This document shows positions 1 to 64,000 of a stretch of DNA of 64,000 bases, piece after piece. This DNA is from Diphasiastrum complanatum (Eukaryota > Streptophyta > Lycopodiopsida > Lycopodiales > Lycopodiaceae): positions 43,132,858-43,196,857 of the forward strand of contig CM055097.1 of NCBI GenBank assembly GCA_029204225.1, written 5' to 3'. Made by a program: the position numbers and the translations under genes. The first letter of the stretch is position 1, and each line of letters opens with the position of its first letter. The notes under the pieces are model-generated. The model saw only the letters and a program-made list of their open reading frames with translations. It had not been told where the DNA came from and did no database searches.

Positions 1-148
1 CATCAGTGATTCTCTGGATGTATCTTGACTGGTGAAGATACAACTTCCCTACGTCAAGATCTCTGTCAACTTGCAATCCTAGGTAGCATCTAGCTTCGCC
101 TAGGTTTGCAAAATGCTGTGAAATATCATGCTTCACTTGAGCAAGCTA
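1..148 (-). pseudogene. Copia reverse transcriptase fragment joined to integrase by deletion
   Basis: The minus strand reads an RT segment containing DISQHF, NLGEARCYLGL and LYLHQSRY, the part of Ty1/Copia RT that follows the YVDD motif. It resembles the RT at 60118-60564, which has KYDISKHFEIADLGEARCYLGL-type sequence. At about 145-150 the reading changes abruptly to integrase (KFLWAEAIA). The integrase C-terminus and the RT N-terminus have therefore been deleted between the two. The fragment continues beyond the left edge of the window. It is a dead element; the family assignment is firm and the exact junction is approximate. Confidence 0.8.
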
Positions 149-1130
149 TTGCTTCAGCCCATAAGAATTTTGATGCCTTTGAATAGGTCATCATAGATCT
201 CGCAGCTTCCATGAGAGTTTGATTTCTCCTCTCTGTCACACCATTGTGCTGTGGCGTGTAGGCTGCAGCCTTCAAGTGAAGTATTCTTTTGCTGGTGCAA
301 AACTCAACAAAGTGTTTGGAGATGTATTATCCTCCTCTGTCTATTCTCAGCTGCTTCACCTTCTTGTCAATCCATTTCTCAGCCCAATTCATGAACTCTG
401 TGAATTTGTCCAGGGCCTCTGATTTGTTGTAAGTACACGGCTGCAAACTTGCTGAAATCGTCGATGAAAGTGATGTAGTATTTTGAACTTCCCAGGGAGA
501 CCACATCAAACAGTCCATAGATGTTAGAGTATACCAGTTCCAGGAGTTCTTTTGTTCTGAAAGAGTCCTTGGTGAATGGTATACGTGACATCTTGTCTTT
601 TTGACAGGCATCGCAGGCTTTCAAGTATGCTGTATCTTTGATGGTGACGCCAGTGAAAGCTTCGCTTCGACTAGCATTGTATAGAGCGACTGTATTCATG
701 TGATACAGCCTCCTGTGCCATGTAATATCCATCGATTCGTTGATCTGGTGAGCTTGCTCAGAAGGTACTCGGATCTTGAGGTGATACAGGTTCCCTTTTC
801 GCTTTCCTGTTGTGACAAGCTGAGTGGTTGCAGCTTCAACCACTTCGCAGGTGTCACTTTTAAAGGTGACTCTCAGTTCTGCATCTACCATCTTAGCAAC
901 AGATAGTAGGTCCTTCTGAAGAGTGGGCACGTACAGAGTGTCGTCGAGTCTTCTGTCTCTTCCTTTGGTTCTTAACCACAATGCTCCAGTTCTGCTGACT
1001 TTGTGTCTAAAACCATCTCCCAAGATTACGTATATGGAGGATTCTGATTCTTGATAATCAGTGATCATGTGCCTCGTTGCCACGAAGTGTGACGTTGTAC
1101 CTGAATCAATAATTATCTCTTGTGTATCTA
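149..1130 (-). pseudogene. Copia GAG-pre-integrase and integrase, degenerate
   Basis: This is the middle of the same minus-strand Copia polyprotein. From high to low coordinates it shows a protease-adjacent region (MATRHMITD, a form of the usual RHMT motif), then a GAG-pre-integrase block (WHRRLYHMNTVALYN followed by CDACQKDKM), then the integrase core start YITFIDDFSKFAAVYL. At about 230-340 TPQHNGVTERRNQTLMEAA gives the catalytic-Glu region. Frames change at about 430-470 and near 330, where LRIDRGG is read, so it is not translatable. It aligns in order with 149 and below and with the gag piece above 1380, which makes one element. Confidence 0.85.
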
Positions 1131-2160
1131 AAGTTGATGTCGCATAGACATCAATACACGAGTAAGCTTATGGGTTCTTGTCATTGTTGGCTTTGTCTTC
1201 AGCCATCTTGGAGGACTTTGGTTCCTCCACGTAGGATGAGCTATTATCACTCTCTCGTCTGCTCTAATCTTTCTTGTTTCTGGGATTTTGGTTGTAGTCA
1301 ATGGCTACATGACCCCTCTTGTGACAGTGGATGCACTCTATCTTTGAATTGAGCTAGCTTGTCAACAGCGTGGCCTTCTCGTGTGCATTTGGTACAGGTC
1401 TTCTTCTCACCGTTCTGCTGTCTCGGTTTATTTATGCTCTTCCACTTGCTTTCTTTCACTCCCTCTCACTGTTTCCTTTGATCTTGTCTTTGGTCTGACT
1501 CCCTCTTAGGCTTGACATTCTTCTTTTGCTTCTCTTTGTTATTGTAGAGAGCTTGATCAGAGTTATCTTTGTCATCAAAGTATTCACGGGCTTCCACCTT
1601 TTCTTTGATCTCGATTATAGCCTTCTCGTGAGTCATCGTTTGATCTTTAACGAGTAGTGTTCGGGTCGTTTGAAACAATCTTGGTAGAGCTCGCAGTAGA
1701 TATGTGAGCTGCTTCTCTGCCGAGACTACATTTTCCTCTCCAAAATTGTGTAGCAAGAGGAATAGGTCCTTCATTCTTCTAATGAAGGAGGTGAAGTCTT
1801 TACCATTCCATCTCAGATTGGTCAGCTGATCTTCAAGAAGCATAGTTTGGCTTCATGATTGAAATCTGGTCAACAAAGCATCCCACATTTCTCTTGCTTT
1901 GGAGAGTGTGGCTAGATCAAGTGTTAAGTTGTCTTTGATGGAGGAAGACAACACGACTATTGCCTTGTCATTCTTCTCTCTCCATTCCTATAGCTCTTTG
2001 CCGGTGGTTGTGGGCATCTCTTCTGTGCCATCAACCCAGGGCCACAGACCTTCTCCTTTCAGTATGAGAGAAGTCTTCACCTTCCATGCTAGGAAGTTTG
2101 ATCCTGAAGAATCAAGGATTGTGCAGATCTTTGATTGAATGCTTCTAATGGATGCCATGT
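1131..2160 (-). pseudogene. Copia gag with two CCHC zinc knuckles, degenerate
   Basis: The minus strand from about 2160 to 1131 carries a Copia gag. An open part at 1466-1843 contains LRWNGKDFTSFIRRMKDL and a Lys/Arg-rich C-terminal part. Knuckle-like sequences CTKCTREGHAVDK and CIHCHKRGHVAIDY follow in other frames at about 1310-1420. Several frameshifts separate the pieces. UBN2-type gag proteins bind the element's RNA in the cytoplasm and form virus-like particles. The gag start lies close to the primer site at 2182, as expected for a 5' end. Confidence 0.75.
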
Positions 2161-2181
2161 GCTCTGATAATCAAAGTCGTC

Positions 2182-2193
2182 GCTCTGACACCA
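2182..2193 (-). other. Copia primer binding site (degenerate)
   Basis: On the minus strand this reads TGGTGTCAGAGC, one base from the plant Copia primer site TGGTATCAGAGC that pairs with the 3' end of initiator tRNA-Met. It lies next to the LTR that begins at 2195 (plus-strand reading TGATGGAAAA). Confidence 0.8.
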
Positions 2194-2194
2194 C

Positions 2195-3630
2195 TGATGG
2201 AAAATTGGGTCCATCCGTAGGACTCCGACCCGCTGGCTGCCTAGTGATGGCAATCGTGTTCAGAGATCACTATTGCGGAATGAAAGGCCGGATAGAGTCG
2301 ACTTAGCAGGAGTACCTACTACTTCTCACTGAAGTCTAATTCTCTTCCAGACCACAGATTTGCTACTGCAGATATGCTGTAAAATTTAAACTCGTAAACA
2401 ACAGATAATGTTGAATAAAAACAATAGCAAAAATTCATCTACTGCTACATGCATTCAAATATTACAGATCATACACATCACTGAACAGAACATTGAGAAA
2501 ATGGCTTCTATATCAGAACTGAATTTACAATACAATTCTTGAGCGTTGTCTATTTCCCATATCAGCGCATTGGCGCAAGAAAAATGTTCTCTTGTCGCGA
2601 ATAGTATGACTAGCTATTGCTAATCTGTAAATTCGCTCTAGAGCTATCTCAGTATGTCTGCCTATATTTTGTCCATGACTGTGTGTGTCTTATGTGTCTC
2701 TTATTCTGCATCCTTTACTGATCTCTTTAGTGATCAATCCTAAGGACTGATTAAGTTAGAAAATCTAATAAAAAGAAATGCATCAGCCTTAACCGAAACT
2801 GATTCCAGTTTTATGTCGTTGTCCTCTGTGAGTCAGCCGCCTTCTGCCCGTTGCGATTGTGTCTTTTACGTTGCAGGCCTTCGCTTTTGCTTAAAGACTC
2901 TTTTTAAGTTTCTAAGGGCAATGTCATCTTTTGTGTTTTAGGGCACCTTTGTTTTTCAAGAGAACCTTCGATTTTTTTTAAAAAGAAGACCAAGGAGAAA
3001 AATGCGAAGGTAGGTTTGAAAACAATTTTAAGCCATTTTAAAGGCAGTGTCACTTTTTCGAAAAGGCGAAAAAACGTGACAGTATGGCAGAAACCTTCTC
3101 TAAGGGCAGTGCCCCATTTTCTAAGGAGGTGTCGCTTATTCAAAAGGATGAAAAAGTCGAAGGATAAAAAAGTCGACAATAGGGCAGAAAACAGTTCCAA
3201 GGTTAGGGTCCCACCTTTAAGGACATGTGTCCTCTTTTTAAGAACAGTTGTAGCTTTTTGTAAAAACCGAAAAAGTCGAAATGCGAAAAAGCCGATTTTA
3301 GGTCAAAAATTAGTTCCAAGGCAAATGTCGCTTTTCTAAGGGTACCTATTTCTTTTTCTAAGGGTCTAAATCTTTCCAAGAGGTTTTAGAGACAATGCCT
3401 CCCTTTTCGCAAAAATGCGAAAAATGCGACAGTTTCAGGAAAAGTTCTCAAAATTATTTTCTAAGTATTTTAGGAATTTTCTTCATGACCCAAAAATGCA
3501 GACTATGCGAAACCTAGTTCAAAATGCACAGTTGCAAAAAACAGCAAAGAAAATAAAACTAAGAAAAAATGCTAAGATTTTGAAAGATAGAAACATTCGG
3601 TTTCTTCAAAGTCCAAGTTGAAATTATTTT
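2195..3630 (-). repeat. LTR of the first Copia element
   Basis: This is a non-coding block next to the primer site. It shares with the LTR at 53838-54805 a start near TGATGSRAAAT, an internal GCGCATTGGCG block (about 2563 here, about 54276 there) and a distal end with TTTCTTCAAA and GTTGAAA. Its far half (2880-3640) is dense in AAAAGTCGAAA and AAAATGCGAAA-like words, which are also found at 17520-17740. The apparent open frames here (2904-3339) come from this biased composition. The distal boundary is approximate. Confidence 0.65.
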
Positions 3631-3641
3631 TTTTTGTGACG

Positions 3642-3760
3642 GGCGCACTGATCCGATATCCGATTCGCCATACCGGAGTATCGCATCAACGCGCGGCTAT
3701 TTGATCTATTCCGGTGAAGCACTTTTCCTCTCACGTGGAATCGATATCGGCTCTTTCAAA
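3642..3760. promoter_or_regulatory. Motif cluster of copy A (GATCCGATATC type)
   Basis: GGCGCACTGATCCGATATC occurs at 3642-3660. The reverse form GTATCGCATCAACGCGCGG is at 3678-3696, and GAATCGATATCGG is near 3748. The same word occurs next to the start codons of copy D (41839) and, in a variant form, copy B (23041). This suggests a control region of the element rather than chance. Confidence 0.55.
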
Positions 3761-3889
3761 ATGCTCCGTCTTATGGAAATGTTCTGAATGAACCATTATC
3801 TCCAAAGAAAAAATTTCATCTTTACTCTGCTTAAATAGGACGAGAGTCTGTAATAATTGCCCTCGTACACGTTATTCAATGATGTCCAT

Positions 3890-4144
3890 TTAATATTTGT
3901 TAGAGGATGGTTGGGAATGCACAAGGTTTTGAAAATAAACGAAACAAAAACTATCTATATCCTGAACAAGAGTAGTAATAATCTGAGAAAAATTATCAAG
4001 AAGAGAAAGTAAATTATGACAATTCTCATAAACCAGCTTATTGATATCGAAGGGTGCAAAAAAAATACTAGAAAAATACTCTAATTTCTCGGATGGAATG
4101 TCACTGGCATTCAAAAAATCTAGAAGTTTGTTATCTGAGGACAT
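3890..4144 (-). pseudogene. N-terminal piece of protein X, inverted (copy A)
   Basis: The minus-strand frame begins MSSDNKLLDFLN and contains LEYFSSIF. This matches the start of X in copy B (MASSSSSSRESGLSSFLSE, then NLDYFHSLF). As in copy B, the start codon lies just downstream of a motif (CGTGTTGAACTGATATCAGG when read on this strand). The rest of X in this copy is on the opposite strand at 4731-5888, so this segment with its promoter appears inverted. Function unknown. Confidence 0.6.
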
Positions 4145-4164
4145 GGAGGAACTAGTTATATTGA

Positions 4165-4360
4165 ACCTGATATCAGTTCAACACGACTGAATGATTTCGG
4201 TCGAGGACTGAACAATAGTGTGCATGTTGATCTGATATCGTTTTGACGAGATTGAAATTTTTTGGACGACCACACGTCAGAAGAGACTGATATCGCTTCA
4301 GCATGCCTGAATGAATCTGACCAGTGTAGACAAAGGCGCGCGTCGATTTGATATCGCGAG
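4165..4360. promoter_or_regulatory. Second motif cluster of copy A
   Basis: Four imperfect copies lie upstream of the inverted X start: CCTGATATCAGTTCAACACG (about 4168), GTGCATGTTGATCTGATATC (about 4210), ACTGATATCGCTTCAGCATG (about 4287) and GCGCGCGTCGATTTGATATC (about 4336). They occur in both orientations, as in the control regions of copies B and D. Confidence 0.5.
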
Positions 4361-4730
4361 AGAAAGAAAGAAAACAAAATGACGAAGAAGTTCAGAATAA
4401 AAGATCACGGAATTGAAGTATGGAGAGTGGTGCCTATATTTATATTCTATTCATGTTGATCACAACCATATATTTGTCAAATAATGAATTGAGAGTCGCG
4501 GCCTATATTTATCCACCAATCAGAGAGAGACAAATTTGTACTTCCAATCACTAAATTCTTCGAATCATCATTAGCCATGACCTAAAATTTGTACCTGTGC
4601 TGAAATACATTAAATAGTCTATCACTAGTCTCTCCGAATCATCATTAGCCCTGATTCTAAAATTTTTCAGATGTTATTAAACAAATATTTAGCATAAACA
4701 CAATAAAAAGTACTCTAACTTGCATGATGA

Positions 4731-5888
4731 ATGACTTTTGTCTTTTACATATCTGTTGAAATTTCTAATGATGAGTCTGTTGAATCTTCTATTGTTCCAA
4801 TGATTGAAACATATGCATCTGCTCCAGTTGATGTAGATGATGCAGATACTAATATAGGAGTTGAAGCTGAAGCATCTATGACTTCAGATTATCAGAAAAC
4901 TCTCTCTCGTACTATAATCCTCTCTGATTCTCTTCCATCCGCATCTCCTGTTAATCAATTAACTCTACTCGATATTCTCATATATTTTATAAATAATTAG
5001 AGCTATATTTCATTTAATGATATAGAAGATGTTTTAAATTTGAGAGAGGATGAAATCCTCTCAATTTTTGCACAAAATTTATCAGAATTTTCTAACAGTG
5101 TTAATTACACATAAAATGACCTTGAAAGTGAGATAGATTATAATAAAGATGACAATTGAAAATCTGGCAATGAGGCCTTGGAGGCCATGATTGAAAAATC
5201 TAAAGCCTATGAAAAAACTTTGCCTATAGAGGAGTAATTTTTGGAATTCCAAAAAAAATATCCCCCAAGGACTCGGTATATCCCCTCCGAAAATGTAGAG
5301 GCCATTGGAGGACATGACATTAGCAGAGCAAACGTCGTTGAATACGATGATTATGATTTGGTACGTAGATATTATATTGGTATTGATATTGTTCAGTTTT
5401 CTTATTTCAAACACTGTGTTAAAGTATGAGTTTGTAGTGTTATGTATCATTATAAATTTATTTTCTTTACTCGTTTACATGATGCTATTGAAATAGATGC
5501 CTTTGGTATGAAACATGGAGGTGTCTGAGGTGTATCAATTAGGAGAAAGGATGTGTCTCTATCTCATTATTTGAAAAACTTTCAAAATAATGAGATTTTT
5601 ATATATCATTCATCTTTTAATCCATATGCTACCACCGTCATTATGGCCATCAAATCGTTATTAGTTTGTTTAGGAGGCCATAAGTACGCAAGAGGAACAT
5701 ATAAAATAATTTTTGTGAAAAGAGATTTGGCCATTACAATATTGGGTTATACTCCCAATGAGATTACAAAAAGATCATCTGCAATGGTCCTTTATTTGGG
5801 TTACATTGATACGAGCAAAAGGAAAAATTTAGAATTTTTGGATCCATATGAAGGAGATTATTCCTTCATGACAATACCATCCGTCTGA
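4731..5888 (+). pseudogene. Protein X, middle and C-terminal parts (copy A)
   Basis: The plus strand encodes blocks that match X of copy B in order. REDEILSIFAQNLSEF matches REDEVLCLLSGIISEF; LEFQKKYPPRTRY matches MAFQSQMGFPRPS; HYLKNF...CLGGHKYARGTYKIIFVKRD matches HYLRHF...YLGGHKFVKTNKIIFVKRS. An intron of about 120 bp (about 5360-5480) sits where copy B also has an intron. In-frame stops at about 4998, 5112, 5157 and 5237 break the frame. No known domain is recognised. The conserved GGHK and IIFVKR blocks in two diverged copies suggest that the protein was under selection. Confidence 0.7.
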
Positions 5889-5913
5889 ATCTTGAAGAGA
5901 ATGATGATGATAA

Positions 5914-8614
5914 TTAAACAATTTTATGTAATAGATTTTTGATATATTTCAAGGATCTCTCTTTTGTAATGAATTTGAATGCCTTTAAAAAAATCGCAAC
6001 ATTTGGTGAGTTTTTAACTTGATATCTAAATTGTGCTCTTTTGTAAAACCACTGAAAAAGTTGAGCTAAATATTTATTTCTTGAATTGTGTCCTCCATGA
6101 TTTGTAGGACTATGAAATACTCCTCTTGCTTGCCAATGAGATTTTTCCATGCCTTGTGATGACCAGATACTTAAGCTCTTATATTCCTTTGCAAAATAAG
6201 TTGCATGATGAAGACGAATGTGCTGCAAACAAGAGTTTTGATTAGTTACATCAGCAGAAAAAAATATAATCCTGAATGAGATAAACACCAGATAATGATA
6301 TAAAATAGCACCATGTAATGTGTAACGTTGTCTTTTTTCCAACAATCATTCAAATTTTACAACTGTGGTGCAATGATTTTGCAAAGTCCTCATGTCTTCT
6401 AATGATAGGTTTTTTTTCCTGATAACACCTATGAGTTTGTCTAAGTTGGTCCACACTTGTCCCTTTTCCACTCAATTACTTCCTTCCAGTGTTCGCGTGG
6501 CTTGAACAATTTCTCTCCAAATTTTGTTTTTGACACTTGATTCTTTGCATATGTGATTGGATAAGAATCTTCTTGCTTTAGAATCTCCAAATGATGGCTT
6601 ATTAGGAATGTTTCCTTTTTTTCCAAAGAGTCTGTCACTTTTTTCAATCGTGACATTCCCTTTATGTAGTCCTGCATTTGACAGAACTATTTCCAACCTC
6701 CTCATTGTTGCTTTAGCCACATACTCCGGTTTATGATTCCATGCTAGGAGAATATGCAGGTAAATAAGTTTTTCAATAATACGAACCTCAGCATGCAATG
6801 TGCATATGTGAACATTTTTAATGGAATTGGCAGAACACTTTTCCTATTTGGATCTTCAGCTTCTCGTGTTTGATCGTCTCAAATTAATATTGTAGCAATC
6901 CTTCATGCAATAAGTGACATGGATGCTTTGATATTGCCCCATGAGAGACATTATACGTACATTTTAATGTTTTCAAATCCCCTGCAAGGTGCCATTGAAT
7001 TTGAAAACTTCCATAGTTTTCGACTGTAAATTTCTCACCCTCCAAATGTCTTTTTATAATCTCGCTAATGCATGACATGTCAAATTTTTTTTGCAAGGTA
7101 CGGAATGTTAATAACGATACTTTAAATAAAAATTGAAATGTATACTTGGAATGCCGCCAACCACCATATGTGATTTTTTGATTGAAAACTAAACGTTCGA
7201 TCATCTGTATCTGAAATTTTGTTTATCAAAGTGACACAACTTGTTCCAACTTTTGACCTTTGATGATTTCATATTTATCCAATTTTATTACAATAATGAT
7301 CTTTCCATTTACTTGATGTTCGTCTAGTTTATAGAATCGAATAACGTATTTTAGAACATTTTCAATATCAAGGAAAATATTATTGCAATCGTTGTAATCG
7401 AGCTCACCATATTTTGATTTGTATAATTCAGTTATATGAAGTGGTTGGCCAACTACTTTGAACATTTCGTCATTATAATAATTTCTTGCTAATCTTACCT
7501 GATATGGACGCGGAAGATAAGTTTTCTTCACCATCACTTGAGAAAAAGCTTCTTTAACTATTCTAAAAAAGTAGAATAAGCATTTTTGCTAATTCCATAA
7601 ACATCACATGCACCCACAATCACATTTGCATCCAAGTATGATTGAACCTTAATCAAAACAGTCTCTGCAATTTCATTTTTCATTTTTTCAAACCGAGCAT
7701 TTTTCATCATTTCCTTTGTTGACTTTCTTGGTAAAACATGACTTAAAGATGATCCAATGCATGAACGATATGTTAAATAGTTCTTTGCCACCAAACATGA
7801 TCTGCAACAAACATATGAAACTCAAATTATGTTTAATAAATAAATAATCCATGTTATCAAGTGCAAATCAATGTTATCCATGTTATCAAGTGCAAATCAA
7901 ACTTAAATGACATATACAAATCAAATAAACAGTTAATATGACAACTTACTTGAATGTACGAATTCTTATTTTCTGATTGCCGCTATATGTAGATAAGTCA
8001 TCAATATTCTTCATCGGTACTCTCTTTCTTTTTTTCTTCATCATTGCCTTTTTGATAACTTTTATATCAACAACAAATTTTAAATTCTCGGATCGCAACT
8101 TTCCATGGATTCTAACATTTCTTGGTTTGATCCCCGAAGAGTAGTGACTATAGCATTCAACTCTGACATAGCATTCTTGAGTGCATTGTTTTCAGCACTA
8201 GTGTGTTGCACATAATGAAGATTTGCACATTGCAACTGTAATTGCTGATTAAGACAAGATATGCTATGAATTCTAATATCACGCAACCTTTGACAATATC
8301 CAAGTAATCCGCTACTTCCTTCACATACAAATCTGAGAAAATGAGTTACGGACTTAAAATTTGGACACAAATTGGTAGCTGGGATCATTAGGATAAATTA
8401 ATCCATCCACCCACAAATCTATATTCATATGATTATTCATTCTCAATTCTCTAACTATTGCAGCAACATTCTCTACAATTTTCAAATTTTTCTTAATTTT
8501 GGAGTGCATTCCATAGGAAGAGCAACATGCAAATGGAACATTGCCATTGTTGAAAGCTACAATCCGTAAATGCTTCAAACTACAGTAAATGTTCAACATG
8601 AACAGATCTAGCAT
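5914..8614 (-). pseudogene. Transposase candidate T (copy A), broken into several frames
   Basis: From high to low coordinates this strand has an N-terminal block (IDLWVDGLIYPNDPS, then SSGLLGYCQRL), a coiled-coil-like stretch, VNGKIIIVIKLDKYEIIKGQ with an invariant Asp, HLAGDLKTLKCTYNVSHGA followed by a Cys-containing HPC, CTLHAEVRIIEKLIYLH, GNIPNKPSFGDSKARRFLSN, and finally SLSIWSSQGMEKSHWQARG with an invariant Glu. Each block has a counterpart in T of copy B. Introns and frameshifts separate them, and at least two blocks have lost their frame. The spacing recalls RNase H-fold DDE transposases with a Cys-rich insert, but that is an inference from pattern. Confidence 0.65.
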
Positions 8615-8639
8615 ACCTTACTTTTGTAATGTTTATGTC

Positions 8640-9117
8640 ACGTTGAAAAATCGTCCCGCCTCATATTTCACTATAAGCATACAGTGATTTCAAAAGTTCT
8701 GCTACTCCCGCTTCAGTTTTTGCATTGAGCACACCAAGATTTTCAATCTTAAAGCTCTAGTCCCGAATTTTGGAACGAGCATGAAGAGAAGTTATTACAT
8801 CTCATGCTTAACTAACTATTGTTTGAAGTTAACCATACCAGTTAAACGTCAGGCAATGCCGAAAACTCGGAAAATGGTGACCAGAAGTTATCGGTTCGCA
8901 TTCTCTCTCTACGTAATCTCTCTCTAAAGTGAAATTTCTTAAATGGCCCATTTTGAGCCCATATTTCTCTTAAGGAAGCACGTTTTGAGTATGGATGCAT
9001 CAAGATCCATTGATATTTACGATATATTCTTGGCATCCATTGATCTTCTGCATTTTTTTCATTGCAAATATTGACTGCATCAATGGTTCGTCTTGGTCTC
9101 CAATTATGTGTAGCCAT
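8640..9117 (-). pseudogene. N-terminal part of protein Y (copy A)
   Basis: Exon 1 (9117-8842) begins MATHNW and contains RPRRTIDAVNICNEKNAEDQW and WILMHPYSK. These match RPRSTIDSVILYNEKDEADNW and WVLLHPSSK of copy B. A second exon piece (about 8780-8640) contains ELLKSLYAYSEI then a stop, which matches IYFYESLYMPQTDGG. The Y frame then stops and T begins, so the C-terminal half is missing. Basic and aromatic residues are frequent near the N-terminus. Function unknown. Confidence 0.7.
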
Positions 9118-9540
9118 TAGTCCAAAATATGTGTTCGCAAGCTGAGAACGGAGAGAATGAGAGGTAAATCTATGAATGACAATCCAAAATGTCTATGGAA
9201 GCTAAGAACAGAGGGAACAAAGAGAATGAGAGGTATACCTAAGATTGACAAGAAATTCCTAAACTATAAGGATTAGTTAACTCCAGTTTACGACTATTGA
9301 CGTCAAATCAACCTTGAGTGTACAAAGATGGGCAACAAAAGAGTATTCGGGAAGTAACTTTGTTCCACTCACAATCGTTTGTTCTGCTCGGCGGGATATT
9401 CGAAAATCACAAAAATTTGGCCGGGAAAGGCAAAAACAATTTCCGTCCATCAACCACTGTTACAGTTCGCCACAGCTGGACACTATTTATTGGGACACAT
9501 AGGCGTTGAAAGCGTGTGAAGTAAAAAAAAAACATCTTGA

Positions 9541-9576
9541 CAAACAGCCCATTTTGAGTTCTAATATCCCTTAATG
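9541..9576 (-). repeat. Terminal inverted repeat of copy A
   Basis: Read inward from 9576 this is CATTAAGGGATATTAGAACT, followed by AAAATGGGCTGTTTGTCAAG. It parallels the Y-side end of copy B (CATTAGAGGAGTTCTCAATA, then AAAAAGACCCTTTGTAAAG). The flanking base 9577 starts Gypsy RT coding sequence. Confidence 0.65.
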
Positions 9577-9740
9577 TATTAAGAATAAATATACATTGCC
9601 CCAAATGGATGATCTGGTAGATCGATTAGGTGGAGCTAAATACTACACAAAAATAGATCTCAGAACCGGATATCATCATATTAGAATTCAAACAATTGAG
9701 GAATCATTCTATCTTTGAGTGTTTGATTCGGTGGAAGGGT
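9577..9740 (+). pseudogene. Gypsy reverse transcriptase fragment
   Basis: The plus strand reads [19 protein letters not shown] and then [18 protein letters not shown]. This is the classic Ty3/Gypsy RT segment in which the IDLRxGYHQIRI motif carries the first catalytic Asp. It starts exactly at the end of copy A, so copy A probably inserted into this RT gene; the upstream half was not found in the window. A stop codon (near 9717) and then unrelated sequence end it. Confidence 0.85.
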
Positions 9741-10946
9741 GGGGACTGAGGATGATGACTTGTGAAAAAGAGTTGAAAGCATAAAGAAGAACTTCCTTGG
9801 TTTTCACTTCTGAGGATATAAGTAGTTCCAGTTGGGGAGAATGTTACGTCCATGTCCTGTATGAGGGATTTGGAATAGTCCTTGACATGGATATCAGTAC
9901 TCCTGTGTACGAGATTATTAGTTATGCCATGTCATTCTGGTCTAGGCCAATAACGTAATTAATAATCTTGTGAGGGCCCAGATGCTATAATTGGACCTAT
10001 GGAGCTAGTGCATGGTGATACAGCTTTTGATGCAAGAATAGAAGGTCAAATGATTTTGGATTGGTCTTGGGAATCCTATAGGGAATATTTCTCAGCTTTT
10101 GGGGCCTATATCTCTTGTAGGAACTCGTCCATCTCTTCATTCAGTTTTCTATTTTCCAAGGCCAGAATCATCTCCTCTCTTGCATTTAGTCACTGTGGCC
10201 GCTCAAAGGTGAAGCGGTTAGGAATTTGACTATCTGTTTCCTATTGGTTGGGTGGTTTGGCTTCACATGTATCCTTTTGGTTGCATGTGACAGGATCTTG
10301 ATATATTTTCACTCGATCATTATAGCCTCTCTCTCTTTTTTGAGTTATTTTTACATGCACCTTTTGAATGTCGGAAGGTGCTTGTCAAAAAAATTTAATT
10401 TCTTTAACATGCACATTTTGCTCTAAAGGTGTGTAAAAATATTTCATGGCAAAAAATTATTTTTAAAAAAAAGTAAAAATTGAAATTATGACAGGGAAGG
10501 ATGCCTCCTTGGGGGATTTCGCCTAAGGAAGGGCTTATGCCCTCGAGCGGACGCCCTTCTTGGGCGGAATGCCCTTGAAGGGCAACCCCCCCTCCCCAAA
10601 TCTAGATATAAAGCCTTGTAAGGCATTTATCCTTTTTCATTAGGATTTTAGTCAATTCAAATTTTGGGTGATGAAATAATCTATATCAAAATGTTAAATT
10701 TGTATATTTTGATCTATATTAGAAATTAATGATTCACTGGATTAAAAAATACTTGTATGGTCTTTGTATTTAAGAAGAAATAAAATGACATGCACTTTAT
10801 GAGTCACTCAAAGAATGTATTAAAGACTAGAGCCAAACATAATAGTAATAATTTACATGAAAAAGATAACCTATGAAAACCTACAAAAATTTTCTTAGTA
10901 AGTGAATTAAATATTTGATTGGCTTTTTTCTTTGCATTATAAGTTT
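9741..10946. other. Non-coding stretch with a GC-rich block
   Basis: I see no gene here. Open frames at 9999-10426 lack recognisable similarity. At 10495-10605 a GC-rich block contains several copies of GCCCTT and AAGGGC that can pair with each other, unlike the AT-rich surroundings. It may be a retroelement leader or an old LTR. Confidence 0.4.
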
Positions 10947-11070
10947 TTGGCAAGCACTCTGGGGGAGCACATACCTATAGGTGGCATTTAGCTCCACCTT
11001 ATTAGTATTGGTTGGTTTCTTGGGTGGAGCTAAGTGCCACCTATATGATGTGTGCACAGAGGTTGGCAAG
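10947..11070. repeat. Imperfect inverted repeat (hairpin or MITE remnant)
   Basis: The left arm carries ATAGGTGGCATTTAGCTCCACC and the right arm GGTGGAGCTAAGTGCCACCTAT, with about 24 bp between them. Pairing extends outward with mismatches (CACTCTGGG against CAGAGG). The transcript could fold into a hairpin. A short MITE or palindromic duplication is as likely as a small-RNA precursor. Confidence 0.6.
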
Positions 11071-12325
11071 CCTATCTCCTATGATCTATCGCCCTTCACA
11101 CTAGATATTTGAGAGTTGGATAATGGTCTGACATGCAGTTGAAGCTTGCATGTAGCTCATTGCTTAACCACACAATAAATGCTAGCTTCCAAGATCAAAT
11201 AAACCCCAAAGAAGAAAACAAAAAGAGAGAAATATTTCTGAACAAAAAGACAGAAATATTTCTGAATCTGTAAAGAAAAAAAAGCTAGTGAGTCGATTAT
11301 ATGGAAGCCAATACTGATCAGGTGATTCAGTCTTTGTCAGCTATAGTGGATAATTATAGATTTGGTAGAATCAAATCCTCATCATTAGTCATATTCTGCC
11401 AAAGCTACTAATTTGCAGTGTCTATAATCCACTCATCGTTCACATCTCATTTTCAGTCGCTCACTCAGTGTTCACTGATCTGATGCCGCTCATGAATACT
11501 CTGCATGATAAGTGAGAATCTCGGATGGTACTGGGCTGGGCTTCCATGGCCATGTCCTGGTCTAATTCGCAGCTGCCTTGACTAATTTGAGCTGAAGGGT
11601 GTGCAGTACATTCCAGCTCAGTGGAGCAAGGTCAAGGAATTACATCCGATCAGATCTTCAGCTGGGTAAGAATGATCAGTTGGCGTCTAGTTTAGCTGCT
11701 GTTACTTTGTTAACTTCCTCCATGTCACTCAAACTGCAGTGTTTATAATAATATACTCGCTATGTTGTTCCAACGCAATGCACAGTATGGTTTAGGAACT
11801 ATCTCACTCAGATTTTCAGCTGGGTAATCAAGATACCTGGAATTTAGGTGCTACTATGTCTGTCTGCTCAATGTTGTGTAAGAATCAATCTTCTGGACGC
11901 ATAGACTTTTGCCACAAAACCTCCCATTCACATGGAAATTTAGAATATGAAATATAAAGCATTCTTTTCTGTTCAGAATAGGAACGAAGTATGATTCAGG
12001 ATCTTTCCAAGAACACAGCTCCATTTACGATCCGTACTATGCTTCCGAAACTACCACATTCTTGTTACAAAGACAAAATTACATGTGATCTTCTTGTGTG
12101 GGTTGTCTTCTGTGATTTGTAACACCCTAACGAAAGAAAGCTCAATCTTCCTCCATTAATGCGTGCCTTCTCTGTTTGACACATGACAAAAAATGCGCAT
12201 GCAGGCAGTAGTAGACTCAGAAAAAAGTTTGATCTTGAAAATTGAAATGCATGTAGGTACTTGAAGCTAAAATCACCGTGGAGGGGAAGCCCAAGTGGTG
12301 CTTATCAGATTACCTGGCAAGCACA
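11071..12325. other. Upstream region of the GH31 gene
   Basis: No coding sequence is recognised in this 1.25-kb stretch. It contains two related segments around CAGCTGGGTAA (about 11658 and 11817), suggesting an old internal duplication. The GH31 promoter and 5' leader should lie here, but no single TATA element stands out enough to call. Confidence 0.4.
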
Positions 12326-12527
12326 ATGGCAGCTTCCACAAAAATTGTGTTGCTTCTTGCATGTTGTATGACATTGTTGTGTTCAAGCCTGGGAGCAGTA
12401 GGTAATGGCTATAAAGTCTCATCTCTCAACAATACAGGTGATGGAGGCATTCAAGCAATCTTGGATGTTATTGCCAACACGGACACCTTTGGTCCTGATA
12501 TCCAACAGCTGCAGGTCATCGCAAGGT

Positions 12528-12581
<54 letters not shown>

Positions 12582-15564
12582 AGTAATTTGATGTGTTTCT
12601 GCTACTGTAGCTACGAGACCAATGATAGGATTGATGTGCGCATCACCGACAACCGTAACAAGAGATGGGAAGTCCCAGAAGACCTCATTTCAAGAAAAGA
12701 TACATCAGCTTCATCATCTTCTGACATTTTCCCTAAAGATTATCAACACAACGATCCATCGAATAAGCTCCAGTTCTTGTACACAAACAATCCATTTGGG
12801 TTCGCAGTTACAAGACCATCTAGCGGAGAAGTTTTGTTCAACTGTACCCCCTCTTCAGCTGCATTTGGACCACTGGTCTTCAAAGATCAGTATATAGAGC
12901 TTTCTACGTACATGCCCACAAGCGCTTCTCTCTATGGATTAGGAGAGAGTACCAGACCTGACGGATTCCGTCTAATTTCAGGACACATGTACACGCTGTG
13001 GACAGCTGACATAGCAAGCATAACACCCAACATGAATCTATACGGTGCTTTTCCTTTCTATATGGATGTGAGACCGAGTAGGAATACACATGGAGTGCTT
13101 CTTCTCAATAGCAATGGCATGGACGTGGTGTATCAAGATGAATATCTCACCTACAAAACTATTGGTGGGATTCTGGACTTCTATTTCTTCGCTGGACCTT
13201 CGCCTTTGTCTGTTGTCCAACAGTACAGCGAGATTGTTGGGCGCCCAGCTGCAATGCCATACTGGTCACTTGGTGCGTATATAAGCCATCTCCCTATTTT
13301 ACTCCTTTGCCGAAAAGGTTATAAGATCTCTTTTTTCCCATTATGAAGTCTCTGCCTTGAGAAACTTGGCTCGACATGTAGTGGTAGCAATATCGATCAT
13401 TCTATTCGGCAGTTGCTTCTGGAAAACTTTAGTGACTGTTGAAACGTCATCACATGGACATCAAATACTCCCTAACGAGATCAGATCATGAAATCAATCC
13501 ATCTCAGCGAATAAAAGATGCAGATCCCTTATTCATGATCCCAATGCTGATCAGATAATTTTTACCAGGAACTTGCTAAAAGTTTATCGGACTAATTAAG
13601 TGCTGGATGTAGGCTTCCACCAGTCAAGGTATGGATACAAAAACGTGTCGGAGCTGGAAGATGTGGTAGCTAAATATGCATCAGCAAATATACCTCTGGA
13701 AGTGATGTGGTCAGACATAGACCACATGGACACCCGAAAAGACTTCACGTTTGACCCAATAAATTACCCTCCGAGCAAAGTGAGCTCCTTTGTGCAGAAT
13801 TTACATGCGGCCGGCCAACGCTATATTCTGATTGTTGACCCTGGCAAGTTATCTAAAATTTAAAGTTTTTTTTTTCTAGCTCCATTTTACACTTAGCATT
13901 GCAATCTATGTCATACATGTAGGTGAAGTAGTAAATGCTTCTCATTTTCCATCAAATTCACCTGGTTTTGTTTTGTAGGCATTCTGGTTAATAACAACTA
14001 TAGCACATACACAAATGGGATGGAAAATGATATCTTCATCAAAAGTTCCTCTGGCGGTAGCCCGTATCTTGCTCAGGTCTGGCCAGGGCCAGTCTACTTT
14101 CCTGACTTCCTAAACCCAAACACACAGTCTTACTGGACTAATGAGATCTCCAAATTCCGTAAAGTAGCACAATTCGACGGACTATGGATTGACATGAACG
14201 AGGCATCTAACTTCTGTAGTGGTGTGACCTGCTCATTCTTGTCAGATGGTTCACCATGTCCCCGTGCATATGCACCCACCACATGTTGCCTTAATTGCAG
14301 CAACAAACATGGAAGCAAGTGGGACTATCCACCATACAAGATCAACAATGCTGCCTCTCAGAGAGATCTTGGAGCGAAGACTATTGCGACTAGTGCTGTA
14401 CACTATGACGGAATTCTGGAGTATGATGTTCATAATCTTTATGGGATGTCGGAAGCAATGGTTACAAATAGGGCATTGCAGTCAGTGCTGAAAAAAAGAC
14501 CTTTTGTTCTTTCTCGTTCTACATTTGTGGGCGCTGGAAAATTCACTGCTCACTGGACAGGCGACAATGGCGCTACGTGGGATGATCTCCGCTACTCTAT
14601 TGTCAGTGTACTTAATTCGGGACTGGTAGGAATCCCCATGGTAGGAGCAGACATATGTGGTTTTCTGTTTGATACAACAGAGGAGCTCTGCAATCGTTGG
14701 ATCCAACTTGGTGCTTTCTATCCCTTCGCCAGAGATCATTCTGACATCAATAGTAAGCCTCAAGAGCTTTATCTTTGGCCATCGGTTGCACACTCTGCAA
14801 GAAAAGCCCTTAGCCTTCGCTACCGTCTTCTGCCATATTTGTACACACTAGTCTTTGAGGCTCATGTCACGGGCGCCCCCATGGCCAGGCCTTTGTTTTT
14901 TTCATTCCCCAATGATACACAAACTTTGAACATAAACAGCCAATTTCTCCTAGGGAAGGGAATTATGGTATCCCCTGTGCTAGTTTCTAATGCCACAACT
15001 GTAAGTGCATACTTTCCCCAAGGAGTCTGGTACAACCTCTTTGATTATTCACAGCTAGTAGATGCAGGCAATGGACACACCCAAGTGCTGTCTGCTCCTT
15101 AGGACACAATAAATGTGCATGTCAATGAAGGCTCCATAATCCCAATGCAGGAACTGGCTTCAACCACATCTCGAGCTCGTAGAACCCCTTTCACTCTTGT
15201 AATAGCCTTCTCTTTGCAATCCTACTCCACAGCATCTGGATCTCTTTTCCTGGATGACGGTGAATCAATAGACATGGAACTAGCGCCTAGTGCTAATTCT
15301 ACCTTTGTAACTTACGAGGCAACCCAAAGTTCCTCAGACGGTGGCGTCCTAACAAGCGCAGTTGTAAATGAAAATTTTTCTTTGAATCAAGGGCTACTTC
15401 TGCACAAACTGGTCCTCCTCGGTTTACAAGCTGCACCAACATTTGTGTTAGTCAACAGTGCTCCATCAGAATCTGCAATAATCCAACAAATTTCTGCAAA
15501 TGCAGCGCAAATTTCTGGACTTAGAATTCCTGTGGGCTATAGTTTTATTGTCTCTTGGAAATAA
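12326..15564 (+). pseudogene. GH31 alpha-glucosidase/alpha-xylosidase-like gene, four exons, one in-frame stop
   Basis: Proposed exons are 12326-12525, 12611-13272, 13613-13843 and 13979-15564. Together they give 893 in-phase codons, the usual size for plant secreted GH31 enzymes. The N-terminus (MAASTKIVLLLACCMTLLCS) is a signal peptide. The GH31 nucleophile motif [12 protein letters not shown] places Asp at codon 436, and HWTGDN places the acid/base Asp at codon 560. Other family marks are [16 protein letters not shown] and PFARDHS. Members cleave alpha-linked glucose or xylose, for example from xyloglucan in the cell wall; I cannot tell which substrate applies. Codon 739 (15100-15102) is TAG. 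The frame then continues unbroken through the C-terminal beta domain (HVNEGSIIPMQ) to 15564, so this is a recent nonsense allele, a sequencing error or a young pseudogene. Confidence 0.9.
12532..12580 (+). repeat. (CT)n microsatellite inside GH31 intron 1
   Basis: About 24 uninterrupted CT units fill most of the 84-bp first intron, starting only a few bases after the 5' splice site (AAG/GTGGTC). The acceptor is CTACTGTAG at 12602-12610. The run probably supplies much of the pyrimidine tract. Confidence 0.95.
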
Positions 15565-16689
15565 TAGTAGAGCACCTAAGCTTGCTTTCTTTTGAACAAA
15601 AGACATATATTTGCAGTACATTATAGAAAGCAAAAATAAGCTCTCTACTTATTGCTTGGAGATTCGTTTGCTCTTGCAGCAGATGATGTAGGAGCATTTT
15701 CAAATTCCGATTTAAGTTTCTCGCATATTCATAATACATATCATAGACAGGTTTCTAAATGTAGTAATCATGTCTAAGAAGTAGGCTGAGTATAATTTTT
15801 GTTCGTGATCTGAATCTGTGATCAGGATGTAATGTCAGCTATCTTATATGTTCATTGTTCTCTAACACGTTTTGTCACACTACGACCCACCTCCTCCATC
15901 TTGACCAAACCATATCCATGGTTATCTCCCTCATGTAATTTAAGTACATGAAAGGTATTTTTTAGTGGTCTGTCTTAGGCCGAAATCATGGTTTTTTTTT
16001 TAAGGATTCTCTAAATTGTAATTAATAAAAATGTCAAAAAGTGCCTATTTTTAATAAAGCATTAAAAGTTTTTTTTTTCAAACTTCATAAAACCATCATA
16101 ATTACATACCACATAACATTTCAAGAGAACACATGATTTTCCTGAATAAAATCTACCTCGTTCAAATTTTTTTGGCACTTTAACGAAATGAGTGAACATT
16201 GTTTTTTATTTATTTATGCCATCAATGACAAGGCCCAGATACTTTTGCGTACATTCCAAGCATTTCTTTTGATGTTTGTTGATACTTGAAGCACTTTGCA
16301 GCATCCATCACAAATACAATCAAAATATTCAATAATATTATGATAATATTATACCATTGATAATTTTAAAATTTAACATAAAAATCAGAAAAAATAAAGT
16401 TTTAAAAGTATTGAAAGAATCAATTTTTACCTTTCTCCTCGCAAGTAGAACACTGTCATTCGTGATTTTTTAGAAATCTTCACCAAACCAAAATCTCTCT
16501 TCCAAATCCAAAGAAAATATGAGTAACTTAAATAGGGGACTCCTTGTACATAAAAAAATATCTCCAATTTTGTAAAATTGTGTGGCAGGCAAATGAAAAT
16601 ATACTGAATTTTGTAATTTCTCTCCATGCACATATACAAAATGCTTTAGCCAAGTCGTAGCATTCAAAGCATCAAGAGAAATTGTTCTA
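15565..16689. other. 3' flank of the GH31 gene, AT-rich, no gene
   Basis: The first few hundred bases are probably the 3' UTR and polyadenylation region. The rest is AT-rich with homopolymer runs. Minus-strand frames at 16427-16667 show no recognisable protein similarity. Confidence 0.4.
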
Positions 16690-16923
16690 CCCTACAGAGA
16701 TCCTTGCAATGTTGGATTTTTTTGAAGTCGTGTGTGCATTACCGGAGGGCCGGTCTACCATATTAGGAGTAATCCATGTCCTTAACAGAATATGGCCTTG
16801 ACATTCTTCCTCCCTTAAACTGGTTCTGTAATCAGAACAAGGAAGAGAATTATTCCTTAAACTTTCAACTTTTAACCAAGAATTATTATCCTTAGTCCGA
16901 TCTTTCCATTTGAATAAGATCAT
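16690..16923 (-). pseudogene. Possible chromodomain-like tail of a Gypsy integrase
   Basis: The minus-strand frame contains ILFKWKDRTKDNNSWLKVES and later RTSLREEECQGH. The first part resembles the chromodomain strand pattern of chromovirus integrases (VKWKG...ExTWE). The second resembles the Ser-rich tail that follows it in plant Gypsy polyproteins. No other part of an integrase is joined to it. The call rests on a short motif and could be wrong. Confidence 0.4.
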
Positions 16924-16934
16924 ATGTTAAGGTA

Positions 16935-17166
16935 CTTTGCTCTCTGGTCACAGTCCGTACTTTTTCCACACGTGTGAGGCCGCCCTTGATAGATTTGTGG
17001 TGTTACATTCATTGATTTTGCTAAATAGTTAGTGATGTGCTTTTAGATCAAGATCTAGTCAGTAGAACTTGATGAATCCTTTGATTTGGCAATCAATACC
17101 TCTTGCAGATTGATTAGTACAATCAATCATTGTCCTAAAATCAAAAAATTCACATGGTATCAAAGC
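16935..17166 (+). repeat. 3' end of a Copia LTR with primer binding site
   Basis: The segment has the palindrome CACACGTGTG at 16967-16976 within GTCCGTACTTTTTCC...GAGGCC. The same arrangement is seen in the Copia LTRs at 28456-29137 and 49454-50108. It ends near TTCACA and is followed by TGGTATCAAAGC at 17155-17166, a one-base variant of the iMet primer site. No gag follows, so this is the relic of a plus-strand element. Confidence 0.65.
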
Positions 17167-17329
17167 TTGGTACAAGAGGAATGTAATGATCCATTAAACA
17201 TTTGAATTTCATTGTCAAATTGTTGATTTTGATCTAATCTTGTGTGGGCGAGCTCTAAGAGAGTGGTAGCTTAAATTGTTTTGGTCCAAATCGATTTGTG
17301 GGCTGCAGGTGTGCATAAAATGTAGAAAT

Positions 17330-17990
17330 ATAAGCAATCATTTATACTAAGCAATTAGGTCGTCAAATGCGTCATCCAGTTGGCTGTGATGTGCTAGCAT
17401 CCATCCAGTTAGGACTTCTCAGAAATTACTTTCTGATAAATTAATGCAAGCGGTGGCTTTGGTCGTAAACAGTCTTGGAACGTAAATTGTCACTCTGCAG
17501 AAATGAACGTAAACTGTCATGCGAAAAATGCGAAGGTCTTCGCCAACATTATTTCCTTAACATTTGAGGCATCTAGAATTTTTGCAAAAAAAGCCGAAGT
17601 GAGAGAAAATGCCGAAAGTCGAAAATCCCGACACTGTGAGCTGTTTTCGAGTAGTTCTGTAGACTGTGTAAAAGCACAAAAAAAGCTGCAGGTTTGGATA
17701 AAAATTGGACGAAGATTAAAAAGTCGATTAGTCGATTAGTAGGAGAATAATCCAACATATTTGTTGGTAGTGCTCTGGAAGTTCTGATGGATTCTTGGTA
17801 GTAGATCCATCAGTCAATCTGATGATCTGCTTCCTTTTTTACCCTATCAGGATCTGGATCCTCCTTGGATTCAGATGGATTTTCCCGATCTTGCCAGATT
17901 TGGCTGAATCTTGATGGATTTAGCTTGATTTGTCTTGATCTCCTTAGATCTAGCGGTGATGGCTGAGCAGATTAGCTTTTGGTAACGTGC
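17330..17990. repeat. LTR-like fragment with GCGAAAA-rich part
   Basis: At 17340-17405 the sequence TATACTAAGCAATTAGGTCG followed by GCATCCATCCAGTT matches 62755-62820 closely, so both belong to one repeat family. At 17520-17740 ATGCGAAAAATGCGAAG and AAAAAGTCGATTAG-type words recall the distal LTR at 2880-3640. The part at 17740-17990 probably includes the 3' LTR of the Gypsy element that ends at 18010, but no matching 5' LTR was found. Confidence 0.45.
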
Positions 17991-18009
17991 CACCCCCAAT
18001 CTGGATCTG

Positions 18010-18513
18010 TCTTACTGTGGTGGCCAGTACTTGTGCAACCGGCTACCGTTGATGGGTGTGTCGAATGGCGTCCCATCAAGTTGTTCTAAGTTCACGGCCC
18101 CATGATTAAGAATTTTCTTGATCCTATAAGGACCTTCGCCCATGAATTTTAACTTCCCCTTGATTGCCTTGGTTTTAGACTAGATCTCCTGAATGAAGAT
18201 CCTTCTTTTGTAATCTGCGATCATGCCAAGCTTTGCGTCTTTCCTTTTCAGCTGCTAGTGCATGCACAACTAGTAAACGTGTTTCACAGAGTTTATGCAG
18301 AGCTTCGTGGCATAGCTGTAGAGATTTGGATTCATTAAGACGTTGCGCGGTGGCAATCCTTAACGAAGGAACTAAAAACTCTACTGGCATCACAGTATCC
18401 TGTCCATATACCAATTGGAAGGGTGTTTGATCAGTGCTCCCTTTATATGTTGTCTTGAATGCCCACAATGCAGCATACAACTCGTGTTCCCAATCTGATC
18501 TGCTAGCTTCAAC
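18010..18513 (-). pseudogene. Gypsy integrase C-terminal half, cut off by copy B
   Basis: Read on the minus strand from 18513: ASRSDWEHELYAALWAFKTT, then TPFQLVYGQDTVMPVEF, then after a short frame change KGKLKFMGEGPYRIKKILN and NGSRLHKYWPPQ with a stop near 18010. This is the C-terminal half of a plant Ty3/Gypsy integrase. Its N-terminal half is at 27871-28455, on the other side of copy B. The two halves join in frame at the element ends, which places the insertion site precisely. Confidence 0.9.
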
Positions 18514-18548
18514 CATTAGAGGAGTTCTCAATATCAAAAAGACCCTTT
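18514..18548 (+). repeat. Left terminal inverted repeat of copy B
   Basis: It starts CATTAGAGGAGTTCTCAATA and ends AAAAAGACCCTTT. It is identical over 35 bp to the reverse complement of 27836-27870. Similarity stops right after (GTAAAGATAC here). Confidence 0.97.
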
Positions 18549-18873
18549 GTAAAGATACTTTTATTTGTTTTCTTTAGTTTCGACCGTCACCAGCCCCAAT
18601 CAAAATGCACAAATTTGAAATCTACATAACGTAGTTCAAATTAACTAAAAAATAAAAATGCAATATAGAAAACTTTGAAATTTGTGTCCGGGCAGCATGG
18701 ACGTATCCCATTGGTTTCTTCTTCCTGCCCGACACGTGCTAATCTGCCTGACGTCAATATCTCAAGTTAAATTTACTTTACTATGCTGGTTAGTATAATG
18801 AACTTTTCTAACTGTACTAGTTTCAGTTATAGAAATATAGTATGTACAGTTACATAAAATATGGTATACGTAG

Positions 18874-18886
18874 TAACTGTGACTAT
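18874..18886 (+). promoter_or_regulatory. Subterminal repeat TAACTGTGACTAT (left)
   Basis: The 13-bp word TAACTGTGACTAT occurs 360 bp inside the left end and again at 27705-27717, about 150 bp inside the right end, on the same strand. Shorter AACTG/CAGTT words cluster around both. Subterminal repeats often bind transposase; that role is inferred here. Confidence 0.45.
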
Positions 18887-18979
18887 GTTGGCATTCACAT
18901 TAGATTAAATGTGATACGAAAAATTAAAATTAAGTAACATATCAGAGAGATTTTTGGCGCCCAAGCTTTGAAAATAGCA

Positions 18980-20180
18980 ATGGCGAGGAGACCCAGATCT
19001 ACAATCGATTCTGTGATTCTTTACAATGAGAAAGATGAAGCTGATAACTGGAAGCCAACAAAATATACGAAGAACTCATGGGTATTGCTGCATCCATCAT
19101 CAAAGGGCAATTTTCGACAAAAGAAAAGAGCAAAAATGACTTACAAATCTTATTGGAAAGCAAAATTTTTGGAGTTTAAGACTACCCCGGGAGGTCAATT
19201 GATATCAGAAGTCTTAGTGCAACATGTGTATATATGCATTCAGAAATCAAAGTACATGATATCAATCCTCATGATCATAAAAAATGTAATTGTAAGTATA
19301 TCAAAACATATGCACTCTACAACAATCATAGGTGATTTCCTTTATTGATGTTTTTCAGATTAGATTTAAATGCTTCAACATTGTTTTTTTTTTCAGATTT
19401 ATATCCATCATGCATAAGTGAATGGGAGCCCGCACAATCACTTGCAGGAATATTAGACGTGATTCACTCTGATGTTGGAAAGCTACAATACAGAGGAAGA
19501 AGTCCAAAGGAACTTGCAGATTGTGGTATCTATTTTTATGAATCTTTATATATGCCACAAACAGATGGAGGTTTTGGCAAGCTCGAGGCAATTCCATTGC
19601 CTAGTTTTCAAAGTGATGAGTGGCCTACTCCTGACAGCATTGTTTCTGAATCCTTGAGATGCAAGCTACTCATTGATATTAAAAATGCTATGAAGATAAG
19701 CACAGGCTCGAAAATTGTTCACCTAAGTTGGTTTATCTCATTGCATACATTTGTTGATTTTTTCTTGAGTGCTAGTGTTCGTAGGACACCAACTTTATTT
19801 GTTTGCAAGGATTTATCAGATGAGACTTTGTCAGATCTCATGGATCAAGGCTGGGATAGTAAAACAAATAATGACATAGAATGCAAGATTAAAAAGTCCT
19901 CAATGATCTTTCGTTATCTTATCGAAAAGAAATGCTCAGTCTCACATTTAGCTACCATAGATACAAGAAAATTGAAGGTACATGGCTACCACTGGATCAA
20001 GACTTTGAACTAAATGGTCACACAAACCGAATGGAGATAAGCATTATCTAGAATGAGGAATATTTGACTATGGTTGAGGTGGAAGACACTGGAAGCTTGA
20101 TTTTATCAGAACAGAGCTCATGCTATTACAAACCAATCTACCAGCATATTTCAGATTTATCATCAACGGAAGACTCGTAA
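18980..20180 (+). pseudogene. Protein Y of the transposon (copy B), unknown function
   Basis: I chose the ATG at 18980 (MARRPRSTIDSV) because it matches the start of Y in copy A. Exon 1 contains YNEKDEADNWKPTKYTKNSW. Exon 2 starts after TTTTTTTTCAG near 19396 with DLYPSCISEWEPAQSL and includes SDVGKLQYRGRSPKEL, IPLPSFQSDEWPTPDS, TPTLFVCKDLSDETLSDLMD and IECKIKKSSMIFRYLIEKK. The frame shifts after about 19970, where the next frame gives PLDQDFELNGHTNRMEI and YLTMVEVEDTGSL. The end, near 20180, is approximate. Copies A and C carry the same blocks. No known domain is recognised. It begins about 470 bp from the TIR and converges with H3-Ulp1. Confidence 0.7.
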
Positions 20181-20545
20181 GTACTTTATGTTTATTTCCA
20201 TTTCAAAATAGAACAAAATAATAGAAAATGTCATCATTTACAATTGCACATTCACTAATATTTGCCATGTCACAAATGCGAAAAAGACAAGAGCTGATAA
20301 CGTGCTGCAAAGATCTACCTACAACAATCACCATTGTGGGAGAACAATAGTTTCAAATAAACTTTAGTAAAAATCTGTGTATACACCCTTTCATTCAATA
20401 AATGAAAGCCCAAGTTGGGCATCTGTACATGTATTTTGTGCTCCCAAATTCATAAACTGGAGCAGCATTTGATATATCAATGTATATTTTTCTATGAAGT
20501 CTATACATGTATTTTTGTTCTATGCTATCTATATTTTTTCTGGTC

Positions 20546-22252
20546 TTAATTTAGTACAACTATATCATCCTTTGCACCATCATCAATAATGGGAGGCTGA
20601 AGCCTTGCCCTAGCCAGTATACTCAGGATAATTTCTTGTGTAAATTTGTACACCTGGCTTGATGTGTACTCAAGAAGTGTAAACTGCAAAATAGAACATT
20701 CATGTATTAGTAATGGCCAATAACATCACTAGAATAGAAAACTAATCATGATTCCAAAATAAGAATAAACAGAATTCATTACCTTAGAAATATCAACATC
20801 TTGTTGAAGGATGAACCACTGAAAAAACAACTTGGCATTGTACAATGTGTACCACCCACAACTGAATGAATCATTTTGCTGGGGTGACTGCAAAATAATT
20901 CAGCACACAAGAAATCAATTATGAAACAGAATGAATTAGATTGAAAATATTTCATTAGAATACTGATTTCAAAATGCTATTAAGAAAGACAAAGTTTACC
21001 TCCAAGCTGACGATCTGCCAGTCCACGGAATGGGAAACGTTTGTAGGAATATATTTACTTAGATATGGAATGAATATATCTACATCCTTATGCGTATTTC
21101 TCATCTTGACACAAGAATATTTAATAATATCATTTACAGATCTCTTAATAGAGATCAGGTTTAAACTCAAGTGGTCACTGCAAAATAAGATTGAAAGTAC
21201 TTTAGCGGCAATTTTGAGAACTATTTAAATTGAAAATGTCAATGTTAATGCATAAAACAGGAAGAAGCACTTAATATGTCTTACTTGGTATAATAAGAAA
21301 TGACCAGATACTTTGTTGCTGGTGTGAATCCACTTGTCAGACACTGTGACAATGTGTCATTATTCTCCTTGAAGGCATGGAGTAGAAAGTTACTTAACAC
21401 CAGCAACTCGTTTGATGAATCTCTTGCAATGTCAAATTGCAAGAGTGTCAGCCGGGACTCTATCACAGGATCACTGATAGAAGCCCGTCTATCTTTGTGA
21501 TCCAGGCAATCTAGAACTCTAAAATTAATACTAAAATCAAGTTCTTCTAGTCTAAAACAAAAAGGAGTACCAATTGTATCTATAGCATCCGATATGTCTT
21601 TCTCAAATTTAAGATAATCATCCGAATCTATATCTGTATAGAAATTGGGAGGAGGAGGAGGAGGTGGATGTGTAGTATCTACAACAATTATAGGAGTATC
21701 CAAAACAAAGATAGCTATATTTACAGCATTATCTACAATAGATTCTGGGATAGGCTTCACTTTCTTAGGAGCACACTTGGGAGCTGTCTGCTTCCTAGGA
21801 CGCTTCGTAGGAAGATGAGTCCTATCTACAGGAGTTGGTCTAGGAGCAGCAGGCTGAGATACATGTAGCCTACAGTACCTATCCCTCATTCTCATCAGAA
21901 GCTGAAAATCCTTGGACATTATGGTAACCCTCTTGGTATGGATGGCAAGCAAAAAAGAATCCTCAAAAAAAAGGCTAATATAATCTTTAGCAGCCTCCTG
22001 AAGGCACTGAAGAGCATTCGATGTGAATCTAACGTGTTGTCCGAGATCATTTTTTGTTATGTTTCGGATAGCCCGGTAGAATGGACCTCTTGGGATCAAC
22101 AGAGCTGTTGACCTCTGATACTTGCATATCTCAGAGAGCCACCTGCTGCGGTTGCGCGTTCTAGGTCTAGCAGGTGGTGTGATGGCAACCGCAGGAGATG
22201 AGGATGAGCCAGGAGAGAAGAAGTCTCTCCTTGTCTACTTTCTCCTATCCAT
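20546..22252 (-). pseudogene. Histone H3-like domain fused to Ulp1/C48 cysteine protease (copy B)
   Basis: Exons 22252-21285, 21177-21000, 20887-20783 and 20683-20546 join in phase (463 codons) with GT-AG introns. Residues about 30-125 are an H3 histone fold: RSRWLSEICKYQRSTALLIP (H3 LREIRKYQKSTELLI), then VRFTSNALQCLQEAAKDY, then FEDSFLLAIHTKRVTIMSKD (H3 [20 protein letters not shown]). Loop lengths equal H3, without the longer loop 1 common in CENH3. A Lys/Pro-rich linker with PPPPPPP follows. The C-terminus has Ulp1-type marks: NDHLSLNLISI for the catalytic His, and SPQQNDSFSCGWYTLYN for the oxyanion Gln and nucleophile Cys. The Asp of the triad is not clear. Codon 6 is TAG (22237-22235), so this copy cannot make the full protein unless it starts elsewhere. 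Members of C48 remove SUMO or related modifiers; acting on chromatin is an inference from the fusion. Confidence 0.85.
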
Positions 22253-23072
22253 GGGAGTGAACTATGTGATAGCGGACTTGTGCGTGAAGGAAGGGATGAT
22301 AAAGAACTCGCAGAGGACCGCTATGTACGGACAGAATGTACGGTATATCAGACCTATGCAAGCCGAATATCAGAGAGAACGATTAGATTCGAGGAAAGAC
22401 GCACAAGTGCGATATGGGGTGACACGTAGGCAGACGTATCGGACATGTGTGCATGGAAGGTAGTAGGAGAAATTTTGATTGTGAAGGGCGCGCACAACTG
22501 CGATATGCAGAGTGAAAAAAAAAAAGCGAAAAAAATTCATCAAAATTTGTGATTTTATATTGGGGTTCGCACGTGCGAAAGAACATCCTGTCACACATGT
22601 GGGAGTTGTACGAACAAATGCGAGAGCGACATGTGTCACCCTGTCACACTACACGTGTGGGATTTGTACGATCGAATGCGAGAGCGACACGTGTTTATGA
22701 GCAATCGAATGAACACACGACACATGTCTAGGTGTCATTTCACACGTGTGCAGGTGTCATCTCACACGTGCCTGCGCCTGTTGTCGAATAGAAAGTAGAC
22801 ACATGTCATAAGTTCGTTGACCACACGTGCAAAAATTTAGTATAAATGGCACAGAAACCTAATAATTTTTTACCTTTTGCATTCTCAAAATTCGCGACAT
22901 ATCGCTTTTGTGCGCGCTCATTGTTGCCCGTTTGCTTGCAAGTATACCTACTCGTGCACAAGTGCGATATTCTGTGTCTGTCTACCGTACATATCCATCT
23001 TCTGTGCCATTTTGATAGTTAGTTTTGGTTCAGTTCTCCCGTGCGCACAAGTGCGATATTCACGCTACTGTC
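22253..23072. promoter_or_regulatory. Divergent control region of copy B with five GCACAAnTGCGATAT motifs
   Basis: The region lies between the start codons of H3-Ulp1 and X. Motif copies are 22401-22415, 22491-22506, 22899-22917 (reverse), 22954-22970 and 23041-23059. The last, GTGCGCACAAGTGCGATATT, ends 13 bp before the X start codon. The middle part (22560-22840) is full of CACGTGTG and ACACATGTC words, including CACACGTGTG at 22741. A TATA-like AGTATAAATGG is at about 22840. These features suggest that both genes are switched on together, possibly by an element-encoded DNA-binding protein. Confidence 0.65.
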
Positions 23073-24586
23073 ATGGCCTCTTCCTCATCATCCTCACGAG
23101 AATCAGGCTTGAGTTCATTTCTGAGTGAATTTGGGATTATTGAAAATCTGGACTACTTCCACAGCCTATTCAGACCATATCTACATGTTTTCAGGACTGC
23201 ACAACCAAATCTTGACGTATTTTATGAACATTATGTCAGATTCAGAGATATACTTAGCAAGCATGTTTTCTCCATAGGTCAACTCCAGTACATGCATTAT
23301 CCTGATGTTGTTCATTTCTTCCTAGCTTTTAGACATAGACTAGATAGAATGTTCACCAAATTGTTTGATCTTTTCAAAAGTAGTTCTATGTGTCCGTATT
23401 GCAACAAGAAATGTCAATTGGTTGAATATCAGAGTGGTTTCGTACTTTTTCTTTTAGTTCAGATCCCAGATGATGATGGGTTTCCTGTTGCTGACCCTCT
23501 TTTTGCACCCTCCTCTGTTCAGTCAGCCATTTAGGATATCAGTCACTTTCTTATCGACACTCTTGATAAAAGTGACTTCATTGATTTAAATACTGATGTT
23601 CTCCGAGATTCTTTCATTGGCCAAAATACATCTGATGATGAATCCAAATCTATGGAGGATTCGAAATGTCTTTTCAATTTGCCGGTATATTATATTAATG
23701 ATAATGTATATTTTACTACTGCTGATTTATGTAAATTTTTTGACTATCGTGAGGACGAGGTTCTATGTTTATTATCCGGCATAATTTCCGAATTCTTCGA
23801 CTTTGTAGATTTTGAGACAGATGACCTTGTTGCTAATATTGATTTTGATAATAAGGAGGGTCTTATGACCGGTGAAGAATGCCTGAATAAGACTTTATCA
23901 AATATAGTTGAGGATGGGCAAGACAGACCATCCGATGAAGAATTCATGGCATTTCAATCCCAGATGGGCTTCCCTCGTCCATCATTAATGCATTTCACTG
24001 ATGATTCCACTTCAGTACGTGGTCATTATATTGATCATCCTGATCTGGTTGCTGCTGATGATGAAGAATGTGTAAGTGTTTAATCTTCCTTGCATTTGAA
24101 TGTTTTCAATCACTGAATGTGTTTTTGCTAATATATTTCCTATTGCAGGATGCTCTCATAATAGATGATTTTGCTGCGAGACGAGGTGGTTTCAGACAAC
24201 ACGCATCCTCGTTCCAGAGGGACAGTGGACTGGGCCACTATCTTCGGCATTTCTTGAAGAGTGAGATCTGTATTGCTCATTCCAAGCTGAGCCCAGTCGG
24301 GGAGAGTCTTATAATGACAGTTAAAGCTTTATCATTTTATTTAGGAGGACATAAATTTGTTAAGACAAATAAGATCATTTTTGTCAAAAGATCTTATGTT
24401 TTGAACATTTTAGGCTTTATTGATGGGAATGTTCCTTTAAGGAGCTCTCATTATTCGTTGTATTCCACTTATATTGAGCTTAGTGGAAATAAGGATAATG
24501 CACATCTATTAGATGCATATGCTAGCAGAGAATTTCTTCATGACAATACTACCATAGAATCTGATACAAGATTTGATGATGAATAG
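23073..24586 (+). pseudogene. Protein X of the transposon (copy B), unknown function
   Basis: Exons 23073-24071 and 24149-24586 join in phase (479 codons; GT-AG intron of 77 bp). The start MASSSSSSRESG is preceded by a promoter motif. A Cys cluster CPYCNKKC lies at codons 107-114. The acidic middle contains FDYREDEVLCLL and ISEFFDFVDFETDD. The C-terminal exon has RDSGLGHYLRHFLKSE, SFYLGGHKFVKTNK and IIFVKRSYVLNILGF. Codon 154 (23532-23534) is a TAG stop, with coding similarity on both sides. Copy A preserves the C-terminal blocks. It is divergent from H3-Ulp1 and convergent with T (112 bp apart). No family is recognised; the Cys cluster and GGHK block could form a zinc site. Confidence 0.75.
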
Positions 24587-24698
24587 TTGACACTTTGTAT
24601 CATACAATCAATACATTTACATTGGGTATTGCTCCTCTCTTGTTCAATGAATTTGCAAAGCAATTCTGAACATGTCATGATGATCTTCTACTCAGCAA

Positions 24699-27347
24699 TC
24701 ATCTAATTTTCTCTTCATGTATGAACTTGCATGCTTTTCTAAACTTGTTGTATTGTGTGGACTTTGTTGTATGTCGAATCTGAACTCTGCGGTAGAACCA
24801 CTGAAACAATGGACAAATGTAGTTTCGTTTTTCATTGGTTCCTCCATGTTGTGTATTTCGATGAAATGCTGCTCGTGCTTGCCAGTGTGACTTCTCCATC
24901 CCTTGTGATGACCATACACTCAAGCTTCCATATGTATTTGCAAAAAATGCTGTATGATCTCTTAGTATGTGCTGCATATGTCAAAATCATAATGTTAGTC
25001 TTATGTTTAGATCTAAATATATATGAAAATTTGAAAGCATTTTGAAAATTTTATACCAACCATGTAATGAGTGATGTGATCTTCTCCCCATGCTTTTGAT
25101 ATTGCATTAACAAACTTGCCACAAGTCCTTTGGACAACTTTCTTATCAATATCAGAGTATTTTTCTTTTCTTAAAATAGCAATCATACTATTAAGCTTTT
25201 TCCATACATCAACTTTTAGTACTCTGGTTTTGCCGTCTTTCTCGAAGTCCTGAGTGGCAAAACTAAAATTCGTCCAGACTGAGTGTTGAATATTAGAAGC
25301 CTTACCAGTATGATTTGATAGAAAATGACGTGCTTTTGCTCCTCCTATGCTTGGCTTAGTTGGCATGTTCCCATTCTTTCTTGAAAGCTTTTCATCTTTT
25401 TGAATTTTGACATGTCCTTTGTGGAGTCCTGCTTTTGATAAAACATCTTCTAATCAAGAGATAGCTTCCTTTGCTAATGATGCTGGCTTAGTATTCCAAG
25501 CAAAAACTATATGAAGGTAAATGATCTTTTCTATTAATCTAACTTCTGCATGAAGAGTGCAAACATGCACATTTTTTAAGGGGATAGGCAGCACAGGCTT
25601 CCAGTTTGGATCTGCATATTCTCTAGTAATTCCTATACTCCTAGTTACATCTTTTGCCATTTTCATGCAGTACAAACAAGGGTGTTTTGATGTAGCACCA
25701 TGAGAGACATTATACATACATTTCAATCTTTTCAAATCACCTGCTAAGTCACATTCAACATTGAAGTCTCCAACTCCTTGAACATTGAGAAATCCTCCAT
25801 CCATATGGTCCTTGATGATCCTAGGATAAGATGTCCTTGAGAATATCCATGATAATATATCATGATCCTCTATCAGCACCTGTCCAAAGAATTAATCATA
25901 CTTAGTTTACATTGTATTAGTACTATTCAATGAATGTAATGTAATAATGAGGCTAGTTACCTGAAACGCAGCCAACCACCATATATCATTTTTTGACAGG
26001 ACACTGAATTTGAAATCTTCTTGGTTCTCTGTTTGGGATAGAGCACCATTCATGAGAGTTATACTAACCCTTTCCATCTTCTGCCCTTTCACAATTTCTG
26101 ACTCATCTAACTTAAGTACTATGATTATTTTGCCATTCACCTTTTCATAGGTTATATCATAGAATGTGACGATGTATCTCAGCAAGTAATTTAGATCAAC
26201 AAATAAATTGTTTGATGAATTATAGAATATCGATCTTCCATCAATTTCATACACCTCCTTAATATGGAATGGAGTTCCAGTGACCTTATGCATACCTATG
26301 TTTAATGTATCCCTCTCTTTCTTCAAGTGATATGTCCTAGGGATTGGGACTTTTCTAATTTGAACTTGCTTAAAAGCTTCTCTAATTAGTTTAAATATTG
26401 TTGCATATGCTTCCCTACTAATACCTGCAAAATCACAAGCACCCTGAACTATAGTCTTATCTAAAATATTTTGAATGTCTACCATCAAAGGCTCTGCTAT
26501 TTTACACTTTACATTTGAAATCCTATTGTTCATCATGATACGCTCAGTGGATTTGCAAGTCAATATTGTGCCCAATGACATTCCTAGTGAAGCATTGTCT
26601 TTAATATTCCGAGGAGCTACTAATGCAAATCTGCAAAAAAAACATATAGTTAACAGAATATCACCATAGCTGAAATTAAATCCAAATGTCATTGAAAAAC
26701 TTACAAAATTTAGAATATGCTTACTTGAATGCACGGATCCTTCTATTTCAATAACCTCCTTTTGAAAGCGTTTGAATATCCTTGCAACTTTGTCGCTTTC
26801 GCTTCTTACTTTCAGCCTTCTTCTTTACCAAATCCACATCCTTCAGTAATTGTATGTTTTCAATACGAATAGACTATAAGACTGATTGCATTTGCTCTAG
26901 TTCTAATTTGATATTGATTGCTATCTTCTGTAATGATTCATTATTTTTTTTAAGTTGTTCATTTTATTCTAACGTCTTTTGGAGATGACAATCTCTATTC
27001 TGACAATAAGAGGATATCCGAATTAACTCCTCTAAAAAGTGAGCTTTATTCATATAAAGTTGTTTTCCATGGTTTTGCAATCTTTCACAATATCCTAGTA
27101 ATCCACTATGCCCATTGCATATCCATGTAACTAAATGAGTTATTGAAGAGAATGTGGGATGTGTCAAAGTGCTTGGATCTTGTGGATATAATGTTCCATC
27201 TGTCCAGAAATCCACGTTTTTCTTTCCTTCTGCCCTGTAACGAGAACAATCTTCAGCAGATATTTGAATTCCTTTGCCTCCTCTTCTCTGCAAAGGTGCC
27301 AAATCAATAGGGATATTCACATGTAGATGATATAATGTCATCATCAA
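24699..27347 (-). pseudogene. Transposase candidate T (copy B)
   Basis: Exons on the minus strand are about 27330-26735, 26634-25961, 25879-25062 and 24971-24699. The N-terminus has NVDFWTDGTLYPQDPS and NGHSGLLGYCERLQN, then a coiled-coil-like basic part with stops near 26961, 26877 and 26757. The core has VNGKIIIVLKLDESEIVKGQ (Asp), CDLAGDLKRLKCMYNVSHGA with SKHPCLYC (CxxC), HVCTLHAEVRLIEKIIYLHI, GNMPTKPSIGGAKARHFLSN and SLSVWSSQGMEKSHWQARAA (Glu), then HGG and LFQWFYRR. These blocks are shared with copy A. A core Asp, a Cys-rich insert before a second acidic block, and a late Glu recall Transib/RAG1 DDE enzymes, but I could not align them. A TGA interrupts codons near 25454. It starts near the right TIR and reads inward. 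Confidence 0.65.
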
Positions 27348-27704
27348 AAAAATAATAGAGTAATCAGTTGCATCAAAGTACTATGACTAGATTATATGAA
27401 GCAAAACAAAATACTCATCTTTGATTATATTATATACTATGTATAATCAATCCAATCTCCATGCTTGTATGCTTGATTCAAATTTGGAAATGTCGCTCAT
27501 TTTTTCATTCCAATAGGCAGTTGGCACTCATATTTCCATTCTCATGGAAGGAATGCATATGTAAACATTTTGCAATTTTTCCTAAATTGAATTTGGGGAT
27601 GGCGGTCATATTCTAGATCTAGTGAAAATATTGCCCTTTTCGTAACCAATGGAGGGGATATTTTTGAATTTAGTCAAGTTATACTGCGAACTGTTAACAG
27701 TTCT

Positions 27705-27717
27705 TAACTGTGACTAT
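27705..27717 (+). promoter_or_regulatory. Subterminal repeat TAACTGTGACTAT (right)
   Basis: This is the second copy of the 13-bp word found at 18874-18886. It follows GAACTGTTAACAGTTCT, itself a palindrome. Candidate binding site for T. Confidence 0.45.
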
Positions 27718-27835
27718 AGACACTGTGGTTAGATCATTGGGAGTTGGGGAGGCCTTGGGAGTGGTGTGGGCAAGCAAATAAACAATATTGTTTTATTTAT
27801 TTTGATATTTTTGTATATCCTACATGGCATTCCTT

Positions 27836-27870
27836 AAAGGGTCTTTTTGATATTGAGAACTCCTCTAATG
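27836..27870 (-). repeat. Right terminal inverted repeat of copy B
   Basis: This is a perfect 35-bp inverted match to 18514-18548. Just inside it is CTACATGGCATTCCTTA, also present just inside the terminus at 41632, so the subterminal sequence identifies this as the T-side end. Confidence 0.97.
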
Positions 27871-28455
27871 TGTTTTCGTGAGCATGCTACACATGATCTT
27901 ATTGGATGACTCTGCTTGCCCATTACCATGAGGATAATAAGGCGTACTGGTTCTGTGGATCATGAAGAATTCCTCCAACAGGACCTTGATGGTCTCGTTG
28001 ATGAAATGGCTTCCACGATCACTGACTAGTTCCACCGGGCATCCGAAGCGCACAATGATATTTTCATAAAGGAGCTTGGTAGTGGTCCTAGCATCCGCTA
28101 CTCTTACTGCCTTGGCTTCGATCCATTTGGTGAGGTAGTCTGTGGCTACCATTATGTATTGAGCCTGGGAACTCCTTGCTGCAGGGTGAATTGGACCAAT
28201 ATAATCTAATCCCCATTTTTCGAATGGCGCTTGGGCTAAGACTGGGTGCAGTAGATCATAGTTCAATCTCGTTGGTCTCCTTGCCCTTTGGCACACATCG
28301 CACTTTTTCAAGTATTCCTTCGTGTCTTTATGAATCGTTGGCCACCAACATCCTGATTGTAGGATCTTGCGAACTGTAATGTCAGATGCAAAATGATCTC
28401 CACCCATGCCTTCATGTGAAAGCAAAATGATCTGGGTGGTCTCATGAGGAAGAAT
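27871..28455 (-). pseudogene. Gypsy integrase N-terminal half (zinc site and catalytic core)
   Basis: The minus-strand protein starts after the Copia insertion and reads LLSHEGMGGDHFASDITVRK, KKCDVCQRARRP (HHCC zinc site), FEKWGLDYIGPI (first Asp), LVSDRGSHFINETI (second Asp) and YYPHGNGQAESSNK (Glu). All catalytic residues are present. It is cut at 27871 by copy B and at 28455 by the Copia. Integrase inserts the element's cDNA into chromosomes; this copy is inactivated by both insertions. Confidence 0.92.
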
Positions 28456-29137
28456 TGTAAAAATTACAGCAAATAAGGATCCTAAAACACTTGAAATGAT
28501 GAGGTAAACAATAGATTATGATTTCATAAGATTAGCACAAGTTGAACCATCAAAATCCATCAAAAATCTATGCTTGAACCTCACTAAATGGCCCAAATCC
28601 TTGAAGAAGGCTTCACACGTGTGAAAGTACGGCCTCCCACAGTCTGAGTACTGTACACCAGACCTACATTCAATCCTATAATCATTAGTAATCACAAGTA
28701 CTCAAACAATTATGAACATAGAGAGCAATTGCACCATTATGAGAGAAAAAACATGAAATTGCTTGATTGATTTTGGTGAGATATCATCACCTATATATAC
28801 ATGACCCATCACGGTTTTGGGCAGGTATGAGTAGCCCTAAACCTATCCCTAATGCTAATTTTGGTGGATCTTTCATCCCTACCAAGTTAGGGTTGGAATC
28901 TTAGAGATCCCTCAACAATGCAAAAATTACCAAAAATAGCTCCTATTTTTTCTCCCTTGTATCTAAGCATAATTTGGACTCATTCCAAAGGTTCTAACAC
29001 TTAGGTCTACTTGAGAACATCCTTATGAATGGAATCCTATGCTATTTGGCACGTGTGACAAGCCACATCATGACCATCTAACTATTTACAAGTCATATGA
29101 CCAAAGCTAGTCAAGCTAGAATTGTGAATTTTTAACA
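28456..29137 (-). repeat. 3' LTR of the young Copia
   Basis: On the plus strand it begins TGTAAAAATTACAGC and ends TTTTTAACA. It contains TTCACACGTGTGAA at 28612-28625, next to AGTACGGCC. It matches 31685-32366 almost base for base. Confidence 0.95.
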
Positions 29138-29151
29138 CTCCTCCTCACTAT

Positions 29152-31239
29152 CTAGCTTGGTTCAATCATTGCTTTACTAATCACTCCAAGTGATGATCTG
29201 AACTTCATAAAAGGTGTCTTTTGAAGTGGTTTAGTAAGTAGATCAGCTACACATTCATTGCTTGGAACATGCTCCAAAGCAATCTCCTTGGCTTGCACCA
29301 TTTCTCTCACAAAGTGATGGCATATCTCAATGTGCTTAGATCTTGCATGGAAGATTGGGTTAGATGCAAGGTGTTGGGCTGATATATTGTCATTGTAGAT
29401 GATTGGTGCCTCCTCTGAATCCATGATCTTTAGCTCCACCAATAATCTCTTGATCCAAAGTACCTCCTTTGTAGTGGTTGTCAAAGCTTTGTACTCGGCC
29501 TCGGTTGAAGATAGAGATATAGTTTCTTGCTTTTTTGAAAGCCATGAAACCACACCTTCTCCTATGAAAGTTGAATAGGCACTTGTTGATTTCCTATCCC
29601 TCTTGTCCCCTGCAAAATCTGAATCACTAAATGCATGAAGGTTAATCACATCTCCTCTATATAGAATCCCAAAATCCAATGTACCCGAGATGTATCTTAG
29701 AATCCTCTTAGCCTTTTTCCAATGGATATTCAATGGGTTTTGCATGGATTGGCTCAACCTACATACACTACAGCTAAGATCTGGTCTAGTTATAGTGATC
29801 CACATTAAGGAACCTATAAGTTGCCTAAACAAAGTGATGTCCATGAAGGATCTTTCATCATCTTCATTTGGCACTTTTACATCTTGCTCCATTGGTGTGT
29901 CAACACTTTTGCATACTTCCATCTTAAACTTCTTCAAAAGACTTTGAGCATAGTTTACTTGACTTATAAAGATAAAATCAGACCCTCTAAGTACTTCTAT
30001 GCCTAAAATGAAGTGAAGACACCCTAGATCTACCATCTTGAACTCTAAGGATAGATCTATCTTGATTTTTTCAATACCATCAACACTATTTCCACTAATG
30101 ATGATGTCATCTACATAAATGAGTAAAAGTACAATACCAACATCATCAAACTTAATGTAAAGAGTGGGATCATATTCACTTTGAACAAAAGAAAGTGAAA
30201 TAAGATAGCAATGTAGTCTTGAATTCCAAGATCTCGAGGCTTGCTTCAAGCCATAGATGCTTCTTTGGAGATGGCATACTTTGTTCTCCATTCCATGCTT
30301 GATGAACCCTTGTGGCTGCTCCATATAGATATCCTCTTCCAAAAAACCATTCAAGAAAGCATTAGAGACATCCATTTGACATAGAATCCATCCAAAATGT
30401 GATGCAAGTGCAATGATTGACTTTATTGTGACCATCTTGGCCACGGGTGCAAAAGTTTCTTCATAGTCTATCCCTCTCTCTTGAGCATAACCTTTTGCAA
30501 CTAATCTTGCTTTATGTTTGTTAACACTCCCATTTGCATTCAACTTAAGCTTGAAGACCCACTTGCATCCTATTACATTCCTTTGAGGTCTCTCAACAAG
30601 CAACCAAGTTTCATTCTCAATCAAGGCATCATACTCATCCAACATAGCTTTATACCATTCTTTGGAGTTCAATGCATCTTCAACATTAGACGGTTCTTCA
30701 AAACTAGATAAAGCATAAGAAGTGGATGAGATACCCTCAACTTGCTGTCCTTTGCCTTGATATGTGAGCCTTGATGGCTCCACTTTTGCCCTTGAAGATC
30801 TCCTTGGTGTGATAGGTGGGTTTGGTGCTTGCTCCTCCATGAGCTCCTCCTCAAAACCAAGATCTTGCTCCTCGGCCATCTTCTTCTTGATTGTTGGAGC
30901 ACTTGAGCCTTCTTCAAGCATATGCATATGATGTTCATCAAAGATGACATCCCTTGAAACAACAAATTTGTTCAAGGATGGGAAATAGACTTTGTAGCCC
31001 TTGCTTGAGCTTGCATATCCAAGCATGATCCCTCTTGTGGAAGATGGATCCTCCTTGGTTCTTGTTTCCAATGGCACATGCACATAACATATACACCCAA
31101 AAACTTTCAAGTGATTAAGATTGGGTTTCTTTCCATACAACATCTCATAAGGAGTTTTGCCTTCAATTGCTTTGCAAGACACCCTATTCATCAAGTAGTT
31201 TGCACATACAAGAGACTCACCCCAAAAGGATTTGGGCAA
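29152..31239 (-). CDS. Copia integrase tail, reverse transcriptase and RNase H, open over 695 codons
   Basis: The frame is uninterrupted. It starts in integrase (PKSFWGESLVCANYLMNRVS), passes the Ser/Pro-rich link, then RT (WVFKLKLNANGSVNKHKARL, QMDVSNAFLNGFLEEDIYME, LLIYVDDIIISGNS with the catalytic YVDD), then RNase H (HAFSDSDFAGDKRDRKST and SLSSTEAEYKALT). It ends just before the purine tract. The N-terminus is truncated by the internal deletion, so the first Met is not the natural polyprotein start. RT and RNase H motifs all look intact, and the protein might act if expressed. Confidence 0.93.
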   Translation of the reverse strand: MPKSFWGESLVCANYLMNRVSCKAIEGKTPYEMLYGKKPNLNHLKVFGCICYVHVPLETRTKEDPSSTRGIMLGYASSSKGYKVYFPSLNKFVVSRDVIFDEHHMHMLEEGSSAPTIKKKMAEEQDLGFEEELMEEQAPNPPITPRRSSRAKVEPSRLTYQGKGQQVEGISSTSYALSSFEEPSNVEDALNSKEWYKAMLDEYDALIENETWLLVERPQRNVIGCKWVFKLKLNANGSVNKHKARLVAKGYAQERGIDYEETFAPVAKMVTIKSIIALASHFGWILCQMDVSNAFLNGFLEEDIYMEQPQGFIKHGMENKVCHLQRSIYGLKQASRSWNSRLHCYLISLSFVQSEYDPTLYIKFDDVGIVLLLIYVDDIIISGNSVDGIEKIKIDLSLEFKMVDLGCLHFILGIEVLRGSDFIFISQVNYAQSLLKKFKMEVCKSVDTPMEQDVKVPNEDDERSFMDITLFRQLIGSLMWITITRPDLSCSVCRLSQSMQNPLNIHWKKAKRILRYISGTLDFGILYRGDVINLHAFSDSDFAGDKRDRKSTSAYSTFIGEGVVSWLSKKQETISLSSTEAEYKALTTTTKEVLWIKRLLVELKIMDSEEAPIIYNDNISAQHLASNPIFHARSKHIEICHHFVREMVQAKEIALEHVPSNECVADLLTKPLQKTPFMKFRSSLGVISKAMIEPS

Positions 31240-31672
31240 ACAAGCATCTAATCTTAAAGCCTTAGAACATTCACATAATGTTCTATTCCTTCTGAACCTA
31301 AATCACTTTAGGAGGTGTCTAGTACACCTTAGAACAGCCTTTAAGAGTCCCCAAAACTCTGATCTTCCCTCTCCTTGAATGCTAGAAAGCCTCCTCTATG
31401 AAATCACCTCCAAAACTCGCTTAGAAATCAATGCTTGGAGCAAGCAAAAACTTGCTATCTTGGTAATGTGAATTGAATTCAACTTTGCCTCTGGTTTTAG
31501 ACACCTAAACACCTGCAAATGAAGTCACACAACACCAATCTCCAATGTATTTGAGTCACTTTGAGTTCTAGAATCAATACTAGATGCTAAGATCCAATCT
31601 ACACAAGATTTAGATCAAAAATTGTGATCAAATTGAATGAAAACCAAGGATTTAGCTCATTTCAGCCTTTAG

Positions 31673-31684
31673 GCTCTGATACCA
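31673..31684 (-). other. Primer binding site of the young Copia
   Basis: The minus-strand reading TGGTATCAGAGC is the standard initiator-Met tRNA primer site of plant Copia elements. It directly abuts the 5' LTR at 31685. Confidence 0.95.
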
Positions 31685-32366
31685 TGTAAAAATTACAGCA
31701 AATAAGGATCCTAAAACACTTGAAATGATGAGGTAAACAATAGATTATGATTTCATAAGATTAGCACAAGTTGAACCATCAAAATCCATCAAAAATCTAT
31801 GCTTGAACCTCACTGAATGGCCCAAATCCTTGAAGAAGGCTTCACACGTGTGAAAGTACGGCCTCCCACAATCTGAGTACTGTACACCAGACCTACATTC
31901 AATCCTATAATCATTAGTAATCACAAGTACTCAAACAATTATGAACATAGAGAGCAATTGCACCATTATGAGAGAAAAAACATGAAATTGCTTGATTGAT
32001 TTTGGTGAGATATCATCACCTATATATACATGATCCATCACGGTTTTGGGCAGGTATGAGTAGCCCTAAACCTATCCCTAATGCTAATTTTGGTGGATCT
32101 TTCATCCCTACCAAGTTAGGGTTGGAATCTTGGAGATCCCTCAACAATGCAAAAATTACCAAAAATAGCTCCTATTTTTTCTCCCTTGTATCTAAGCATA
32201 ATTTGGACTCATTCCAAAGGTTCTAACACTTAGGTCTACTTGAGAACATCCTTATGAATGGAATCCTATGCTATTTGGCATGTGTGACAAGCCACATCAT
32301 GACCATCTAACTATTTACAAGTCATATGACCAAAGCTAGTCAAGCTAGAATTGTGAATTTTTAACA
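31685..32366 (-). repeat. 5' LTR of the young Copia
   Basis: The partner of 28456-29137 has the same length and the same ends (TGTAAAA...TTTAACA). It is followed by the target duplication AGAAT. Confidence 0.95.
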
Positions 32367-32981
32367 AGAATACACTGCCAAAGAATTCCGTCTGGACCTC
32401 TTCGGTACAACTGGCCGGCAATCAGCTGATAAGGTCTAGCCTTCAAGATCAATTTTTGTTGTTCCGTCTTTGGTAGTGATTTGTCTGGTTGGCCCCGCAT
32501 TAGATATTCAGCAATGTCGGTAGCCCATTCTGGTACTGTATCCACGTAAAATAAGACAACATCTGCCAGCTCATCATCGGTTGGGTTGCAGTCTCCTTTC
32601 TCTTGATTCGTGACACATGATCTGCCATGTAGTGTTGTTTTCCAACAACAGGAGGAGCCATCTAATGATTCTCCCGGTGTTGCAAGTTTTATTAACGAGA
32701 TATAGCAAGGGTTGATGGTCCGTATAAAAAGCAAAATGTGTGGCCATCAAATAGTGTCAAAACTTCTTAACTGCATAGGTCATTGCCAGTGCTTCCTGCT
32801 TTGTGGTTGAATAGTTCATTTTGGTATCACTGAGCTGTCGGCTTGCAAATCGGATTGAAAAATCTTTTTTGTGTTCACCTGGCTGAGTTAGGACTGCTCC
32901 AATTGCATACTTTGATGCGTCCGTATGCACGTGAAACTCAATGAACCAATTGGGTGAAGATTGGTGCTGAGAGCAATGCAT
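32367..32981 (-). pseudogene. Gypsy RNase H and link to integrase
   Basis: The minus strand has FIEFHVHTDASKYAIGAVLT and SRQLSDTKMNYSTTKQEALA, the RNase H start of Ty3/Gypsy. A linker including RPYQLIAGQLYRRGPDGILW follows and leads into integrase. Frames change between the pieces (near 32735-32756). The last codon before the Copia continues in frame into the integrase piece at 28455 when the Copia and one target duplication are ignored. Confidence 0.85.
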
Positions 32982-33018
32982 TCTTAATCTTTTGGAAAGC
33001 CTTTAGAGCTTTCTCATT

Positions 33019-33840
33019 CTAATGTGGATCCGTTGTGAGCTTGTAAATTGGTCTGGCTAACTCCGCAAAATCAAGAATGAAGATCCTATAATAGCTACCA
33101 TGACCCATGAAAATGTAGACCTCGCAGATCGTCCCCGGTGGTGGTAGATCAATAATGATTCTGATCTTTGATAGATCTGTGGCGATCCTGTGTCTTGACA
33201 CTATATGGCCGAGTATCAAGCCATGTGTCACCCAGAATTGACATTTTTTTGGATTTACTGAGATCTGGTATTCGCGGCATTTTTGTAGCACCTTCTCCAA
33301 ATTGGATAAGTGTTCTGAATTTGGTCCATGCACACACAGATCGTCCAAGAAAATTTCCAAAAATTTCTACAAATAATCTTTGAATGCCGCCTGCATGACT
33401 CGCTGGAAAGTGCTTGGGGCATTGCAAAGTCGGAATGGCATCACTTTATAGGCATAAGTTCTCCAATCCATGGCGAATGTTGTCTTGTGCTGGTCATGGG
33501 GGCCTATTTTCACCTGGTTGTAGCCGTTGCACCCGTCCAGAAAACTGTAGGCTTCATCGCCGGCTACTCTATTGAGGACACTTTTTGTAAATGGTCCTTT
33601 TTGGTGACTGCATTAAGCACCTTCAAATTCACACAGATACACAATTTGCCATTCTTCTTGGGTACTATAACTATCGGCGATACCCATTCCGTGTGCTCGA
33701 TTTCGTAAATGAAATCTGCATCCATAAGCTTCTGCAACTCTTGCTTGATCAGTTCTGTATAATTCGGGTTGCAGCAGTAGTAACAACTTACCTTGGAGAC
33801 TGCTCCGTCCACCAAAGGTATGGTGTGTTGGACTAATGTT
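33019..33840 (-). pseudogene. Gypsy reverse transcriptase, frameshifted
   Basis: It contains ELIKQELQKLMDADFIYEIE and SPIVIVPKKNGKLCICVNLK (33815-33564). After frame changes come TTFAMDWRTYAYKVMPFRLC, then EIFLDDLCVHG where FLDD replaces the commoner Y/F-x-DD of RT, then NPKKCQFWVTHGLILGHIVS. All blocks of the Gypsy RT are present in the right order, but at least three frame changes prevent translation as one protein. Confidence 0.85.
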
Positions 33841-34805
33841 GGCGGAATGCCCTTTAGATCACTATAGCTCCAGGCAAAACAGTCTTTATATTCCCACCAA
33901 CAAGGATCGTAGTCTCTTGAACTGCGTGGGTGTTAACTGCTCTCCCACATGCACTATCCTTTCTTCTTCTCCTGGTTCTGCAAGATTAATCGGCTGTGTT
34001 CGCGTAGGCCCCTCGAAGACTTGTTCCACTGGTGCCTGACTTTGATCAGGTTCTCGTTAGGCTTGCGGCATCATGATTACTATGCCGTCCAATGTGTAAT
34101 TCTTGAAAGTATCAAGCATCTCATGAACTGGAGCGCGTCAAAATTCCTCTTTCAGCATATTGATCTTGGCCCGACTGGTCATTTTTTAATTTTTTGTCAA
34201 CTGTGTAGAAGATGACGCTGTATCTGAGTCCAACTTGATTGACTTCAAGGAATCCAACACCTTCTTTTTGCTCTTTTTTGTCATTTTGGTGGGTTCATCC
34301 TTGTTGTCTTTATTCGGGACTATTGTGACATTCACCTCATGGTTGTGAATATCCATGTCTACTATAGCTATTGCCTCTTCGGGTAGGTCACTAATCGGAT
34401 CACCTGGTTGTAGTGTTGCTTCAACTAATTCTTCTTATTCGCAGGTGTCTTGGGTGGTTCGATCCTTGAGGCTTTCGCCATTGCAGACCTTTGTGGTGGT
34501 TGAGTTGGTACCTTCTTGGTTCCGTAACGATCTGGGTCCATGTGGTGTAGGACTTGTTCATCAGTCAGCTCAATCTCCTTATTATAAGTTAGAGCATGTT
34601 GCCAAGGGACTAGATCATCGTCCACTGGGTTCTCACTCGGCTCCGTTGACAGCCATGCTACGTTTATCATATTCACCCCAAATGTGATTGGTGTGTCCAT
34701 AGTGTAACATTTGGGTGAAGATGTACTCGGTTCTGGATCTGATTCATATTGACAAGCCTGGTAGTCAATAGTTGCTAATGCATCCATCCATCTCATGACA
34801 TCCGT
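33841..34805 (-). pseudogene. Gypsy protease-RT spacer region
   Basis: This is about 1 kb between protease and RT. An open stretch (34796-34425) encodes MDTPITFGVNMINVAWLSTE and an acidic, Pro-rich sequence without a known fold. Plant Gypsy polyproteins of several lineages have a poorly conserved linker here. No other gene is seen. Confidence 0.6.
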
Positions 34806-35459
34806 CTATGAATGATAGTGACCTCCCTTGGCTGGCCTTGGGCGATCAATCGTATGATCTGTCGTGGATGATCCGTCATCAGCTTTGGGTGCAATAGGTT
34901 TCACCGCCCATGTGGTTGGATCTACCTTTACAGCCTGTTCTCTGTTCTCAAAGGTGAGTTTCCCTGTACCCCAGTTGTGCACTACTTGTGCAGTCCTCAA
35001 CCATGGTCTTCCCAGTAAAACACGGTATGCAGATGGAGATTCAGGTATATCCATGACCACAAAGGTAATCACATACTGCATGCCTACTATCTTTACGAGA
35101 ATATCAGCAACTACACCTTTTGGTTTCACACAGGATTGATCTGCTAGCTTGATGGCGAATCTGTCTGGCTTCAATCCTTGTAATTCCCATTTTTTGTACA
35201 AAGTAGTGGAGATCAGATTGACACCCAATCCTCCATCTACCACTGCCGCCTCGTCCTCGTATTTCTTGTGTTTGATTGGCAAAGTGATGTTGTGTTCCTC
35301 ACTTTCCCATGCTGCTCCGATGTGGAGGACGTTACTTGTCTCATCATAGCCCACACAATATGTGGGTTCAGGCGCTACTGGCTCCCCATCCGCTTTGGCC
35401 CATTCAGCTAAAAGGCTTTTCGCTTGTGGTTTAGGGTTGCAAGGGAAAGGAGATTGCAA
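34806..35459 (-). pseudogene. Gypsy aspartic protease
   Basis: The frame has AAVVDGGLGVNLISTTLYKK, in which DGG stands where retropepsins have DTG or DSG, and YRVLLGRPWLRTAQVVHNW, the conserved second half of the fold. It processes the polyprotein in related elements. The frame is open over 217 codons. DGG variants occur in some plant Gypsy families, so the change does not by itself mean loss of function. Confidence 0.75.
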
Positions 35460-35531
35460 CCCATGGGCTTAGGCGCTACTGGCTCCTCATCTGCTTTGGC
35501 CCATTCAGCTAAAAGGCTTTTCGCTTGTGGT
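35368..35531. repeat. Tandem duplication of about 100 bp in the Gypsy region
   Basis: GGCGCTACTGGCTCC...CATTCAGCTAAAAGGCTTTTCGC occurs at about 35371-35430 and again at about 35471-35530 with two differences. It disturbs the gag-protease reading frame. Confidence 0.85.
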
Positions 35532-35870
35532 GCAATCCGCAGTAGTTCTCCGAGTGGTAAACTAACATGGCTTGACAGCAAAAGTGTGAGCCTTTCAGTG
35601 CGTGGTTCCTCAGGTTCCACCATGTGAAAAGGTGGTTCATGTTGGTGCAACTGATCATTCTGATCAGTGCGGTTCTCGTTGGACATCGACTGGAGGTTCT
35701 GTGGGAATGTTTCATTCTTGCTCTTTTTCCTCCTCTTGTGCTTTTTGTACCCAGTGTCTTATTTTTTGGTACTACCTTCTCTCTTCCCTCACATTTGGAT
35801 ATGGCGCTGAAGTTGAGGGTTGGTCATCAATAATCGATGGTGGTGGTGAGGGAGCCACTTCCTTCCTCTT

Positions 35871-36600
35871 CTATGCTCGCGTAACAGCTAACACAGGAGC
35901 GTGGTCTTGTCGACCTTTCGATGGCATCCTCGCTAGAACTACTGATTGCTGTATGGCAATGAGGTTAAGAGGTGCACTGGTTCCAGGTTTAAATGGACAA
36001 TTCTTGAAACAGTGTCCATAACCGCAATCCCAGCAGGAGGTTGTATATTGTCCCTTGTAGGGACATTCTGCAATTCTGTGTCCCTCGCCGCATCTGTAGC
36101 AGCCGTAATTTCTTCCACCTTGACGTTGAGTTTGAGCTGCATAGGCCGAAACATATTCATTTATGGCAGGATCCATAAATGGTTCATCTGGTCCGTACCA
36201 CTGTTGTTGCTCAAGTTGAGGTGGCATTTGCATTTCTTGTTCCGCTGTTGTCAAGTTTACATGGGCCACTTGTTGATTGGCTGGCCCTGGTGGAGCAGGT
36301 AAGGCCATGCGTTGTGGTTGATTGGGTGTGCCGTACCTTGGTGCCACTTTAGGTGACCCTTGATGATAAGAATAAGAAGTTTGATAAGGACTTCTCTTAT
36401 GTTGAACAACCCTGGGGTTGAACGGGCAAAATGCCGTATCGTGCGATGTTGCATTGCACAGATGGTAGAATCTATGTGTTAGTTTCAGATTTTGCTTTAG
36501 GACTGGACACTCGTTCGCTGTATGGTTTTGCGTGCATACTGAACACCATACATCTTCTCGTCAAGGATACTGCAGCTGGTTTGGTTCCGGTTGATGTGGA
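35871..36600 (-). pseudogene. Gypsy gag zinc-knuckle array with CX2CX3HX4C spacing
   Basis: The minus strand has CSVCTQNHTANEC (about 36535-36500, another frame), a degenerate CNATSHDTAFC, then CYRCGEGHRIAEC and CWDCGYGHCFKNC (36100-36000). The clear knuckles have three residues between the second Cys and His, where retroviral knuckles have four. Gln/Pro-rich sequence separates the pairs. Knuckles bind element RNA during packaging. The region is frameshifted near 36350. Confidence 0.75.
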
Positions 36601-36786
36601 GTTACTGCTACAGTTCCTTGTAAGGCCTTCAGTTTCTGGTACGTTGTAAGTTGTTCCATCTGCAGTTTGTGTAATTTTGTCATTTGCTCCAACAACAGTT
36701 ATGTGGATAGAGCGGATGCGTTTGATGATAATGATGTGATCGAAGGAGTAGGAGTGTGGGTGGAAGGATATTCGTCGTCAGATCCC

Positions 36787-37606
36787 TCATCCTCTTCCCT
36801 GATGACATCTTCCATAGCTTCTTGCAGAGTAGCGTACTGGTCCCGTCGTTTCAGTTTTCTTCTGATGCTTCATGGTAATCCGGCTAGGAACCACATGATC
36901 ACCGCATGATCGGGAGTCAGGACTGCACTGCACCTGTTCAATATAGTTCCAGACCCTTTCTCGTTTTCTCATCTTGACTTTGCTCAGCAGGAGAAACAGG
37001 TCTTCCAAGAACTTCCTTGGCTTAAAGCGCGTAATGAGAGCCGCTTTAACCGCTTCCCAGGTGGATTTCTCTTCCTCTGACAGGTTAAAAAACCAATCCT
37101 GAGCCACTGCAAGTAAGGACATAGGGAATAGCATCAGCTTCTCTGCAGGTGTCCGTCCGTCGTAGATTTCACAAGCTTGCTCATAGATTTGGAGGAATCG
37201 GATGGGATATGATGATCCGTCGTATTTTGGTATCTCCATCCATGGTACTCTCTGAACTGCATGCAAGGGTGCGACAGGTACGGTTGGCCCATTGGATCTA
37301 TTGGTGCTGGTTCCGGTTCTGCCTCTTGTTGCACAGTTGCTAATCTGGGAAGGTGTGGTGCCTGATTTGCTATCCTTTGTGCTATTGATCGTCCCAATCT
37401 CAGATTCATCCGATGGTGGGTCCCAAAGTGATTGGATCTTGCTTATACAGTAGGATGCAGTCTGGATCTTCAAGGATCTGATCAATCTGATCGGCCGAAA
37501 TGAATTTTAGACCTTTTACGGTGGTTTTTCCTTGATAACTTTTTACTCCTTGCACTGATTGACCTGAGATTTTGACAGTAGCTGGATCTGATGTAAATCT
37601 TTCCAC
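36787..37606 (-). pseudogene. Gypsy gag capsid region
   Basis: The open part 37485-36787 contains VPWMEIPKYDGSSYPIRFLQ, IYDGRTPAEKLMLFPMSLLA, DWFFNLSEEEKSTWEAVKAA and ITRFKPRKFLEDLFLLLSKV, the retrotransposon-gag domain pattern of Ty3/Gypsy. A further N-terminal piece (37606-37406) contains VKGLKFISADQIDQILEDPD. The upstream primer site and 5' LTR were not identified, so the 5' end seems truncated near 37620. Confidence 0.85.
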
Positions 37607-37881
37607 TGATCTAGTTTGCGAGGGTTATCTTGTGTGAGGGCTGGCTATGCGAGGGTTCTTTATCTATTTTTCCATGTAAAAAACACATGCCCATGGCGTC
37701 TCCTGTAGAGCACCTAAACCGCATATAGACATGTCTGCCTGCCATAGCGCATTTAATATCGTCCAATCTGGCGAATCTGCTTGTTCTGCAGCAATCAAAA
37801 CGCCATAGGCATGAAATAAAATACACTTGGGAAGGCGGAGTAAACATTCAGATGCCAAAAGAGTAGCAATAAAGATCTACA

Positions 37882-38810
37882 TGGATGCAAGCCAAGAACG
37901 CTCATTCACAGATCAGCATGCAAACCAATGAACGTTCAATGAATTTCTACAGCTACCTACACTTAAATGGACTGAATCAGAGTGTACAATAGATTAACAC
38001 CGAGCTACATTTGCATAGCTGATAAACAAGAAACACGAACTAAACTACAGCATGTTAGAAGTCCAAGAATCAAGAAACCAACCAGTCTATTGATTCTTGG
38101 ACATCCCAAGAACATCAAGAACTAGATTGTATAGAGATATGCAAGAATTACACCACAGATCCAGCCTATTTAGTTTACCTTAATGCTGGTTCCTACATTA
38201 ATCCACAAGAAAGCAAGGAAGCTAATCCACTCTACAAAAATAGCAAATCTAATCCACTCTACAATCCACAACCACACACAAAAGGAGGGAAGGGCAAGAT
38301 CATAAATGCATCACTCAAGAAACAAACATGATCAAGGAGCTCAAGGGTTGCACCAAACTCGTGAAGGCTCTTCTCATTTCAGCATGGAGTTGATACAATT
38401 CACAAAAAGCTCCTCTTCACAAAGAGGGAGTCTCTTAAATAAGCAAGAGAGCTCCTTAGGTGGCATCCTAGTGGAATTTCCACATTTCACAAATTACAAG
38501 TGGAATAATGCTTTCCACTAGAAGTCACCATCAAAAGGTGGCTCACTCTACTTTCTTTAAGAGAGGTCTACTTGCATTTATTACATTTGCCTAGAAATAC
38601 TAGTTCCTACATGGTCATTCCATCTTTCGGGATTCACCATGAGGCTTACAAAGTTCTTTCATGTCTCTCCTAGCTAGTATTTCTCAGCTCATACTCGGAT
38701 CTCAGTCTTCATTAGTCTCGTCTTCTCAGAGACCTCCTCGGTCTAAGGTGAGAGGTGCTCTTGAGTTGCTCTGTTCGAGTATCTTGGGGATTCATCAGAA
38801 TCAGCCAACA
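37882..38810 (+). repeat. LTR-like repeat, left copy of an inverted pair
   Basis: This 929-bp sequence begins TGGATGCAAGCC and ends ATCAGCCAACA (TG...CA ends). It matches the reverse complement of 45851-46827, which has an extra segment of about 45 bp (near 46625-46670). No coding meaning is supported for the shared short frame at 38306-38521. It is probably a solo LTR, because no direct partner or gag/pol lies next to it. Confidence 0.75.
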
Positions 38811-39655
38811 TACATACATAGATGCACCTCCATTAGATTCTTGAGAAAAAGAGTGCACATCACGAATTCACACGTGTGGAAAATGTCCACAAGTATGATG
38901 GATCTAATTAAGCTTTGTGATTAGCACAGTAACCTGATTCTAGATTGATTAGCAAGATCTAGTTCAGAAGAAATGGCTTAACCACAATCTAGCATGCTAA
39001 GCAACTGAATATGATAGCAATGAATCAATAATGAGCAAAAGTACAAGATATCAGTGTATAAGCATTAGCTTCAACACGAGTTAGAGAGAGAAAGATAGAG
39101 AGATAACAAGCAAAATAGTTTAGATCCAAAATGGCATGAGGTAGCTAAAAAACTTTGGTTCTTCATCATTGATTGTGAGGAGAGCTACACATATTTATCG
39201 AGTTTGAGGTAGCTCGAGGTAGAACCACATCCATTCATTCCAAAATGACATCTAAAGTGACATCTAGAGTCTATGTGACATTTGTCACTTGCCATGCATG
39301 AAATTCTACCAACTTTTTACAAGTGTGCTAGTTCTAACTAACAAAGTACAAATCATCATGCATGTGTCCATTACACTTTGTGCATGCCTTGCATGTCACT
39401 ATGGATCACTTACAATTAATGCATGTGAATTGCCACGAGTTTCTACAAGCATGACTTTGCTAATTTCATGTCTACAAACTATATGCAAGTTGTATTATTC
39501 AATCTAGACATTACATAACCATGTAGCTCGAGTTCTATGTAGGCCAAACTTGGCAATTTGCATTTATGAGCTACATACTTGCATGGTACAACATTTGTAG
39601 CAAGCCAAGAAATCAATATGGATTGTTTTTCCAATTTTAACACATTCCTGATACA
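38811..39655. other. Non-coding repeat-like stretch
   Basis: No gene is seen. CACACGTGTG at 38869-38878 and ATGGATCTAATTAAGC-type words resemble Copia LTRs. Repeated GACATCTA and CATGCATG words occur near 39250-39430. It may be a degenerate solo LTR. Confidence 0.35.
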
Positions 39656-39679
39656 ATATTTTTTTTTTGGGACAAATAG

Positions 39680-40280
39680 TACCAATTCCATTACCTAGTT
39701 TTGAAAGTGATGAATGGATTGCACCATATGCTACAGTTTTAGAATCATTTCATTGCCAGATATATAATGATGTAAAAAATTCATTAAAAATGAGCACGGG
39801 ATAAAAAATAGTCAGATTGAGTTGGTTTATTTCCTTGAATATATTTGTGGATTTCTTTTCAAGTGTCAATGTACACAAACCCCAACAATGTTTGTATGCA
39901 AAAATTTATCAGATAGTTTATTATCTGAACTTATGGATGAAGGCTGGGACAAAAGATCAGATGGAGAAATAGAATGCAGAATTAAAATGTCTTCCATGTG
40001 CTTCCGTTATTCAATTGAAAAACAAATGTTGAGCTTATGCTTCCATTATCAAAGATGAAAAAAAAGATAAAGGTAAATGGGTGCCACTCGGTCAAGACTT
40101 GGAAGCCAGTGGACATTGAAAATGAAAAAATATCGAAATTATATACAATGATGTCATTTTGACGTGTGTTGAGGTGGAAGAAGATTGGAGTCTAGATTAC
40201 ATCAGGCGGAAACTATTGTTCCTACAAGATGTTGTACTTTCAAACTTCAGATTCATTTTCAATGGTAAACACGTAAGTAA
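39680..40280 (+). pseudogene. Protein Y C-terminal half (copy C)
   Basis: It reads IPLPSFESDEW, then KMSTG with a stop, then LSWFISLNIFVDFFSSVNV. After a one-base frame change it reads TPTMFVCKNLSDSLLSELMD, IECRIKMSSMCFRYSIEK and PLGQDLEASGH. All blocks match Y of copy B in order, across one stop and at least one frameshift. Confidence 0.75.
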
Positions 40281-40849
40281 CTACTGTAAACACTCGATCT
40301 TGTATGAATAGTCTCAATCAAAACTTTCTAATACAATCTCTGTATCAATTGTAACTCACTTTGTATTAGATTTATGCACGTACGTAAAAGACATGAGCTC
40401 GAGATCAAATGCAGAGATATTGGTGAAACAATCCAACTTATGGAAGAACACTGATATTCACTATCAACAAATACATGCCAATCATCATGTCTTTTTATCA
40501 ATATAGAAAATTGCATTCTAGTATTACACTATGGACACAACCTGATTGTAAGAATCTATATTGATATTAATAAAAAAAATCCATAAACGGGTTGTTTACA
40601 TGTAAAATGATTGTATCTTCTTTTTTTTATGTATCTCTATTTACAAATAGATCTCTATTCAGTCAATTTTTCTATATTTTCTTTATCACTATTAGGAACC
40701 GATAAGGGAACAACTCCTATAATCTTGCCTTCCTCTGCTTCGGGAAGGGCCTCAATGCCTTTTAAGGCAAGAGGACCCTCTGCTATAATATCACCTTCCT
40801 CTGTATCAGGAAGGACTTCTATTCCTTTTTTATCGTATATAATAAGATT

Positions 40850-41430
40850 TGCATCCGAGCAACCTGAAAGGCAATTAAAGCAGGAGCAGCTTGCTTTTGA
40901 GGGCCCTCGATCATAGGTGCAACGCTTACACCGTTCTAGGCATAGGTTCTGATCAACTCTTGCCGAAATCTATATACATCGTCAGGAGTATACGGCTCAA
41001 GAGTGAATTGTCATCACAAAACACGAGAATCAGCAAATTACAAACAATGATAGCAAAGAAATATGAATCAGAATAAAAGAAACTACAAATGAACAGAATA
41101 TTACCTTTTCAATATCTACATCTACTTGTAAATTATACCACTCAAAAAATAGCTTTGTATTGTACAAGACAAGCCATGCACAACTAAAAGCGTCCTTTTG
41201 CTGTAAACACACTGCATATATTAGTAATACTATGATAGAAAGTTCATTTATGCTATGATCATAGATTTGAACTAAAAAAGAAATACATGCATTTTAGAGA
41301 TAAATTGAATATACCTTGAGAGATCTAATGGTTATCTCTCCAATTGAGGTTGTCGTTGTCGGTAGAAATGTCACTCCTAATTCAAATTTTTGAGTGTTCC
41401 CAACTATTGGGAGGGAATATTTCAGCATTT
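40850..41430 (-). pseudogene. Ulp1-like protease domain remnant (copy C)
   Basis: Exon 2 remnant: KYSLPIVGNTQKFELGVTFL (41430-41314). Exon 3: QQKDAFSCAWLVLYNTKLFF (about 41203-41104), which keeps the Gln and the catalytic-position Cys but has Ala in place of the following Gly. Exon 4: FTLEPYTPDDVYRFRQELIR (about 40985-40900). Splice sites match those of copy B. Confidence 0.75.
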
Positions 41431-41582
41431 TAAAAATTATATTTTAACTATGGTTAAGCACCAGTGAAGTTTGATGTGACTAAACTAAGGTGCATTCATT
41501 TACATGGAAAGTAGTGCGGGCAGATGCATAAAGAAGTTGGAAAATGATACTATATTTACTTTATAGTTATTTTTCTCTCTCC

Positions 41583-41632
41583 TACATGGCATTTCTTATA
41601 GGGCCCTCTTTGGGCCCATATTTTCTCTAATG
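41583..41632 (-). repeat. T-side terminus of copy C
   Basis: CTACATGGCATTTCTTATAG near the start and TTTTCTCTAATG at the end match 27820-27870 in layout. The first bases of the terminus, CATTAGAG, are identical. Confidence 0.7.
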
Positions 41633-41689
41633 ACAGATGAACGATGCTGAAATTTTTTTGCTTAAAGTTCTTATCGTTCTCTACTTTCA

Positions 41690-41856
41690 TGCGGTATCGA
41701 TTCAACGTGCCCGAAGCAACCTACCTACATTCCGCTTCTACTCGCGCGTGCCCATCCACTATCAGGTATCCGTTTGGTTAACTTCAAGTATCGGTTTGAC
41801 GCGCTCGACTTGACTTCTGATCCTGAGTTCTCCTTTTCGCGCGTTGATCCGATATT
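41690..41856 (+). promoter_or_regulatory. Promoter motif cluster of copy D
   Basis: The segment before the H3-like start codon contains GCGGTATCGATTCAACGTGC (about 41693), GTATCCGTTTGG (about 41766), GTATCGGTTTGACGCGC (about 41789) and GCGCGTTGATCCGATAT at 41839-41855. The last ends about ten bases before the ATG at 41865. The copies occur in both orientations, as in copy B. Confidence 0.6.
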
Positions 41857-43249
41857 AGATACTAATGGCGCGGACTAAGCAAACAACACGAGTCCACCCT
41901 GGTAGAATCCCAATCACAGGAGGGGGTCATGGAAATGCATCACCATCGCCTCGTCCACCACCACCTCCTCCTAGGCCAAGGAGCAGACGAAGAGACCCAC
42001 CCTGGCTCAAGTATATTCGGAAGCTACATAAGACCAATAATCTTCTGATTCCAAAAGCTCACATATAGAGATCCATCAGACAGGTTACAAGAAGTCTATC
42101 TACAGATGTGAGATGGATTGTAACGGCAATAGAGACGCTGCACACTGCATATGAGGATTTTCAAGTGAAATTTTTTTCGAATACTGTTGTTGCAGCTGTC
42201 GATGCCAAGAGAATGACCATCATGCTTAAGGATTTCAACATTGTATTCAGGCTACGGGACACATATGACAAATTTGAAAGGTACTTTACACCTGCTCCTT
42301 CCTTTCCTCTAAAACAAGATGCAGAGAAAAAAAACCGAAAGCAATCTCAACCATCCCAGCTTGTTTTTTGAGTATAGAGCAGGAGTGTTTCAAAGAAGAG
42401 GAGGTCTCATGACCCTCCTAATAAAACGAGAGATTTTTTAAAGCCATCTCCTCTACATGAGATTCTATCTGCTAGACAATCTCCTCCCAAGTCTCCTCAG
42501 TCTCATTCTTATTCATCCAAATCTCAATCTCCATATCCTCCTCCTAAAAATTCCTCTCCTAATAAATCTCCTCCTCCAAAATCTCAGTCTCTTCCTACCC
42601 CACCTCCTGTTCTAGAAAATGATTTAGATGATTTTGTAAATGTAAAGGTAGAATCAATTTTGAATGACAAATGTTTTTGTGGTTTATCTGTATTACTTCC
42701 TTCACCCCCTGCACTTGCCTTTGTAAATACTCCTCAATATGTACAGTATGACCAATTGTAAAACACATATCTTAAAGCTTTAGGTCCTCGATACAGTTTT
42801 AAGATGCCGAAGACCAATGTTGGTCTTCCCCTTTCTAAATAAGATATAGGTGAATTAGAAAGTAGGGATAAAATTCCAGGGGACAATGTAGGAGGTGGGG
42901 CAATTCAGTATTGGATGGAGTTTTTCCAAACCCCATTGTTTATAGATGTAGCATTGTTTCCATTTCAATTCATGGCTGAATTTGATTTCCTTGATTTCAA
43001 AAGTCTGCACGATGATATGCTCCAATATGTCAGACTGGGGACTCCAATTCTCGTGCTCCCATTCATAACAAAGTAAGTAAATTTCTATCAGATTTTATAA
43101 AGCTGAATTTTTTATATGAATTTTGATTTCACATTGATTCTCATAAATTTATTGTTTTTAGATTGCAGTGACCATTGAAGCTTATATGTGTTGTCCTTAT
43201 ATGTCAATGATGAGGGTGTGTGTACTCCAGGTTGTTTAAAGATGAACTC

Positions 43250-43356
<107 letters not shown>

Positions 43357-43455
43357 TGCCAGAAGCCATATCCAGAAAATACTAAACTCTTTCCAATACC
43401 ACATGCAATAGCATATACGAAACTGAAAATGGTTGATGCAGAGGTAAAAATTTAT

Positions 43456-43616
43456 CAATATCGGTTCGATGTGCCCTTGTAGTTATTGTTTGGTTTCTTT
43501 TCATATCGTGCGCACTGATCCGATATTCAAACAATATTTTTTGGATATCGGTTGGATGCACGCTTGTTTTCATTGTAGATTTTATTATAACCTCCTGTGC
43601 GTTGATCCGATATTTC
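43456..43616 (+). promoter_or_regulatory. Further GATCCGATATT motifs inside copy D
   Basis: GTGCGCACTGATCCGATATTC lies at 43508-43528 and GTGCGTTGATCCGATATTTC at 43597-43616. Two reverse forms (ATATCGGTTCGATGTGCCC near 43459 and ATATCGGTTGGATGCACGC near 43545) lie between them. They interrupt the protease similarity, so a promoter-like segment may have inserted here. Confidence 0.5.
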
Positions 43617-43799
43617 ATAATGTTAAAATTTTGCTACTAACTTTCGTTTATATTGGATACTACAGTCCTCCCAGTAGGTTGATTCTGTCAACTGTGGTTG
43701 GTATACAGCACTTTTTCAATTGGTTTGCACTACAAGATGAACTTCCTAATCTAGAAGAGGTAATCTTCAATTAATAACATTTAATTGTGTTTTTGTTTT

Positions 43800-45600
43800 T
43801 TTTTTCATAATCGAATTCCTAATAACTAATCTTTGATTAACATTTAACTGTGTTTTTGTTTCTTTTCCTGGAAATCCACTTAAAGATTTGGTTCCGAATC
43901 TCTTGTTCGACGAGGTCCTCAGGACATAGTACCTCAACCATACCTGCATCTCACGCTATATCTTACAACATCTATTATCCATGATGATAGATGTTAGTGT
44001 CCCCAACCCTGCCTTGTTTTGACAAGGGCATATCAGAGTACATCTCATTACTCTACAACCAATGCAAACTTGCACGCGTCAAGGTGAATTATCAATGTCG
44101 ATGAATGCAAGTTTTGTTGTTCGACAAGTGCTATACAGTTCTAACTCTCTGTAATGTTTGTTTATTTCTTTGTTTCTCTTCACCTATTTTATGTGATTGA
44201 TTTTTGCACGAGGAATAGCTACTACAAGAGAGTCTTCTGTAGACCATCTCCAGAACACATTTTCATTCATCTATCCATCTTCAGATTACCTTGTACAACA
44301 GTTTAGGACTTTTGAGGAATATCAGAAATCCATGTATAGTCAGAGTTCATTCCTGCATCTCATTGCCATATTAATCTTCGAGTCCACTACAGCAAGATTG
44401 AAACAAATTTAGTTAAAATTTGTTCAATCTTTAGTCCAGTCGCATGTTCAATGTGTTTCAACTACGTGTTCCACACACCGATCCAATCTTGAACATGAAC
44501 AGTTACCCACAACAACATCCCCACCAACAAAAAAATTTTGGGGAGGAGAGAGTGGATCTGCCTGGATCCACTGGAGCAATTACGCTGCCTACAACAACGT
44601 CAGCAAGATCGACAGCCAAGGTCACAAGTCAAATATGAAAACGACAAGGCTAAGAAGACAAATGGGTAATCCCAGACTGACTCAATCAGAAGAAATACCT
44701 CAGTCATGACGAAGATCTTCAAAAAGGAAAAAAAAAAAAAGAAGCATTGGGAGATCAGTCTCTTTCATCAACCGGCCTCTTGCCATACTTCTGCGCCCAT
44801 TCTCATGCCTATCGCCCACACCATCTACCGTTGTCACCACCATCCTTCCTTCCATCTGTTTGTTTATCATCAGTTTACTATTTTTTTGAGAAATCCCCAG
44901 TTTTGATAGTCTTATCGAAGCAGCTGATAGATCATTGCAAATGTCTTGTGGAGACTAACTGCCACCTACAATGGTTGATCAGCCAAATGAAGATCTAAAC
45001 AGCAGGCAAAGCAGTCAGAACAAATAAAGAGAAAGATCCAAGAAGCTGAGGAGGAAAGGACAAAACTTAAGCAATAGATGAGTCAGATCAATCTTGATCA
45101 AAAGAAACTCTCCGGAGCAATGATAGTTGAATCCCCTCTTACGAAGCCAAAGAGATCCAAAAGTAACAGATCAAAAGAAAGAGCTGAAGAAAAGAAAAAA
45201 AAAGATGAAGACAACTATGAACCTGCAAATAAAGTGAGCTCTTCACCCAACAAGTAGTGGTCAAAGCTCGACAGTTCCTTCATCCTTTCGCCAAGCCTTC
45301 ATCATGTTTTCTTACCGTTATCAAACCATCCATCCAAATCTGTTCCTACCACCAATTTTTGATGAATCCATCCCCTTGAGACTGATAATCAAAGTTTGTG
45401 CAACTTGCAGATCAAAGGTTTTCCTTGAGACTGAAACTTCAACTGAGAGAAGAACCATGAAAACACCTAGAGGCAAATGGAGGATACAGACCTCCCAGAA
45501 GATAGAATCTGCCAAGAAACCAAAGACGAATCCGTCAATGGCAGATACAAGTGACAAAACAAAGAGACTTGAGGAAAGCACTCGAGCATGCAAGTTGTAA
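43800..45600 (+). other. Degenerate coding-like stretch after copy D
   Basis: No protein is recognised. At about 44468 CACACACCGATCCAATCTTG, a weak form of the element motif, precedes an ATG. At about 45000-45260 a Lys/Glu/Gln-rich frame (QSEQIKRKIQEAEEERTKLK) could form a coiled coil, broken by a stop. These may be remains of another gene of the transposon family or of a nested element. Confidence 0.3.
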
Positions 45601-45850
45601 AGCTGCTGAGAGCTCTCCAAGTTTGATAATGTCAACCACCTATAACAATAAGATATTCTGATCCAATCACGACAATTTGTGAAAGACAATTTTTGTGATA
45701 AAGACTGGCGACAATAAGCACTTGGTTTTATGTAAGCGAATGAAGATCTATGCTTTTCCAAGTACCATTCGAAGACGCCAATGCAAAAGCGGAGCGACAT
45801 CGTCCACTGTGAGATGCAGTGGGTCTTGCAACACATTAGGAATGGGATGA

Positions 45851-46827
45851 TGTTGACTGATTTTGATGAATCCCCAAGATACTCGGACAGAGCAACTCAA
45901 GAGCACCTCTCACCTTAGACCGAGGAGGTCTCTGAGAAGACGAGACTAACGAAGACTGAGAGCCGAGAAATACTAGCTAAGAAAGACATGAAAGAACTGT
46001 GTAAGCCTCATGGTGAATCCCGAAAGATGGAATGACCATGTAGGAACTAGTATTTCTAGGCAAACGTAATAAATGCAAGTAGACCCCTCTTAAAGAAAGT
46101 AGAGTGAGCCACCTTTTGATGGTGACTTCTAGTGGAGAGCATTATTCCACTTGTAATTTGTGAAATGTGGAGATTCCACTAGGATGCCACCTAAGGAGCT
46201 CTCTTGCTTATTTAAGAGACTCCCTCTTTGTGAAGAGGAGCTTTTTGTGAATTGTATCAACTCCATGCTGAAATGAGAAGAGCCTTCACGAGTTTGGTGC
46301 AACCCTTGAGCTCCTTGATCATGCTTGTTTCTTGAGTGATGCATTTATGATCTTGCCCTTCCCTCCTTTTGTGTGTGGTTGTGGATTGTAGAGTGGATTA
46401 GATTTGCTATTTTTGTAGAGTGGATTAGCTTCCTTGCTTTCTTGTGGATTAATGTAGGAACCAACATTCAGGTAAACTAAATAGGCTGGATCTGTGGTGT
46501 GATTCTTGCATATCTCTGTACAATCCAATTCTTGATGTTCTTGGGATGTCCAGGAATGGTTGGTTTCTTGATTCTTGGACTTTTAACATGCTGTAGTTTA
46601 GTTCTTGCTTCTTGTTTATCATAATGCCTTGGCATGGCTTTTCTGGTCTGAAAAGTTTGCAGGGCATTAGCTCATATACAGCGTTGTGAGTTATGCAAAT
46701 GTAGCTCAGTGTTAATGTATTGTAGACTCTGATTCAGTCCATTTAAGTGTAGGTAGCTGTAGAAATTCATTGAACGTTCATTGATTTGCATGCTGATCTG
46801 TGAATGAGCCCTCCTGGCTTGCATCCA
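45851..46827 (-). repeat. LTR-like repeat, right copy of an inverted pair
   Basis: This is the reverse-complement partner of 37882-38810 with a small number of substitutions and one extra segment of about 45 bp. It ends TG...CA in its own orientation. Confidence 0.75.
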
Positions 46828-47065
46828 TGTAGAATGTAAGTGCATTCAAGAGTGACGTCCCTGAGTTGTCCTCTGACAGGTAGGACAAAGAAACATACTA
46901 CAATGTCTATCCATTTTCTTCTGCCTAGTTTGGCATTGTAAAGTCAAGAAACCATCTAACGAAGGCCATGAAGCCTGATAACAGGCAAAAACGATTATGA
47001 AGAAGTAGCAAGGAAAGAGAAACAGTAGTAAACAGATCCTCTGGAGTAGATGATCTGTAAACAAT

Positions 47066-49443
47066 GTATCTTTTATTGATGATTACTCTAGATACACTTG
47101 GATTGAACTTTTGGACTCCAAAAGTAAAGTGTTTGAAGCTTTTGTTAAGTTCAAAACTCTAGTTGAAAATCAACTTGATGCTAGAGTATATCTCCATCAA
47201 GATGATAGAGTTTTGTAAATCCAATGGCATTAAGAGAGAACTTACATATACTTATAGTACTCAAGAAAATGGTATAGCCGAAAGGATGAATAGAACACTA
47301 TGTGAGTGTGCTAAGGCTTTAAGGATAGATGCATCTCTACCTAAGTCCTTTTGGGGAGAGGCTATTATTTGTGCAACTTATTTGTGTAATAAATTGCCAT
47401 GTAAGCCCATTGGAGGCATAACATCTTATGAGGCTCTATTTTGTAAGAAGCCGAATCTTAAAGATCTAAGAATTTTTGGATCTACTTGCTATGTTTTTCA
47501 AGCATTAGATACAAGAAAAAAGAATGATCCTACTTCTATTAAAGGGATCTTTGTTGGTTATTCTGAAGATAGCAAAGGATATAGAGTCTATAATCCAATC
47601 ACTAAGAAGATTTTAGTGAGTAGAGATGTTACTTTTGATGAATGTAACTACTTCAAGTTGAATGAGAAAGCTTCTAATCCATCTTATATCAAGGATCTTG
47701 TAAGGTTTGAGGAGGAGCCTACATGTGATCAAGCTCTTGAAGATCCATCTCAAGATCCGAGGACTCCAAGGAGATCTACAAGAAGGAAGGCCGAGCCCTC
47801 AAGGCTCACCTATGTTGACAAAGGTGAAGAAAGGGAAGATCTACATTCACTTACCTCTTACACTTTTCTAACTTCTATGTTTGATGAGCCAAGTTGCTTT
47901 GAAGAAGCTATGGAGTCACAAGAATGGAGGGATGCCATGAAAAAAGAGTATGATGCTCTTATGGAGAATCATACATGGAAGCTTGTGGATCTTCCTCAAG
48001 GAAGAAAGCCACTTGAGTGCAAATGGATCTATAGATTGAAGTACAATCAAGATGGGAGCATCAACAAACACAAGGCAAGGCTAGTGGCACAGGTGTCCTT
48101 GCAAACCAAGGGAGTAGATTTTGATGAAACTTTTGCTCTTGTTGCTAAGCTAGTTTCCATAAGGTTGATTATTTCTCTTGCAACTACTTTCAATTGGCCT
48201 CTATTTCAACTTGATGTGACTAATGCTTTTCTCAATGGATATTTGGAAGAGGATATTTTCATGAGGCAACCCGAGGGCTTCATCAAACAAGATCAAGAGG
48301 AAAAAGTGTGTTTGTTGCTAAGAAGCCTTTATGGGCTTAAGCAAGCACCTAGAGCTTGGTACTCTAGGTTGAATACCTTCTTGAACTCTATGAAGTTTGT
48401 TGTAAGTGTTTATGATCCTTTTTTGTACTTAAGATTTAATGATGGTAAAATCATCATTCTCATTTTGTATGTTGATGACATTATCCTTAGTGGAAATGAT
48501 CTTGATGGTATGTATACAAGAAGTGAAAGTAGCATTGTTTAAGGAGTTTAAGATGGTGGATCTTGGTAATCTTCATTTCATATTAGGAATAGAAGTTTCA
48601 AGAGGCAAAGATTTGAGTTTTATTTGTCAATCCAAATATGCTTCTTCTATCTTAGAAAAGTTTTAAATGAAAGATTGTAAAGGAGTAGAAACTCCTATGG
48701 AGCAAAATGTAAAAGTTTCCAATAGTGATGATGAAGCATCCTTTGAGGACATCACAATATATAGGAGACTTGTAGGCTCCTTGATCTATCTTACTATAAC
48801 TAGACCTGATCTAAGTTATAGTGTAGGCAAACTAAGCCAATCTATTCAAAATCCATTGGTTTGTCATTGGACAAATGCAAAAAGGGTGTTGAGGTACATC
48901 TCGGCCATCAAGAACTTTGGCATTTTATATGATGGATCTAATCTTGCCTTAAGGGCATATTCGGATGCTGATTTTGCAGGAGATAAGGTGGATAGGAGGT
49001 CCACAAGTGCTTTTGTTACCTTCCTTAGCAATGGCATAGTGTCTTGGCTTTCCAAAAAGCAAGATACTACTTCTCTATCTTCAACCGAATCGAAATACAA
49101 GGCACTAACATCCACAACAAAGGAGATCCTATGGTTGAAGAGGCTTTTGGTGGAATTGCAAGTCTTGGAGGCTGAGGGGCAGCCAACAATATTTTGTGAC
49201 AACCAATCAAGCCAAGCATTAGCAACCAGTCCCACATTCCATGCAAGGAGCAAGCACATAGAGATTGCTCACCATTTTGTGAGGGAAAAGGTTCAAGCAA
49301 AGGAGATCAAGCTACATCATGTGTCTTCTTCAAATTGCCTTGTTGATCTACTCACTAAAGCCTTGCCAAAGGCTTCATTTATCAAGTTAAGATCAGCCTT
49401 AGGTGTTGTAGATAGATGTACTATAGTTGTATCATGTAAAAAA
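47066..49443 (+). pseudogene. Copia integrase, reverse transcriptase and RNase H, several lesions
   Basis: It starts inside integrase (SFIDDYSRYTWIELLDSKSK). A frame change near 47190 leads to GIAERMNRTLCECAKALRID, then the long RT part (CKWIYRLKYNQDGSINKHKA, QLDVTNAFLNGYLEEDIFMR, LILYVDDIILSGND). A frameshift lies near 48510 and a TAA at 48664-48666. RNase H follows (AYSDADFAGDKVDRRSTSAF, HARSKHIEIAHHFVREKVQA). The 5' part of the element (gag, protease, early integrase) is missing. It belongs to the same subfamily as the element at 28456-32366 (shared PKSFWGE, PCKPI/SCKAI, KKPNL blocks). Confidence 0.9.
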
Positions 49444-49453
49444 AGAGGAGGAG

Positions 49454-50108
49454 TGTTAGAATTTAGCAATTTTCACATGGTTTTTGATGAATATTAGACA
49501 TCTATGTGGATCCACATGTGTCAAGACTTGTCCACATGTGTGAAATGACACTTGTAATATTCAAATCCATTTTGATTAGCTTTCATTTGAGTCTAATATG
49601 ACATCTCCTAAATTATAGGAGTTAGGTCCTAGATTGTAGGAATCTAGAAGGTCAACACAAACCACCAATGGATGATGTGGCAAACTTGATAGATCTTATC
49701 CAAAGTGGATATGGATAAGTACAATGAGCTTTCCCACACGTGCTGGATGCAGCTTAGAGAGAGATTATGGTGATTTTGTACTTGATCCATGATGGATCCA
49801 TTTTTGAGCTAATGATGAGAAATCTTGGTTTGTGGAGCTATCATTGTGTTTTGACTCACTTTCTTTGTGACTGAATGCTTTGTAAATGATAAGTAAACTT
49901 TTTCTCTGCTATCAGGCCGTACTGTAGCTGTACTTCACATGTGTGAAGCCGTCGATCATTTTTTTTATTGTTTTTGCTTGGAATCACAAAGATTGTCAAG
50001 TAGAAGCTAGATTTGGAAGCTAGTCTTGATATAGATCAAGATCCCAATCTACCAATCTTTGTCATCATTTGTAGATCAATTTCAGTCCTTAAACTCTAAA
50101 ATTTGACA
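49454..50108 (+). repeat. 3' LTR of the Copia at 47066
   Basis: The purine tract AAAAAAAGAGGAGGAG (about 49438-49453) is followed by TGTTAGAATTTAGC. The LTR ends AAATTTGACA at 50108 (655 bp). It contains CACATGTGTGAAG near GCCGTACTGTAGC, the counterpart of the G-box palindrome in related LTRs. Confidence 0.8.
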
Positions 50109-50109
50109 C

Positions 50110-50560
50110 TTGTGTTGGTGTCACAATCAATCAAGATGAGCTAGTACAAGTCATTCTAAATGGCTTAAAAGAAGACTATGATAATCTTGTTCAATCCTTT
50201 GCCATTAAGGAGGAGTTGCCCAATTTGGAAACTTTTCAAGGAATTCTCATCTCTGAAGAAGCTAGGCAAAGTTACAAACTTTCTAGAATGAACAAACTCG
50301 AGCACATTGGAAGTGACAAAGATCTCTTTGTCAAGGACAAGCATAAAGGAAGGAGCAAGAACCAGTTTTCTCAAGCTTTCAACAAAGACAAAGCCAAGGA
50401 AAGAGACAAAGATGGTGAAGAGGATGACTCATCTCATCCTTCTACTTCAAAGACCAAGAAGAAGAAAGTCAAGTGTTTCTTTTGTGGCAAGAAGGGGCAC
50501 TATGTCTCTAATTGCTTCAGAAAAGACACACTTGAGTTCATGCAGGAACTCTCGTTTTAC
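50110..50560 (+). pseudogene. Copia gag fragment with CCHC knuckle
   Basis: The frame reads LVQVILNGLKEDYDNLVQSF and AIKEELPNLETFQGILISEE, then Lys/Asp-rich sequence and CFFCGKKGHYVSNC, a proper CX2CX4HX4C knuckle, ending with KDTLEFMQ. It starts directly after the LTR end at 50108 with no primer site, so the Copia to the left probably inserted into this gag gene. Confidence 0.85.
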
Positions 50561-50599
50561 TCTTCTCCACTTGCATGTATGTTCATCATAGATTGTCAC

Positions 50600-52250
50600 A
50601 TCATCTACTCATTATAATTTACGTGAGTTGTCGTTATGTATATATGTACATGGAGCAGTTACAATGATTGCGAGGGCAACGAAACAATGCAATTACTGAA
50701 AAGTACTAAAGTGAACTATGATGTGGTTTGCGTTTGGATAGGGCAGTTTGGGTGACGTGGATCTCGAATCGAAGACTGTGAGTTCGTGGGAGAACGAAGA
50801 GGATGTAGTCGAAGATCTTGAACTCGAAGAGTTTGTCGTCGATCCTGCTTCTACTTCAGTTAATTATTGCACAGACGTTCAACTTCAGAGAGTAAGACTG
50901 CAAAGTTGTCATAGAGAGAGAGAGTGTGTGTGTGTGTGTATTTACATAATGTACTGGTACTTAGGAAATGAGACGAACTTGAATGTTTCATGTTCTGATG
51001 ACATGAATATAAATGAGTCGAGTTCTGGTGAGTTGGAGTGATGCTTAATTCCAACACTCACATCCAAGCATATCCAATAGATGTCACCATACATCATCCA
51101 AAATCAACCATGTCGATCCAATAAGCGCTCGAATCCTCATTTCTAATGTATCTCCTAGACAAAGCACTACTCCAAATTGCTTTGCTCTAACATCTTGTCT
51201 AGCCAATCTTGAAAGCTAATGTCCATCCATTTCTACTCCAAGCACAAGAGCCTACCATGGAATCAATAAACGCATACATAAAAACCTCACCATAGGGTAT
51301 ACTTGGATAGCTTGCCCATCTCCCTAAGATATTGATGATGGTTTGCCATTATGCATCCCTTGAAAATTCAAGTTTTTCATACTTGATATTTCCAACTTTG
51401 ATTTGACCAGTATATAGGCTTCACACCTGAAACCTATCTCACCATCACATCCATCATGTCATCCAAACCAAAGAAAATGCACATAAGATACATTGTTGTG
51501 ATGATTAACTCACCCATAATCCATAACATATCAAGTAGAATAGCTCCATCAAAATCTTGTACCCTATACCATCTTATTACCATCAAGTATCCTTTGTCCA
51601 TTGCTATCTCTCCAAGAATCTATCCACCTATGGTGCAACTAGACTCCAATTGGATGTAACTGATAAACTACATCATGTTTATCAAAGAATGATGGATAAT
51701 AAAAACAATATGTCACGCCAAACTGGAGATCACCACCTGTGCATATGACCATGAAGCTCACCTAAATTCTCACCAAAATATCAAATGTAACTTCTTGAGT
51801 AACAATCTCCATCCTTGTTCGCTCATAACCATAGGCATACTCGATTCACACCTCCTTGTGATGCACTCCATGCCCTCAAGATCTGTACCACCTCTCTCAT
51901 TATACTATCCATGCCACTTACCTCCAAGTAGGCTTGATCCGTCACTAGGTCACCACATAACAAATAAGGCATTAGCTGAAAATCATCACACATATACATC
52001 CAATGACATATCATGAGCATCCGTAGCATCTCCCTGAGTGTCACCCTAATGAATAAAATCTTAGAATAATATGAAACTGTCATTCCATAACAACATTCAT
52101 TAAAGTAAATTTCATTTATTAGAATATTAATTCAATAGATTTTTAAATATTTCAAGTAGCAAATAATAATAAAAAATATGAACTAATTGAAAGACTTCAT
52201 AACACAAATGTTTGAAATTCAAATATAATTTTTAAAATCATAAAATAATC
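50600..52250. other. No recognisable gene
   Basis: Frames at 50748-51041 (acidic, with a GT-rich run) and 51456-52083 show no similarity I recognise and are broken by stops. The plus strand at 51060-52080 is rich in ACCATC and CATCC words and may be the antisense of an old retroelement. Confidence 0.35.
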
Positions 52251-52257
52251 ATATACA

Positions 52258-53170
52258 CTATTCCCAAAAATCATCAAGATCATTGACATCTTTAGCCTTT
52301 TTTGGAAGAGCCTCAGTAGAGGCAATGACAATCTCCTGCACAATTTTCTCTACAATCACAATATTATAGTCTTGAACTAAGACATCTGCAAAGTTTCTTG
52401 TATCACCAACTTTATCACTAGCAGCAGGGTGTGGTTCCTTCGACAATGGAATTACAGAGTCTTTGCCATCTGTGGATCTTTCTACCTCCGCTAATTCATC
52501 TAGCAAGGCTGATAGAGATTTCATTCGTATTTTTACAAAATTTACCAAGCTAGAATCTAAATCTACAGCAACAACATGTCTGCCTTTTTGAATAGCACAT
52601 GCACTAGTAGCGCCGCTACCGCTAAACAAATCCAAAACCCAGCCTTTTAGGTGCATAAAAATTTCAATAAGATGATTAATTAATTGATGTGGCTCTAGTC
52701 AACCCAACAGTATTATAGTGCAGTATGGAGCATTTGTCGTTCGATGAATAATAACCAATGGTTATGTATTCAATCTCATTACACAGCCGCACACCACCAG
52801 AATTGCGAACATTGGGCTTGTACCTACAAAGAAAAACCAAAACTAATTTTAGACAAACTATGCTAGGCATAGAATATATAAAAATTATTAAAAATTAAAT
52901 TAAATTATTAAAAAAGTTAAAAATAAATCATACAACATTTTCAATCCCAACATTGCAAAAAATCAAAAGAGCTTTTTGCACTGAAGCCGATTGCCAACTT
53001 GAATGGAATACTACAACTCTCCAAATAAGAGAAGTTGTGATTTTAAGAAACCCCTACATTATGACACTGTGGATCTCAATGTATTTAAATGGAGAATCAT
53101 CATTTAGAGATTCTCTCATTTGAAATCCGTAGGAGATGTCTGCTATGCACATAGTATAAGGTCTTTTCTT
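52258..53170 (-). pseudogene. DNA N6-adenine/N4-cytosine methyltransferase-like relic
   Basis: The minus strand has TMCIADISYGFQMRES (about 53155-53105), in the place of the catalytic (D/N/S)PP(Y/W) motif but with IS for PP. It continues with VRNSGGVRLCNEIEYITIGY, then the C-terminal SAM-binding motif QLINHLIEIF and GWVLDLFSGSGATSACAIQK with GRHVVAVDLD. This order (catalytic motif before FxGSG) is that of the beta class of amino-methyltransferases. At least one intron (about 52820-52920) and a stop near 53060 are seen. The gene is cut at 53171 by the TRIM. The altered catalytic motif suggests loss of activity or a divergent enzyme. Confidence 0.65.
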
Positions 53171-53837
53171 TGTTGGAATGGCAAAGTGGCGCCACAACCC
53201 ACGCTCAAAAAAATCCCATAAGTAGAAGTGGGACTTTGTTCAAAGTGGATATAAGTGGTAAATGTCCAAGTGTTTAATGTCCCCTGGTACCAGCCCCTTT
53301 GCGGGTAAGGGGGAGCACTTGGATTCGTGGGCGGCTAGGCGTCCGGGGACGGGATCCCGGAACGCGGCTCACTGAAGGGGCAAAAGGATCCGTGATTTTG
53401 GTGCAACGTCTGAACCAGAAAGGTTAAGTTGCATCACGGTGCAACCTCTGAACCAGAAAGGTTCAGTTGTATCCATTGAAGGCCCACCGAATTCCTACAT
53501 GGTATCAGAGCAGGCAACGTGACCTGTGCCCCACTTTGAGGGGGAGTGTTGGAATGGCAAAGTGGTGCCACAACCCACGCTCAAAGAAATCCCATATGTA
53601 GAAGTGGGACTTTGTTCAAAGTGGATATAAGTGGTAAATGTCCAAGTGTTTAATGTCCCATGGTACCAATCCCTTTGCGGGTAAGGGGGAGCACTTGGAT
53701 TCGTGGGCGGCTAGGCATCCGGGGACGGGATCCCGGAACGCGGCTCACGGAAGGGGCAAAAGGCTCCGTGATTTTGGTGCAACCTATGAACCAGAAAGGT
53801 TAAGTTGTATCCGTTGAAGACCCACTGAATTCCTAAC
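53171..53837 (+). mobile_element. TRIM (miniature LTR retrotransposon)
   Basis: LTR 1 (53171-53499) runs from TGTTGGAATGG to TTCCTACA. Directly adjacent is TGGTATCAGAGC (53500-53511), then 24 bp, then the purine tract TTGAGGGGGAG (53536-53546), then LTR 2 (53547 to about 53837). LTR 1 carries a short internal duplication (GAACCAGAAAGGTT twice) that LTR 2 lacks. With only 47 bp between the LTRs it can encode nothing and must be moved by another element's proteins. Confidence 0.93.
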
Positions 53838-54805
53838 TGATGCGAAATAATAAATGATGATTGAACGCAAATTGCACATATCAATCAAGCTTTGTAACGA
53901 AATGAAACGAAATGAAGCGAAGTGAAACGAAACTTGAACGAGCTCTGATATTGACATTGCTGAAGCAAAATAAAATTAATCGCGAATGAAATGAATTCGG
54001 ATGGATTTCAGATATGATTGCTGGTCACTGCCTGCTATATCATTCCTACAATCCTCCAGAAAGTAGACATACACTGCTAAACTACGTTACAGATTAATAC
54101 AACATTCAAAAAAACTGAACCAGTGTGTGGAATTGATAAAACAAGTGAATGAGATACACAAGTGATAGTAGACAATAATTCATTCAAGATCAGACAAAAA
54201 TAAGAGTGATATGTGCATAATAGCTACAGTAGTATCTATTAATACTCTTGATTTTGAGCTCTGTAGGGCAGATCCACACAGCGCATTGGCGTGAGAGAAA
54301 AATAGTGTTCTCTCACAAGTAGCGTCTCGCTTACTAGCGGACTTCTTGGATCTGCTGATCCACTTACAAAATTGTCTCGCTCACAGGCGGACTTCTATTC
54401 TGTATATTTTCTATCTGCTACTATATATATCTTATACATCTAGTAATTGCATACATTCAGAGTAGCATATCTGATTAGATAGACTAAACAATCTATAATT
54501 AATCATGGATTACAAGAGAGGTGGGTTAGGCACATCTTTACACTCTTCCGCTGACGTCATTATATTAGATCAGGGTTTTTGTACTTCATGGTACTTGCAT
54601 GATCTGCCTGATCCTTTGGAGCGTGAAGGTCAAAAAGTGTCGAGAAGATTTTCGTGTCGCTTCGAGTCATTTGACTTTCTCGTCGTCTGACTTTCTCCTA
54701 TTGTATCACAAACATTTTTCTTTCGCAGATATTTCGCGTTCACATCTTTTCGTCAGGATGTTCGCGAACATTTTCACTTCGTGTTTTTTCTTCAAACTAA
54801 GGGTT
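53838..54805 (-). repeat. LTR of the outer Copia at 54810-60790
   Basis: On plus it starts TGATGCGAAATAAT, contains GCGCATTGGCGTGAGAG near 54276 and ends near TTCTTCAAACTAAGGGTTGA. These landmarks match the LTR at 2195-3630. The RNase H tail of the outer element follows at once. Confidence 0.65.
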
Positions 54806-54809
54806 GAAA

Positions 54810-54975
54810 GCTAGCAAAGCTTTGGAAACAGAAACATTTTGTTTCTTCAGCTCCCTCTCAAAGCGTGGTAGCTTGATGACTCCAAGACTGCTCCTCTATT
54901 TCTCGAATAGACCTTTGTCTAAGGCCTTTGTGAAAATGTCAACCACCATCTCCTTTGTTCCAATGAAAATAGAGT
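54810..54975 (-). pseudogene. RNase H tail of the outer Copia
   Basis: The minus strand reads IFIGTKEMVVDIFTKALDKG and continues to the end of a Copia RNase H. The rest of the same polyprotein resumes at about 59655, so the sequence in between is an insertion. Confidence 0.75.
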
Positions 54976-55203
54976 TAAGAAAACACAGTTTAAACACCTG
55001 ATCGGATCAATCACCACAGCACAACGTCAAGTGCAACAAGACAAGACAACAGAATTGCTCTCCACAAACTGTATATTCAATTGATGAGTAAGTACAAAGA
55101 TAAGTTGCTTAAAAGCACTCAAAGGGCTCGTAAAATAAAGATGGCCCGATAACTTTAGAACTAAGCACACGTGGTGCCGTCGAAATAAGAAAGCACTGTA
55201 TAA

Positions 55204-55244
55204 GTTGATCATTGCTATTTTAAATCTCTCCCTCAATGATCAAC
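55204..55244. repeat. Short palindrome beside the Tnt1-like pol end
   Basis: GTTGATCATTG and CAATGATCAAC form a perfect 11-bp stem around a pyrimidine-rich loop (CTCTCCCT). The loop on the minus strand is the likely purine tract. Confidence 0.7.
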
Positions 55245-55316
55245 GTCTCTCTTTATTTTAGAGTTTACTCTATTCATGGAACATACATCCATGATAGTAT
55301 TACAAGTAAAGGCTTT

Positions 55317-58300
55317 TTACATAACCAGATCTAAGCCAAGTTTGGCTCTAAAAGTCTCAAACTTTTCTTTACTTAAAGCTTTTGTAAATATATCACCAAC
55401 TTGTAATAACGTAGAACAATGTACAATACTTATATCTTCAGATTGTAACTTCTCACGCACAAAGTGATATTTTACCTCAATATGTTTTGTCCTTGCGTGA
55501 AAGATAGGATTCTTAGCCAATTGTATTCCACTTTGACTGTCACAAAAAATAATAGTAGGATTTACCTGCCTCATGCCAATCTCACATAACAACTTACATA
55601 GCCAAACAGCTTTCTGAGTAGCAGAACTCAACGCTTTATATTCGGCTTCTATAGAAGAAAGAGAAATAGTATCTTGCTTCTTGCTAGACCATGAAAAACA
55701 ACCGGTACCAAAATTGAAGGCATAACCTGTTGTTGACTTTCTATCATCTATACTTCCTGCCCAATCAGCGTCAACATAACCCTGCAACTTCGGTAAAACA
55801 CTTTGTCTTTTGTAGATTAGGCCAAGGTTAGGTGTACCTTTCACACACCTCAAAATCCTTTTTGCAGCTTTCCAATGGTCCATAGTGGGTGATGACATGA
55901 ATTGACTAATCAAACTTACAACATAGCAGATATCAGGACATGTAGTCGTAAGATATATCAAACTCCCAACTAGCTGACGAAATAGAGTAGCGTCAACATG
56001 TGCACTATCATCAATACGAGATAATTTCTTACCAGCTTCGCAAGGGGTGATGGAAGGTTTGCACTCTGTCATGTGAAATCTCTCCAATATCTTGCCCACA
56101 TACTTGTTTTGACATAACCTGATATCACTGCCAGTTTGCCATACTTCAACACCCATGCAATAGTGCATAAGATCTAAATCTATCATCTCAAACTGCTTGC
56201 ATAAGTTGGCTTTGATAGAACGAGTGAGGTTCTCATCATTGCCCGTGATAATGATATCATCAACGTAAAGTACAATCAAGGCAATGCTATCATCATTTAT
56301 AAGAACATAAAGGTTTGGATCTGAATTTGTTCTTACAAACCCATGAGAAAGAAAGTATTTGTCAATGCATCCATACCATGTGCGTGGCACTTGCTTAAGG
56401 CCATAAAGTGCTTTGTGTAGTTTACATACCTTCTTTTCTTGCCCTTTTGCCATGAAGCCCTGTGGTTGGACCATGTAAACTTCTTCCTCTAAGTCACCAT
56501 TTAAAGATGCAGACTTCACATCCATTTGATGGATCTTCCACCCAAAATGAGATGCTAAGGCAATGATAAGGCGTAGCGTAGTCCACTTAGCCACTGGAGC
56601 AAATGTCTCTTCATAGTCAATTCCTTTGCTTTGCTCATAACCCTTCACTACTAGGCGTGCCTTATGCCTTGCTATCGTGCCATCCATATGAAACTTTGTT
56701 TTAAACACCCATTTGTTGCCAATGGGTTTCTTTCCAAGTGGTAGATCAACCAACTCCCATGAATCATGCCTGTGGATGGATTCTATTTCCTCTTCCATTG
56801 CCCTTTGCCACTCTTTGTGATCTTTTGCCTCATCAAAGGTTGATGGATCCGAACACTTCAAAATGTCACTCATTAGGGCATAGTTCACATGATAACGATC
56901 GGGAGACTTCCTTTCCCGCGTTGATCTTCTCACTTCTCCTTGTGTGCTAGATCCTGATTGATTTAGCTTTGCGTCCTTCATGATCTTTTCATACCATTTT
57001 GGTATCTTAGATTCAGGTGATACACTACGTGGAGAGTATGTATCCCAAGGAGTGTCTAAGTAATCTCTCTTACTTCCAACCGGTTTCTCCTTTATTGCTC
57101 CTATTGGCAAGTACCTCCCCCTAGGCTCTTGAATAGATGATGTCCTTTCATACTTGCCCTCTCGACTCTCATCTTCACGTGCATCATCTTGTGGAGCATC
57201 TTCTTCATCTTCTTCCTCCAAAATTGTGGGAAGTCTTTTGATGCTTTCACCACTTGCATGGTCTTCACCTTCATACCTATGCGTTTCATCAAAGATCACA
57301 TCTTTGCTAATGTGAATCTTGTTCATTACAAGATCAAAACACCTATATGCCTTCGTCCTCTCATCATAACCGACGAAGATACACTTGATTGCTTTGGCAT
57401 CAAGTTTCTTTCGCTCCTCTTTTGGCACATGTACATAGGCCTTACATCCAATGACACGAAACTTGTTAATTTTTGGCTTTATTCCTGTAAATACTTCTTC
57501 AGGAGTCACATTTGGAACCGCAACTGTAGGGCTCCTATTTTGCAAGAACGTTGCCGCACTACACACTTTCGACCAAAGTGAATTGGTCAAGCCCATTTGC
57601 TTCATCATGGAGCGTGCACTCTCCATAATAGTCCCGTTTTTCCTTTCAGCTACACCATTACTATGCGGCGTGTGTGACTGTGTGAATTGTCTTTTGATGC
57701 CGTGTTCTTTGCAAAAGTCCTCAGAATCATCAAATTTGTATTCGCCCCCTCTATCAGATCTTAGCACTTTGATGCATGCATCCAGTTGGTTCTCTACCAA
57801 GGTCTTGAACTCCTTGAAATGAGCAAAAGCGTCAGATTTCTTCTTCAAGAAATAAATCCATGTCCTCCTAGAGTAATCATCTATGAAAGTCATAAAATAA
57901 TTTGCTTTCCCCAATGACATGGTCTTCATTGGGCCGCACAGGTCGCTGTGAATGAGTTCCAACGGTTTCTTAGCTCTTGCAGCTCCACCTTTCTTGAATG
58001 TCTCCCTGTGATGCTTTCCCATGATGCATCCTTCACATATTGCATGATGATCATCCTACAATGCCGATAACCCTATTACCATCTTCAGCTTCACCATCAA
58101 TCTCAAGCTCCCATAATTCAAATGACCAAGTCTTCTGTGCCACAACTCAAATTGAGATGCTGTTGAGATAACCAAACCATATTCTTCTGGTTTTGCAGCA
58201 TCCAATTTATAAAGGCCACAATTACTATCTTTATAACCCTTCACCACCACTTTATGGTTGTGGTTCATATCCCTCATAAGGCATCCATCCTTGAAAAATT

Positions 58301-58661
58301 CAACCTTAAGATGTTGATTTTCCATTACACCAACAGAAAGCAAACTCTTTTTGAGTCCAGGAACATAAAGCACATTAGGGATGTTCTTGATTTTACCATC
58401 AAAAAACTGCACATGTACATTGCCCACACCCTGTATTTGGCATTCCTCTCCATTGGCTTGAGTGACATAATCCCCATCATCGTTTAGTGAGAATTTCTCA
58501 AACCAATCACGTTTCCCGGTCATATGTCTTGTGGCGCCTGAATCTATGAACCATCTGGCACCATCATCAACTTGGGATGCCAATGCCGATGAGAAGACAC
58601 TTGTCTCGTCATCTTCTCCATCATCTTTGGCAATGTTGCCTTGTTGAGTCACTTTTCCCAT
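55317..58661 (-). pseudogene. Tnt1-like Copia pol, open except for one stop
   Basis: One continuous frame holds protease (RWFIDSGATRHMTGKRDWFE, with the DSG catalytic motif), GAG-pre-integrase (ELWHRRLGHLNYGSLRLM), integrase (KPLELIHSDLCGPMKTMS, TFIDDYSRRTWIYF, HTPHSNGVAERKNGTIMESA), RT (KWVFKTKFHMDGTIARHKAR, QMDVKSASLNGDLEEEVYMV, LIVLYVDDIIITGND) and RNase H (YVDADWAGSIDDRKSTTGY, SLSSIEAEYKALS). The only break is TAG at about 58056-58058, between GAG-pre-integrase and the integrase zinc-site end. The 901 codons downstream are intact. The order and motifs identify the Tork/Tnt1-type Copia lineage. It is the best preserved full pol in the window. Confidence 0.92.
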
Positions 58662-58663
58662 CT

Positions 58664-59453
58664 TTATGTCCGCTTTCTTCTTGTAACACTCGCATGCCCA
58701 ATGACCCAGTTTGTGGCAATAGTAACATTTGCCTTTCTTCTTCTTTTTTCCTTTTGATGATGACTCTCCCTCGTCATCATCATCCTGGATTTCTTAGGAA
58801 TCCTTTTCCATCCTTTTTGCTTGCCTTTAGCAAGCAAGGCTTGATCCTCCTGTGGGGTTTGCCTTGACTTCACCACTTTGCGACGCTGCTCTTCTTGCAA
58901 CATGATTCCGTGGAAGTCTTCAAAAGTAGGCAACCTCTCCCTCGAAGCAATGCCGCTCACAAACATCTGTAGCCCGTCCGAGACATCGCTCATTGTGGTA
59001 TGTACCAATTCAACGTCCCTAATTGGTTCTCCAATTGCCACAAGTTGATCTCTTGGCTCCTTTATCCTGGTGAAGAAAGATTCCACTGATTCACTTTCTT
59101 CCATCCTTACTACGTTCAATCTTGACTTCAAGAACATGGCCCGAACTGGATTGCAAGTTTGAAATTGCATTCTAAGAGCTTCCCAAGCTCCCCTAGCCAT
59201 CGTGACATCACTTATATGAGTGATTACATGGTCTTTTACTAAAATATTGATTAAGGATGATGCTCTCTGCGCCTTTTTATCAAAGCCCTCATGTCACCTA
59301 GAGTGGTATTTGGCCGGACTTCAATACCTGCCATGATCTCCCATAACTCTTTCTCCATCAAAATGCTCTTCATTTTGAATTTCTAGATGTTGTATTTAGA
59401 AGCCCCATCAAGTTTGCTTGCATCGCCCAAAATTGCCTCATTGATGTTTGCCA
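58664..59453 (-). pseudogene. Tnt1-like gag with one frameshift before the zinc knuckle
   Basis: It begins MANINEAILGDASKLDGASK (59453), with a TAG shortly after, and continues in the frame of 59200-58664 (VRMEESESVESFFTRIKEPR). The knuckle CYYCHKLGHWACEC (about 58728-58687) is read in the pol frame. A one-base shift near 58785-58800 separates it from the capsid part. A gag-pol shift just here may be decay rather than programmed, since Tnt1-type elements normally use a single frame. Confidence 0.8.
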
Positions 59454-59654
59454 TCTCCAAACTGCTTGAAACTCCACCTGTAGGCTATAAAGCGTATGCC
59501 GAAGCCAACCGTGATGTTAGAAATCACAAATAATGACCTGCAATTTTTGGCTTACCAGGTCACTCGCCGCTCTTTCGCCAAATTGCAAGCCAAACTGGCG
59601 TCGCTTTTCGAAATGCTTCTCGTCACCAACTACCAACTACCTGCCAGAGAATTG

Positions 59655-60790
59655 CTGCTCCTGACGTGATGGTGCATCCTCTTGAGACACTTTTGCAGTC
59701 GTCCTTGATGCCCAACTAGCATCACTATAGGAAAGCATCTGACCCTGCATCACAAGAATAACACAAGCCAAAATTTTTCGTTAATTGATGGTATTGCAAA
59801 ATTCATTTCACAATCTTCCAACGAGTTGAGCCTGGATTCGTACAGAATTGGCTCATCCTGAACATGACATAAGCTATGTCAAGACATGCATTATCTGCAA
59901 GGTACATCAGCGATCCAATCAGCTTCCTGTATGGTGTAAGCTGCATCAATTCTCTTTCTTCTTCAGTCTTCGAACAGTCTTCATTTGTCAGGACTGTTCC
60001 TGCAAGCATGGGAGTATTTGCTCCTTTGCAACTCAGCATCCCAAAATCTTCTAGGATTTTCTGGGTATATCTGGACTGATGAAGGTATAATTTACCTCCC
60101 TCATAGTCCCTGTCAATCTATAAGCCAAGATAACATCTGGCTTCTCCCAGGTCTGCAATCTCAAAATGTTTCGAGATGTCATACTTCACCTCAGCAATAA
60201 ACTCTTCACTTTTACAGAGTATCAAAGTGTCGTCCACATATACAACTACAATGATGATCTTCCCATATGTAATTCTTATATAAACATTGGAATCAGCCAT
60301 TAGTGGCTTGAATCCTAAGGATTTCAGGGCTTGATCTTTCTTCTTATACCATTGTCGTGCTGACTGCTTCAGACCATAGATACTCCTATGCATTCTGCAT
60401 GCATAAGTAGGAAGTGAGTTCGAAATGTAGCCTGGAGGTTGATCCATGTAGACTTCTTCGTCTAGTTCGCCATGTAAGAACGTTGTCTTTTCGTCCACGA
60501 TGTGAATCCTGAGATCATAAGCAGCTGCATATGCAAATAGTAAACGTTGGGACGAATGTTTCACGACAGGAGAGAAGGTTTCAGCATAGTCAATACCATA
60601 TCTCTGAGAAAACCCCTTCGTTACAAGTCTTGCTTTATACTTAGAAATATCTCCATTCGGTCCATACTTTAGCTTGTATACCCACTTGTATTTTACAGTC
60701 TTTTTCGTTTATCTGGTAATGGTTGCAATATTCTTCCTCATGGATTTCATCTCTTCATTCATGGCTTGGATCCATTGGTCCTTCTCTAGA
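59655..60790 (-). pseudogene. RT and start of RNase H of the outer Copia
   Basis: The minus strand reads KWVYKLKYGPNGDISKYKAR, YGIDYAETFSPVVKHSSQRL, HIVDEKTTFLHGELDEEVYM, YGLKQSARQWYKK, IIIVVVYVDDTLILCKSEEF (YVDD) and PYRKLIGSLMYLADNACLDI. It then goes into RNase H (LCYSCDAGSDAFL) up to about 59655. Several stops and frame changes occur. The family is that of the element at 1-3630. Its end is at 54810-54975, across the nested Tnt1-like element. Confidence 0.85.
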
Positions 60791-62740
60791 CGACACTAAC
60801 AGTTCGAAAGGAAGCTATGTGGAGGTACTCTTGGGCCAATTGCTTTCTGGCTTGGAAACTATGAATGCCGTCCAAAACCAAAAAAAATGATAATAATCTA
60901 CAGTGAAAAAATCAAAATCAGAAACAAATCTACATTCGACTGGGTCTACTAAAATTACAAAATGTGTGACAATAGCCTATGTATGATTTTAAAAATTAAT
61001 ATCTAAATTTTGTACATGTGTTTTGTTAGGCTCTCAAATCTCCATTGGTCTATGGATGGATCAATAGGAGGTCGATTGCACTAGTCAATATCCAAAATTA
61101 ATGTAATATCTCTAATTTTTATTTTTATTTTTATGAAGTTTATTTTTAATTCTAGAGATTTCAAATGTATTTTTCAATGGTTGAAACGAGGCTCCAAACA
61201 AAAATAAGGTGGACTCTTCTATTTTTTTTTTCTACTTTCTTTAGAAGAAATAACTTTCGGTGGTTTAGCCCTTGTTTTGGGTGTAGCTCTTGGTCTCTCG
61301 ATTGTGCTTTTAGTAGGTCCAACAACAATAGATCTTTTCTTTTTTTTCGGTGGGGGGCTGATTCAAAAGGTGCTGATTTTTCACTAACATCTTTGTTGAA
61401 AGAGGTAGTGGAAGAAGGTATTTTGCCACGTTTCAATGTAACTGACTTTGAACTACAAAAAAAAAAAAAAAGATTGGATCCTTCCCCTTAGCAACAACAA
61501 TGAGCACATTCTTTAAACATTGTTTCAAGCTCTACATGACAGAGGACAACAAAATTATATTAGAGTTGGAATAAAAAACAATGACAAAAAAAAGAAAGAG
61601 AAATGACCGAGAACACCAGTATTTTTTTTAAGTTGTTTAAAAAAAAATGCCTAAATTTTGAAAGTTAAATTTATAAGTATAACAGAAAATTCAAACAATC
61701 TCATTATCTTGAAATTTACAAATATAAAAAAAATTTAAGATATCAAATTCCATAGGATTCGAGATCTTAGAGAGAGTGAAAGCCATTCAGAAGATAGAGA
61801 TAGTTATTTAATCTGTAACTAGCTAAGTAAGATCACTGCACATAGTGTAGCATTATTGTGAACCATTCTTGGGCACATGATTGTAATCTGATCGTTGCAT
61901 TCACAATTGCTTAATTCAGATGCTCTATTCTTCTTATGTGTATTGCACTACGAATGCTTTCTGATTGTTTTCTTTCTCTATTGACACACACTCAATTCAG
62001 AATGTCTAATCTCGAAGGAAACATGGCTATCGCAGACGCCTAATTATTCACTCCCTTCATGGTTGTCTCTGAAATCTACCAAAACATTTCTCCATTCGAT
62101 CTAAGTTAATACTTTGTTGTAGTTTTGGTAAAGATCTTGAAATTTTTCTCTATGTTGGAGTTGTGTTTTTTCTTTCACACATAATCTATTTGAGAGCACC
62201 CCAACAGTGTCGGAAAGAGGTGTGCATAAGATAGGTCAATGGCGGAATAAACTATCTTCCTCTTTCTCAATGCATGACTACACTTATCAATTTTGAACAA
62301 AACAATAGTGATAGAAATCACGTTCAATCTTATAGTAACTAACTTTGAAATCATCAGTACTACAGTAATTACGTAGCCAAATAATAATGCATTGAATTAT
62401 CAGACAAATAATTTGTCGCGAAGAACTATAGAAATGCGTACATTCTGAGACGAAGCTGAACGCAATAAAAGATAGTATTGACTCAGTATGAAAATGAAAC
62501 ATAAGTAAATGAGTACAATAAGTTGCATATCGAAGCCGCGTACTCTATGCTATCTCTGAACGACAAAAAATGAAAGTCTGAATTAAGCGCAATGCTGATA
62601 AGCATTAGCGCAATAGCAATCTCTAAAACAACTCTAAGAAGTGAGCTAGAATGCTCAGGAGTGTTCAAGCTCACATGCTTGAGAAAGAGAGAGAGCTAAC
62701 TATTCAAATGCCTGATCATAACTTGATTGATTGTATGAAT
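60791..62740. other. AT-rich stretch without a recognisable gene
   Basis: Poly-A/T runs are frequent. The frame at 61161-61436 is Lys/Arg-rich with no similarity seen. From about 62200 the sequence (AATGGCGGAATAAAC, then a run of GAGAGAGAG near 62688) resembles an LTR leading into the block shared with 17330-17405. Confidence 0.4.
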
Positions 62741-62754
62741 ATGAACAACTATAT

Positions 62755-62820
62755 ATACTAAGCAATTAGGTCGTCAATTGTGATTGCTAGTTGGCTGGTG
62801 TCCGCTGGCATCCATCCGGT
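62755..62820. repeat. Repeat block shared with 17340-17405
   Basis: TATACTAAGCAATTAGGTCG, then TTGGCTG and GCATCCATCCGGTT, occur in the same order and spacing as at 17340-17405. The two loci are probably parts of one LTR family. Confidence 0.7.
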
Positions 62821-63245
62821 TCCTTGTCATTGAGTGATGATAGGACCTTCAATGGAAATAGTCGACTGAGAATTTTACATACCTTCCAATGATCCTTGTC
62901 ATATTTCTCCTGGCATCTGAAGCAAAGCCCCATTGCTCTAAGTTTTTTCTCTTGGTCATCCGATAGTCTTTGAACAGGTCTTGGCTTTTGATTGTCCGTC
63001 ATTGTAGATATTGTTCCCTTCCCCACAACTTTAGTTTCCGGTTTCTCGCCAACTTTGACTGTTGGATAATGCACAATAGTACCCTTATTGGTATTATTGT
63101 TACTTTTGTTATCCTTGAAGACTCTAGTCGAGATGTTTGACTTATAAAACTGATAGGTACCACACTGAGACTTTAAAGTCCCATAAGACATGTTGATTGC
63201 AGTCGTCCCTTGTTTTTGATAAAGGTTTTGAGCTCCGGTGCCCAC
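62787..63245 (-). pseudogene. Gypsy gag C-terminal fragment
   Basis: The frame ends with RLSDDQEKKLRAMGLCFRCQ and EKYDKDHWKVCKI. This is the zinc-binding C-terminus of a Ty3/Gypsy gag of the GLCFRCxEKYxxGHxC type. An insertion in the knuckle gives an irregular His-Cys spacing. The N-terminal part (Asn/Thr/Lys-rich) is not recognisable. No protease or RT follows in the next few kilobases. Confidence 0.7.
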
Positions 63246-63802
63246 ACGTGCGGTTTTTTTTTTTTTTTTTTAAAGTTGATTTTTGAATCTAATGAAAACT
63301 TCAAAATGAAAAAAAATTGAAGAAAATCTACAAAGGAGCAAAACTTCAATAGTGAAAAGTTGAAGTGCTTCTCTCCCAAATTTTCTACCAAAACTAGGAT
63401 TATACCTCCTTCACAAGAATTGCGATATCTCTCTCAATTTTCAACCAAATTGGCTGCAAATTGACTCAAATTCAAGCCAAGAGAGATCTACAATCCTATA
63501 GAGATACAACCATAAAATTTGACCAAAATTTCAACCAAAAATAGAGAAAACAAACTGCAAAAACTGTCACTAACTAAAATTGGAATGAAAACACAATGGC
63601 CATAACTTGGTCATTATAGCTCCAAATCAGAAAATCAGTACCTCTAGAAAGCTAAAAGAATGATCTATTGATATACAACAAGAAACTACACAAAAAATGA
63701 AGATTAAATGGCCAACTTGAAATTAAAAATCAAGAAAACTAGAACAAGAAACTCTACTAAACTTAGCAAAATCCACCAAATCTGATGGGGAAAGGATCTA
63801 AT
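63246..63802. other. Retroelement leader-like non-coding region
   Basis: The sequence is AT-rich with many CAAAATT and ACCAAAATT words. No gene is seen. It lies between the gag fragment and a primer site, so it may be the leader of a minus-strand retroelement. Confidence 0.4.
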
Positions 63803-63814
63803 GCTCTGATACCA
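63803..63814 (-). other. Primer binding site of a minus-strand retroelement
   Basis: The minus-strand reading is TGGTATCAGAGC, the exact iMet primer site. It is followed on plus by AAAATTG and a TG at 63819 that would begin the LTR, running out of the window. Confidence 0.8.
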
Positions 63815-63818
63815 AAAT

Positions 63819-64000
63819 TGTCATGTGCCAATCTTAGCATTCAAACATCTAATCCATTCATTAACATCAAAATATCATGACAATTCAAGAAATCAAGAAA
63901 CTAGTCAAAATTCAAGAAACTAACTAAATGTTGCCAAACTTCACCAAAATAGGTAAAAATAGCTTCCATTATTCATTATTATTGATCATTCACAAGATTA
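63819..64000 (-). repeat. Beginning of an LTR truncated by the window edge
   Basis: It starts TGTCATGTGCCAATC next to the primer site. The second LTR and most of this one are outside the window. Confidence 0.5.

Follow-up and report, generated by a model that had tools for sequence, protein, structure and literature searches.

A gene joining a histone H3 fold to a Ulp1-type domain inside a Diphasiastrum complanatum DNA transposon with a RAG1-like transposase

A DNA transposon of Diphasiastrum complanatum, here termed element A, carries within one gene both a histone H3 fold and a Ulp1-type domain. The first-pass annotation of this DNA had made this claim, which is borne out and is strengthened by a second gene of the same design in the same window, by which we mean the whole 64-kb stretch of DNA analysed. 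Element A spans 9,357 bp (18514-27870) and is bounded by perfect 35-nt inverted repeats, with which the CATTAGAG termini reported earlier proved to be real. Between these repeats lie four genes, in the order gene 1 (plus strand), the H3-Ulp1 gene (minus), gene 3 (plus) and a transposase gene (minus):

18514..18548, plus strand: left terminal inverted repeat, starting with CATTAGAG; 35 nt, 100% complementary to 27836-27870
18980..20010, plus strand: gene 1, in two exons (18980-19285 and 19393-20010) derived from reading frames; no Pfam match
20546..20683, minus strand: H3-Ulp1 exon 4, ending in the stop codon
20783..20887, minus strand: H3-Ulp1 exon 3, with SPQQNDSFSCGW, which holds the Gln and the Cys
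21000..21177, minus strand: H3-Ulp1 exon 2, with NDHLSL, which holds the His
21285..22252, minus strand: H3-Ulp1 exon 1, with the ATG at 22252, a TAG at codon 6, the H3 fold, the Lys/Pro-rich linker and the start of the protease domain
22269..23059, no strand: cluster of CGCACAANTGCGATAT motifs, in the interval that separates H3-Ulp1 from gene 3, two genes in divergent orientation
23073..24583, plus strand: gene 3, in two exons (23073-24071 and 24149-24583); no Pfam match
24702..27310, minus strand: transposase gene, with core exons 26630-25961, 25879-25061 and 24971-24702 derived from splice sites and frames
27836..27870, minus strand: right terminal inverted repeat, the 35-nt partner of the left one, also with CATTAGAG

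The introns of the H3-Ulp1 gene of element A (copy A) are of the GT-AG type and its four minus-strand exons join in phase, as had been proposed; codon 6 is an in-frame TAG, however, which the 463 codons given with that proposal count along with the final stop. In exon 1 the frame stays open from 22234 over 317 aa, for which the chance in one given frame is ~1e-8 at the base composition of the window, and it matches the Pfam Histone profile (PF00125) with an E-value of 4.4e-26 and 92 bits (cut-off 26.4). The spliced protein of 456 aa passes the curated cut-offs of both profiles against which the first-pass annotation had wished to see it checked: Histone with E 8.6e-26 and 91 bits (cut-off 26.4), and Peptidase_C48 (PF02902) with E 2.7e-05 and 24.5 bits (cut-off 20.7). 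The frame of exon 3 alone reaches E 0.0005 and 20.3 bits with the latter profile, slightly below the cut-off of 20.7. The histone fold is connected to the protease domain by ~197 open codons (chance ~1e-5 at the base composition of the window), and the Lys/Pro linker described earlier between the two is indeed present in exon 1. A structure model of exon 1 reached a pLDDT of 38.6, too poor for a fold search. At its start copy A reads MDRRK, stop, TRR, with the TAG of codon 6 at 22237-22235. As the residues around this stop run in step with the start of H3, the ATG at 22252 is probably the true start, and copy A a broken copy. Given this stop and a next in-frame ATG (in VTIMSKD) that comes only when the histone fold is nearly complete, copy A probably yields no full-length product.

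Tblastn searches with the element proteins placed relatives in the window at 4.7-9.1 kb and 39.7-43.8 kb, where we delineate a second fusion gene, copy C, along with a truncated copy B and a diverged copy D:

4737..8617, both strands: copy D, diverged, with gene 3 at 4737-5849 (plus) and a transposase at 7821-5914 (minus)
39670..41632, both strands: copy B, a truncated relative, with a piece of gene 1 at 39670-40025 (plus) and Ulp1 pieces at 41203-41078 and 41010-40951 (minus)
41865..43759, plus strand: copy C, a second, diverged H3-Ulp1 gene, with exon 1 at 41865-43072, exon 2 from 43169 and exon 3 at 43666-43759

Copy C begins with MARTKQTTR, the start of the H3 tail with a single change at the eighth residue, and matches Pfam Histone with E 9.5e-15 and 55.4 bits. 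Its Lys/Pro/Ser linker is basic and proline-bearing like that of copy A, its first intron agrees in position and phase with that of copy A, and its exon starts NDH and SSQ-stop-VDSVNCGWYT match those of copy A. Copy C contains several in-frame stops, and its protease part gives no significant Pfam match to C48. We relate this part to copy A because both genes have the same layout, because exon 2 starts with NDH and because the segment from Gln to Cys matches that of copy A (tblastn match in two pieces, E 0.004). An AC microsatellite of ~50 units (43254-43354) also lies within copy C. Codon positions 1, 2 and 3 agree between copies A and C at 49, 66 and 40 of 98, a pattern as would be expected if selection had maintained the protein. 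Since copy C has the MARTKQTTR start, the H3 fold, a similar linker and the same phase of the first intron, the fusion looks like a trait of the lineage and not a chance capture. In copy B the Ulp1 pieces correspond to the two final Ulp1 exons, and at 41632 there is an element end that belongs to this family and has CATTAGAG. A stretch near 8970 resembles this end; it lies in or beside a frame like that of gene 1 and is a candidate end of copy D (4737-9192). The relatives of gene 1 detected by tblastn in the window are at 39670-40025 and 9099-8983. Copies B and C are enclosed by an inverted repeat (38500-38811 and 45850-46150, 96% complementary), which probably extends further because its start coincides with the edge of the part that was searched.

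Element A interrupts a frame for an integrase, judged by eye to be of the Gypsy type, at 18513/27871. When its flanks, 300 bases from each side, are joined, they form a single frame of 200 codons with no stops. The flanks of this sole complete copy in the window carry no repeated bases, i.e. there is no target-site duplication, and the insertion is seamless. This rests on the single copy A because no convincing left ends of copies B, C and D emerged when five stretches were scanned for CATTAGAG, allowing one mismatch. In-frame stops are present in the H3-Ulp1 gene, in gene 3 (one, at ~23532-23534) and in the transposase gene of element A, though its terminal repeats remain identical. As the 35-nt ends are identical yet at least three of the four genes carry stops, the element may have been mobilised in trans once its genes had decayed. 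Genes 1 and 3 gave no matches to Pfam, a RAG2-like domain included, and a scan with the NCBIfam profiles returned nothing above any cut-off. Elsewhere in the window we note pieces of a GH31 alpha-glucosidase gene at 12402-15564 (13933-15102 of which was searched), probably a host gene, and, by eye, polyprotein frames of the Copia type at 29152-31302, 47163-49497, 55317-59293 and 59803-60708. Elements of the Copia and Gypsy types next to a GH31 gene are in keeping with a plant genome.

The transposase is like those of RAG1 and Transib, and the link to Mutator-like elements drawn in the first-pass annotation is therefore not supported. We reject a Mutator origin on the transposase, with its RAG1-like fold and its lack of a Pfam transposase match, none being found in the pieces from the window or in the 10 scanned of the 24 homologues that were recovered. 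The predicted structure of one homologue, P0003, matches RAG1 and Transib among the first 35 of 50 matches. In 20 aligned transposase sequences both Asp residues are present in all 20 and each of two Cys in 19, and the HxxxxH and Glu occur in all three sequences that carry this segment (that of the window and two homologues), the other 17 ending or diverging earlier. In the window transposase the Cys lie at +20 and +23 from the second Asp, the His are 5 apart and the Glu is 20 past the second His. For mouse RAG1, the available text of PMC4914335 gives D600, D708, E962, C727/C730 and H937/H942; by these numbers D708 is followed by the Cys at +19 and +22, and there are 5 positions from one His to the other and 20 from H942 to E962. 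Hence, with D-D-E, CxxC and HxxxxH at RAG1-like spacing, the core is of the RAG1 type, its fold being that predicted for homologue P0003. The transposase of copy D likewise has the RAG1-type Glu segment, and its likely N-terminal part was located by eye at 8617-8080; that of element A lies at ~27310-26965 and contains in-frame stops, with one more stop at 25454. A search of PDB sequences with the transposase profile gave no match. In viral contigs 2 stretches fitted a pattern with the transposase part and 9 with the profile, and in bacterial and archaeal genome contigs the profile gave 125 such stretches; none of these was confirmed. Members of the Transib/RAGL group are described in the accessible portions of PMC8355894 and PMC9435367 as having 5-bp target duplications and CAC ends. 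Both ends of element A have CATTAGAG in place of CAC, and as this sole complete copy shows neither CAC termini nor a duplication of 5 bp, we do not assign it to Transib or RAGL.

Transposon silencing works through chromatin, and few transposons are known to counter it with chromatin proteins of their own. One case of such a chromatin-type counter-defence is VANC/KIU: as far as the available text of PMC13317346 describes them, the Ulp1-bearing VANC genes (KIU) of plant VANDAL elements act with hypomethylation of related elements and escape from silencing, and VANC elements contain motif clusters recognised by the accessory protein. A motif cluster lies on the promoter side of the H3-Ulp1 gene. 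With patterns that were picked after the sequence was seen, all 6 matches to CGCACAANTGCGATAT in the window at up to 2 mismatches fall within 22269-23059, as do 7 of the 11 at up to 3 mismatches (1.17 expected in the window), and the related GCGNNTTGATCCGATATT has 7 matches in the window (0.51 expected), of which 4 are in or adjoining copy C (41839-41856 and 43457-43614) and 3 to the left of copy D (3643-4239). In the window as a whole, the promoter-side motif cluster hardly occurs outside this family of elements and, by analogy with VANC, is a candidate target of the H3-Ulp1 protein.

We consider the chances about evenly balanced that the H3-Ulp1 gene is a standing accessory gene of this lineage, encoding the element's own anti-silencing or chromatin-access factor, which acts on chromatin on behalf of the element. 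The H3 fold would pair with H4, or engage H3-H4 chaperones or nucleosomes, and would thereby keep the Ulp1-type domain at chromatin; there this domain might remove or bind SUMO-type marks carried by factors that act in silencing or repair, and the H3-Ulp1 factor would serve the element's own genes and ends much as VANC/KIU serves the VANDAL Mutator elements. This reading draws on: 1) the occurrence of both domains in one protein and in a second fusion; 2) the codon bias, the grouping of the two H3 folds in the tree and the H3 residues that copy A keeps; 3) the Ulp1 piece of copy B; and 4) the KIU precedent for hypomethylation, in the available part of PMC13317346, together with the promoter motif cluster nearly confined to the family. 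Counting against it are: 1) the stops that break copies A and C and the fragmentary state of copy B; 2) the catalytic Asp, which is not placeable in A or C; 3) the H3 residues lost in both and the lack of a significant C48 match in C; and 4) the want of a relative of the fusion, since the full-length protein found none at E <=0.001 among 3,688 candidates of a protein database (prefiltered by shared short exact words and similar length), and in viral contigs the H3 exon gave 2 stretches that fitted a pattern, neither of which was confirmed. A bolder version seems to us doubtful. In it, this RAG1-like lineage would produce an H3 variant of its own, attached to a SUMO-protease-type enzyme, which in or against nucleosomes would mark the element's own copies as unsilenceable; the transposon would then bring along a histone-based chromatin editor, one that may be aimed by the motifs.

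For copy A itself, the case for nucleosome entry and SUMO removal is weakened by its stop at codon 6 and by a protease Asp without a confident position. The His, Gln and Cys named as Ulp1 marks in the first-pass annotation are kept in copy A (NDHLSL and SPQQNDSFSCGW), where they align with yeast Ulp1 (1euv) in a weak alignment (E 0.14), the best of three matches in a search of PDB sequences with the Ulp1 part. The Trp that follows the catalytic His of Ulp1 is Leu in copy A, and in the same weak alignment (E 0.14) it has a Cys opposite the catalytic Asp of 1euv. A VND triplet common to copies A and C places an Asp 14 (A) or 12 (C) residues past the His, as against 17 in 1euv. We call the domain SUMO-protease-like and withhold the label of an active protease, as the Asp cannot be placed with confidence in A or C. 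The main rival to the proposed chromatin role, a possibility to which we give well under an even chance, takes the domain to be a dead Ulp1-type binding domain, with the H3 tail and fold serving either to decoy histone readers or chaperones or to bring the transposase to nucleosomes, as a kind of handle. The third catalytic residue, which cannot be placed in either copy, and the MARTKQTTR of copy C, which imitates the most-read part of H3, speak for this rival, and RAG2, the partner of RAG1, which according to the accessible portion of PMC8355894 reads H3K4me3 by a PHD finger, offers a precedent in kind for contact between a RAG1-like system and the H3 tail. However, the Cys, Gln and His positions kept in copy A would be needless for a mere binder, the Asp of the shared VND is a candidate for the catalytic one, and the other genes of the element show no RAG2-like domain by Pfam.

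The stop at codon 6 of copy A would also suit transduplication, in which pieces of host genes were captured by chance and never functioned in the element; plant transposons do capture gene pieces, with decay or loss as the commonest fate according to the available text of PMC13317346. Against this stand the presence of one and the same fusion in two diverged copies, the phase of the first intron common to both and a bias across codon positions, as well as the linker of copy A inside a long open frame, and we regard transduplication as unlikely.

The histone part was examined for its affinities to H3 and to the centromeric variant CENH3. Its best match among PDB sequences is fission yeast Cnp1, to which copy A is closest, with 50 of 99 aligned residues identical, and a fungal CSE4 is the only one of 6 candidates from a protein database to match at E <=1e-10. 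Loop 1 of copy A exceeds that of H3 by one residue, which makes the canonical loop lengths claimed for this domain inexact. Copy A also lacks Gln68 and has a Pro in its LLIP that plant CENH3 sequences have too. A captured CENH3 that guides either the element or the element's product towards centromeres would fit these features. Nevertheless, the bit scores of Cnp1 and H3 are nearly equal (80 and 77.6), Phe84 of copy A is as in H3, and copy C has the H3 length of loop 1, a Trp84 and a MARTKQ start. Copy A is 39-51% and copy C 28-36% identical to ten reference cores of H3 and CENH3, and their H3 folds are 35% identical to each other. In a tree of 12 sequences, with three of its ten references from retrieved sequences, A and C group together against the references with an ultrafast bootstrap of 96, both as long branches for which attraction is possible, and in the trees computed the deep nodes on which their placement with H3 or CENH3 rests have support of 29-51. 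We find the CENH3 reading improbable. Copy A keeps the H3 residues R69, R72, R83 and F84, which have roles in the nucleosome, and H113, R116, D123 and L126 of the H3-H3 interface, and has lost R49, R52, R63 and Q68. Of the interface residues, R116 and D123 are also present in copy C, which has lost H113, L126 and others. Finally, that the H3 and Ulp1 parts are separate genes wrongly joined is highly improbable, for while the C48 profile match starts only past the end of exon 1, the ~197 open codons bridge the two parts in copy A, the introns preserve the phase and copy C has the same layout.

Among known systems, element A differs from Transib, from the RAGL (ProtoRAG) elements and from the RAG1 core in its CATTAGAG ends, in lacking a 5-bp duplication at copy A and in carrying three further genes, the H3-Ulp1 gene among them. 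From RAGL it further differs in having no RAG2 recognisable by Pfam. For plants, 39 Transib-like proteins are reported in PMC9435367, and the comparison made here is one without those 39. A RAG1-type transposase with other ends, and with no duplication at one complete copy, bears on the variation among relatives of the recombinase of antibody genes. The KIU/VANC genes of VANDAL are likewise accessory transposon genes with an Ulp1 domain, but their transposase is of the Mutator type where that of element A is RAG1-like, and the review PMC13317346, in which the word 'histone' occurs 0 times, mentions no histone part such as the H3 fold of H3-Ulp1. In the Ginger1 transposons of animals an Ulp1 domain also occurs in a DNA transposon as in element A; in the part of PMC2836005 that describes it, the fusion partner is a Gypsy-integrase-like transposase and no histone. 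Judged by titles, abstract openings and term counts, the matches listed from the open-licence literature place Ulp1 in elements of the Mutator and Ginger kinds and report histones from viruses, and they include no transposon-borne H3-Ulp1 fusion, in agreement with the earlier statement that no transposon-borne H3 joined to Ulp1 was known. Transposons with an accessory Ulp1 gene are thus known, whereas the histone part of such a gene is undescribed among those listed open-licence matches. If functional, the fusion would show a histone fold delivering an enzymatic domain in nature, and the arms race of elements with silencing could be tested on it. Relative to histone H3 and CENH3, with which it shares the H3 fold by profile, H3-Ulp1 adds a long branch, a C-terminal Lys/Pro linker and a protease-type domain. 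The virus-encoded histones described in the available text of PMC9145170 are likewise the histones of genetic parasites, but those parasites are DNA viruses.
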